Source of the DNA: Owenia fusiformis
Taxonomy: Eukaryota > Annelida > Polychaeta > Sabellida > Oweniidae
DNA length: 64,000 nucleotides
Assembly: GCA_903813345.2 (NCBI GenBank)
Contig: CAIIXF020000005.1
Location: 34,971,375 to 35,035,374, forward strand
Reading direction: 5' to 3'
Below, in pieces: positions 1 to 64,000 of the stretch. Each line of letters starts with the position of its first letter. Positions within the stretch are counted from its first letter, which is position 1. The position numbers were made by a program, and so were the translations under genes. The notes below the pieces were generated by a model, which ran no database searches, was not told where the DNA came from, and saw only the letters and a program-made list of their open reading frames with translations.

Positions 1-2715
1 GAAGAGTAAATTACATTGTATGTTATAAAGTATAACTTATACTGAATAGTTCTACGATATGGTTCATATAATGCACATATCAATGCAGTGCGACAAAGTT
101 CTTCCAGAAATAGTTTTGTGAAACCTAATTAAAAAGAAAAAGGACAAAGACCGTCGCGTTGACTTTCTATGGATTGATGCAAACCTTACTGACGTTAGTT
201 GAAGTATAAATATTTTATAATCTGCGATGAGAAATGCCAATCAAACGTAAAATAGCTTATTTATCTTAATTCAAACGCGACATAACATTCAACAATTTGC
301 TGCAATTTGATGAAGGTCATTAGTATGTCTCATTAAGCGCATTGGGACTATTTCTCTTAGATTGATATGATTGGTTGTTAGCCTAATCACGCATGGTTGT
401 TGTGTTTACCGCGCCATCTTATTCTGTCTATTTTAATATCCTCATAAACGTCGAAATCAAACCAGGCATGACGTTCCGATGTCGTAGATTTTAACTAAGA
501 TCTCATTAAGTTTAAATGTATGTCGCCATTTTTGTCATTAATGTCAAATATATTTGTTCGATTACTACTTAAATTTCCATCTTCGAAGAACGTATCCTTA
601 AGAACAAGAACAGGGGTGTAATAAAATGATAGGAAACGGAAATGTGTGAATCGAAATAAGCAAAATTAGGGAAATACAAGGAGCGTAACTCCAGATACTA
701 GTAAATTCATGCATGAGTCCACATGTTAAAATACAGCCCAAGAAACACATTACCAATCTCAAGGTCAAAAATTGTTTTTGAACCAAAACCAATGCTCACA
801 CTCTAGAAAAGAGGTCATATCTAACATTGACTAGTTTGATGACTGTGTGAACAAACACCGCATAAAAACTGAAAGATACGACACGATATAAGATAGTACT
901 GCACGAATTACATAACATATCGCAAGACAGAAAAAGCAAGATACTACATTGATTGTCAAAGTGAAATAGATGTTAGCACCTACCAGGACGATGTAGGATA
1001 TGGTCGACTGAATTAAGTCGGATTTCGGTGAAGTTGTTTCAACTAGCTATAGAACGAACACAATCAGGGTTTCCAGATCATGGAATGTAGGCTATTTTGT
1101 GTTTTGATAAACGACTGGAAGCGGTTAATCTAATTAATTCCTATTGTATAAGGCACTTCAGATCTTCCTATGGTAACTTGTCATGTCCCAGGGTCAAACA
1201 AACCGACCTAGTCAATCAAACGTACGGTTAAATTGGTAGAGGTTTGATGAATGCAAGAGGAGTGTATACTAACCAGGCAAGGCAAAACCAGTTCGATCAC
1301 ATTGCTGTTTATAGATGAATGATGAATAAAGTGCATAAAATGAAACGCAAAATAGGAATATGTAATGGGCAAAAAATGGTCAAGCCCTTGACTTAAATAT
1401 GTCTTAGAATATATGTCTTATATCTCCCATGTACAACTATCACATGTTGTAGGGAGAGAGAATCTAATACAACTTCAATTGGGCACCATTAGAGTATTGT
1501 ACAGTGACATGTGTATATACATTTTTTCGTTTTATATAAATCTTTCTCTCTCTAATGCCCACTTTATCAACATATATTATTTATCATCTCAATTGTATAA
1601 GAATGTTATTGCACATTTACCCCTGAAAGCTTACGGCTAATTTGCAATCGTAAAATCAGTAGGTTATTGTCAGTTTTGACAACAAAATCCTCAACTCTTG
1701 GGAAGCAACCGTGATGTCTGACAGGTGATGTGTTTTATCCACCACGTCATATCATTGCTAGTTATAAATGTAAGTTATATAAATACCTAATCCTCCGTTT
1801 CATTGGTGTCAAGCATCGTCGGCCCCACGCTCAATCACTTCTGCGCTCTATCAGGTCCGAGAATGATGAGACAAGATATGTGTCAAGGGCATTTTAAAAA
1901 TCACGTTCGAGGAAAAAGAAAAAGAAACGCCACATTTAACGATCCCACGTGGAATATATTATTTACTACCCGGTTACAAATTCCTGGTATGTCACTATCC
2001 CGATAGGGCACACTTTGACAGTAAAAACGTTTATCTTTATGCAATAAACTAAAAAAAACATGAGACATCTCGACCTTAAATGTATTTTATTAGATTAAGA
2101 CGATATGGGAATATACCACTGACAGATTAAGAGGACATAAAATATGAACAAGTCGAATGTCAAGTCTTGTTTGGAAAGCAATGTCAAAATTAAAGACTCC
2201 CTCGCCAATAATTTTCGGAGAGATATATTTCTCTTTTTACATTTTCATTTGTTCACTTTTACTCGATCGAATCGTTGACTAACGCTTTGTACTATTTATC
2301 ATTCAATATTCCGGTGAGATTTCTAGCGATTTTGTTGCTCCATGTAACTTAAATATATCCTGTATTTTCGTTCTGTGTTATTCAATGATTTCTTGTTAAA
2401 TATTGTGCATCTAGGCTGGTGCATCGTGAAATAAGGGATTTCTCGTCACACGAATTTCTGTTTTTTTCGAAATGTGCCATTCAGTGTAATGTCGAATAGT
2501 TATTCAACTAAAATACCAAAGTTAAAGTCAAGTTATCTGAAAATCCTCATAATCCTTGTTTGTATTTAATTTTACAGTCGAGCCTTTGTAAAGTGAGTAC
2601 TCGTATATCTATTCTCAAGGAAAGACAACACACTACTGAAGATACATGAGTATAATCTAAAGAATAAAACACTAATTAGGGTAAAATTAAGTTATTCTAA
2701 AGCACAGAACACTTA
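1..2715. other. Gene-free stretch
   Basis: AT-rich sequence with only short open frames under 80 codons on either strand, none resembling a known family and none flanked by matching splice signals that I could join. One word (cccacgctcaatcact, about 1826-1841) recurs near 16,420, next to a truncated MITE, so a shared old repeat is possible. Otherwise I see nothing. Confidence 0.6.
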
Positions 2716-3148
2716 GGCTGCGTTCTTTAACTCCCCGCGGTGCAAGTCGGTTGAGCAATATTTAAAAAGTTTTCTCCCTAGGTACCATGAAAAAGAACAA
2801 TGAGCCCATGCATTGCAAATTACATGCTCACACATTTCAACAAAAAAACAGCTCATCCAAGCGCACTTACACTGTTAATTACGAGGTGTCAAACTTGTCG
2901 GCTAACGGCGTATGTCAACCGCGTCGGCTAGTTGCTAGTGCACCACAGGAGTTCGATTGCAATAAACCGCGATGTCTATCAAAAGAATCATGTGAGTGTA
3001 AGTGCGCTTGGATGAGCTATTTTTGTTGAAAACACATGAGCATGTAATTTGCACTGCATGGCTTATTGTTATTTTAAGTGATACCTGGGGAGAAAACTCA
3101 TTAATATTACGCAATTCACTTGCACCGCGGTCATACAAAAATGCAGCC
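2716..3148. mobile_element. Fold-back MITE, copy 1 (GGCTGC ends)
   Basis: The element begins GGCTGCGTTC and ends with the inverted counterpart GCAGCC. Long inverted arms include the shared words ccgcggtgcaagt, ttttctcc and agcgcactta. The arms meet around a centre with gtcggcta and gttgctagtgca. The flanking triplet TTA occurs on both sides (2713-2715 and 3149-3151), and a CTTAG reading is also possible. The short ORFs on both strands here are products of the inverted repeat. A diverged second copy lies at 12.8-13.25 kb. No transposase is encoded, so it is non-autonomous. The TTA flank would suit a PIF/Harbinger-type mobiliser, but that is inference. Confidence 0.8.
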
Positions 3149-4385
3149 TTAGTAAAGGTAAAATTCTTAAGGACAACATTAATTAAAGTCAAATGAGAAC
3201 ATACTCGAAGACAAAACAATATACTCATGAGAATCTAATATACCACTTGAAAGACGAAAGTATTAGCTATAGCAATCTTATGTATTACTCCATAGGGTAG
3301 TGAATTTAATGAAGTGAAATTATGTTTACAGTCCCGAAACAGGGCCCGTTTTAGAGTTTGCAGACAAAAATAAAATCACAAATGAAACATGAACACCAAA
3401 GAGAAAACATGAGCTGTAAAACTTATAGAAGAAAGCATGCATACATATCTGGCAAAATCCGCATTATAAACCACTCGAAAACCTTGCTATAACGATTTTA
3501 TTATCTTCGTTAACAATTCATGGGATTCTGAGTAAGGCTTGACATAAATATCATTCTGCGGAGACAAATAATGCCATTACCTAAATAACGAAATGTTCAT
3601 AAAATCGTATGAGGACATTCAGCTACAAAACGACCTTTTATTGTGACGTTAATGGCACTATATGACGTTGATTTGATGATAGACATTGTCTCATCATCAA
3701 ATGAATATAAAATCGGAAACCTCTTTCATTGTTTTGCTTTGTTGTTTTTGTTCTTTGACTGTTTGAACGCTTGTCTGCGTGCTTATATTTGTTTATTTGA
3801 TTGTCTCCATGTTGTTTTCTTTACCAACAGAGAGATTGTGGAGGAATAATAGGAATTAGTTATGAGAATATATTGACTTAATCGAATCTATATATCGAAT
3901 ATTTGCACAACGCTCGTGAATTGTTACATATAATATCCACTTGGGTCTGTCAAAAAATATACGCAGTATTAAGCGTTGGGGAGGAATGGGTTGGGGAGAA
4001 ATCGAAATTATTGAAACATATTTTAAAATCGTAATTAAATTAAAGAGATGTCCGTACAGTTCAAATTCGTGATAATGCTTATAGCAAATTGATTTATCCG
4101 ATAAAAATTAAAGGTATGACTTGCACAAGTAACCGCTGTACTATGATAAAACAGCACAAGACAATGGTATTAAAGAAACTTTAAATCCCTCCGTCACATT
4201 TTAGTTTTAACAAAATTACGACTGGGTTGGTGAATATAGTTATTAGATAACGTAATTTTGATAGTGCAATCTGAGGATGACATGAAGATTTAGAAAACTT
4301 TTCAATGAATAAATACGATGCCATCTTTTTCATATTGAGTCGGGTCTCCCATGGGTTCTCGTAAAATGAAGATTTTCATCAAACT
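3149..4385. other. Gene-free stretch
   Basis: AT-rich sequence without recognisable exons, repeats or RNA genes. A 68-codon frame at 3643-3849 is low-complexity, Cys/Phe/Leu-rich, and resembles no family I know. Confidence 0.5.
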
Positions 4386-4389
4386 GTTC

Positions 4390-4920
4390 ATCAATTTCCG
4401 ATTATAAACGAGAAATGACTATGGGAAAACATACATGTACTGAGAACGAAATCAGTGATCCATTTTGTTAAGATGACATAAGAAAAACGTACGTGTACTG
4501 AAAACGAAATCACTTAAGACATAAGAAAAAACGTACGTGTACTGAAAACGAAATCACTTAAGATGACATGAGAAAAACATACATGTACTGAGAACGAAAT
4601 CAGTGATCCATTTTGTTAAGATAACATAAGAAAAACGTACGTGTACTGAAAACGAAATCACTTAAGATGTCATAAGAAAAACGTACATGTACTGAAACGA
4701 AATCACTTAAGATGACATACACTGTAAGAAAAACGTACGTGTACTGAAAACGAAATCACTTAAGATGACACAAGAAAAACATACATGTCCTGAGAACGAA
4801 ATCAGTGATGCATTTTGTAAATATGATATGTGCTGAACATGAAATCGCCGATGCGTTTTGTTTAGATGACATAAGAAAAACGCACATGTACTGTAAACGA
4901 AATCGCTAATGAATTTTGTA
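4390..4920. repeat. Tandem repeat array, ~46-bp unit
   Basis: About ten imperfect copies of a unit containing gacataagaaaaacgtacgt, then gtactgaaaacgaaatcact. Two subtypes alternate: a short one ending cacttaagat and a longer one carrying cagtgatccattttgttaa. Nothing suggests coding. The subtypes imply duplication of multi-unit blocks. Confidence 0.9.
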
Positions 4921-4924
4921 AAAC

Positions 4925-5715
4925 TGACAACTGATTCATATACGTAATCGGGCTAGCTAAAATGATACTAATTATTAAATAATGTGCAATTTTTTACATT
5001 ATCCATGGTTGTATTTAAGTTTTCATGTTAGAGCAAATATTTCGCATGGAGAAGTTTACCTTTTTTATCTACCCTTTAAACCTTTATATTTGGAGAGCTG
5101 GTACTCATATGCAACGGAGATCCACTTAATGGGTTCTTAAGAATCCCGTAAAAGATCGTGTCTAGATCCATTTACGCCTGTATCAAGGGCACTTAGGTCC
5201 TTACATTTGGATATATACGAGGTAATGAAAATTGTCATGTATTTTAAAGCAATAAAACGTATGCAAACCGGATGTAATTAATTTCTTCCTCTCGAAAATA
5301 GTATGTTTTATGAGAGCCTTGTCCGTCTCATGTCAACTTAAACAATGTTTATCATGTGCGCAATGCATGCTTTTTGCGAGGAAATATGATATCATATGAA
5401 GGGTATGCGGCCAAGAGTATGTTGATTACGGAAATCCCTTTATCCCTATATCACTCTATCTCACTGTACCTTACGATGTTTCGAGTTCCAATAATCGTTG
5501 AATGTTATTTTAGTATAATATTAACGAATAGTTCGAAATATCAAACCTCTTGTAACAATCTAGTATTATTGACTGTCGAGTGACGTTATGACTTTAGTTA
5601 CTAACAAACTAGGGGCGTGAAAATTCGTTGTATGAATGCGTAGTTCTCATATGAACTCAATTCAATCATACCATATCCAATTTTCACTGCTCAATTCAAA
5701 CTAACAATGTAATCT
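4925..5715. other. Gene-free stretch
   Basis: AT-rich. The only notable frame, 5356-5583, is 75 codons with no recognisable motif. I see no splice-linked exon. Confidence 0.5.
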
Positions 5716-5734
5716 TATCCCATTTGAACCTAAA

Positions 5735-6200
5735 CCTAAGTACCTGTGCTCAGTTTGAAACAAACCACAACCACCTATCTTTGCTCAGTTGGAACGAACC
5801 ACGAACTTACGTTTGCTCAGTTCAATCATCCAACGAGTACCTACGTTTGCTCAGTTCAAATACCCTGCGGGTACCTACGTTTGCTCAGTTCAAATACCCT
5901 GCGAGTACCTACGTTTGCTCAGTTCAAATACCCAGCGAGTCCCTACGTTTGCTCAGTTCAAATACCCTGCGAGTACCTACGTTTGCTCAGTCCAAATACC
6001 CAGCGAATCCCTACGTTTGCTCAGTTCAAATACCCTGCGGGTACCTACGTTTGCTCAGTTCAAATACCCTGCGGGTACCTACGTTTGCTCACTTCAAATA
6101 TCTTACGCATACCTACTTTTCCTTAGTTCAAACACCCTACGAGTACTCATGTTTGCTCAGTTAAACATGCTGCGAGTACCGACTTCTGCTTACCAATGTT
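5735..6200. repeat. 34-bp minisatellite
   Basis: The core word cctacgtttgctcagttcaa repeats about every 34 bp (for example gtac at 5837, 5871 and 5905) for roughly 12 copies, decaying at both edges. Since 34 is not a multiple of three, each forward frame cycles through all three readings and repeats every 34 residues. No reading creates a stop, so three overlapping frames (5724-6164, 5746-6126, 5789-6259) are open. This is a property of the repeat, not evidence of a protein. Confidence 0.93.
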
Positions 6201-6315
6201 CGGTTCTAACATACCCCACGCGCACCTTTCACTGCACAATCAAACATACCATAGAATAAGCAGCATGATATGATAACAATAGAGTAGATGAGTATAAAAA
6301 TAATGTCACTAGTTT

Positions 6316-9152
6316 CACAGGCTGGTATCGAAAAAATTGTCCGCTGTGACGGAGCGTGCTATTTTGCATAGAAACACTAGGAAATCCACACAATTTATTT
6401 TTTTACTCATATGTTTTGCTATATCAAAGAAAATTACTGACTCCATGCAATGAATATATCATTTGCGGGTAACTTTAACTTCTGTTTGAAGTCCAACAAC
6501 GCTAAGAGTAAAAGCTATTGAAAACGGCGTCGGAGTATCATACTCCAAAATGTACCATTTCTTTTATTTCTTTTTAATGGTACAATATAGCGACACGATA
6601 ATATTTACATATGTTTTAAGGATAACTCTGAAGGTATTAATGAGATTTTTATGTATTGGGTATTTTTAATTTTTTCAATAAAAAATAATGTTTAAATTTT
6701 TTGTCCGCTGTGACGGAGCAGTTTCAAATCTGAAATACGTTAAGAATTTATATTTATAATATATCTCTTTATAACTACACGTTAGAGGAGGGAGCGTATC
6801 AAATCTCTTTCGTAAAGTATTCTGAAAAATAAAACGGAATAAAAGTACACAATTCAAATTCTGAGATGTATATACACGGGGTACCATCGAATAATTTTGG
6901 CAACGTACCGGAGAAAGACATTTTACTAAGAAATGGCAATAATTTAGCACAATATATTTTTTAACTAGAGTTCTACTTTGATTTTGACAAAAGCAAGTAT
7001 TCCATGCAATGGCTATTTCATTCATGAGTTTGTAGGAATTCTGTTGGAACCCAGTTCTGATCAAGTACGAAGTTATTGAAATCGGCGCAGTCGGACTTTA
7101 CTCCGAAAGATGGTTTTTCGGTTATAACTTTATTACAACATTTAAGTATAGACTTTTTGAAAAAAGTACAGAATAGTCCTTATACTATTGAATAATTCTG
7201 TTATTTCTGATTCACACGACTCTGATTTGTTTAATTAAAAAAAAAGTTTTAAAAATATTACTTAGGAACGTAACCGGAGCTGGGAACTTAACCGGAGCAG
7301 ATCAGTTGAATTATATAATTTAAAAAAATAAAATATATGATTTAAAGCATATATATTAATAAATACGCATTCGAACAATCCCGTATGTTTTTAAATTAGT
7401 ATATGTGCTTTAAATCATATATTTTAATTTTTTTTATTAAATAATTCAACCAGTGATCTGCTCAAGTTACGTTCCCAGCTCCGGTTACGTTCCTAAGTAA
7501 TATTTTTAAAACTTTTTTTTCAATTAAACAAATCAGAGTCGTGTGAATCAGAAATAACAGAATTGTACGTTGCCAAAATTATTCGATGGTACCCCGTGAT
7601 ATACGACCACTCTTTAATCTTCTTTTCTCAGTTTGTACTGTAATCCAAGTTATGCATGGTAACTCATGAAAATGATAGTAAATTTTATTTCAGTATAGGG
7701 TATTTGCCTTTCGTTGTGCCTACTGTGGATCCATCACCTGACATGGTCATTTTTTATGGTAACTTATATACAGTAATATTATGTGGTAAAAGGTTATACA
7801 ACTGTCGGAACGCAGGATGTCTGTGCGCTATTTCGAATAAATTCATAGTATCCCTATTTATGCAATGGTTACGCGGTAAACACGATACAAAATATGCCAT
7901 ATTCCGCAACGAATATGCCATATTCACTAGCGGTGTATGACAGATTCACCTGTGGTATATGGCATACACACGAACCAATGAGAATGTGATACGGAAGTAT
8001 GCAATTGTCAATTGCATCGATTGAACGAACAAGTAAAACTTTATAAATTATTATAATGATTACTGAATCAACAGTACAGTTTATCGAATACATCAACGTA
8101 TGCAGAAGTATCACTCGTCAATCTCACGTAATAAACTTACCCAATCAATCCAGGATTCATATATTAGTACGCACTGCCAGTATTGGTAATCCAGCGTAGT
8201 TTTACATTCAGAGTCGATTCTCGCAACCAATCAAACCAAGTCTTTCTGTATCACGTTTTTCACCTGCGGAATATGTCATATTCAACTGCTGTATATGGCA
8301 TATTCCGCAAGTGAGTATGACATATTCTGAAGATGAGTATCGGGTATTCACTGAATTCAATGCATCACATATTCACTGCGGAATATTGCATACTCACCTG
8401 CGGAATGGCATATTCACCCGTATCACAAATACCGCGCAACCATGAATGTATGCCATATTCCGCGTAACAATTTACACTACATGTGACATTCTAAGACGTC
8501 TTGGCGAAAACGTATTAGATATATTATGTTGAGTTTACACCATGTTGATTCATGTTGATTTCAGTACAAACCTCCGAAAAATGCTAAGAGTGGTCGTTTT
8601 TATATCTCAGATTTACATTACCCCAGATCTCCCAGAGGCTACTTGTCATAATTTAGGAAGTGATTTGTGACGTTCTTTCTTCTTAGGGTACTTTTAAAAG
8701 GTATAATTTGAATCTTAAATTCTTAACGTAGTTCACAGTTAAAACTGCTCCGTCAAAGCGGACAAAAAATGTAAACATTATTTTTTATAAAAAATATTAA
8801 AAATACCCAATACATCAAGATATCATTAATACCTTCAGAGTTATCCTTAAAACATATTAGTAAATATTATCGTGTCGCTATATTGTACCATTAAAAAGAA
8901 ATAAAAGAAATGGTACATTTTGGAGCATGATACCCCGGCGCTGTTTTCAATAGCTCTTACTCTTAGCGTTGTTGGACTTCAAACAAAAGTTAAAGTTACC
9001 CGCAAATGATATACCCATTGCATGGAGTAAGAAACTTTCTTTGGTATAGCGAAACATATGAGTAAAAAAATAAATTGTGTGGGTTTCTTAGTGTTTCTAT
9101 GCAAAATAGCACGCTTCGTCACAGCGGACAAATTTTTCGATACCAGCCTGTG
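6316..9152. mobile_element. 2.84-kb long inverted-repeat (fold-back) element
   Basis: Ends are CACAGGCTGGTATCGAAAAA at the left and its inverse at the right, flanked by the direct repeat AGTTT at 6311-6315 and 9153-9157. The arms can be followed inward as inverted partners: gtccgctgtgacggag near 6340 and 6700 against its inverse near 8745 and 9115; the aatggtacaatatagcgacacg block; ggtaccatcgaataattttgg near 6890 against about 7585; and a centre around 7255-7500 with cgtaaccggagctgggaac. The right arm carries a further inserted element (7599-8594). Frames in it (6675-7064 minus, 8979-9161 minus) are repeat products with no recognised transposase. The element family is unknown to me. Confidence 0.85.
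7599..8594. mobile_element. Element nested in the right arm, rich in ATATGNCATAT words
   Basis: It is bounded by the inverted pair cgaccactctt and aagagtggtcg, and it interrupts the right arm of the 2.84-kb inverted repeat: the left arm has no counterpart, and arm homology resumes at tatatctcag after 8595. Between about 7,895 and 8,465 it holds roughly ten copies of near-palindromic words built on gaatatgncatattc, often preceded by tgcgg. No coding region was recognised; the 94- and 81-codon frames here look incidental. Confidence 0.6.
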
Positions 9153-9157
9153 AGTTT

Positions 9158-10073
9158 GCAATTTAGTCTGGGGAAGTTTTCGAGCATTTTAAAGTCCATG
9201 GCTCAAGACTGTATAATGTATCGTCCTATTTCAAAATAATTCTAAAATCCGATAATAATCAGTTAAAAAATGTCAGATATAAAATACAACTTTATGTGCA
9301 TTTTATAACAAATAAATCTCAAATGATCTTACGCCTTGGGCATATTATGTTAAAATGAATTTGCGAATTTGAGAGAAATATTTTATCCAAACAAAATTCT
9401 AGGAAAATAACTGTCAAAACCACAAGTTTAAATACAAACACATGAAAATAAACATTTCCATGTTTGATTGTTTTGCATTTGTTTTAAGTTCATTAGATAT
9501 TTGCTCACAATATAGAACGTGAATTGAAAAAATTAAAGACAGGGTTGAGAAATTAAAAATAACAATTAACCTGGGCTGTAGTCCAACAAAACAACAACAG
9601 TACAAGTACATGTATAATTGTATAATTGTATACAAGTATATATGTTTTTGTGGTTTGGGATTGTCAGAATGATGATGTCCTGAATGTTGGGGAACATTAT
9701 TACTTTGAATCATAGTTAGCTAAATATAGTGAGGTGTTTCATTTTCTTGATATGCTCTACTGTTTCTATTGTTTTTTCTCATGTTCTGAAATCTTGTTCA
9801 AACTCTATTCTTCGCTGATTTGAGTGGATTTTAGTGCGAGTCATTCTTGAAACAATGGGTCTTAACGAAGTGCTTTGGTACAAATTTAACAGTCGGCAAA
9901 TGCTATTTTATTCCATACTGCTCAAATTGACTTTGGGGATTATTATAATCTTTCCACCGTGAACATGTCCAATTTATATTAATAATTTGTGAAAGGGATA
10001 TAACTAGGTAACAAGTATCATCTGCTGATGTCACATACAATAAAAGTTGTCAGCTCATTTTGTATATTCAATT
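9158..10073. other. Gene-free stretch
   Basis: AT-rich. A 99-codon minus-strand frame (9414-9713) shows no domain or composition to support it. There is a short run of tgtataat/gtataca words near 9,610-9,640. Confidence 0.5.
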
Positions 10074-10074
10074 T

Positions 10075-10955
10075 CACTGGTCAGTATCAAGATGCAGTAA
10101 CGGCCGTTACCTTCTCATCTAAGATGATGGACGGAAGGTGCCGATTTCGATATTTTTGGTTTCTGTCGAATTAAACTACTTTATAATTGACGTAGTATTT
10201 TGTTATTTGAACTTGACAAGCCTTATATATCATGGAAACTTTGGAGTATGACAATTTGTTCTTTTAAACATACGGGGGTGCCATGATTCAAGTATATGTT
10301 ACACCGCTTAAGGGAAGGTAACTGAGATTTTGATTTTGCAAATGATACGATAACTGATCTGTGGTGATGTGGTAACGTTATGAGAGTTTATAATGGAGGG
10401 CCAGTTCACATGGCAAAACCTGATATATAACAAGTAGCATTATCTCGATTCCCAATTTCAATTAATTAATCGACATTAGCCCCCGTTTTTGATAAGAAAA
10501 GTTGGTATCTGGGACGTCTATATATTGCATGGCATCGTAGTGTATGGTCCAGGATAAATGTTACACTTTCCAACCATAATGTACAAAAACTGCACATTAT
10601 ATGCATCGTTCTGGAATGAAACAAAAAGATCTTTTTTATTAACTTCATACAATAACCGCATCATCTTGGAAACAGACTTGTCAGTTATCGTATCATGCAC
10701 TTCCAGTTACCTTCCCTTTAGCGGTGTAACATATAGTTGAATTATGGCGTCCACGTATGATTTACAAACAAATGGTCATACTCTAAAGTTTCCATAATAT
10801 GTAAGGCTTATCAATTCAAATATCTAAGCATTACGTCAATTATAAAGTAGTTTCATTCGACGAAAACCAAAAAATATCGAAATCGACACTTTCCGTCCGC
10901 CATCTTAGATGAGAAGGTAACGGCCGTTACCGCATCTTGATACTGACCAGTGACT
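10075..10955. mobile_element. 0.88-kb inverted-repeat element with TAACGGCCGTTA subterminal palindrome
   Basis: The left end reads tcactggtcagtatcaagat and the right end is its exact inverse. The palindrome taacggccgtta follows about 20 bp inside each end. Further inverted partners are cttctcatctaagatg, aactactttataattgacg, gaaactttggagtatgac, and the inner pair tacaccgctaaaggga / tttagcggtgta. The overlapping 60-codon frames on both strands are repeat products. I could not find a convincing target-site duplication, so the boundaries may be slightly off. Confidence 0.82.
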
Positions 10956-10956
10956 C

Positions 10957-11645
10957 TGGCACCGGTGTAAATAAATCATGGTTCCCAGTGGAGTATTATC
11001 ATTGTTCCAATTGGCATATTCGCATGCGCATTAGAATGTGCATAACTGAAAAGTAATAAGGCTATCACACTAGATGCGGGTGCAATAAACTTTATTATGA
11101 TGATTGACTTTTTCCTATTAAAATAAAACAAAAACCATCTATTCCATATCCGTAGTTCGAGATGTAGATTGTGACATTACACCATTAGGGTCGTAGTAAA
11201 TACTTGTATATGTTTTTCCAAGGTATGGGACGATTTTCTAATTAGCATGCAAGATCTGAAAATCAAATACTAGTAGTTGGCATTCAAGGACATACCATAA
11301 GACAATGTGAAGACTCCTACATTCCTAATTAAGATCATCAAATAACAAGAAACAGTCTTCCAAACGCTGACGTACGTACGCACAGCGTACACTAAAGCGA
11401 TGTCATCACCACTAGCCCACAATTTACCTCTATCCAAAACCACACGTACCATATGGTACATTTTATTCATACTGAACTCATTATTGTACAATTCATGTTG
11501 AAGATTAATTAAAAAGCAAATTTGACCATTTCTCCCAACATGCAATATCAAATATTACAGAAGCAAATATTTGCAGCTTGCGTCTCGCAGATGAATGAAT
11601 AATATAATCAGGATAAGACAGTTATGTTGTTTGAAATATGAAGTG
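10957..11645. other. Gene-free stretch
   Basis: No gene or repeat recognised. The minus-strand 93-codon frame at 11,270-11,551 is unremarkable. Confidence 0.45.
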
Positions 11646-11647
11646 TA

Positions 11648-14096
11648 TAGTAAACCTGTCTTACTGAAGTCCCTTCTCTAGTGAACACCTGTCCCTGATG
11701 GACACCCTTCCTCTGCACATACTCTACTTACTGCTGTGTAAATAACCCTGTTTGTAGTGAACACCTACCAACACTGAACTTTTTTCGGCAAGAAAAATGG
11801 ATTATCTTCAGTGTGATACAATTTATCTTATTATCTTTGGAAAATACTTATTTATTTTAATCAATGCATTCGTATCATTGTATTCGTTTTCCGTATCACT
11901 CTATACAATAGATGAAAAGATATATGTTTGCGTAGCTTTTTCCTTTTTGGTAGTAAGAATAATTGGACAACAATTTTCTTCCTACAATAAAAGCAATGGA
12001 GATGATGGCTTTGCCCAGAGACTGTGTAACCCCCTCCCCCTCATGTACTTCGCCTTCTTACTTTGTCGGGAGGTGCTGTACACGGGGTTTGTTGGTTTAA
12101 CGTCTTGAAGAAAGACTATAAAAATGGATGCTGGTTTTCTACCGTGACAGTCGTAATTATTGACCTCATTTATAACTTTCAAATTGATGAAGATGAACAT
12201 ACATGCAAAATGTTTCATTTATTAATTAAAATCTTATAACATACGATAAAATTTGACGTAAAGTGCAAGCCATGATAAATTGCTCCTGCCCTATTCCTAA
12301 TTCTAAACATGCGATGATAGCGTTCTTCAGAGTTATGGAATTTCAACACAGCTTATCTATAAATATCTCCAGTATTTTGTTCGTAAATGTAATAACGTTA
12401 CGTTATACAGTGCTATAAATATATTTCATAATGGTTCAGAGAATTCATGATTAATAAATTAATTGATTTAGTTTTAGAAGATTACCGCTTTAATTGAACA
12501 AATAAATTACATGCCCTTTGTGATCAGAGGTAATTGGCTTAAAAGAAGGTTTATACGGCACGGTTAGGCCATAACACTTCTTTATTGTTTCTCTATAAAT
12601 AATTAAAGAAATCCAAAACTAAACAAAATTCAATAAATGTAATAAATGTGATGAATGGTGTTATACAGATAATAAAACTACCTGGCTTCAATTTTCTATT
12701 TCTAATTTAGAGGGTAAGTAAAAGAAAGATTTAACACAGTCTAAATATTCATTTCGGTAACAGGTGTATTGATTTTTCAACCAATCCGTCATAATTCTCA
12801 AAACGCAGACTCTTTAAGGGTGTATTTTTGTATGCCCGCGATGCAAGTGAATAGCGTAATATTTTAATGAGTTTTTTCCCTAGTATATATCACTAAAAAG
12901 AACAATAAGCACAACAGTGTAAATTACATGCATGCTCGTGTGTTTTCAACAAAAATAGCTCATTCAAGCGCACTTATACTCACATACTTATTTTGAAAGA
13001 CATAACGGTTTATAGCAATCGAACTCCTGTGGTGCACTAGCTAGGCAACTAGCCGACGCGGTTGACATGCGCGGTTAGCCGACAAGATTGAGACATCGTA
13101 ATTAGCGGTGTAAGTGCGCTTAGATGAGCTGTTTTTGTGAAAAAGGTGTGATCATGTAGTATGTACCGCTGGGGCTTTTTCTTTTTCGTGATACCTAGGG
13201 GGAAAACTTATTGTACATTATGTAATTGACTTGCACCGCGGGCAGTTCCTAAATCTCTAGAATAGTGACGTAGTGGCACGTGATTATAGTATCCTCTCAA
13301 ATTATAGTCTCGTCCCCAATTATAACTGTGCTGCATATCATACACAAGCGTACTTGGTTAAAGCTGGAGTATAAAAATAAAACAAATTTTCAAGTAGTGT
13401 CGAAAAAAACATTCGGCATAGTTATTCTGCTGATAGTTTTCTATAATCCCATTTGACAATCGAATATGAGTATCAATTGTTTTAGTGCCCTTGAAAAAAT
13501 GCAGTAAAACAAAACTGTAGACATTTTCCGCTCTGTACAGTGGGCATTGAACCTACCAAGACATTTCCCAATATTAACTATACTCAAATTGATGAGGTTA
13601 TGATAGATACTATCATTGATAAATTACTCCATTTAAGATAGTTCACACAATAGCATCACAGAAAATATTTTATTCTTACTAATTGGGGCGATTAGAAACT
13701 GAATCAATCAAATTGTTTAGATTCTTGCAAATAATTCAGATGCAACTGAATGACTGACTAGCCTTGCCCAACTCGGTATTATTTATTTATTTATTTTCGA
13801 TTAGAAATCAAGATGAGTACAAGAGACCGACTTGGGCAAAACTATAAATAGTTGCATAATGTTTACATTGTTCTCTCGCAACTTTTTCTTTGACTTTTGG
13901 AAAGGAAGATTTCCGAACCGGTAAACGTTCTCTTGCGCCAGGAGAACTCTAGCAAATGGTCGTTCAGTGTTGGTAGGTGTTCACTACAGAGATGGTAATT
14001 TATAAAGATGTCAGGAGAGTAAGTGCGGATGAAGGGTGTCCACTAGAGACAAGTGTTCACTGGAGAGAGACCTGTTTACTAAGACAGGATTTACTG
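11648..14096. repeat. 2.4-kb interval bounded by ~140-bp inverted stutter repeats
   Basis: The left repeat (about 11,648-11,782) and right repeat (about 13,963-14,096) are inverted copies sharing cctgtctta, gtgaacac, tggacaccctt and agtgaacacctaccaacact. Within each, the words (a/t)gtgaacacct and tggacaccc recur at staggered spacing. The interior holds the second GGCTGC-type fold-back copy. The arrangement looks like one composite element or two solitary copies in opposite orientation. No coding sequence is visible. Confidence 0.65.
12816..13250. mobile_element. Fold-back MITE, copy 2 (diverged)
   Basis: It shares with the 2,716-3,148 element the arms (cccgcgatgcaagtgaat at the left, gacttgcaccgcgggc at the right), the words agcgcactta, and the centre (tcgaactcctgtggtgcacta, with the centre orientation inverted relative to copy 1). 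Its terminal bases are degraded, so no target duplication is readable. Confidence 0.75.
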
Positions 14097-14099
14097 TTC

Positions 14100-14689
14100 A
14101 TTGTTTGTCTACATACTAACTTTCAAACGTATAAAAACCGCGTATAATCGCCCAAACCACTGTTAGTTGGAAAAAGTAAAATTTATTGAACTATGAGTAC
14201 GTCTGTTGTGATTGTGATTACCTGCTCTGGCATTATGTTTTGCTTTTTTGATCAGCTTTTTGTAAAAAGTTAATTACCTGCCTATTCCCCTTTGTCCACC
14301 TTAAATGATGGCATAAATTCCTTTTGTAAACCGTGGACAATAGTACTACGAATGTGTAGGTGGATAAAAGAAATCCATATCATGCGAATAATGAAGTTAG
14401 TTTGGAGGAAATATTATTGACATAAAACAGATTTACAGATCGTCAAAGTGGAAGAATCCGATTTATATGAATCAACGACCGGAGCTATTTTAACCAAATG
14501 TTGCGCATATTCTTTAGAAATCAAATTGATCTTAAAGTGCGATATGCTTAAATCAAACAAATAGATGAGAGATAAATTCAAATCACTTCACCTTCGTCTA
14601 TAACACGCGAGATTATTTTAACTCGGAGTACTTGATTGGAAATGTCACCTAGACCAATTTACGACCCTATAGATTACGATTTGAACTTA
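14100..14689. other. Gene-free stretch before duplication copy A
   Basis: AT-rich sequence with no recognisable gene. It may be a more diverged leading part of duplication copy A, but I could not align it convincingly with sequence before 27,865. Confidence 0.4.
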
Positions 14690-16185
14690 AGGTTATTTTC
14701 ATACCTAACAAATTGTCTGTCACAACATCCAGACGAGATCACATTGGTAAATATCTCAGTCAAAAATAAGTGCAAAGTGCACTGGACTAATCTGTTACAA
14801 ATATAATTAGTGCATTGCATTATCTCGGTTCGTTTAATGCACGATCTGCCATTAGCAGGTTCTTAAAAATAGGTTTTATATCTTCTAGTCATTTAGTAAC
14901 GAACGGTACATTAGTCAAAGTGGGCTGGATAATTGCTTATAAAAAGTGGTGTATCGAACATCCATAGGAGGAAGTATTTATATTAGTGCCTGTTTCATGA
15001 CCGAATATAAAAATTGTCGACTACAGGGTGGGACAAGTATTGTGTGCACTTATGTATCATGATAGAGGTCGATTCTGCCACTGATGAGAAGGTTTCATTT
15101 GCAGTCTCTAAGACAATATTCATGTAATGTTATCTGTGTAGAAACATGTGCAAAAAAATATGATAATATGATAATATGACATATTCCGAAAATATGTTTA
15201 CCTGTATTTCGCTGAAATTCTTTGAAATTCTTTGAAATTCGACGGGCTGAGATTTACGAAATTCTAAATTCTAAATTGAACTTTGTCAATTCTAAGTTGA
15301 ACTTTAAAATTTAATATGGATCATCTCAATTGAACAAAAAGTAAGGAGAGTTCAAGCACCATTACGATATTGTAAGATCAAGGCAACAGCATAAGAAACG
15401 CATGTATTATGTTTAAACAATTGCAATGACCAAATATAGTATCTTGTAACATAAAGACAACATAAGATTGTGTAGCATCAAAATATTTACTAGATTGTAT
15501 TGTATTACACAGAGACAACATATGTCTGTGTTCTCTTACTATGTATACCATCATTGTATTGGAAATTAAAGTATCTTATGTTGTAATTCTTTCGTGACTG
15601 ACATGTTGATTAAGAACCCTAGTCCTACTTCGCTTGATGACAAGACGATAATTCCAAAGCCTCAATTCCTTAGAAATCCTATATAGCGCTCCTCGGTAAC
15701 GATGTATTACTTTACGGTACACAATAACCTTAAATAAAGGTGACACAGCGTCTTTATCAGGGGCGATAACTGTTCAGGATACTAAACCGTGATCAACTCT
15801 AATCCGTAGTGACATAACCATCCCTTCTGTTTTATCCCTCTAAGCTTGATTGAAGATTCCCCGTGTTACATTATATAGACAGGATTTGACTGTAAATGTG
15901 TTTTGCGAGGCATTGAGTTTTATATCTCAGATAGCTTCTTTATGACACGGTATTCTTTTTTAAAAAATCTCCTTCGGAATTGTGTGGAGTCGTACAGGAG
16001 ATTGCAAAATAAACGTACATGTGTACGTCATACAACAATGTCATACTTAAAAATGCTTCTAATACTAACTTAACCATAGGCCAAGGGAAAAAAAGTATCA
16101 AGTGCAACCTAGAAAGTCTGATATCATTTTTCCACATGTATTCGATGCGCGTTTAAGTTTTACGAAACTTGTAGCTACACCAGGA

Positions 16186-16395
16186 TAACCCCCCTATCAC
16201 ACCAAACTCGTTCTTACCCGTTCTTGCCAGTCCTACGAAAACGTCGTAAAACGGGCTCAATCTGGCTGTGGTCGGGAAATATGTCTGAAACTGAATTAGC
16301 TTCTTCGTTCTTAAACAGTCTTCAATACGTCCATCTCGTTCGCAGTTCGTTCAGGTCGCACCACGTGCAGTAAAACGTGTCTAATCTGAACGCCC
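16186..16395 (+). mobile_element. Truncated copy of the CCCCCCTATCACACC MITE
   Basis: It begins after ATAA with cccccctatcacaccaaact and matches about the first 200 bp of the full element at 45,596-46,403 (cgttcttacccgttcttgcc, tcaatctggctgtggtcggg, gcagttcgttcaggtcgcac). The match then stops near 16,395, so the right part and right terminus are missing. Confidence 0.85.
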
Positions 16396-19300
16396 CATCG
16401 TCGGTTCCCAGTTCCCACGCTCAATCACTATGTTAGGTCCGAAGCTTGATGAAGCATCTTGGAACGCCCTGGGACCAGCCAAAGCGTTCAGATTATTGAC
16501 GGTTGTTCACATTTCGAGGTTTTGATTGCAGATTAATAGAAAACGGGGCATACTGTTTGTACTATACTACTTGGGTATGACGTAGGCTTATACTCTACTA
16601 CATTCACGGTAAGATTTTACTTGTTTGCTGTTACGCTGGGGTTAGCAGCAAGTAGCATTTTCCTGTATCGGATGCCTTTGTCAACGTTAATCAAAGTCCA
16701 TTCAGTAATCAAATGAACACACTGCTAAGTGAGTATAAACAGCTAAATGTTCAATTTCAATTCAATTTACTTAATGTTGACGATTATGTGATGTCTATGA
16801 ACATGCACAAATGAGGAGGAACACGAAACGGTGACTCCATTATGGATACGAAAAAGGTCGTACCACAAAAAAATCCCATATAGTTCCCATTGCAGGCTAA
16901 AAGAATTACATATTAACGATTTAGGATTTTTGTCCATTTTGGCCATTTTACTGCCTATATTATTTACATACAAATGGTAAATAAGCTTGATAATAATGTG
17001 TTCTACAGTTTTAAGCATGTTTTCGAGAAACTAGTCACTACAATCCAACATGGTGTTGTTCGACCGGAACACTTTTGGGTCTAGACGATCGACCTAAAAA
17101 CATTTTGAAATATTGTCAAGTCTAGTATATCCTGGAACGGAAGTAAATTAGAAAGTGGTCTATACAAATTGGTAATAAAACGTGACGCCGATTAGATCAA
17201 TCAGCGTGACGTTCGCAAGTCCCTAAGACAATAAGCCTGTTAATTGTGATCTTGTAATAGATACACATTTGTGCAAATTGAAAGGCTGCTAAATCGACCA
17301 CATTGGGAGGGTTATCCATCACAAACGTCCATATCGTACAAAACCTGTTAAAGTCATTGTATGATTATATGTAGTCATTTTTCAAATGGGTAAGTTACAT
17401 TCCCGTTACATTGTCTGATTGCCATTGCATCATTTAGACGAGTTTCGCATTGAAATGGCATTCTAGGTAAATAGTCGTATCCCAATGGCTAGGCAATTAA
17501 GTTGCACTTTCCGTGGCGTGCAGAATGGTCAAATGGACTATTTATCACAATGATTGAAGACCGTGTACTTACTGATAACACGGAAAGGGTTATTTATCTA
17601 TCGTCTCCTTAGAGGACAATGAGTGATCTCGGTAATTAGCTTAGACCTTTTATATATCCAGGCTTACATTGTGATGTCATGCGAAAATCATCCAAAGTTC
17701 GTCACACAAAGGCTAATTCTAATTAATAAACTAGACGGGCCCAGGTATCATTAGTAGCGCGTTTCATCAATCGAAGACGTTAAATAGTGAAGCGCCTTTC
17801 GGGTTATCCATCACACTGACGGAGATGGGAAAACGACTAAGATGCTATCGTAGAAATATACTGACTAGTGGTTTGTTAATTAAATCCTCAGCCGTATATA
17901 CTTGGACGCGTTCAATAAGGTGTTCATTTTCAAGCTATGGTGTATCTAATCTATGGAGAGAAAAAAAGTAATTTAGATATGGAAGTTATTAGCTTAAATA
18001 GCCGGAATCTGCTTTGTTTAGACTATAGCATATTTGGATGCGTTAATGGGTTAACGATATGACATTGAAGACGCTCTGGATCTACTGAAAAGAGACATCG
18101 ATCGGGAATAGGTATGTATTAAACCCAAAGAAATATTCCTTATTTCACTTCATGGATATACGATTACTATGATAGAACTGATAGACATCAGATTTTCTCC
18201 AGACTGCATATTTTGCTGAACTTATATCATCCAAAGAAAGGTCGCGCATGATGTATCTACTTGAACTTTACATTTATTTCTTCAATAAATCATTTAATCC
18301 AAAATGTATTTTTTCAATTTGTTACTTTCAGACATTGTATTAAACCGAAATTAAAAGGAAGGTCTTTCATCCCTTGGGGGATTGCTTGTTCCTCTTTTGT
18401 AGTTGCTTGGAACCGGTCCTCTTTAATATAGAAAGTGTTGATTTAATGGAAGCCGCCGTTATAATTGCTTTCTCTAATTTAAAAACAAACTGAATTGTTG
18501 AGATCTTAATTTAGATGCAGAAGGTAAATACTAGAAGATGCCAGAGGGAAGGTAAGACAAGAATATCGTGTTTATTTGAATTTGTGTAGGATATAAATAT
18601 TTTCATATTCTATAAAGCTTTGTTTGCGAAAGTTGATTTCTTCACACATTTATTAGTGTAATTAGTAAATTACGTTATCAACACATGTCATATAATGTGT
18701 AATGTAAATGTTCTTTACATATAATTTACGACGATGTGTTTATTCATTAATGAAATTTAATGATGCAAAACTCGAAATCCGTAACTGGGTCAAAAGGAGG
18801 AACGTTCTTCTTAATATTCTTTTATTTATATCGTAAATTAGGTTTCAATGGTGATTTCTAGATATCTAATTAAAATAGGGCAATTATGCAAAAATATTCA
18901 AACGTCTTTTAATCATATCGCCTGGTATTTGTTATTTGCCCTTTTTATTAAAAAGGTTCATTTTAATTAAAACGGTGATAAATGGGAAAATGAGCATTTC
19001 AAGGTAAAAAGCTCAGGTGTAACGAGCAGCATTTAAAGGAATATATTTAGTTAATAGATTGGGATTAAGTGGTGATGAAATGTCAGACGTTCAAGTAACG
19101 CAGTCAGAAATCGTACCCTGGGGTAAAGAATGTGAAGTGTCTCGAGATTACAAGTCTACTACCATAATTTCCGCTTAACACTTCTTTGGGCCAAGTGGCG
19201 ACGCAGTTATTGACATTCGGCCTATTGTTCGTAATTATATGAACAAAGCTTTAAGTATAAAGTGAAAGCCCAAATAAAACGAGAAGGAGTTCATATATCA

Positions 19301-20399
19301 CTCATTCTGATGGACGTTCAAATGCAAGAGATAATATAACAGACCCATTCGGATCGGTTCCACTTGGCCCTCTGACAGACATATGAATGGATTATCTAGT
19401 ACTCTAAGCAATGCCTGGCTTGAATGGTGAGTATTGTTCACAAATAAGATGAGTATGACGATACATGTGAATCTTCCAAAATTCTCCGTCCATAGTTCTA
19501 ATGCTAATATAAATTAAACACTGCATTATGATTCCCTTCATTGAAATGACATAAGACGTTAAGACAAGTTTATTCAGACTGGTTCAAGTGAGATGAATTA
19601 CGATTGATTAATATTATCAGGACTCCATCAAAGGAACTCATCCGGATTATTTATCATGAGACATGGATAATCCGCAATGGAGCAGTCTAAATGAACCAAT
19701 ATCGATATCTTCAAACATCATAAAGAAACCCATTTTCAAACCAAAAACTATACAGACACTGTATCAGTCACATTATTTCTGAATTCTGGATATGTTCAAA
19801 AATCTTCGTACCATAGCATTAATTTCTAAATGACGTTTGTTGATGTTAAATGTTGAAAATAGAATCTAGAAAATCCGAGTTCCTTTACGCTTTGCTTCTG
19901 GCAACCCTATCAATTGCAATCAACTAAGCCGACAGAGATGAATTTAAAAAGTCAGTAATTCCCGTTGCGGGAGTAATAACACATTGGGAAACGGATGTCG
20001 CAACATAAGTAGTCCTGCAATATGTACAGCTTTTTAGTATATAACTAGATGTAAACACGAGATATAAGCTCATTTATGGATAGCATTCCCATTACATTAA
20101 GTAATCATCATATACGGGAAGATTAATCGCAGCCATACCGAAATATCAAAAACTTCATTCGCACACTCCGGGAAATAAATCTGTATAAAAATGTTTTTAC
20201 CTAAACCATCTATCATTTGAATTTTCGATTTGTAGAAATGTTAACGAGTCTATCTAATTGACATTAAACTATTTCTCAGCCGTCAGGGTTGTCCCGGTAT
20301 CAACATCATTATGTCGAAAACGATCCTATTTACACTTATCACCTGTGAAGTTCAAACCCGACTCCTCATTGGATAGTGGAGACTGAAGTTGTATCCTGT

Positions 20400-22340
20400 T
20401 TATGTTTGATTTTTCATTTATCTTGGATAACCAATATATCAATTGTTGATTTTTTCACTTAATTACCATTATGGATTTCCAACTAAATATGATGTCTTAA
20501 ATTTTCTACTTATTGCCGCCTTGAATTACCAACATATCATATGAAGTCTGATTTCTTTTCACTTATTCACAATCATGGATTACCAACATATGGAGTTTGA
20601 ATTTTTCACTTAATTATAATCTTGAATCACCAATATGTGAGGTTTGAATTCTTTCACTTAATTACTATCTTGAATTACCAATATATGAAGTCTGAATTTT
20701 TCACTTAATTGCAATCGTGGATTACCAACATATAACGTTTGAATTCTTTCACTTAATTGCCATCTTATTACCAACATATTAAGTTTGAACTTTTCACTTA
20801 ATTACTATCTTGAATTACCAACATATGAGGTTTGAATTCTTTCACTTAATTACCATCTTATTACCAATATATGAAGTTTGAATTCTTTCACTTAATTACC
20901 ATCTTATTACCAATATATGAAGTTTGAATTTTTTCACTTAATTACTATCTTGAATTACCAATATATGAAGTCTGAATTTTTCACTTAATTACTATCTTGA
21001 ATTACCAACATATAACGTTTGAATTCTTTCACTTAATTACCATCTTATTACCAATATATGAAGTTTGAATTTTTCACTTAATTACAATCTTGAATTACCA
21101 ACATATAACGTTTGCATTCTTTCACTTAATTACCATTTTATTACTAACATATGAAGTTTGAATTTTTTCACTTAATTACTATCTTGAATTACCAATATAT
21201 GAAGTCTGAATTTTTCACTTAATTACTATCTTGAATTACCAACATATAACGTTTGAATTCTTTCACTTAATTACCCTCTTATTACCAATATATGAAGTCT
21301 GAATTTTTCACTTAATTACAATCTTGAATTACCAACATACAAGGGCCGATCAAAAAGTTTCTTACCGTTGGCTCTAGATTTTATAATAAGAGGAGTTGGA
21401 TGCTCAAACTTTTACATAAGACAGGGTAGTAAGTTTGCTTGAGACTGTGTGAGTTTTATTGAAATTGGTTCATTGTTAGTGACACAGAGTCAATACATAT
21501 TTTCAATGATTGAATTAGGTGGAGCAGCATTTTTTATAAAAAATTGTGCTAAGTTGCAGTTTTGGAAATTTTTAACACCAAGTAGTGTCATCTGTCAACA
21601 GACTGTAGTTTAATCACGTTTAGTTAGTTTTTCTGCTAATATTCATTCGCATTCAAAATATTCAACCCCAGTTGCAATGCACTTCCTATATCTGTCTACT
21701 CAATCCAAAAACACATGTTAAAGGCCTTCGTATGTGAGGTTTGAAACGATGTCGGTAAATTTCCAGAACAACAACTCAGCAGATATTTCATATATAACGC
21801 TGCTCCACCTAACTTTGTCATTGAAAATATGAATTGACTCTGTGTCACTACCAATAAACCAATTTATATGAAACTTGTACAGTTTCAAGCAAACTAACTA
21901 TCCTGTCTCATGTTAAAGTTTGAGCTTCCAACTCCTCTTATTATAAAATTGAGAGCCAACGGTAAGAAACTTTTTGATCGGCCCTTGTATAACGTTTGAA
22001 TTCTTTCACTTAATTGCCATCTTATTACCAATATATGAAGTCTAAATTTTTCACTTAATTACTATCTTGAATTACCAACATATAACGTTTGAATTCTTTC
22101 ACTTAATTGCCATCTTATTACCAATATATGAAGTCTGAATTTTTCACTTAATTACTATCTTGAATAACCAACATATGAGATTTGAATTATTTCACTTAAT
22201 TACCATCTTATTACCAACATATGAAGTTTACATTTTTGACTTAATTGATATCTTGAATTACCAATATATGAAGTTTGAATTGTTCACTTAATTGCAATCG
22301 TGGATTACCAACATATAACGTTTGAATTCTTTCAGTTGAT
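20400..22340. repeat. Satellite array, alternating 46/47-bp units
   Basis: There are roughly 28 copies of two related units. One contains accaatatatgaagtctgaa, then tttttcacttaattactatc. The other contains accaacatataacgtttgaa, then ttctttcacttaattaccat. The two types alternate over much of the array, giving a ~93-bp higher-order repeat. The array is absent from the equivalent place in duplication copy B, so it expanded after the duplication. A mariner-type MITE (21,340-21,987) splits it. Confidence 0.92.
21340..21987. mobile_element. Tc1/mariner-type MITE with TA duplication
   Basis: This is a 648-bp insertion in the satellite. The left end is CAAGGGCCGATCAAAAAGTT and the right end is its inverse. 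The terminal inverted repeats extend about 150-200 bp (cttaccgttggctct, ttataataagaggagttgga, gacacagagtcaa, ggtggagcagc). Neighbouring satellite units read accaacatataacg uninterrupted; here they read accaacaTA, element, TAtaacg, so the TA was duplicated on insertion. TA duplication and ends of this kind are typical of the Tc1/mariner superfamily. No transposase frame is present, so it is non-autonomous. Confidence 0.93.
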
Positions 22341-22881
22341 TACCATATTGATTTACAAAGATATGAAGATTGAAAATCAAACTGGCAAGCGATTATGCTT
22401 AATTTCACTACTTCTTAATTTGATGAATTTGACGATTTCTAAAATTGCCAAACATATTAACAGGCTTTCAAAACATTTTGGAGATGAGTGTAAATATACA
22501 AGATTGCAATTAAATCTTTTTACTTAGTAGATTCTTTAATAAGAAGATTGTTCAGTAGTTGATAAATGATATAGACATACATGTACCTTCAGTAGTTGAG
22601 CAAACTAGCTGCTGATTAAACGTTATTATAATATAATGATATTAAATATGATATGTGATCTCGAGTTGATATGCTTTTCATCTGTATATATTACATAATC
22701 ATATTGGATCTGCAAAATTACACCATATAGTTTTCTAAAGAAATTCAGGTTTAATTGTTTCATGACGTGTATCATGCGTAACAGCTACAGTGTACGAATT
22801 GTCTAACTTTTTGAAAATAAGATGTCGGTAAACCACTGAATTCCGTGCATACTGAATTCTATTAACACATTTGGGTAACTG

Positions 22882-23362
22882 CCACAATAAAGTAGCTTTT
22901 TCAAATAGCTTTCATGACTGTCATGTAATAGTGACTTTTCCAAAATAGCTTTCATAACTGTTATGTAATAGTGACTTTTCCAAAATAGCTTTCATAACTG
23001 TCATGTAATAGTGACTTTCCAAAATAGCTTTCATAACTGTCATGTAATAGTGACTTTTCCAAAATAGCTTTCATAACTGCCATGTAATAGTGACTTTTTC
23101 AAAATAGCTTTCATAACTGTCATGTAATAGTGACTTTTCCAAAATAGCTTTCATAACTGTCATGTAATAGTGACTTTTCCAAAATAGCTTTCATAACTGT
23201 CATATAATAGTGACTTTTCCAAAATAGCTTTCATAACTGTCATGTAATAGTGACTTTTTCAAAATAGCTTTCATAACTGTCATAATATAGTGACTTTTTC
23301 AAAATAGCTTTAATAACTGCGATTATATAGTGACTTTTCACAATAGCTTTTATAACTGTCAT
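22882..23362. repeat. 40-bp tandem repeat
   Basis: About eleven to twelve copies of a 40-bp unit made of taatagtgacttttccaaaa and tagctttcataactgtcatg (for example unit starts at 22,921 and 22,961). Homogeneous in the middle and decayed at both ends. Located in copy A only. Confidence 0.93.
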
Positions 23363-25825
23363 TAGTTAATCAAGGGAAAGTGTTCAAAAAAAGTTTTAGG
23401 TTTGTGAATAATTAGCGTGTGGGGTACTGTAATGTGACTTTTTTAAAATAGCTCTAATTCTATCAAAGACTTTGTCGTGTAATATCAATTTATCCCGGTG
23501 ATCCTGGTGTGTTAAGTATGAAGTGCATTTTTCTTGTTGTAAGTTTATATCATCCAGTGTATTTACAGATTCATATGAACATCTGAAAGCCTTAATAGTA
23601 ATTCAATCCTATCCGAACTTACAATGACAATTGTAACCATTCGTATTCGTTACTCTCTGTATCAACATTACTAATTGGCTATAGATTAGCATAACGTGAA
23701 AATCGAAATGGAAGATTTTCTTTGCGAAACATTGGCTTTAGATAATGAAACTAAATCTCAGAAAAACACCAGTTAATTTATACTTCCCGGTGAAAGAAAT
23801 GAGAGCATCATCTTGACAGAATTGATTGAACGTTTCTGATTAAAACGGCCCAAAGGCTACAAACCAATATTTACTTGCGAATGCTATAATCAAAATACCA
23901 ATATAACTTAAATGAACTGTTTTATCAAAAATTTCCAGACCGTCTTATGGTAAATACAAGTTCTAAGAATATGCTTTGGTTTCTATTCATTTTCCGTTGG
24001 GATTAGAGGCGCTTGGGAGAATTGTAAGTAATTACAACGCCAAATAGATTGTTGGACATTGATAAATCGAACAGGTGAGTAATTGTCCAAAAGTAACGAT
24101 ATTGCTTCATATCGACTGATTTGGTTCTACATTGGAATTGAATATTTATATTGTCACTGCAACCACAGTTTTTTATCTATTCTATTTTGACAAGACAAAT
24201 GAAGATGACAAGTGTATTTCGAGCAGAGAAAAGTAAATCAAGATTCACGGCCACAACGTATTTAAATTGAAGAGCTCCTCTCAACGAGAGGATTGAGAAT
24301 ATCTTAGTTTTGTCATCATCCAGACTACATGACTGTATACAACATATAACTGGCCTCATACAGGGTCAATAAATATCCATCCATACAGGTATAATGGAAA
24401 CACAATTGCAAAATAAGAAAATTCTAAAAAGTATAGAAATAGTTAAAAACGCATTTAGACGAAAAACATTGAAAGTAAAGTGAAACCCGTAGAGAAACAA
24501 CCCCCAAACATTTCAGTCATTCTGTAGTCACCACACTATACGTGGAAAAATAAACATTTTCATAAAATATATCTTGTTAGATGTATAGCCCTGACCTCTG
24601 CAACAAAAATATTATTTCTAGATTGGAAATTTTATATTTTGAGTTTGTCCTTGCCTCTCTGATAAGCTGGAACACTCCACTCCATGCATATGCAGGGGTT
24701 GAATTGATATTTCACTACATCTTTCATGTTATTTTGTTCAATATTAATGAAAGGGTCAATTGTTTTTAAGTTTCATTTCTGTGGGAAATATCTCACTTAC
24801 AAGATCTTTAAATTCAGGGTTATCTTAACTTACAAAATCGTATTTATATGATGCAGTCGTTTGGAATCGTAGATTTACTCACGTCTGGGTATTAACTGTT
24901 ATACCAATCAAAAGTGAACATATGCGCGTCGATGTTTCAAAGAAATATCAATGGGAAACATCATTGGGTATGTGGGAGGGCTCTTGGAGTTCCCTAGTGC
25001 AGTAATATCAATTCAAATTCTGAAGAAATTCAGAATTTAAACACATTGAAATCATGCCGCCACATTTACGTCAACAGGGAAAATTCTGACGGCTAAATTC
25101 ATCAAGGTCAGGTGACACAGTGTCATTCGTACAATGTACGTATGTTATATAGGACACATGGGAGGGGACTGTTTTTGGACCTGACTTGAAGTTGATCTCT
25201 TCAATTTTCATGTATTTCTGGTCAGAAATGTATGTAAGACACCATACTTCCCAATGAGACTTTTTCAACTAATAGGTCCAGTTAATGTTTAATGGTTGAA
25301 TGATCCTATGCCATTTTATAAGGCAATCTGAAAGCATTTGATTATTGGGCTATGCTTTGTTATGTACATGTTGGCTCGACTATTCCTTTTTAGAGGTTTT
25401 GTAATTCTGCAATTTTCTCCAGATCTGATGACCTTATGATGATCAATTTTCCAACTGCATAAGCGGCATTTTGCTAAGAACAATCAAAATCGGATAAATA
25501 ATAGTCTAGCTGATGCAGTCAAGTTTACAATAGTCATTCATTAATCTAAAATGCTACTTGTTAGAAACAATATTTAAGTAAAGTGGGGATACGGAAAATT
25601 CGGGGCACAAACACACCGTTGAACACAATTATGTCAACCAGTCATGTGGGATATCTAACAACAGATAAATGTTACATCAAACCATACCATTCAGAAAAAG
25701 GGTTCCGCTCTGCGAGGTGAATTGTGACGTGCATTGCCCCACTGGGAACTTCATTACGGTAACTTTTGCTTATACGACATAATTTGTTGACACATAATCA
25801 GATATGCATGTTTTCAGAAGTACAA

Positions 25826-26165
25826 AACCATTTTTTCAAAATCATCTACAAGTTCTCAACAGTTCAAATTTGACTATAGATTTGACCTTCAATGACATTC
25901 TCAAGGTCAAAAAAGATTTGACCTTCAATGACCTCCTCAAGATCAAAAGGGTATTTTTCCATCTCGCTTCAAATTGACCACTTTTTCAAAATCATCTCAA
26001 GTTCTCAGAAGTTCAAATCTGACTTTAGATTTGAAATTTCACCTTAAATAACCTTCTCATGGTCAAAAAAGTATTTTTTTTCAACTTGCTTCAAATTAAC
26101 CAATTTATTTTTTCAAAAGCATCTACAAGTTCTCAGAAATTCCAATCTGACTTAAGATTGAACAC
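25826..26165. repeat. Degenerate ~130-150-bp tandem repeat
   Basis: Two to three imperfect copies of a block that reads in order caaaatcatctacaagttct, cagaagttcaaatctgactt, agatttgaccttcaatgac, ctcaaggtcaaaa and ttgcttcaaattgacca. It lies between duplication copy A and the CAGTC element. Noncoding. Confidence 0.8.
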
Positions 26166-26221
26166 ATAATATTGTGAGCAACTAGGTGGTGACATTTTGT
26201 CATGTTAATGCCTTTTGAGTT

Positions 26222-27079
26222 CAGTCAATATGGTACAACGAAAATGGGACTTCTGCGCATGTTAAAATTTTTCGTCAAAACTCAACTTTTGTTCAAGTTG
26301 ATACGATTGTCTTTCGAACTAGAGACTTACCTCATTCGAAAGATCATAAAAGACTTTATCTATACTGAAAATCTTAGATCCAAACATAGTAGAATACGCC
26401 GTCAGTCCGCATTTGATTTTTTGAAGTGAGTTTCGTAGATAGTCAGATTTCTCCGACTGATATCGGGTTATCTCAAACTGGTTCGTTTATAAATACGAAT
26501 TTGTTTACCGTTGTAAGGCGCATGCGCAAAATTGATTTATAAACCTTTGATGGTTTTTCTCCTGCGCATGCGTGAAGTCTGATGAACACTTATGACGAAG
26601 ACCGGAGCAAACATTACTAGCTCTTGAACGAAATTCCAAGATTCAGGTCATTTCGCCGTGTTTGCTAAGCGTGTATACGTGAATGACAAGCTGTTTTGAG
26701 TAGATCGGGTACCTGTTTTAGACACAACATTGATTTAGCTTGACATTGATGTGCACATTGGCACTTTTGAGCATGTTAATACAAGTTTTTACACTCTTAG
26801 CACGAGACGGGTTTTCGAAAAATCTGTTATCTGATTCACTCGATTATCGTATGGATATGTATTTCTGCTGACATTTCAACACCACATCACATAGAATTAC
26901 GATGCAGAATGATAATAAAACACAAAACAACTACTAAATGCTACTTGTTATTTCACAGGAGGTAAAAATGCAAACTGCCTAGATTCTTTGTAAGGGTCGT
27001 CAGACATCGGATTGGCCGCCATATTTGAAATGAAAATATCACTAAATAGAGGTCTGCGCATGCCTCAACATTTCGACTG
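26222..27079. mobile_element. CAGTC...GACTG DNA element, copy 1 (4-bp target duplication)
   Basis: Nearly identical over its whole length to 50,153-51,016, which sits in an intron of the AprA-like gene. The ends are CAGTCAATATG at the left and the near-inverse CATTTCGACTG at the right. The flanks are AGTT on both sides. A 61-codon frame starting at 26,247 is identical in both copies, but so is the surrounding noncoding DNA, so it is no evidence of a protein. The 4-bp duplication is seen in some cut-and-paste groups such as Chapaev; assignment is open. Confidence 0.9.
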
Positions 27080-27864
27080 AGTTTGAAATGAAATTTTCGT
27101 AATGTAGTTCAATATGAAGAACGTTTATTCTAAATTATTCTCAATTTTGTAGCTAATTTTGCTGTATAGGTATTGAGGGCTGGTAACGACAAAATGCAGT
27201 TTTTCTAAGTGCCTAAAGATTATGGCAGTTATACATGGATAAGAGCGTGACAAAAATTTCATGAAAAATATGTACATTCATATCATTTTCTCATTTTTTC
27301 CGGGACATTTAGAAATATTAACCATTAACATAGAGTCAAGTAAAACGGCTTTTCTATTTCACCTAAAATATAAATCTAAGGTTATTTCTGTTGTCATGGT
27401 AACAGCAATAGTAAAGCTTACCCATTACCATAACAACTAAAACAACAATGTAAAGGAATAACCTCTAAAGATTATTGCAACTTATTGAATATTTTTTCTC
27501 ATCAGAAATTGGTATAATTTAAAAAGTTTCACAGTATACCATATTTGGATATCATTTTGACGGAAAGTTTTTTGAGGATTTTACATTTTTAACACTTTTT
27601 AATGCATATCCTCTTTCATTGCATGATATTACATTATGCAATCATGGTTGATGAGCTGAGTATAACATATTGATTACTTTGTGAAAAGGTACCCTTAACA
27701 TGAATAGATTGGACATACAAATATAATTTTCTACGGTCTTACGAACTTCATGGATCTGCTTGGACGGAGCTGCTCCAGAACTTCGAGCCGGTACAAAATT
27801 TTCTGACGGCCATGATCAGTTGTAGCCCGTTCATTACGGTACATATTACAGACATTAGTTAAAC
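27080..27864. other. Gene-free stretch between duplication copies
   Basis: AT-rich with no recognised exon. A weak inverted pair, gtcatggtaaca near 27,395 and taccataacaac near 27,428, could form a short hairpin. Nothing else is seen. Confidence 0.45.
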
Positions 27865-28409
27865 TTGTGCCTATTTAACAAATTGGCTGTCACGCTAGCT
27901 ATCATAACCCTGATGAAAGTAAATGTTTTGGTCAGAATTGGGTGCTATCAAGTACAGCGGCCTAATCCGTTGAAAATACAATTAGTGCATCACATTATCT
28001 TGCTTCGTTAAGTGCTGATTTGTCATTCAATCCATGATATGAAAATGAAACTTCTAATAAAGCAGTTCGTGACATACATTACTGGATATTACCTGAATTG
28101 ACATCATTATTATTTCGGAAATATGCATTTTGTGGAAACTTCACGTGGATTGAGGGTGGATTTTGTCATTCATTGGCAGGGGTCAAAAGAGGTTAGAATC
28201 ACAAGTTATAAAAAATCATTAAGTAAACTGAAGATGTTAAAATTTGGAAATATACCATGTTTTTACCCCCAACTCAACTCATTTTCTTAAGTTAAGCATC
28301 GTTGTGATTTTTATATTATGTCTGGATAAGAAAACAAATAAAACCTGGTGAAAAAATTAGTATACTTGTTCGTTTGAAACTCTAGATCTGATTCATTTTT
28401 TGCCACGCT

Positions 28410-29430
28410 GTGAATTTGCTCTTCTTGAACGAGTGGTGTTTACCTATTTGTATCTTGCCATTAGTAACAAAAGGAACGCTAAACTTTTCTTTAGGGCGAA
28501 GTTTTAATTTAAAGTGCTGGACAGGATCTAGCTCAATCAAAGTCCTCAAGTGCCTAAACTGGTTACCGCTCGAAACTAGAAGATTCCACTGCCGCATGAA
28601 CATGATGTATAGTGTCACAAATGGAAATAGTCCAAATTATATACTTGACATCTTCAGAAAGTTCCAACGTCCTGACAATAGACGCGTTCTTCGCAACAAA
28701 CCATCATATATCCTCCCCGCAAAACGTGCTATTATTAAATCAAAATCATGTGTTTACAGAAGTATAAAAGAATGGAATGATCTACCTCTGAAAATCAAAC
28801 AATCAAACACACTTGATACATTTAAACGTCAAATGGCCTCCAAATCACTACCAACTCCTATAATAGCAAGTTTTTCATTAAATCTTACTAGACATCGGGA
28901 AAAACTCTTGAACCAACTCCGATGCGACCTAGTCCTCAAAGCGCAACTACACTCACATAATTTTAACAATGTTAATTCCCCAATGTGCGCTTGCGAACTA
29001 GAATCAGAAACACTAAACCATTTTCTTTTCAGATGCCCCCTCCATGTAGATGATTTCAAGTTGCTTAATGATAAAATAACACGTGAAATTCCAATGATAA
29101 AGTTTAACTCTCTAACTCGAGCCAATAAGGCTAACACTTTACTATTTGGTCATCATCTCTGTAATAAAAATGAAAATTCTTGTATCATCAAATCATTTGC
29201 TGAATATCTAGACATAGCATTTTCTAACCGCTGAGTCATTCCTTAGAGCACCACCAACATGCTTCTAGTCGTGCGAGCCTCACTTGGCTGTATACCTTCA
29301 ACTATGTAACACCGATGTACGTCAACTCCTATATTTCTGTAAAAATGGCTCATAATGTCAAGTATACCGAGCCACTGACTTAAATACTAAATAAATAAAA
29401 TTAAAAAAAATAAAAAAAAAGAAAAAAAAA
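28410..29430 (+). mobile_element. 5'-truncated LINE, C-terminal end of the reverse-transcriptase ORF
   Basis: A 274-codon frame (28,410-29,234) ends like the ORF2 product of jockey/CR1-group non-LTR retrotransposons. From about residue 48 it has the LNWLPLETRR-type post-RT segment, then RSIKEWNDLPLKIKQ near residue 139, then a terminal Cys/His cluster CxC-x8-H-x4-C (CACELESETLNHFLFRC, near residue 195). The RT catalytic core is absent, so only the 3' end was copied. Beyond the stop lies a ~150-bp 3' tail ending in taaataaataaaatt and an A-rich run to about 29,430, as expected for target-primed insertion. The first ~40 codons are not recognisably LINE and may be flanking DNA read in frame. Not functional. 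Confidence 0.85.
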
Positions 29431-31362
29431 GTGCTGGACATGACCAATATTACTTACAATTGCTTGTTAGATTACAAACATCCTGAGATAAAATGGCATC
29501 ATCATGATAGACCACAGCCATACATTTCCCCAATTTTTCTCAATTTTCCGACACGTCACCAAAACCATACTGTGTCGTCAGCTTAACAGTCGGATGGCGG
29601 ACAGATGGAAAGCGGCATTTCACTTTTCTGTTTCACAAATCCGTTTGGCGGGATAATTTGAAATTTTCAGGAATGTTCCTTCCTATTAAAGCTACTTTGG
29701 AGGCATGCTGGATTAATTTTGACGTAGTTCTTTATTTAAGCCTTTATATACTATTTATTACTTTTTTAAAAGCTTCACAAATTCGCTAAATTAAGCGTGT
29801 AAGTGTAAATGATTGAACTTGCAACGGCATAATCGATTTGATCGCTGGTTTTGATGTTTTGGGTATGTTCCTTCGCAATTACGCTGAACTTTGTATGTAT
29901 ATTTTTCTAGCTGCATTGTGTTTTCAATACCTCTTGGGTTGTCTCCTTTAGCCATTGTACCTACAAGATGTAAACACATGGTTTAAATAATATACAGACT
30001 GACGTATTATCAATTTGCCCGTCAATACATTTTTCACAAATCTGTCACAACAGCTTTTGTAATTTTATCTTGTATGTCTTCCTTCTATATATTTAGACTA
30101 GCGACGGGAGAACCTTTGGATTTTTCCCGGCTAGAGGCTAGAATATCATAAAAGCAGATGAGCAAGTAATGTAAACAAATTGGTATTAAGGCATGGGGAC
30201 AACTAGATCAATCAAGTTAGTGCCTAAGACATTAGGGCTATTAATTGTGATCTTATTATAGAGAAAGATCGGTGTACATTGAAAGGCTGGAAAATCGACC
30301 GCAGAGGGAAAAACATTACAGATGACCACATCTGTGTCGGTATCATAACTACTAAATGATAGTATAATACATTTTAAGTTGCATCGTATGGCTATTCGTC
30401 AAGTCGTCTATCGAATTAAGGCAGTTTCCTGTTTACTGCGTTTCATATCAGAAATTTAGTTAAGGTGTGCATTGTTACAGTTCCATACTAGTTATCATGT
30501 GAGTAGACATAAATCCTAGAATGTTTCGTTTAGATGAAGTAATTATCTTATCCCCATGGCTAAACAATTTAGGATCATTATCGATGACGTATGATCAAAT
30601 GGGCTATTTACGACATTGATTTAAGAACCACGTACGCAATTGCTGATAAAAGAGAAAGGGCTATTTGTCCATCACCTTTTAAGGTCGGCCAGAGAATGAG
30701 AAATCTTAGTGATTAATTGGGATAATTTATATGTATAACTGTAAACTAATGCCATGCGCAAACAAAATACCTACCTAACAATAAGTTTGTCTATCCTAAT
30801 TCATAAACAAGAGAGGTACGCGGCCGGTAGCGGCGTTCCATGCCAGCGATCGAAGACGTAGTACTTTATTCAAACAATACGAAAGAGCGTCGCGACACTC
30901 TCACTTGGCTACCAGAAGCAAACTAGTCTTGGTCCAAGAATGCACAGTGTTCGTCTATTCATCATATTCACATTTGCAGAGATAGGGAAACATCAGAGCA
31001 ATATGATGTTATCGTAGAAATATATACTGACTTGTAAATTAAATCTTCAGACGTATGTACTAGGAAACGTTCAGTACTTAGGTGTTTATTTAATTTTCAA
31101 GCTCCGGTGGTACCTAATCAATGGAGAGAAAGGTAATTAAATTATGGAGGTTATTGCCCCATACAACCGCAATTTGCTTTGTTGAAACTGTATATTAGGA
31201 TGCATTGATGGATAGATGTTGAGACATTGAAGTTTAAGGTGACCAACTCAATAGGAAAACTTGACTTGTAAGGTAGGAACAAGTATACCGAGAGAGAGGC
31301 ATTTCATGATTCAAATCAAGGATATTATATGATTGCTCTGATAGAACTACTGAATGTATACA

Positions 31363-31600
31363 GGGATGTAGCCAGCTTTCAGTCAGTGGGGTGCGATCGC
31401 CCAAAAAATCGGTTTTCAGTCAGGGGGTGCGATCGTGGCATAAGCAACCCCAACACTTTTTGAGATTTGTTTTGAATTTTACAAAAACTGAGGCAAACTA
31501 GAAGCTTCAAATGAAAAGCATTTTAAAGATCTTTTCTTCTACATGTATCTACTGGTTGAATTTTATTGATTGTGGGGGCTACGTCTATGGTATATTTTGA
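31363..31600. mobile_element. Small insertion in copy B (gtagcc/ggctac ends)
   Basis: Copy A reads continuously from gatagaactgatagacatca into atattttg near 18,175-18,215. Copy B interrupts this with about 240 bp beginning ggatgtagccagctttcagt and ending ggggctacgtctatgg. Inside, the words tcagtcaggggg and gtgcgatcg occur twice. It is a probable small repeat; no family assigned. Confidence 0.5.
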
Positions 31601-33128
31601 TGAATGTATTAAACATCCTAAAAAAATATACTCATTGTGCATTAATTCTTGTAAGAGATCGAAAACAGTTTTTGCAATTTATCTCTATCAGACGTGGTCT
31701 TTCGACGAAATTAGGCTGAAAGTTTTTCGTCCTTAGGGATTATTTCTTTATACTATTGTCTTTTGGGCTACTTGAAACTGTCCCTCTTTAATATAGAAAG
31801 TGCTGATTTATACGTCCACTTTTGATGTATTTGGAGACTTCATTATAATTGCTTTTCCTAATCAAAGAACAGAACAAACTGTCAAGATCAAAAACTACTT
31901 TTAGAATGTAAATATAGCAAAAGTAGCCTAGAGGATAGTAAATCAAGAATGTCTTGTTTATTTGAATTGGGATTAATTCGGTAAACAATATTTTATAAAA
32001 AGCTACGAAATGTAATCATCCTGTCCAATATAATGCTGCTTATTCTAGCTACGGCATTCGTGTACCTGTGATTTGTTCGAACTACGTACAAGTGAGATAA
32101 TTGAAACATTTGGATGATTTGGATGGTACAACCATGTAGAAGGCGAAACGTGAAATTCCAAGGCATTCTTGATAAAGGTAAATCTCTTTGGGAGATCAAC
32201 GATCTTTTTGATATGATATTTCTAATCTTCAAACACTTTTTCATTCTGCGTACTGACTGCATATTTATCATGTGAAGCTATGACTTCGTTGATTAAAACG
32301 GTTGATTTCCATTAAATCATGATCAATGTGACTGAAAGTTACAATTTGAGAAGATTGGTGTATTTGATATACTTTTACATTGACCTGCTCGCAGTGTAAT
32401 TATAAACTACCTGAAGATGCGCGAAGCTCTCTTTTAAGAAGGTCGAAAGTGGAAAGAATGCAAAGGGTTCATGCGACTAAAGTATGGACTTGAATGGGAT
32501 GTTACACATAGACCCTCTCAGATCTCTTCCATTGACAAATCCGGATAACACTACACAAAACGTATCAACTTTCACTCTGAACATTGTGGGCCTTGCACAC
32601 TGTATGCGCTGCTCCAGAAATAAGAAAGTGCGCACGCATGTAGTGTTATGACGACCCTGCGAAAGCCCTCCGACAGAAAAATCGAAATATTCTTCTCCTT
32701 CAAAAATTGCTTGACACCATGCTAGGCGAGGTGATTGAAGCAATCGATCACAATTGTATGACAATATTATCATGATTCAATCAATTTTAATTATCAAGGA
32801 TATTTTTTACGTAACATGGATAATCCGCAATGGAGCAATCTAACTGAACCAATATCCATATATCCCAAAATGTTATTTAGATGAAGAAATCTGTTTCAAA
32901 CAGAAAAATACACACAAGAAAATGGAAATCTTTACACATCAGAATTAAAGTGGGGTTTGTTGATGTTAAATGTTGAAAACAAAGGCAAGAAAATCCGAGT
33001 TCCTTTACACTTTGCTTCTGGCAACCCTATCAATTGCAATCAACTAAGCCGACAGAGATGAATTTAAAAAGTCAGTGATTAACCGTTGTGGGAGTAATAA
33101 CACATTGAGAAACTAATCTTACGTCATC

Positions 33129-34017
33129 ACCCTTGGTATACGCAGCTAACGAAAATTGACCGGTACGGGTCAAAAGCTGGACCGGTACGGGTTAACGGTT
33201 TTATTTGAATTTAAAACAGCCATAACTTGCTCAATATTGACTTCCTCGTGTCTAATTTGAAATATATGATGCCTCCCGATGCTTTTAAGTACCCCAATTT
33301 TTTACAGATTTTTAAACGGACCAAAACTCTCTAAATGCGCATTTATGCTCTTTTCTCTCGAGAACGACTGTCTCATTTTCACGATAACTTTTATTTAGTA
33401 CTTCTAACATATAAGATCTATTTTTCCCCATCAAGGTATGATGTAAATGACATGCTATTTACACCTTGTGAGTTTCAATGACGCGCGTTTGATTTTATAA
33501 AAAATGCCAAATTTTGTGACAAAGAATTTCATCAGCTATTACCCCGAACCGGTCCGTCTTCTCGCTGCAAGCAGATTGCCCCGAACCGGTCCGTCTTCTC
33601 GCTGCAAGCAGGATGAAATTCTTTGTCACAAAGTTTGGCATTTTTTATAAAATCAAACGCGCGTCATTGAAACTCACAAGATGTAAATAGCATGTCATTT
33701 ACATCATACCTTGATGGGGAAAAATAGATCTTATATGTTAGAAGTACTAAATAAAAGTTATCGTGAAAATGAGACAGTCGTTCTCGAGAGAAAATAGCAT
33801 AAATGCGCATTTAGAGAGTTTTGGTCCGTTTAAAAATCTGTAAAAAATTGGGGTACTTAAAAGCATCGGGAGGCATCATATATTTCAAATTAGACACGAG
33901 GAAGTCAATATTGAGCAAGTTATGGCTGTTTTAAATTCAAATAAAACCGTTAACCCGTACCGGTCCAGCTTTTGACCCGTACCGGTCAATTTTCGTTAGC
34001 TGCGTATACCAAGGGTG
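33129..34017. mobile_element. Near-perfect 0.89-kb palindromic element
   Basis: The left arm 33,129-33,533 and right arm 33,612-34,017 are inverted copies of ~405 bp with only a handful of mismatches. The spacer (33,534-33,611) holds two direct copies, 37 bp apart, of ccccgaaccggtccgtcttc followed by tcgctgcaagcag. Ends read acccttggtatacgcagcta. GTCATC occurs just outside both ends (33,123-33,128 and 34,018-34,023), consistent with a 5-6-bp target duplication. Subterminal repeats of gaccggtacgggt occur twice per arm. It interrupts duplication copy B and is the youngest-looking element here. Confidence 0.92.
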
Positions 34018-35155
34018 GTCATCTTAAGCGCATAGAATCACAATATGAAACTAGATATAGACATACATAATAAGAAGAAGATCAATTGCAGACATTGTGA
34101 CATATCCAAAAATGTTAGTTCGTCAAATATATGATAAAAAGAGACTTCATCCTTGATATAAAAAACAGAACAACGGCCTATAACTTGAAATATCTGTTTT
34201 TTGAACCAACTGTTACGTACGTATCAAATTAGATATATTTCAAGTATTCATTATTCTATAAATTGGCGTTATTAACTATTTTTCAGCTGCCAAACTTGTG
34301 AGTAGCTACATCATTACTTTGCCCAACATATTCTCAATTAGTAGATTTTCAAATTGGAATATAATGTAGCAATGAGATGTAATGGATAAATGAGATCTGT
34401 GGATGATGTGTTAGCTGAGAAAATTAGGTCGAATGAATGTGAACCAAAATGAAATATTATACCATTGTATTAATCATATAGAAAACATGACACTTGAACT
34501 GGAGTTCTACTTCGTATGTTTGTTCCCTTCGTACAGTACCGTGCAACTTGTGATAAATTGCCCTCCAAAAGAGGACTCTCGATAAGTGGAATGTCAATGA
34601 TGAAACGGCATTATTGTTCAAACCAAGTTAATAAAAACCAAAGCTTGATAATCAATGTGTCATTGACGAATCAAGAAAGGAAAAATACATTGATGAATTA
34701 CGGATTATTTGTTCTTTATAAGTCATTTTGCAAACACTAGGCCAATATTTTATTTGTGTTTCTCGTCCTGTCGATACGTTCCATCAGGCTAAGTTTATTA
34801 ACTGTCAACTGTTTTGTAGGAATAACCAAAAAATAAATGTTTAAAAATAGTTTCATTGTTTGTTTATTCTGAAAGTGATATAACAATTTGATTTAACAGC
34901 AATAAAATAGGAAGGCTCAAAAGGTTCTAAATTCTGTTCTGCATACATAATGTCGTGAAACTTGCCACAGAGATCGACCAGTAATCATAAATGATTCTTG
35001 AAATATAGAAAGGCAATTATATTTATTCATTTCACATTTTTATAATTGACCGGTCATATGGAAGTTGATCTCGATTTTTTTCTCTGAAGGCCAAAAAGCC
35101 ATTCAAAAATCTGTTTAATGCATCGTTTTAATGCAATTGTGTAACTCGAGTTAAA

Positions 35156-35326
35156 GCCTCTGTCACATTTGCTCTACGGCGGGCGTACGACGGCCGTAGC
35201 TTCACAAAATCGATATGGAAAATCTACATCGTACTGCTTATCCCTATATGCTGCATATTTCTCTCGATTCTAGGAAGCTACGGCCGCCGTACGATATGGT
35301 TGTCAAAAATCAAATGTAACTGGGGC
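35156..35326. mobile_element. Small MITE, GCCTC..TCACATTTG family, copy 1
   Basis: 171 bp with terminal inverted repeats gcctctgtcacatttg and caaatgtaactggggc and GC-rich subterminal palindromes (cggccgtagctt, aagctacggccgccgt). Related copies are at 46,582-46,748 and 51,904-52,050. Confidence 0.85.
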
Positions 35327-37209
35327 ATAAGTAATATCATTATGGATCCATCTCAATGTCAATGTCAATAAAAATCTGTCAGAAAAAAAACTAAGCGAAA
35401 ACAATTCTTTGTCTCATCCCTCGTGGCAATATCAATTTTAGTTTGGTCTTTTTCGCAGAGAAATTAAAAATTACAACATCATATAATATATGTAACCAAA
35501 AACCCAAGATGAGATGTTGCTCCTTGGTTGTTTTGAGTATATTTCTGTAAGTCCATATTCCTGCAAGTTTTATATGGTTTCTTGAATTTTTCGGTTTGAG
35601 TCGTTTTGCTCTTTTAAATCCTGACCCACAACTGCTTAATTTGAAGTGTCTTTGATTGTTTTGTTAATCATAATGAGTTATTTTGACAAAGAGAGGTTGA
35701 AGGTGCCATAAACATGGAGTGTTGTTTTCATATAACGTTCATTGATGAGAAATATATAGCATGGCAGATATACATTGTACAGAGTTAGTATCATACATGA
35801 TCGGAAAGTTTTGATAGCCTGGTTTCGTACTCCTGAACCTGAACTTATAATGGGAAGTGTAGCCATTAGTATTCGTTACCCTCTGTATCAACATTACTAA
35901 TTGGCTACAGATTAACAAAACGTGAAATCGAAATTTTAGATAGTCTAGCAAAACACTGACCTTCTTGAGATAATGAAACTAAATCTCAGAAAAACACCGG
36001 CTAATGTGTATTACCCTGTGAAAGAAAGGAAAGCATCAACTTGAAAGGAAAGATCGAAAGTTTCTGATTAAAACAGCCCAAATGCTACAAACTAATATTT
36101 ACTTGCGATTAATTAAGGTTATTACCAAAACCGAGGAGAAAATCCTATGCTTAGGGCTGATGTAAAGATTTCATTCACCCTCAATGGGAATACTTACCCG
36201 TACCTCCAAACTGCAATTTGAACTTAGGGGCAATGCCAGTGATTTACATCATCCTGGACCCGTAGTTTGTTTGCAACTATAATCGAAATATACCAACTTG
36301 AGTATAAATGAATGCTTTATCATGAATTTTCTGACCGTTTCGGGTAATACAGAGTTTAAGTTTTAGGCTCTTCGAAATACGTAAGGCAATTTACCCAACC
36401 AAATAGATTGTTGGACATTGATAGATTGATCGGGTGAAAAATTGTTCGAAGTAACGAATTGTCTCATATTAAGTTATTAGATCTACATTGAAATTGGATA
36501 TTTTTGTCAATATGACCTAGTCTTTTATTCCCTTCAGCTAAAAAACAAAATGAAAATGACAGGTGTAAAGCAAGCGAGTAGATATACAATTAAATCACGA
36601 AGTATGATACAAATAGTCGCCCCCTGAACGTGATGTGTCAGGCTCCGATGATGTTTTTGTTACATAACACATTCATTCTGATCTAGTTACTAGGGTAGAA
36701 AACTTCCCGACAATATAATACAGTTCGCAGTAACAATACGCAATAACTTATCTAGAGTCATTAAATATCAATCTACATTTTCCATATTGAAAGACGCTTC
36801 GATTATGTGTTATGGCGAAGTGTGCGATTTTGTTTTTCACCAGAATCACGTATTTATTGAAATTGTTTTTCCACAGACGATTGAATTGATGTTGTTGACA
36901 GTTATTCCTGTTTGTGTCACATTGTCACCGTCCAATATCTCATACCAATTACCATGACGAACATGGATTATTTATATCATCCATCTTGGATTTTCAAGGT
37001 ATATGTAGTAAACGTGAAATTGTAAAAAAAAGAACGTAAAAAGTGTCCATTTATTGGGTGAACAGACTGTTTTCGACAGAGATGAGAAAAACAAACTTGC
37101 ACTGCTCGCACTTGAAATGAAATCGTCTGTTCCCGGATGAAAGAAATGAATTGATTGATAAATAAACAAACATAAATCATTACAGGTCGTATACACACAT
37201 GTCAAAGTA

Positions 37210-37530
37210 TACAAATGGTTCTATACTGTTTACTGAACTGTTGGTGATTCAGAACTTTCCATTGGCAGATAGTACTACAGGTAGTATGCCAATTGTCTTA
37301 TTACTATTCACTGATCCAGCTTATGTGCTGGTTTAGAATTTCCATTTGCCGATAAAAGTAGGCCTATGCCAATGGTCATAATGTACTGTTTACTGCATGC
37401 TCATGTTTAATTCATAACTCTCCACTGTCCGAAGTGCCATTTGCAGATTGTAGTATGCCAGTGGTCGTATGGGACTTTTTCACTGATCTCCTATGTTTCC
37501 TTTGGCCGATGATTGGCCAGTGCCTTTCCA
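37210..37530. repeat. Degenerate ~100-bp tandem repeat
   Basis: Three imperfect units share tactgtttactg, then ttccattggcagat or a variant, then tagtatgccaatggtc. Located in copy B; noncoding. Confidence 0.65.
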
Positions 37531-38800
37531 ATGGAAGGTGAAAGCGGATACACAGTACTGTATGTTGAAGATCACACAAAACAAAACCCTAATCTTACTT
37601 TTTTGGCATTGAAGTTGTTGTGTTTTTTGGATTGAAGGCAGCTAATAGGCCTTTTATTTATGTGACGTCGTTTTTCATTCATCATTAATTTGTATATGAA
37701 ACGCTCATTTCAAAGACAAACACTAATTCGGTTACTGTCTGCATTCATTTTGGGCTTAATCTCATGACTTTCTGTCATAACGCGTGCCCCGAGAGTATCT
37801 AATGCTTTAAAAATTGATGCAAGGTGTCAATGATATTAGTCTCGCGAGATCCCGATGTCCCATGTGACCTTTCGTCGAGAAATTTGAAAGTGTTCGTTTT
37901 AATGTAATTTAGGCGTGGAGGTGATTCCTCATTTTATTTGAAAGTTAGCGCTTATTTAGTAGTCCCTAAATACTATATTCATATAAATTTGAATTGGAAA
38001 TAAGAATTGGAATTACACATGGACTGTAAATGAGTTGATATCCCTGAAATGTAATTTTCTCTGTAGAAATATTTCTGAATATAAAAATAACCAAATCACC
38101 CGTTCTGGGGATATTGCCTTGGTAATATTCGGTTATATTCTTAGTTATCAACTCTTCTCGAATGTGGCTCACTTAATAAGATCGCCATCAGAAGATCAAA
38201 CGTGGAATTAGTTAAGAGTCAATGGATGGGCTAAACCTCAAAGTAATGTCTGAATCTAAATCAAGTTTATGGGTCAAGTTAGTGTGTTTATGGTTCACTG
38301 AACCCATACCATTTTATAAGGCAATCAAATCCCTCGATTAATCTCATTGATCTGGAATCATTTGATTATTAGGCTATTTTTTCTTTATTTACGAATCGGC
38401 TAGATTATTCCTGTATTTATCGAGGTTCCATAATTCTGCAATTTTCTCGAGATCTGATGAGCTTATGATGATCAATTTACCAACTGCCAAAGCGGCATTT
38501 TGCTAAGAACAATCAAAATAGGATAAATAATAGTCTAATTGATGCAGTCAAGTCGCAATTGTCATTCATTAATCTAGAGAGGATGATACTTAGATGCAAT
38601 ATTAAAGTTAAGTAACGTAAAAGCGGGATTCAGGACACGAACCCAGCGTCGAACACAATTATGTCAAGCAGGCTTGGAACCTATCCGACTGATAATAAAA
38701 GATGTGTCATTAAGAAAAGATACTCTTTCATGTCACAAACAGGATTTACGCGCTGTGAATTGTGACGAGTAGAGACTCACCTGGGATGTTACAAAATAAA

Positions 38801-40370
38801 TGATCACATCACAATTTGATTTGGAACAATAAACTATGGGGAACGTGAATCGCATATATCAATTCTCATGGAAAGCAACTTCCTACATAGCAGCTAAAGT
38901 CATTTTTCAGAAAAGGTCTAGACTAAAAAAGACCTGCTGTCTTATTTTACCCTGCTGTCCCTAACCATCTTAATTGTCATTTGTCGGGTTGACTCTTGGT
39001 GTCTCCAGTTGTTTATCTATTTTGCTTGAACGCACGTGGCTTGCTCGATTGACATTTAAGTATGTCTGTTTATCTCCTATCTCATTCTTGATTTATTTAG
39101 GAACGTATCTAATCTGGTTTCTAAATCGTTTTAATATGCCTTGTACGTAGTATGCAGTATGCACGTGTAATTACAATATGCCAGACAGAAAAAAAATCGC
39201 AGATATATTAAAAGAAAGTAGAAAAGAAACAAAAGGTATATGTCATCAAAAAGGACAAAACCCCAACATCCAAGAGGTCGATACAAATATAATGCACATA
39301 TGATTGATATAATCAATGTCATATTGGTTTAATATGCTATCATATGATTTATTCTATATTTCTAAGTCGTTTGTACTTCATAGCAGTACTACACGTATGA
39401 AGTTCGAACTAAGGCCATGCACAATGTTCCATTTAGATATTCCAAATGTACCTTTCAGGGGTCACTGGTTTTTAAGGTAAACTGTTTCCAAGATAAAATT
39501 CTGAGATTTTGTGAAGCACCTGGAACCATATCATATCAAGTTTTTATTGATTAAACAGTCGTATTTCAAATTGGTTTATGTTGTGCCTTGATATTGGACG
39601 ATCGCTTAATCTTTGGATTATACGTACTAGATTATCAACTTTCATTAACACGTTTTCATACTTTCAACAGGATATTCTTAAGCAGACTTTACAACGACAG
39701 ATATGTGATCATTTTCGTATTAGTTTTTCTGTATGTTTATTTGTTATGTAAATCTTTTGTTTTCTGTTTTCTCGTGTTGACAGAACGTAGTAAATGTTTT
39801 ATTTACGCCTAGGCAGTAACGGATAAACCAGACTTTTGAATATTGCAACAATGGAGATTTGGCCCGCACTTTAGAAAAGTTGGAAGTCATGGAAAATGAT
39901 TTAGATGACATAAATCAATAAATCAAAGCTATTATTGTGGAAAACTTTTCAACTTCAAATGTGCTGTTTAAAAGAAGAAGTAAGTCATTAGAGGTAAGCT
40001 ACATGTATCGAGGGTTTAATGTGCAAAAATTTAAAATCTCACAAAAAAAGAAAATTAGATTTCAAAGCTCGCATAGAAACTCCTCAATTGTTGCCAAGTT
40101 TTGATAACAATTATCTGAATGGTCTTGCATTTGCTTGTGCGTAATGGATAAAACGTGTCTCTTTTAAGATCGAAGAACATGATATCAAAAAATTATGAAA
40201 TCATTATATTTTACTCTACATACCAAGCGACAGAGATTAGAATGTAAAAATACCTATGTCCGCCATCTTGGAAATTTTCAAGATCATGGAGAGTGTTTCG
40301 AAAACTTTAGTCTCCTCCTCGACGTGACGGCTAGCTAGCAATTACATGGGAGTACACTGGTGGATCTAGA
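38801..40370. other. Gene-free stretch
   Basis: No recognised gene. Frames at 39,131-39,322 (minus) and 39,588-39,812 (plus) are hydrophobic, AT-biased and without motifs. Confidence 0.45.
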
Positions 40371-40379
40371 AGCTACTAA

Positions 40380-40545
40380 GGGGGGGGGGGGGCACATTAG
40401 AAGTCAAGAAATTTTTTTGGAACCCCTAAAACAAAACTTAAGGCCCATTTTTAAAATTTGGCCTAAAAAGCCCAAAAAGGCCCATTTTTAAGGCCCTACA
40501 CAATTTTTCTGGGCCCTCTCAAGGGGGGCAGGCCCCGTGGAGTGC
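40380..40545. repeat. Poly-G tract and ggccc/gggcc-rich low-complexity block
   Basis: A run of 13 G (40,380-40,392) is followed by A/T runs broken by aaggcccatttttaa-type words and ending near aggccccgtgg. It looks like a decayed repeat; no coding content. Length in the poly-G run may be unreliable. Confidence 0.6.
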
Positions 40546-40559
40546 TACCAATAATTTCG

Positions 40560-40787
40560 ATTGAACATCACTCAACAATGCAGTGACGCATACGTACGTG
40601 TTCATCGCATAACTTTTCGCTAACAATTGATTGAGATTGAACATCACTCAACAATGCAGTGACGCATGCGTACGTGCTCATCGCGTAACTTTTCGCTAAC
40701 AATTGATCGAGATTGAACATCACTCAAGAATGCAGTGACGCATGCGTACGTGCTCATCGCGTAACTTTTCGCTTACAACAATCATAG
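40560..40787. repeat. 76-bp tandem repeat, three copies
   Basis: Units start attgaacatcactcaacaat at 40,560, 40,636 and 40,712 and carry gcagtgacgcatgcgtacgt and cgtaacttttcgct. The last two copies are nearly identical and the first differs at several bases. Confidence 0.93.
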
Positions 40788-43170
40788 AAAGGAGCATGTA
40801 AATCTCAATTTGCACTTATTACGAATTTAATTGAATGATGTAAATATACCCTGGTGACTGATATGCTTAAACTAATAAGGAAGTATGCGTTAATTAGATC
40901 AGCATATAAATCCTCGCCATATTATGTGATTTAAAACTTGCTTTTAGTCGCTTCCCCTCCCCGCTCCCCCTACATGCTGTATTTATTTCCCGAGTCTAGT
41001 TCTCATAGACAATAGGAACGGACAGTATGATGATTCTATGCGATACAACAATGCTATCGATGTCTAAGTATTTCGGGAACGTAGAAATATTGATACATCC
41101 ATTAGGCTGCAATAGATATGATAGCTATAAGTATACTATGTTGTTGTTTATAAATATACTTGACACTTGGTGCAAATAAAGGATGGATTTATAATTGAAA
41201 GAAAAAGCAGGAAATAGATTTTAAGTACTCTCTCGCATATGACCTTTTAAGTAATTGCAAATTGGGAAACCCTTTATTAAATAAAATGCGAGCGTTTAGC
41301 GCCCTTTAATTACGTAATCGTATGTCGTGCGTAATTATCACGCAATGATGTAAGGTAAAACGGCTAATGTCAGTAGAGTCATACCACTGAAGCTCTTTGT
41401 TCTCCAACATACAATAGATGTATCATCTACAGATACAAAGTCTCCTTTGGAACAGACTGTCATATGTTAGTCCCCGTGTCATTACTTAACGACTCAATGC
41501 TGAAAAATCATAGAGTTGGATTCATATGACAGCCTTGGAAAGTCGAAGATGGGGAAGAAAGGGCTTAAGGTAGTCAGGTGTTAATGCAATTTACTTTATA
41601 GTTCGCCATGAAGTAATCGTTTAAGACAATTTTCTGAGTGGTTAAATCTAATTATGTAGTAAAATACCACTTTATTGGGCACTTACTAGTTAGTAAAAGT
41701 AACAATGTCTCGATCATCCAACAATATGATATCATCCAACTTTGAAGCGATATTTCCAAAAAACACATTAAAATTATTAACTGGATGACATTTTTCAAAT
41801 TCTAAAGCTAAATGATAAAGACATCTTACTCAAAAATACCTTACAATGGGTCTAGCTTTTGATTAGAAAGAAATACGGAGAATATTGAATGGGTTCTTCA
41901 GTTTTACGATGTCAACTGCACGACTACCCTGGACTAGGCACGGTAAGAGCGGCCGAACCTCCTCTAAAAGACACTCGTACTTTATAATTATCCTTTTGAC
42001 AATGTCGGGTTAATGAACACAATAACTTCATATTTAAACAAAGGGATGAAGAGATCATATATGTTTACTGCTCAAACATAAAGTTAATTACTCTGACATC
42101 TTCAAGACACTCCAGTACTTCTTTACATCCCTCTTCTGTTTATGACTCTCTGTTGAATATTTAAAGTGATCTTGAGTTCTTCTTTTATCTATTAGACTAA
42201 TTATTGTTATTTTCAACGTTATACAGAAACAATGTCTTGCTGTGGCCATTGTCAATGTTACAACAAATATCAACACTTTCGAAACTCGAATACGTCATGT
42301 GCTTTTGGATTGGTACATAAATTGTTGTTTGTTTGTTTGCTTGCTTGTTTGTTTGTCTGAAATACATTGGGATATTAGGGATTTGCTTTACTTATGTTGA
42401 TTGTGCTCTTGGATTGAGCTTTTCTTGTTGTTGTTTGTAATTCTCTTTGCCCTTTCCCAAATGACAAAAAATTTATTTTCCAAAAAGTGCATACTCATAG
42501 TAAATGCCATTTTACTTAATTATAGTGGAGTTACAGTCAAACGTAGAAAAAACGCCTAGTTCATAATCATTTATACTTTTTTGTAGATCTGAAATTAAAC
42601 CTGGAACATCAGAACAGGCCTACATTATATTTGATGATATACAATAAAGGATCAGCAAATTAGTTATTTCGAGCATTTGACTGCATTCGTATAAAAATAT
42701 ACAATTGGTCGCTATGGTGATAATTCAAAGCCAAGACTATATGACATAAAAACAAAACCATTGTTATCCTAAATTGCATTTTGATTTCCATAAAAATTGA
42801 TGAAACGTCGACCCTGGACTCATCACTCATTGTACCTATAATGCGTTCTAACACCGTGATATTAAATTGTGAATACTGGATGGGGATTGCATCAAACCTT
42901 ACCCCAATAGTAATACACTGAATAGAAGTAATAGGCGTGGGGTAAAGGCTTAAATCGTGATCTCGGAGGCCTAGACGGGGTAATGAAAACATTGGAGTAG
43001 ATAATGTTATGAATGCATTCACTAAATCTCTAAATTCATAAATAATTCAACGATGGTTTAACATTATAACACTTTTGAATTAACAATCTTGCAATATTCT
43101 GGTTAACCTTTTATCTATAGTAAGGTGAATATAGATCCAATAAGGCAATTACCCTCTCTTGTGTTTTCAG
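40788..43170. other. Upstream region of the amine receptor gene
   Basis: No repeat over 100 bp and no recognised exon. A TTGT microsatellite lies near 42,320-42,360. The minus-strand 120-codon frame at 42,660-43,022 shows no domain, signal peptide or splice partner. The promoter and first noncoding exon of the receptor probably lie in or beyond this stretch, but I cannot place them. Confidence 0.45.
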
Positions 43171-43367
43171 AATAAAGGAAGAATACTCGACAATGCGGCT
43201 AGCTGAAGATTATCGGCATTTGCTCGATTGACATCGACAGTCAAACCTGCGAAGATTTCAAGGTGGACGGACTTAGAATAAAGTGTATACTCATCTCGCT
43301 ATCTACTATATATAAAAACGGATTAAGTCAATGCGGACGACTGATTTGTGATGCGATTCACAGTTAA
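43171..43367 (+). promoter_or_regulatory. Receptor 5' UTR exon segment with three upstream ATGs
   Basis: A pyrimidine-rich 3' splice site (ccctctcttgtgttttcag) ends at 43,170, so a noncoding 5' exon is likely upstream. Before the receptor start there are three short upstream frames: 43,193-43,231 (12 codons), 43,331-43,351 (6 codons) and 43,351-43,386 (11 codons). The second stop overlaps the third ATG. The third frame overlaps the receptor ATG (43,368) out of frame. The main ATG has T at -3 and G at +4, a middling context. Together these could lower translation; this is inference from sequence only. Confidence 0.6.
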
Positions 43368-45023
43368 ATGGATCGTGATTATCTGAATATGAATGGTGCG
43401 CTTATAGACACTATGGATCTCCCAGCGTCCAAACGCACGAATGTATCATCTCTACAGGGGAATATGACAGGAGGAAATGAAACGCTCGTCCCAGTGTGGC
43501 CTTATCCATGGATTTATCCAGCCGATATAAGATTACCACAAGTGGTGCTTATATCCGTGTTTGTGACAGCTCTAATGGTCGGTATAGTATTTGGAAATAC
43601 TTTAGTCATCATCGCTATTATGACAGATAGGAATCTAAAAACAATACAGAACTCTTTCATTGCGTCATTGGCCGTGGCGGATTTGTTGGTGGGTTGTATG
43701 ATTATGCCGTTTTCTCTTGCGAATGAAATGATGGGATATTGGTACTTCGGGGAGTATTGGTGTGAATTATGGCTCGCCATCGATGTCCTCCTGTGTACGG
43801 CTTCAATTTTAAACCTTTGTGTCATTAGTTTGGATCGCTACTGGTCCATTACTAAAGCTATCCAATATTTGAAACAAAGAACTGCAAAGCGGGCCGCCAT
43901 GATGATTGCCTTCGTCTGGGTGTTGTCATTTATAATCTCAGTGCCACCTATTATCGGTTGGAAAAAACCACAGGGGAAAATCGAATACTGGGGCTTCCCA
44001 ACGTGTGAGCTAACCGACGATATAGGATACGTTGTTTATTCAAACGTCGGCTCTTTCTACTTGCCTCTAATTGTAATGGTCGGTGTATATGTTCGGATAT
44101 ATATCGCTGCGAGGAAGAGGTCCCGTCGTGGATTGAAAAAACGAGGACCAAATCGTGGACCGCCCCCAGAACTTCATAAAGATAAGTCAACGTCTACTTC
44201 GAGTAGTACAGGAACCCCGCAAGTCTCTCGAAACAACAACAAAAATGTATTTAAACCTCCTGAAAAAATCATCGAAGGGGATGCGATGTCGTTTGGGAAC
44301 GTTGATACAAAAACCACGCATGTTGACGACCATACGCTACGAAATAACGCAGATGGAACTCGAATTCCTCAAAAATGTGAGAAAGACGATGTAAATAAAA
44401 CGAATCAAGCCATGGCGGTATCCGCTGCTTCAGCGACATCTTTACCAACGTCTCCCTTGCTCTCAAAACTCGGTGATGGTCATGAAGAAGATACAGACAG
44501 TACTGTTATAGCAAACAGAAATAGGCAAAACTCGATAAAAGTAGTTCATATAGATAATAAAGAGGGCAGTGTCAGAAGAGCTGTTCTTGATATTCCTCAC
44601 ATTGAGGTTGACGATGCTAGTTGTGAATTATACAAGCACCATGACGGACATCACAATAAAAAGCACGCAGGCTTGATAGCTAACATTGGGCATTTTGTAA
44701 GAAAATCATCTATCACCCATCAACGTAAGAACTCACAAAATGACGCTGAACGCCAGCGAAAACGAATAGCCAGGGCAAAGGAACGCCGTGCCATATTAGT
44801 TCTAGGGATTATAATGGGGTCATTCATTTTCTGCTGGTTCCCGTTCTTTACGACATACCTAATATGTACTCTAATGCATATTCCTCCGCCTGGTATATTT
44901 AAGGTCTTCTTCTGGGCAGGTTACTTTAACTCCGCCCTGAATCCTATTACATACACTGTTTTCAATAAAGATTTCCGCAATGCATTTAAGAAAATACTTC
45001 TTCCAAGAAGACGATATATGTGA
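43368..45023 (+). CDS. Alpha2-adrenergic-type biogenic amine receptor (GPCR)
   Basis: Class A GPCR of 551 residues in one uninterrupted coding exon. The N-terminus has sequons N25, N32 and N37. Seven helices lie at about 58-82, 94-118, 129-152, 174-198, 221-246, 473-500 and 508-531. Amine signatures: D139 in TM3 (amine counter-ion), C132, DRY at 156-158, S225 and S229 in TM5 matching the alpha2 catechol serines 5.42 and 5.46, CWFPFF at 489-494 and NPITY at 525-529. MPFSLANEMMGYWYFGEYWC and YVRIYIAARKRSRR are close to vertebrate alpha2 receptors, as is the very long third loop (~225 residues) with a short tail. The tail lacks the usual palmitoylated Cys. Expected Gi coupling and a noradrenaline, octopamine or tyramine ligand are inferred from family; TM5 does not settle the ligand. 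An insect-type alpha2 octopamine receptor is the main alternative. Confidence 0.95.
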   Translation: MDRDYLNMNGALIDTMDLPASKRTNVSSLQGNMTGGNETLVPVWPYPWIYPADIRLPQVVLISVFVTALMVGIVFGNTLVIIAIMTDRNLKTIQNSFIASLAVADLLVGCMIMPFSLANEMMGYWYFGEYWCELWLAIDVLLCTASILNLCVISLDRYWSITKAIQYLKQRTAKRAAMMIAFVWVLSFIISVPPIIGWKKPQGKIEYWGFPTCELTDDIGYVVYSNVGSFYLPLIVMVGVYVRIYIAARKRSRRGLKKRGPNRGPPPELHKDKSTSTSSSTGTPQVSRNNNKNVFKPPEKIIEGDAMSFGNVDTKTTHVDDHTLRNNADGTRIPQKCEKDDVNKTNQAMAVSAASATSLPTSPLLSKLGDGHEEDTDSTVIANRNRQNSIKVVHIDNKEGSVRRAVLDIPHIEVDDASCELYKHHDGHHNKKHAGLIANIGHFVRKSSITHQRKNSQNDAERQRKRIARAKERRAILVLGIIMGSFIFCWFPFFTTYLICTLMHIPPPGIFKVFFWAGYFNSALNPITYTVFNKDFRNAFKKILLPRRRYM

Positions 45024-45514
45024 AGATAATACCAGGTAACGATGTGATAACAATTGTTGGTTGTACGACTTTTACATTACAGTATGTTGTTAAATGTATA
45101 CATATAGATAAACTGAGAAAATCGAGTTACTATTTTCGTAATGCAACAGTAGACAAACTTATTTATAATTCGAAGACATTAAAATAGTAAATGTCGGGTT
45201 CGGATGATATTATTAAGTTATTTGGAAAGAAAATGTGTATTCGACAAACGTAGAGCTACAGAAGAAAATAGGCGGAATATGTGTGTTTTCAAGCACAAAG
45301 ATGAAGTATGAAATGTACAAACCGATTGTTCAGATTGAATGTATGTGAATTGTGTATATCAAGACAGCCAATGAAATTGACAACGCAAGTTATAAAATTA
45401 TGAATTATAAACCTACAGAAATTTTATGACAATTACAAGGAATTATCAGTATTTATTTTAATGGCACAGTTTACTATTTTGTCTGAGACTATAGATTACT
45501 TATGGGCTTTTGTA

Positions 45515-45520
45515 AATAAA
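45515..45520 (+). promoter_or_regulatory. Polyadenylation signal of the receptor
   Basis: AATAAA about 490 bp after the receptor stop, followed by a T-rich stretch (tcttttttgt). It is the first canonical signal in a plausible 3' UTR. Confidence 0.6.
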
Positions 45521-45595
45521 TCTTTTTTGTAATAAGAAATTTCATGACTATTTTTAAAACTGCTCTAGATGGAAACTTGCAAGATTTATTTCTTA

Positions 45596-46403
45596 CCCCC
45601 CTATCACACCAAACTAGTTCTTACCCGTTCTTGCCAGTCCTACGAAAACGTCCTAAAACGGGCTCAATCTGGCTGTGGTCGGGAAATATGTCTGAAATAA
45701 TTAGCTCTTTCGTTCTTAAACAGTCTTCAATACGTCCATCTCGTTCGCAGTTCGTTCAGGTCGCACCACGTCGGTGTGCAACGTAGTAGAACGCGTCCCT
45801 TAGTCTAGAAGGTCAACATGACCTGATTACAGAACGGTATGGTCGCCATCGAACTTTGAATCGATTCAAAATTCTAAAATCACATTCCCGTCTGAGAACG
45901 TTCATAAAGTTCGTAAATAGACGTTAGAAAGTTGCAGCTACGTTCATTCCGTTCGCACACAGTTTAAGACCAGTTTTGAAGAACGCAGTGGCAACTTGTT
46001 TGGTGTGATAGCTATATTTTTGCTAACTCGTTCATCAGCAGTGTTAAATACGTTCTTAATCAGTTTAAACCCGTTTGCAATTAGTTCTACCTCGTTCTCA
46101 ACACGTCCTCGGACAGTTCAACTCGTTGTTAAAACGTCCCTAGTAGGATTGAAGTACGACGGTTCCGATCGTAGTACGTCCAGCTCGTCGTTAGTACGTT
46201 GTCACTCGTTCTAATTGTAGAACGTGACGACCACGAAAACATTTTGAGCATTGTCTAAGTTCTAGAGGACCTACCCGTTCGAGTACGTTCGATGAAGTGT
46301 GTAAATAGATCCCAAACGGTTCTTAGTAGGTCCAGTCCGTTCGTACACAGTTGAAGCCCGTTTTCGAGAACGTAGTGAGAACTAGTTTGGTGTGATAGTA
46401 GGG
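45596..46403. mobile_element. 808-bp MITE, CCCCCCTATCACACC family, complete copy
   Basis: The left end is cccccctatcacaccaaact and the right end gtttggtgtgatagtaggg, flanked by TTA on both sides (45,593-45,595 and 46,404-46,406). An extra copy of the terminus (tttggtgtgatag) occurs near 46,000-46,010, so the left ~415 bp is itself bounded by inverted ends. The interior is a run of degenerate ~10-bp words (cgttct, acgtcc, agttca). Frames at 45,544-45,786 and 45,996-46,214 are repeat-derived. TTA duplication is compatible with PIF/Harbinger, but no transposase is present. Confidence 0.92.
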
Positions 46404-46581
46404 TTATCAGATTAACTGATGTGCTTGGAATCTGAATGCTTTTACTCTATGCCTAAAGGTAGGATGGATCACTTCCAAATATTTATATGTTGAAATGGGG
46501 CCCACAACTGGCAATGGAATATCTGCAATAATCTCTGCCGTTTGTAATTAACTATTACGTAATAATGATATTAAGGTAACT

Positions 46582-46748
46582 GCCTTGGTCACATTTGATT
46601 ACCGTGCGTTGGTAGCTTCCCAAAATCGAGAGAAATAAGCAGCATAATTTATGTATTTAAGTAGCCTATGATTTAGATTTTCTGTCTCGATTTTGTAAAG
46701 CTACGGCCGCCAGACGGCCGGCCGCCATGTAACATATGTGATCGAGGC
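46582..46748. mobile_element. Small MITE, GCCTC..TCACATTTG family, copy 2
   Basis: Starts gccttggtcacatttg and ends catatgtgatcgaggc. The interior has ctacggccgccagacggccg and tctcgattttgtaaagct, as in the other copies. 167 bp, noncoding. Confidence 0.8.
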
Positions 46749-47329
46749 TTTACTAACCTAACATCTTCTTATTTAGAATATTATATTGAAAGAGATACTA
46801 ATGTGCAGCATATGAAGGAATCAGAGAAGGAACTGAGAGTTGAAAATGTCGTTAGCAATATTTCCCAAAGGGATCTACGTTGCAGCATGTAATTTCACAC
46901 TATGCGTGCAAGATAAGCTCGTTCACTTAAAAATGAATTCTCACCGGTGTCATGTAAAATTACCTAATAAAATAAGACAATATTAGTGATTTTAAAGTTG
47001 AAATTACCCAATGCACTTATAAGTATTCCGTAGATACCGCACGATATTACGTATTAACTATAAGTACCTATAAAGGGTGATTATACACGACAGGTCGACT
47101 TCTTGGACAATTTTCCTTTTCATGTGTGCTCTTAAATCTTTGAAAACGTCAACGCTGGATTTCCAGCTAGAAAAAATCCATTGGCCTACATTTCAGTAGG
47201 AATCTCATAGACGTATTCTGTTAACGATATTTTGTTTATGTGTCACGGTATTATAACGATAATGTGATGAAATGCCTAGGTGCTCATTAAAATAGTATAA
47301 AACACTACTATAGTCAATGTAGGCAGACA
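46749..47329. other. Gene-free stretch between the MITE and the AprA-like 3' end
   Basis: AT-rich, no recognised features. It may contain the end of the 3' UTR of the minus-strand AprA-like gene. Confidence 0.45.
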
Positions 47330-47335
47330 TTTAAT
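47330..47335 (-). promoter_or_regulatory. Possible polyadenylation signal of the AprA-like gene
   Basis: On the minus strand this reads ATTAAA, the commonest variant signal, about 105 bp past the stop codon. No AATAAA is closer. Confidence 0.4.
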
Positions 47336-47438
47336 CATTCATAATCAATATTTATCATGAGTTTTGTTGACAGTAAATGTATCTTTTCAGGGTAAATGTA
47401 TGGATTTTAAGCTAAATACACGTCATGATTGATGAGAT

Positions 47439-50400
47439 CTAGACAATCCGACCCCAACAATTTTCAGGTGTAGTGCATGCTGGGAATGGGTATCGTGCAG
47501 GGATGACGTTCAACTCAGTGGTGAATTCCATTTCATCACCGTCGCTATTTGTGAAAACGACCTCGAGGAAGAAACCAAGCCATCCGCTAGAGGGCTCGGC
47601 GAAAGTTGCTCGAAAGTGTCGATCTGGCTAAAAACAAAACCGTTTCAAATGACGTGTAGGTCTACAAATGGATCTATTGCCAACTCATTAATTTGATTTA
47701 ATTATATTTGAAAATACCCAGACATACCACAATAACTTCAACAGCGTTTACATCTTCACTCCACAACACTGGGTTCTCTTCTATCTCGCCAGGGGTCTCT
47801 GATGCTCGTGCCCACCGGAAGTCACGACGAACCTCTCCTCTAATAAATCGAGACGTTGGATAGTATTATCTCACAAAACCACTCACTTTCATATTTTTTG
47901 AAGTAGTATTTGACCAGTTACAAGCATATAGGGTAAAATAAGCAGCATCGATCATCTGAATATTATACACCAGCGCGATGTTATTAGTATAAACATTTTC
48001 CTAACATCATTGTTTTTCTTGATGCGAAATAACAAGTCATAATATTACTCAATTACACCCTACTAAAATAATATTTTTCGAATCGCCCATTTTTCAACGA
48101 CGTGATACGTTTTTCGACCAATCGCACCAATCGGGGAGTCAGTTGTAACTTTCTCGTCGTTATATCTTTCTGGTGCAGGAATGAATCGAAGTAGCGAATT
48201 CGAAATCAAGGTGAACATACAACACCTGGCTTTTGCAGATATACAGAACTACAATCTAAAGGTAGTAGACGTAAACAATTGAAGCAACGCTGTTTATATA
48301 CATTATAGCAAGTAATCAACGAGTCTGTTTATCTCACCCCGGGCCCCCATCAGCAGTTTCAGCATACCACGCACTAACGCTAACGGGAACTTGTTGGTTG
48401 GTGTAAACATCGATTGTTCCCGTTCTATTAGCCTAGAATATTAGTGGCATATAAGATAATTGTGAGGTTCAAGGTGCATGTTTTTAAGAAAACGTGTTCG
48501 TGAACGTGTAAAATTCTGATTGTTTTATGGGTTAGATCACACGTTCACGTAGACGTTCTCTTGAAACACGTACCTTAACCTCGTTATTAGCATGTCATCG
48601 AATCTCCAGTGATGAATAGTGGTGCCATTCACCATACATTTTTCTTCTTGAATTTGAACCGTTTAATTCATGAACATGTACGGAAGTTTCCTTACCCTAC
48701 TATCACACCAAACTAGTTCTCACTACGTTCTCGAAAACGGGCTTCAACTGTGTACGAACGGACTGGACGTACTGTGAACCGTTTGGGGACTATTTATAAA
48801 CTTCATCGAACGTACTCGAACGTGTAGGTCCTCTAGAACTTAGAACATGCTCAAAGTTTTCTCGTGGTCGATACGTTCTTCAATTAGAACGAGTGACAAC
48901 GTAATAACGACGAGCTGGACGTACTACAAACGGAACCGTCGTACTTCAATCCTACTAGGGACGTTTTGACAACGAGTTGAACTGTCTGAGTACGTATTGA
49001 GAACGAGGTAGAACTAATTGCAAACTGGTTTAAACATATTAAGAACGTATTTAAGACTGTTTATGGACGAGTTGGCAAAAATATAGCTATCACACCAAAC
49101 AAGTTCCCACTGCGTTCTTCAAAACTGGTTTTAAACTGTGCGAACGGAATGAACGTAGCTGCAACTTTCCTTGTAAGGTGTATTTACGAACTTCATGAAT
49201 GTTCTCAGACGGGAAGGTGATTTTAGAATTTTGAATCGATTCAAAATTCGATGGCGACCATACCTTTCTTAATCAGGTCATGATGACCTTCTAGACTAAG
49301 GGACGCGTTATACGACGTTGCACACCGACGTGGTGCGACCTGAACGAACTGCGAATGAATTGGACGTATTGAAGACTGTTTGTGAACGAAGTAGCTAATT
49401 ATTTTAGACATATTTCCCGACCACAGCCAGATTGAGCCCGTTTTACGACGTTTTCGTAGGACTAGCAAGAACGGGTAAGAACTACGTTGGTGTGATAGGG
49501 GGGTTAAACACTACAACGTTGTAGTGAGGGAATGTACTTTATTCGATTAACCATAGCATGAAACCATTGATCGTGTGTATTACTGGAATACGAATATACG
49601 TTTTTTCTGGAGACATGCATCTCATGTGGGAACTTTATTTTTTCTAGAACTTACCGCATCTTGCGAGAGCGTCCAGTTAAATACTGGCAGTACATCATTC
49701 TATAAAAATTAAATCCACAATGTATTTAATAAGCTCCTTAGACATAATGAACATAACCTTTTCGAAATGAATTAATTTCATTGCTATGTACTGCGATTAT
49801 GGACGTATCCAAATCCTTCGGATAGTACGGTAAAATGAATTGTTTTAATAATAAACACAAAATACACTCCCCTTCATACATTTGACAATCAGAGGTTTTC
49901 ACTGAATAGCATATCAAAGTCTGTAAATATTTGAATACTAAATATTTCGGAAATTCGTGACAAATCTAATTTTATGATTGCCATGCATAGACGGGATCTG
50001 ACAAGTGATCAAAAATGAGACCCTCGATTGCGAAAATAATGAAGGAGAGTGTACATTTTTCATGTCGGGGAGAATAAGACAGAGGATGAGAAAACAACGT
50101 CATTCTACTAACAAACGTAATTGATATAAACTAGGTTTGCATTTGTAAAATACAGTCAATATGGTATAACGAAAATGGGACTTCTGCGCATGTTAAAATT
50201 TTTCGTCAAAACTCAACTTTTGTTCAAGTTGATACGATTGTCTTTCGAACTAGAGACTTACCTCATTCGAAAGATCATAAAAGACTTTATCTATACTGAA
50301 AATCTTAGATCCAAACATAGTAGAATACGCCGTCAGTCCGCATTTGATTTTTTGAAGTGAGTTTCGTAGATCGTCAGATTTCTCCGACTGATATCGGGTT

Positions 50401-53400
50401 ATCTCAAATTGGTTCGTTTATAAATACGAATTTCTTTACCGTTGTAAGGCGCATGCGCAAAATTGATTTATAAAACGTTATTGGTTGATAGTTTTTCTCC
50501 TGAGCATGCGTGAAGTCTGATGACACTTATGACGAAGACCGGAGCAAACATTACTAGCTCTCGAACGAAATTCCAAGATTCAGATCATTTCGCCGTGTTT
50601 GCCAAGCGTGTATACGTGAATGACAAGCTGTTTTGAGTAGATCAGGTACCTGTTTTAGACACAACATTGATTTAGCTTGACATTGATGTGCTCATTGGCA
50701 CTTTTGAGCATGTTAATACAAGTTTTTACACTCTTAGCACGAGACGGGTTTTCGAAAAATCTGTTATCTGATTCACTCGATTATCGTATGGATATGTATT
50801 TCTGCTGACATTTCAACACCGCATCACATAGAATTACGATGCAGAATGATAATAAAACACAAGACAACGACTAAATTCCACTTGTTATATCACAGGAGGT
50901 AAAAATGCAAACTGCCTAGATTCTTTGTAAGGGTCGTCAGACATCGGATTGGCCGCCATATTTGAAATGAAAATATCACTAAATAGAGGTCTGCGCATGT
51001 CTCAACATTTCGACTGAATAGTCCCTTTACATTCTGATTTTGCAAGAACGTTTATGTTTCAGAGAAAACGGGTGTGGGGCATAGCAAAACAATGCATTGA
51101 TACAATATCATTAATACTCCATTAGGACATGAAATTGTTATTTACCTTCGAAGTTGCCTTGAAAAACGCTGCAATATTGAAAAAGAGTGCTGGCTCCGCA
51201 AACGTTAACCCGTGGTGAGTATTCTCAATTACCCTGGAGTCAAAACACATAGCAAGGTCTTGACAATTTATAATTACTGTATAAAAGAAACATCATATCA
51301 TATAGCTTAAGCATATTTAATTGACATCCCGCCATGATCGCATTATATTTTGAAACTGCGAAATATTGAAAATCCTATTATCCCATGCTGTCGATACGTA
51401 GTGGTTATTCCAAATAAATTTATTGTACAACTTCAAAAGAGTATTTCTCACCACATATATTTTGGTCCTATCAGATCATTAAACCAAAAGTTTGGTTCGT
51501 CAGGCCTAAAGAACTCATCCCCGGCGGCTTGAACCACCATTTTAGGCATAGTAAGACGGCTACGGTAACCTGCCATTCAATAAATATAACAAATACAACA
51601 ATTAAGATTCAAAAAGTAACATAATGTTAATGAAAAAGTAAAACTAATTTGGTCTTATAATGTGTAGATACAGCTACCGCGCGATGAATACAACGACGTG
51701 GATTACTGTTTGTCGATAGATGTCCTTACTATATGGGTCAACTATGTCGGCCATCATCTGTGTCCGAGGATCATTCAAGAACTGCGTGATGTTTTCTACC
51801 CAATAAGAACCAAATGCAAACGACCATCCACCATACGCTCTGTAGTGGCTACTCACTGTCTGTATGAGATGGAAACAATTTTGAATTCATGATCGTTAAA
51901 CAAGCCTCGGTCAAATTTGCTCTACGGTGGCCGTTATGCGACCGTACAATAGCTTCACAAAATTGATTTAGAAAATCTACATAGTACTGCTTTTCCCGAT
52001 GCATGGCTATGGCCGTCGAACGATTGCCGTAGATCAAATGTGTCGGAGGCATAACATAAAAAAATCTAAAAATACATGACATGCATAACATAACATTGTA
52101 GCTAAGTTTTGCCATAATGACCTTCATTACTAATCCATTCTACCATTGCGTTACTCACACTCCATTCTGTTAAAGTTACTTCATTATATGCACTTTGTTA
52201 CCTCGTGGAATTTCAAAACACTGAGTACTATGGGAGCCATCGCAAAAACACGCCTATCGACACACGCCACCATCCACGTTGTCCAACCTCTCTAATAAAA
52301 TATAATGAAATTGTATTGCACAACTCCAGATACATTTAGCGGAACACCCTGGCAACGGCGACGTCAAATTCCGTTGTCACAAATGGTGGCATCAACTTTT
52401 CAATCGCTTATACAATGGGCAGGATGCATAATATAGAATATGGAGAGTAAATGTAAATAACCAAAATGTCTAAGATCGTTCAATCTACATTGTATTCTTA
52501 ATAACCGATTGAAATGGGTCTATGAGATGATATTTTTACATCGAGTGTTGGGACACCCTTTAACTTCATATTACCTTTGAAGCACCTGCAGGTAGAAACT
52601 TTTGGATGTTGAACCTTGTGTTATGTTGTGTTGTTAACGTTGTTATGGTATCAAATGCTCTCATCACTGCCTGAAAAAAAACATTAAGCATGATGACACA
52701 AGAAGAACCCTCTAAAATACTGTGTAATTCAAAAATGCAGCTAATCTGCAAAAAACGTAAGCGATCCAACATACAAGAACCAATTATAAGTTATGCCCCT
52801 GTCCCCACAGTTCAAGATCCATTATTAGATCGTCTTAATTAAGAATGATATTTGATGATCATCATTCGTGACACACCTTCGTCATCGGGTTTCTCAGAAG
52901 TACATCCGGGTCTGTTCCATTTGTCTCAAGGAAATAACGCCACGTGACAGCTATGATAGAATCCTCGCTTCGACGCTGTGTTGGATCTGGCTAGAAACAA
53001 CAAGGCATCGATATGCAGAATGTCCCTATCTACCATTTGTTACATACGCCTATCTCCAGACGCCAACCGCCGAATGCAATCACAAAAAAGGTTGGACCAT
53101 AACAATATGTTACCACTTTTGGTTTTGACATAAAATACATAAAAAACATGATTGAAAATGAAAGATAAAGAAACACTGACACCATAAAACCTAGCCATAA
53201 ATACAGCTCATAATTCCATGATTTCTGATGTTCATTTATGGGGGAAATAGAAAAAACAATGGAATCATGCAAGGCATTGTTAAACATTGCATTGCTGAAT
53301 GGTCATACAGTATATAGTTATGTACAATAAACTAGTTTAGAACTACAAAACGACTGTGAACAACGATTCAACGAGTCTCCTGAAATGAACTTGAGACAAA

Positions 53401-55684
53401 CATCTAATATATAAGAGGATGGTATTTTACTAACGGCAATAGGCATGGTGACGGGTTGGTTAGGGTTCTGCTTTAGGAGCGCGGCAACAGCTTGTATCTC
53501 AGTGGCAGCCAGTGATATCGCATTAACACCGAAATCATTGTCTGGATCAGGGGGGCTACAGGTAAATAAATATACAATGGTTTGACTTTCATAACCTCAG
53601 ATGTCATCTTTTATCAAATTGGGTTTTAAGTATATTTTACACAAAACATTTTACTTTAAATAGATTGGTTGAGAGATAAATGTCAATTTACAATCTAAAT
53701 TGCAGCGTACTAACGTATAAGTAAAGTTACTAAACGTATAAGTTCAGTTACTAACGTATAAGTTCAGTTACTAACGTATAAGGTTTGTGTGAAAATTATT
53801 GAATAGCAGAATAATAAAATGACACTGACTTAAGCAGAAGCTATATTTAGCAAAATCCACATCAATGTGGCACTGCTGCGACATTCCAAGAATTAACATT
53901 GGCAAGGACTAAATTTGCATTCGCAAATCCAACTTTCGGCTGTCGGCTACAGGATTAATCTACTATGTTATGGGCAACTCATTTGAATATGAATGGAATC
54001 CTAAATGAGGCATAGAACAATAGCTTAATTCGGTATCTATAGCCGACAGCCAAAAGTTGCATTCGCAAATACAAGTTTGAGTCTTTTTTTCATGGAAAGA
54101 ATGAATGGAAGTGTTGGAAGTCTCTTTTGGGATAACACTAAATTAAAAAGGCGAGGAATATGACAGTGAAACGTTTATCGAAACAGGTAATTCCAAATGC
54201 CTTCTCGCTCACGTGTCTGGAATTCTATTGCTCCCTCCATTGATGAAAACGAGGCCATGTTCATAATCGATGACGTTGTCAGGTATTGCGATGATCAAGT
54301 GGTGCCACCATATCGGTTGGGAACTGTAGCTTTCTGAAAAACATTTTAGAAAATGTCAGATCAGATTGTAGCTGGATAAAGTACCGCATTAAAAGATTGT
54401 GCTTGATCTTTCTGGTAAATCCATACCCGTACATGTACTTATCTAAAGTTAACCTGCTCTTGTCAACGCTAATGGATCACTTACATTTGTAGTTTGCTTC
54501 TATCAGAATCCAAAGAATCGACCGATAGTCAGACATGCATGAGATTCGAGATATTCTTGTGCTTGATATAAATCCAAGTTGCATATATACTTGGTACCAG
54601 TACCTATGTACATTAATGGTAATGAAATATGATGATATTAAAAATGTTAGTCGTTCATACCATTCAACCATGTCTGTGACGTCATGTTGACCACAAATGT
54701 GGTACAGTCCTCTTGGTCATCTAAGTCTGTGTCAATACGATACGTATTCAATACCGTCCAATCATAGGTATCATCTGGTCTGTTGACGTAGTCATCGAGA
54801 GGTGAACTTTCCGACCACTAAAAATATATAAAGGTGTATAAACAGAAGTCAGATAGCCTAATTATACTTACCTTACGTAATCTCGTTAAAATACTAGTAC
54901 ACCGTGCTTTTTTACCTGAAACATCTTGTTTGCCTGTTTTGAACTAAAGATCACCTATAAATCAACCGGTTAGTCATGCTAGTCAGTATCAATTAAAAGC
55001 AAAAACAACCCAGACTGTGTCTGTATCTGTGATATGTGATGAAATTGGGGGTGTGAACGCCAACACAGTTTTTGATACCACGTTCAGCAATAATGTTGGA
55101 TATAAGAAACCGAAAATCATCAATCACATAGAGATCGGAGGATTGAAGGTAGGTATAATGTTGCGTAACTATTCAAATTATTTTTCATTTTAAAGTAATC
55201 GATCACAGTGAAAAATTATATTGAAAAAGAATTCATGAATTTAGATGCAAAAGATATCTTGGATTGCTTGGTGTTTGCAATTAATTTAAATTAAAATTAA
55301 AATGGGTTTCCCTTACAAAGAGTAAGCAATTGCATTGTCACAATCTTTAAATTTTAAATAAATTAAAGAAAAACTGTTCAAAGGGTGATCAAAATATTGT
55401 CAGAGATTGTTTTTGAACAAACTTAATACTGGAGAATGAGGCCGAATTAAAACTATGGCTCTAAAACTGGCATACTTTTACCTCTGTGTGGGTGTGCGTG
55501 AATATGTTTAAAGTTAACAAATGCAACGTCAGAGAGAAAGGTTGAACCGACGAACCCTCATATTCGAAAGAATAGTTTTAAGCATTACTTCTTATATACT
55601 TACAGTCCAATCCTTATACTGTTGACCAAAACACACGGTTACAGCACTCACCAAAACAATGAATAATTTTATTTCTAATTTCAT
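47439..55684 (-). CDS. AprA-like secreted protein, PhoPQ-related family, 14 exons
   Basis: Exons on the minus strand: 55604-55684, 54661-54817, 54213-54333, 53435-53555, 52877-52990, 52575-52670, 52202-52291, 51730-51859, 51452-51569, 51146-51233, 49655-49699, 48338-48432, 47728-47839, 47439-47627. All introns are GT-AG and phases join without a break to 518 codons. The product starts with a signal peptide (MKLEIKLFIVLVSAVTVCFG) and matches animal autocrine proliferation repressor A-like proteins (PhoPQ-activated pathogenicity-related domain, alpha/beta-hydrolase-like). Landmarks: RPDDTYDWTVLNTYRIDTD, an IWWHHL stretch, NGGSN, GASKRGWTTW with candidate nucleophile S229, HYRAYGGWSFAF, GDEFF with D321, and ENTHHGL with H349/H350. 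Several N-glycosylation sequons (NMT, NES, NGT, NWT) fit secretion. In Dictyostelium AprA is a chemorepellent that slows proliferation; function in animals is not established. Very sure of family; a few splice sites could shift by codons. Confidence 0.95.
48695..49503. mobile_element. 809-bp MITE, CCCCCCTATCACACC family, inverted copy in AprA-like intron 11
   Basis: Reverse-complement copy of 45,596-46,403 with the same ends and the same internal terminus (gctatcacaccaaac near 49,087). Flanked by TTA at 48,692-48,694 and 49,504-49,506. It sits between exons 12 and 11 of the AprA-like gene. The minus-strand frame 49,241-49,468 matches the frame in the first copy only because the repeat is conserved. 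Confidence 0.92.
50153..51016. mobile_element. CAGTC...GACTG DNA element, copy 2, in AprA-like intron 10
   Basis: Near-identical to 26,222-27,079. Flanked by AATA on both sides (50,149-50,152 and 51,017-51,020), a different 4-bp word from copy 1, which confirms the boundaries and a 4-bp duplication. It has the 61-codon frame 50,175-50,360 and no recognisable transposase. Confidence 0.92.
51904..52050. mobile_element. Small MITE, GCCTC..TCACATTTG family, copy 3, in AprA-like intron 7
   Basis: Ends are gcctcggtcaaatttg and caaatgtgtcggaggc, nearly perfect inverses. The interior has ctacggtggccgt and atggccgtcgaacg arms. 147 bp. Confidence 0.87.
53700..53785. repeat. ~20-bp tandem repeat in AprA-like intron 3
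   Basis: Four copies of ctaacgtataagttcagtta, with the first two slightly altered. Intronic. Confidence 0.85.
53918..54070. mobile_element. 129-bp inverted-repeat element flanked by 12-bp direct repeats, AprA-like intron 3
   Basis: The inverted pair ccaactttcggctgtcggct and agccgacagccaaaagtt bounds 53,930-54,058. The 12-mer gcattcgcaaat lies immediately outside on both sides (53,918-53,929 and 54,059-54,070). It is either a tiny MITE with an unusually long target duplication, or the 12-mer belongs to the element. Confidence 0.7.
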
Positions 55685-57820
55685 CTCGAAATTTTCAAAA
55701 TGCTTCTTCAGATTGTAGTTTCCTACACTTACAATCCTGTATATCTGTTGAGTTTCGTATGGCGTATTGCTCTGATAAGAGAAATTATCAATGCTTTTTT
55801 TATCAGAAATAAGTTAAATATAAATACAAAATACCCGAATAAAAATGTTTATAAATAAGTTTCATGACCAGCAGGTTGTGGGGAAGGGAGGATTCTATAT
55901 TCTATATCAATATTTGAATCAAACAATAAAAAATGTATCAAATCTGTGATTTTGATTACATTCAAATATCCTGGTAACTTGACGGATAAATCATGCCTCG
56001 TTTTCAAACGTATAGATGTCGCTTATAGATGTCCCCCACCACTCCCCCTTGTTCCAATGCCCTTTGCATTCGTTCGACTTCACTTCTTAAAAGATAGCTT
56101 CGTAGCTGATAATTAGACTCTGCTTCGTGCATGATTGCGAATTTGTTCATGCTCGATTATTGGGACCAATATAATGACGACAAACCGACCAAGTGGAGCA
56201 TAATTTCTATTACAACCTTTTATGGACGTCTTAAATATTCTAATCTTGACAGTCTGGAATAAAAGATGGCACAACGGTCAACGGTGAATTCTCAAAAGTG
56301 AATGATTTATTTGTGAAACTAGTCCCCTAGTGTACTGAGTTGGTAATGCGTGATATATACAGGTATATTACTATACTACTTACATTGAATACGAATAATA
56401 CTGATTTTTATTAATGATTGTATACCCGGGCCTCAGCCGCAGATGGTACAGAACGATGGCGGACAACAACTCGCGTTCTGCCACCTGTAAAACCCTTGGA
56501 TAAGGGTTGGGTTCTGAAACTCTATTATGCCTTTCGACATTGTTTAAAATTACATGACCACAGATATGGGGTTTTCAATAGCTTTAGAGTGAGCAACAAC
56601 CCTCTAGTGTAGTGTCATTTAGGTCTATATTAATATCTGTGTTTCATACCTAGACGACGTACACAAATGTGGTATTTCCTATTTGTCGTGTGAATGTTTG
56701 CGAGTTTGAAATTTCTATCATGAATGACTTCCGCTCATTCAAATTAGGCTACTCGAGACTATTTTACATGGTATTTAATAGGCTAATTACCATTAGTTTA
56801 ATAAAAGAGCCTTTATTAGATATATCCTCTTTTAATAGATTAACCTTCTCGCATATTTCCAATGATGTAACATGGGAGGAAACACGGTTATTGGTATGTT
56901 GTATTATTACTCGCAGTATCAAATTAATTTGACAGTGAGATAAATCATTTTGACAGTACAGGCACTACTTACACATAAAGCAATACACTGCATGATTTAT
57001 ACAGTAAAAGTACTGCTAGAAGTTTGACTAGGTATTATTTATACTGGCCTCGAAAAAAAATTCACGAAAAATCAGCATTAGCAAAAAACACTAAAAAAAG
57101 TTTGATTTATCTAATGCTGTCCTCCCCCAACTCTAAACACTTTTAACTAGTATGATCTGCAGTGCACCTGTCTAGTGTCTTACCACATACTAACATTTCT
57201 CACAGCTAACCGGCTATAACCAAATTTTATCAAGTAAAAAATGTCTCTTTTGAAACGAAGGTCTCAAAGTTCAAATTGTGGTGATGCGATTCTATGCATA
57301 AACTTCGATTTCAATTACTTTGGAATATTCGTTTTACAGACAGATCCATTATTGAATGTCAATGCTTTGAATAATCGTCAACCGCATATGTAACGTAAAC
57401 ATTGGTATCACAAAAAGAGTTCAAGAAACCGGTATGATTATATTCATTGTACGTGTTAAGTCTAAGGTATACGTTTTATAAGCCGGGCGGCTTGTCACTC
57501 AACGCTAGAGTAACCAGCAGAAAGCCTTACATATATGCGTCTACAGAGGTCTGGAAGTGGGTAGAAAAGAAAAGGTAATCTGCAATCCTTTATTTGGAAC
57601 AATTATAGATTCAGAAATGTTATGACGTGAGTGAACATCTATGTTTAACTTGAAATCTCGTGGTCTGTTCTAATGGTAATGTTGAATGTTGTAATTGGGG
57701 AATGTTACTTCGCAAAAATGTAGGGTGAATTTTATAAGTGATTGTCATTTATATTGTTACGTTACAAAATGAGAAATATGCCAAAGGACGACACTAATTT
57801 TCGTGTATTGCTTATAAATA
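55685..57820. other. Intergenic region upstream of the AprA-like gene
   Basis: Should hold the AprA-like promoter (minus strand), but I see no clear core element. Plus-strand frames at 56,418-56,612 and 56,669-56,932 have no known motifs or splice partners. No repeat over 100 bp was recognised. Confidence 0.45.
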
Positions 57821-58288
57821 CGAGGGTTTCCCGAAAAGTCTCGACGACTCTTTCCTGATGTCATCAATTTTATACGTTTGACGTCAATTTGACATCTTCA
57901 AACCAAAATTCAGATATATAAAATATTTAAATAATCAAATTAAAATTTATATTCCTTGAAAACCTAAAATATTCAAATAAATATATTTCAAAATTCCCTA
58001 TGACGTCATCCAAAGAACGTTTTCAGAAATGTTTTGGGACTGCGTTCTTAAGTTTCAAAATTTTCAAACGCCATCTTCATGTGGTTCGAATGCTGTTCAT
58101 TTACCATCCTTGCAGTTGTACTTGATTTTGTAGGCATTAATCCATGCACAGCATTTTATTTCATTATTCGATTGCATTACCCGTTTCAAAACGGCTTCCA
58201 TTTTGACAAATTCCTGAAACTGTGTCACAATTGTTCCTTTATCGGGTCAGAAAAATTAGGAGTATAAATTATTTTTGAATGACCCTCA
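57821..58288. mobile_element. TA-flanked mariner-like short element
   Basis: Left end CGAGGGTTTCCCGAAAAGTC preceded by TA. The right end, read inverted, is TGAGGGTCATTCAAAAATAA, with TA following. Ends of the form TA-(C/T)GAGGGT..C..AAAA are characteristic of mariner-type transposons. The inverted repeats match only in the outer ~8 bp plus an A-rich stretch. No transposase catalytic residues are recognisable; the 62-codon plus-strand frame inside is not convincing. Confidence 0.6.
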
Positions 58289-58290
58289 TA

Positions 58291-60290
58291 TTTTCCTTTT
58301 AGCTAGATTAAGTAGAACACTGTTGTTCAATATCATACTTTTAAGATCGTGAGAAATATCATTCCACACCGCCCATTTGATTTTGAAAATCTCGCCATAT
58401 CTGTCTTTATCTTTTCAATGTGTTGTGTCATTGGCACATACAGTATACACCTCTGTTTGTAAACATTGATCTAAATAAAAATAAAAAAGATGCCACATTA
58501 ATCTGCATTATTAGACAGTATATCGTAACAAAAATATCAAATGTTTAAATATAACTAAAGTCATTTAATCTAATTAGTACTTTGTATTAGTTTTTTTTTA
58601 TTTATTTATTTACTACTATAAGCTACTGAGCTATTCTATGTTAACATTTGCAAAAGATTATTTTGATATTTCAAGACCATATCAAACGATATAAAAGAAT
58701 AAAGAACACTTTGTTCGAAATTGTACCTGATTTTTTGTTACCATATCCCATATCCAATGATGTGTTATTGAATCGGTTGTAGATTTGATATTCTTCATAA
58801 TGAATGTCATATATCATTTTTTTATTAGGCGTGGGTTGCGATATATCATTTCAAATGGGTCTCATTTCAAATATTCCACGTGAGCTTTGGTGTCATTAAG
58901 CAATTTCAACTCATATTTTAGAAAATAAATCATTGGATCTATGGGTTATTTTCAATAAACTTTTTTATTCCAAATATCATCACCGTTTTATAGTATGCGA
59001 TTATTAAAATGGCATGCATTGTATTGAATTGTTTGGTGCTATATACCAAAGTAGACTTTTAATATTTTCTGAATTAGCCTCTCTCGATTCTGACTCCTTT
59101 TTATAGTTACATGTATGTCCAATTGAAAAATAGTTTTGATATGTGAAAACTGGAAAGATGAAATTACTTAAATATTGTGCCACTTTCCATCCCTGGCAAC
59201 CGTTGCAATCGTGATTCGTGGGATGTGTATATAAGACAATATTACATTTGATCCCCAATTATGTAATTCGCCAAAACATTATTAAGTTATACGAATCAGT
59301 ATCAAGGTTGATGATCGTGTTTTCCAATATTAATATTAAGAACCAAATTTCTATTTAATAACTCTCCCCTTTCTAGTATCCCAAGAAATAGATTTCATTG
59401 TTTTAGCGGAAGAAAAGGTGAAACTGTAGATTTTATTTCAAACAATCAAAAGCAATTTTTCCTTCCCCCGTGGGGAAATAGGAAAAAGCATTTTGACGAG
59501 AAAACGAATTTCCAATATATTAAAATTTAGAAAAAGTAATAATAAGATAACATTCCATAAGCAATGTTAAAATTCAAGATCTGTTGTTTAACATATCAAT
59601 CAATGGTAGTCATGATTTTCTACCCTTTATTGGGGCTACTAGAAAATGAGCGAAACACAAGTAAATCACAAAAAGGTGTACGCCTGTACCGTGTTATGTT
59701 TACAGGTTAGAGCAAGGGGTGATTTAGGTATGTTCATGAATATTTTCTAATGTATCCCGATTGATCTTTTGATTCATCATTGAAGTCTAAGGCTTTGTGT
59801 ACTTGTTCTTCTCATGAATGTTAATTGTTGGTTACTTTCATAACTATGTGTACTTCCATCAAACATTTCACATATTCATCACACATTGACGTCAATTTTG
59901 TAATTGACGAGAAATGTGTCCAGGTACATACTGTACTGCCCAAAAACGAGCGCGATTAAAACAGATAACTTTAAGTTTTTTTTAACTATACCAATAATGT
60001 TTTGAAAATATATTGCTTAAGGAGGGGTTAATAAATCAAATGTATAATCATGTCTAAAAGTCGCCCCATATATAATTCAAACCAGCTGATTATTGTATCG
60101 TTTTAGTCTGTGGGTCGACACGTTCTAAGCACAATTTTTCGATTTGCCTCACACCGCTCTTAAAATATAAAGCATTCAAATGCCATTAGACCCAGTGATT
60201 TATGCCAAATGAAATAGCCCAATACCTTTACCTTATAAAAATGATTATATAGTCAATAAAATAAATCACGTTTTTCAACAGACTTTTTTA
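58291..60290. other. Gene-free stretch
   Basis: Very AT-rich intergenic sequence with no recognised gene, RNA or repeat family. Confidence 0.45.
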
Positions 60291-60359
60291 CAACATACTG
60301 TCGCGTAGAACGTGAGTACGTATGTTATATGACACCGAATTGTTCAACATATCTTTTTC

Positions 60360-60852
60360 GTCTGAAGTTTCAAAGTGTAAACATTTTCTTCGCTACTTCA
60401 GCTTTGATCCGGTCGACGCTGAGTACACCGATGGCACTTGGACGTACCCTTTGACTGTCACTGTCTTGTTTCGTTCTTGATGTTTAACAAGAGCAACGTT
60501 TGATAGGATTCACTGGTGGAGGATATCTATCTACCAAATAATCGGACTTAAACCTAAGTTTTGGACGCAGCTACAATACAACATTCAGCTACAGAAAACA
60601 ACGTAAGCATGAAGTAAGCTTTGACAACGTCCAACGCCTAAGCTTTAGATTTCAAATATAACGTGAACGTTTACTTCCATTCACTTTTGACGCAGTGTAC
60701 GCTAGAATTGAAAGCAGTTAAAGTAACGTCCATGTACATGAGCATTAAAAGCAGTTGATAAACGTACGTAAACGTTTGGAGTCATAAAGACAACGTCCAG
60801 GTAAACAAGCGTTGGGCCGCAGTCGACGTTCAATCAAACATTTCAGAATTAA
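60360..60852 (+). promoter_or_regulatory. Probable 5' UTR / promoter region of the SRCR gene
   Basis: This ~490-bp stretch is less AT-rich and unusually dense in acgt-containing words (aacgtaag, caacgtcc, taacgtcc, aacgtacgt). A possible donor (aac then gtaagc at 60,603) and an acceptor (aaacatttcag ending at 60,846) would make a 5' noncoding exon and a short intron just before the SRCR start codon. Transcript evidence is needed to decide. Confidence 0.35.
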
Positions 60853-63409
60853 GTGAACTGCCAGATACTAACAATGCATTTACCTCTTAAGTACAGTGGA
60901 CTTATACTAATGACAATCTGTGTAACCGTAATTGCTATAAAGGATGGGCATATACGGTTGGTCGGGGGATCCGACCATAGGCGAGGCAATGTACTCATAT
61001 GGCATGCTCTCCAGTGGGGCAGTGTGTGTGATGACCGGTGGTCAATTGAAAACGCCCATGTCGTGTGCAAACAACTAGGTTTCCCAAGTGCCGTTTCTAC
61101 AACTGAATTTGGGCAATATGGAAGAGCAAGACGTAAGTGATGAATAGTGTGACCCAGAAATGCAAATATTTTTTAATAATAACGGTTTATCCGTATGTAT
61201 ATTTGTTTGTCAAAAGAATAATAACGGTAATGACAGGCCCAGGTTCATAGGCAAGAAAAAATTGACGTTTTTTATTCGTTAGTTGCATTTTTGGGATTTC
61301 CTTGTTTGATACAGATATTGCTTTTTAAAAGTAAATTTCAAAATTATCATTACGTTGATAATCAGTGATACTTGGTAGTCTAGAATTTTAATGGTTCAAT
61401 GTTGCCTGCTTATAGTTTTGACACAGCTTTGGATTTCACTCGCAGCATATGCTCTGATATTTTGACATTTCGTTTTCATTTGAGCTCATCTGAGTTACAA
61501 CTGTCATTTAAGTTCAATAACCTAACTAGCTGTCCATAAATATTTTATGGACATGGTTATATATTACCACATGTCAACAAATTAACGTTAACAACTTAAC
61601 ATTTTCTGGTCCTCTTAGATGTGAATAAGATGTTAATAACATATGTATATATTTTGATTTGAAAATGAGTCTGCAACAGTAATATATCAAGACTTCGACA
61701 TTGAGAAATTTAAGGATATGACCTTGGACTTGGTATTTTTGAGCATTATGACGCACAAATCTCACGTCTTTACAGAGACAAGACGTGTCCCAAAGCATGA
61801 GTTTGAATAAACTAAAAAAACATAGCCTCAAAATACATTTGTCTTAATAAGGCTATATTTACGAGGTTAATTCAGTTTTCAACAACGGAGATTTGACATA
61901 CAATATAAACACTTCTCTTTTAAATTTACCAGATGCGAGTAGGTAGTTACCAGTTTCACCACCGGGTGGCTGGTTCGGGTTAATTAACATGGCAGGCTAG
62001 GTATACAAGAAACTTACGTTAAACGAGAATATTATCAGTTTAAGTGGATCAGTTTTCATACTTATCCTTGTGTATTTGGTGATTATACAAACGAAAGTTT
62101 GTCCAGAAAAAAATAGTATCTGCCCAACACAAGAAAAGATATTTCACTTTTTGTGATTTTGTAACATGGGGTTTATGGGGAATCTCCCCGACCTAGATTT
62201 TCAAAGTAGATAAACACTTTTTTAAACGATATTTTTAGAGACAATTATACATGTAATGTAAACTTCCAATATGATATCCCTTTAACTAAATTTTGAATAT
62301 TTAGTGAAGTATATCAAGATTATTTCTAAAACTGGAACCCTTACACCATTTTACTCATATCTTTGTTGTTTTAATAAATAACTCCCTGATTTTTTACACA
62401 TCTCTAAATGATTCAATTTCCTACCAGCCTACTATATTTTATGACCATCAGATTGATAGTCATATTGTTACCCCACTTTAAGGAACATGCCTCAGTAGCC
62501 AATATTGCGCTGTCGGGAAACCTGCACAAAACCTCCAAAATGTCCCTACCTGTTAGGATACGGCAGAGATAGATTGTATGCAAATAACCTTGGGACAATT
62601 GCAGACCTCAATTTAAGTGAGATCATCTGTATCATACATGCCATACCTGCTGAGGAATGCATTCAGGTCATTGACAACTATGCAGGTTTGCCTATAGTGC
62701 AATGATGGCCAAATCTGTAAAGTTGGGACTACCGGTCTGATGGTCATGAAATATGTTAGGGGGTAGGAAATTGATTATTGTATAAACGTGTAAGATATCA
62801 GGGAATAATTTCTCAAAATGACAAAGATATGAGGAAAATACAGGGTTTCCGTTTTTTGTCCATCCTGTATATTAATTTTGAATCTATGAACCTGGGTTTC
62901 GGACTGTGTGGTCAATGTGATGTATTTGGGGTGTATTAGTATTACTGTAAAATCACTATTTGACATTGATTTAGATAACATCTTACCTTTGGATGTACAT
63001 TAGGTAGGAGGATATAATAATTTATATATAATTTGAGGCATGCGGCCTATTTCTGAATGTGAATCACTTAATCTACATCTGTTGCTAGGTTTTACCTGAA
63101 ATAAATGGGTTGTATTTGTATGAATGCATGTATCATTAATTATAAATGAAGATTGTCACTTTGAATGTAGGTTTGATTTGGCTGGACAATGTTGTGTGTA
63201 AAGGAAGTGAGGATACTCTTGCAAATTGTACGCATGACCCTTGGGGTAAACATGATTGCGGGAGAGACGAAGCAGCAGGGGTGGTGTGCAATCGAAAACC
63301 CATAACTACACCAAAGCCCTCTCCGGACCCATTTATCGATTTAATGCCAGTCTTCAAAGTAGAATCATCCGATGAGGACACAGCCTCCAATTCTGCTATC
63401 GAAACTGAG
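60853..63409 (+). CDS. SRCR-domain secreted or membrane protein, 5' end of gene (two exons)
   Basis: Exon 1 is 60,853-61,132 (donor gtaagt) and exon 2 is 63,171-63,409 (acceptor tttgaatgtag, donor gtaaaa). The joint restores an Arg codon (one base plus two), leaving the next exon in phase 0. Residues 1-30 form a signal peptide with a SGLILMTICVTVIAI core; the second Met at 60,874 is an equally good start. One SRCR domain follows (about 33-137): IRLVGGS, GSVCDDRW, AHVVCKQLGF, IWLDNVVC, DTLANC, DCGRDEAAGVVC. It has six Cys split over two exons, the hallmark of group A. A Pro/Ser/Asp-rich linker follows and the gene runs past 63,409, where I could not find the next exon. The AHVVC and IWLDN motifs recall lysyl oxidase-like proteins, but without a catalytic domain in view the identity is open. 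Confidence 0.88.
62414..62773. mobile_element. 360-bp MITE in SRCR intron 1
   Basis: Inverted ends of ~40 bp: caatttcctaccagcctact plus atattttatgaccatcaga at the left, and the inverse (tctgatggtcatgaaatatg, ggtaggaaattg) at the right. ATT flanks both sides. Frames in it (62,413-62,598 minus, 62,505-62,705 plus) are not supported. Confidence 0.8.
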
Positions 63410-63688
63410 GTAAAAAAAGATGATTTTTATTATTAGAATATTTATACTTGCCGCGTAGTTTGAAAATAAAAGTTCCCCATGGTCATTGGAAAGAAATTGC
63501 ATTGTTGTGCATATTATGTGATATAATCCCCTAAGTACATACAGTAGGTCGTCCAAGATGGATTAAAGCGTTGTAGCTGTGTAGAATTTGCTGTTTATCA
63601 TATATCTATTATAAGTTAACTACAGGGTGACCCGGATAAAATCTCTTATTTAGGAATTTGGCATAACCTTCTTCATTGATTATTGTAA

Positions 63689-64000
63689 ATGTTAAAATTA
63701 GCAAGTGACCCCCTCGCCATTCCATTATCAAAACTTTTTAATTCGATTCTCACTTCCAAGACTTTTCCTTCAAAATGGAAAGAAGGAGTTGTTTGTCCTA
63801 TCCATAAAAAAGATGACAAATCTCTAATAAAAAATTATCGGCCTGTAACTTTACTTTGTACAATGTCTAAACTTTTTGAAAAAATAGTAAATTGTAAACT
63901 GATGACCCACTTGACATCAAATAACCTAATTTATGAAATGCAATCTGGATTTCTTAAAGAACACAACACTCAACTCCAACTAACTGCTATAACAAACTAC
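63689..64000 (+). mobile_element. LINE reverse-transcriptase fragment, cut by window edge
   Basis: An open frame from 63,689 to the window end (104 codons, no stop) reads as the N-terminal part of a non-LTR reverse transcriptase. It has KWKEGVVCPIHKKDDK, then NYRPVTLLCTMSKLFEKIV, then LIYEMQSGFLKEHNTQLQL, the RT blocks typical of jockey/CR1-group LINEs. A TAA stop lies just upstream of the ATG and no endonuclease domain precedes it, so the copy is 5'-truncated. It probably lies in an intron of the SRCR gene. The YxDD catalytic motif would be beyond the window. Could be the same family as the 28.4-kb fragment; the two pieces do not overlap, so this cannot be judged. Confidence 0.9.

Follow-up and report, generated by a model that had tools for sequence, protein, structure and literature searches.

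Noncoding paralogues that have long been retained near developmental genes are known from vertebrates as duplicated conserved noncoding elements (dCNEs), and many of them are proven enhancers (PMC2781166 and work cited there). In invertebrates as in vertebrates, conserved noncoding elements (CNEs) are clustered near developmental regulators (PMC1852409, PMC5728398), and in humans segmental duplication multiplies regulatory elements, the target of which may be kept or changed (PMC13333887). CNEs of annelids and their relatives have so far been charted poorly, and there are few cases that allow constraint to be read from one genome. Duplicated conserved noncoding elements as such being already known, what is notable about the locus described here is the duplication of a whole cluster in tandem and its annelid setting. 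The window analysed comprises 64,000 bp (C5:34,971,375–35,035,374) of the 498-Mb chromosome-scale genome of Owenia fusiformis. This genome encodes haemoglobin-linker domains of the annelid type (Eryth_link_C), and its gene hits are distributed over C1–C12 and some small contigs, as fits an annelid having 12 chromosomes. All positions are relative to this window unless C5 is indicated, and noncoding units, islands and repeats are given without strand.

Results

Self-comparison of the window using BLAST and a sensitive realignment revealed one old direct head-to-tail tandem duplication of about 11 kb that is gene-free. Copy A (14640–25751) and copy B (27815–38790) of this noncoding unit are collinear, neither flank is duplicated, and eight islands of similarity were detected in the same order and orientation in both copies. 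The A-to-B offset amounts to 13.0–13.4 kb apart from islands 6 and 7, where it is reduced to 12.2–12.4 kb because of private insertions. A previous reading made from the letters alone, hereafter the sequence-only reading, had described ten or more collinear blocks in this region. Realignment confirmed the collinearity and resolved eight islands, at 14.64–25.75 kb versus 27.8–38.8 kb; the higher number is about right if partial blocks between the islands are counted as well.

Island 1 (A 14650–14853, B 27823–28027) displayed 62% identity over ungapped columns with an alignment score of z 27, followed by island 2 (A 17141–17308, B 30152–30309) with 66–72% identity (z 25), island 3 (A 17838–18070, B 31002–31232) with 73–75% (z 39), and island 4 (A 18278–18619, B 31635–32004) with 68% (z 23). 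Island 5 (A 19600–20008, B 32750–33129), with 78% identity overall, harbors the strongest core of the whole unit (about 19,835–19,987 in copy A and 32,955–33,108 in copy B), which contains an identical run of 67 bases and has a mean column identity of 94% over 138 columns. For island 6 (A 23499–23903, B 35709–36130), identity was 83% over the core at 23615–23880 (z 47), including identical runs of 31 and 27 bases. Island 7 (A 24020–24240, B 36370–36600) revealed 70–75% identity (z 27) and a run of 25 bases, and island 8 (A 25255–25751, B 38251–38790) 76% identity (z 73) and a run of 30.

Altogether, 1763 of 2405 ungapped columns were identical in the eight realigned islands (73%), and transitions and transversions were about equal in number. 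While the alignment scores of the islands ranged from z = 23 to 73 against shuffled sequence, the DNA immediately flanking both ends of the unit (z about -0.8) and the inter-island segments 1–2, 5–6, and 7–8 (z -0.8 to 1.7) did not rise above shuffle level. Shorter segments adjoining the islands retained some residual similarity (z 3–6, and z 23 for segment 2–3), and therefore the edges of the islands are soft. Identical runs of at least 20 bases, the presence of which had been pointed out beforehand, were found ten times, compared to 1.2 expected from pooled columns and 2.2 after shuffling within islands, and the 67-base run was reached in none of 2000 shuffles. According to a run-length test against shuffles, mismatches are clustered inside the islands, too. 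In these identical runs, TAAT cores occurred at about twice the background, a weak excess with P 0.02 uncorrected for the 21 motifs considered. Divergence along the duplicate is thus not uniform, with islands retained amid a background that has become unalignable, just as the sequence-only reading had it, and this patchy retention lends good support to its suggestion of constrained noncoding DNA. From the two paralogous copies in one genome we infer selective constraint on the islands, and the retention at eight separate places, with the background unalignable, argues for constrained cis-regulatory DNA.

Private insertions, likewise described beforehand, were identified in both copies. Copy A carries a satellite block of 46/93-bp units with an inner inverted repeat (20404–22374), a 40-bp satellite (22876–23362), and a transposon fragment (16186–16366), whose identity of 92–97% to dispersed relatives indicates an age well below that of the duplication. 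In copy B, a 280-aa reading frame on the plus strand (28392–29234) weakly resembles the end of a reverse transcriptase (below cut-off with Pfam zf-RVT, E 0.026), and 35,152–35,281 is occupied by a repeat. Regarding its structure, the region 20404–22374 consists of two 46/93-bp satellite blocks around an inverted repeat of about 235 bp (21337–21571 and 21757–21990), which is reminiscent of a foldback element whose arms consist of satellite. A foldback-like element was also observed at 45595–49504, with inverted arms of about 810 bp that are 92% alike and with relatives at 87.6–89.2 kb and in the 16186 fragment of copy A. Further repeats comprise a dispersed one at the downstream edge of copy A (25827–26159; relatives at -18.4 and -6.8 kb), an inverted pair of about 506 bp with 90% identity (6315–6820 and 8648–9153), and a 34-bp tandem repeat of 11 copies, in which several plus-strand frames are open (5808–6180).

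A search across the whole 498-Mb genome located islands 2–8 at two places only, and profile searches within 198 kb around the locus did not find a third copy of any island. Exact scans for the core of island 5 in viral and prokaryote collections gave no hit. The two units represent the only ancient collinear noncoding pair in the 198 kb, where the other direct similarities, in our reading, resemble dispersed elements or satellites. Membership in a dispersed repeat family, which the sequence-only reading had named as a refutation, was not found, and a dispersed repeat or transposable element was rejected because islands 2–8 were located at exactly two places in the genome, although strongly diverged third copies may exist outside the 198 kb.

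With respect to coding content, no reading frame is common to both copies, in agreement with the earlier view. The long islands contain stop codons in all frames, 42 of the 56 gaps in the realigned islands are not a multiple of 3, the mismatch phase is flat, and the synonymous share in 93 candidate stretches was 25% versus 22% expected. A Pfam search in six frames of islands 2–8 revealed nothing above cut-off. A coding or pseudogene origin was rejected, as Pfam, the frame and synonymous tests, and tblastn of short frames all gave no support.

Searches for RNA genes yielded no Rfam match at the gathering score, and thus no known structured RNA family, and ARAGORN detected no tRNA. The only sub-threshold Rfam match, Xist exon 1 (E 0.5), is located between islands and was dismissed as chance. 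Splice-site prediction on either strand identified no donor or acceptor above threshold in both copies, and consensus folding led to z-scores around zero (lowest -2.3 in 16 tests) with no consistent structure signal.

The sole recognised non-transposon gene from about -49 kb to 63 kb encodes an alpha-2-adrenergic-like receptor (43368–45023, plus strand; single exon, 551 aa), a candidate target 4.6–28.7 kb downstream of the islands. Human alpha-2A adrenergic receptor was its best match among solved structures (E 5e-91), and its next best match within the genome was 34% identical. From annelids, alpha-2 receptors that norepinephrine activates have been described (PMC5282848). A splice acceptor is situated about 200 bases 5' of the ATG, and therefore 5' exons probably exist further upstream, possibly inside or beyond the duplicated unit. 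C5 holds most of the best aminergic-receptor matches to this receptor, which suggests an old linkage group. From 63,146 onward, exons of an SRCR-domain gene were observed, broken by a reverse-transcriptase-like frame at 63689–64750.

Outside the window, 84–108 kb upstream of the islands, we identified a Tlx/clawless homeobox gene with three exons on the plus strand (-73.9 to -69.4 kb, C5:34,897,500–34,902,000). Its homeodomain was similar to chain 3a01_A (1e-27) and TLX2 (2e-22); the former, labelled in its record as a homeodomain-containing protein, we take to be Drosophila clawless. In the flanking exons, we recognised by eye an Eh1-like motif (FGISAILG) as well as a TLX-like tail. The region between Tlx and the islands comprises a large reading frame at -56.9 to -54.0 kb, for which no family was recognised, a receptor of the rhodopsin family at -50.5 to -49.4 kb, and remnants of Mutator transposons. 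Within about 500 kb, no HLH, HMG-box, or nuclear-receptor genes were found. An NK-class homeodomain exon, presumably NK7-like, is located about 350 kb upstream of Tlx (C5:34,552,942) and is possibly a remainder of NK-gene linkage. About 8% of positions on C5 are expected to have a homeobox gene within 86 kb, and the proximity of Tlx, taken by itself, is therefore suggestive and not strong.

Discussion

As the best explanation, to which we assign a probability of about 0.68, we propose that a cis-regulatory cluster underwent an ancient duplication in tandem and that its two copies, as putative paired enhancers, would both still be constrained. According to this model, an 11-kb gene-free block with a cluster of cis-regulatory elements would have been duplicated head to tail long ago. 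The neutral parts of both copies would have decayed past alignability, and transposons and satellites would have inserted into each copy independently. Eight elements would have been retained in order in both copies because each may still bind transcription factors, so that the copies could act as a paired enhancer cluster, partly redundant or diverged. Both the enhancer activity of the islands and their target gene are what we infer here.

Besides paired enhancers, the sequence-only reading had put forward a duplicated noncoding RNA gene. If the islands belonged to a long noncoding RNA gene duplicated in tandem, as its exons or structured parts, their sizes would fit, since 170–550 bp across 11 kb resemble exons, and the start of island 4 is close to acceptor-like motifs (TTTCAG in copy A, CTATCAG in copy B). 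However, neither Rfam nor splice sites passing in both copies nor folding, which was unremarkable, provided positive evidence, and we keep such a gene as an unlikely rival. Local gene conversion between the tandem copies might also keep patches alike without selection. In favour of this, the two copies are arranged as direct repeats at a distance of 13 kb, and the 67-base identical run of island 5 adjoins unalignable DNA, but recent conversion predicts near-identical tracts, while identity is graded from 62 to 83% with scattered mismatches and indels, and eight separate tracts would be required. As a cause of all islands gene conversion is quite improbable, though the near-identical core of island 5 could in part be a conversion tract.

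The same island contains a 31-codon plus-strand frame that is closed by a stop codon in either copy (TAA in one, TGA in the other) and whose last 29 residues are identical, the sole change there being synonymous. Yet at 98% DNA identity any frame appears conserved, the conservation extends past this frame on both sides, no protein match was obtained for it, and the islands overall show no codon signal. It is thus very unlikely that the islands are what is left of a protein-coding gene duplicated in tandem, or that they are tiny coding exons such as this frame. Finally, false haplotype duplications are known from assemblies of heterozygous invertebrates, and this counts for an assembly artefact in which two haplotypes were joined end to end. 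Given a divergence of 27% in the best-kept parts with the rest unalignable, which is far above allelic difference, as well as insertions private to each copy and unduplicated flanks of the unit, an artefact of this kind is unlikely in the extreme.

Returning to a duplicated enhancer cluster, its target had been sought in the amine receptor downstream. This receptor is indeed the nearest recognisable non-transposon gene, but Tlx, about 84 kb upstream, is an equally good or better candidate. We leave the target open between these two genes and slightly favour Tlx. That Tlx is the target, with the receptor as a bystander, seems to us not quite an even chance, and the receptor as the target is a serious possibility below that; the remainder is shared by another gene or both. 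A more specific version, namely a Tlx block in which an eight-element enhancer cluster was tandemly duplicated, both copies were kept over a very long time, and the receptor was co-regulated or held there, is rather unlikely; it would imply that Tlx and adrenergic receptor genes have been connected in their regulation since early times. In humans, TLX1 is located on chromosome 10q together with ADRA2A, and TLX2 on chromosome 2 together with ADRA2B, a distribution that would be consistent with an old linkage between both families. Should Tlx be the target and the adrenergic receptor its neighbour, a possible ancient regulatory linkage of Tlx and adrenergic receptors would become testable. More generally, a complete enhancer cluster kept twice in tandem would, if true, serve as a natural experiment in what preserves enhancers, be it redundancy, dosage, or division of labour.

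Compared to known systems, the islands are similar to the dCNEs of vertebrates in being two similar noncoding, non-repeat copies in one genome. While the vertebrate elements are found beside paralogous genes after large-scale duplication, those described here belong to one locus with no gene co-duplicated, they were duplicated in tandem as an entire cluster, and their conservation is read from paralogues in one genome. With invertebrate CNEs and genomic regulatory blocks they share their location in gene-poor DNA near a homeobox gene, as Tlx is within reach and other, unrelated genes lie between it and the islands. Genomic regulatory blocks are defined by between-species alignment, however, whereas here one genome was used and Tlx is a putative target. 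Shadow enhancers are defined by overlapping activity and usually have no common sequence. The pair described here resembles them in consisting of two elements of related content near one gene, but the islands of copies A and B share sequence, and the pair is known from sequence alone. Segmentally duplicated regulatory elements in humans, in turn, are defined by similarity and measured activity (PMC13333887), while those of this locus were recognised from their sequence, and of the duplicated unit the islands alone have survived.
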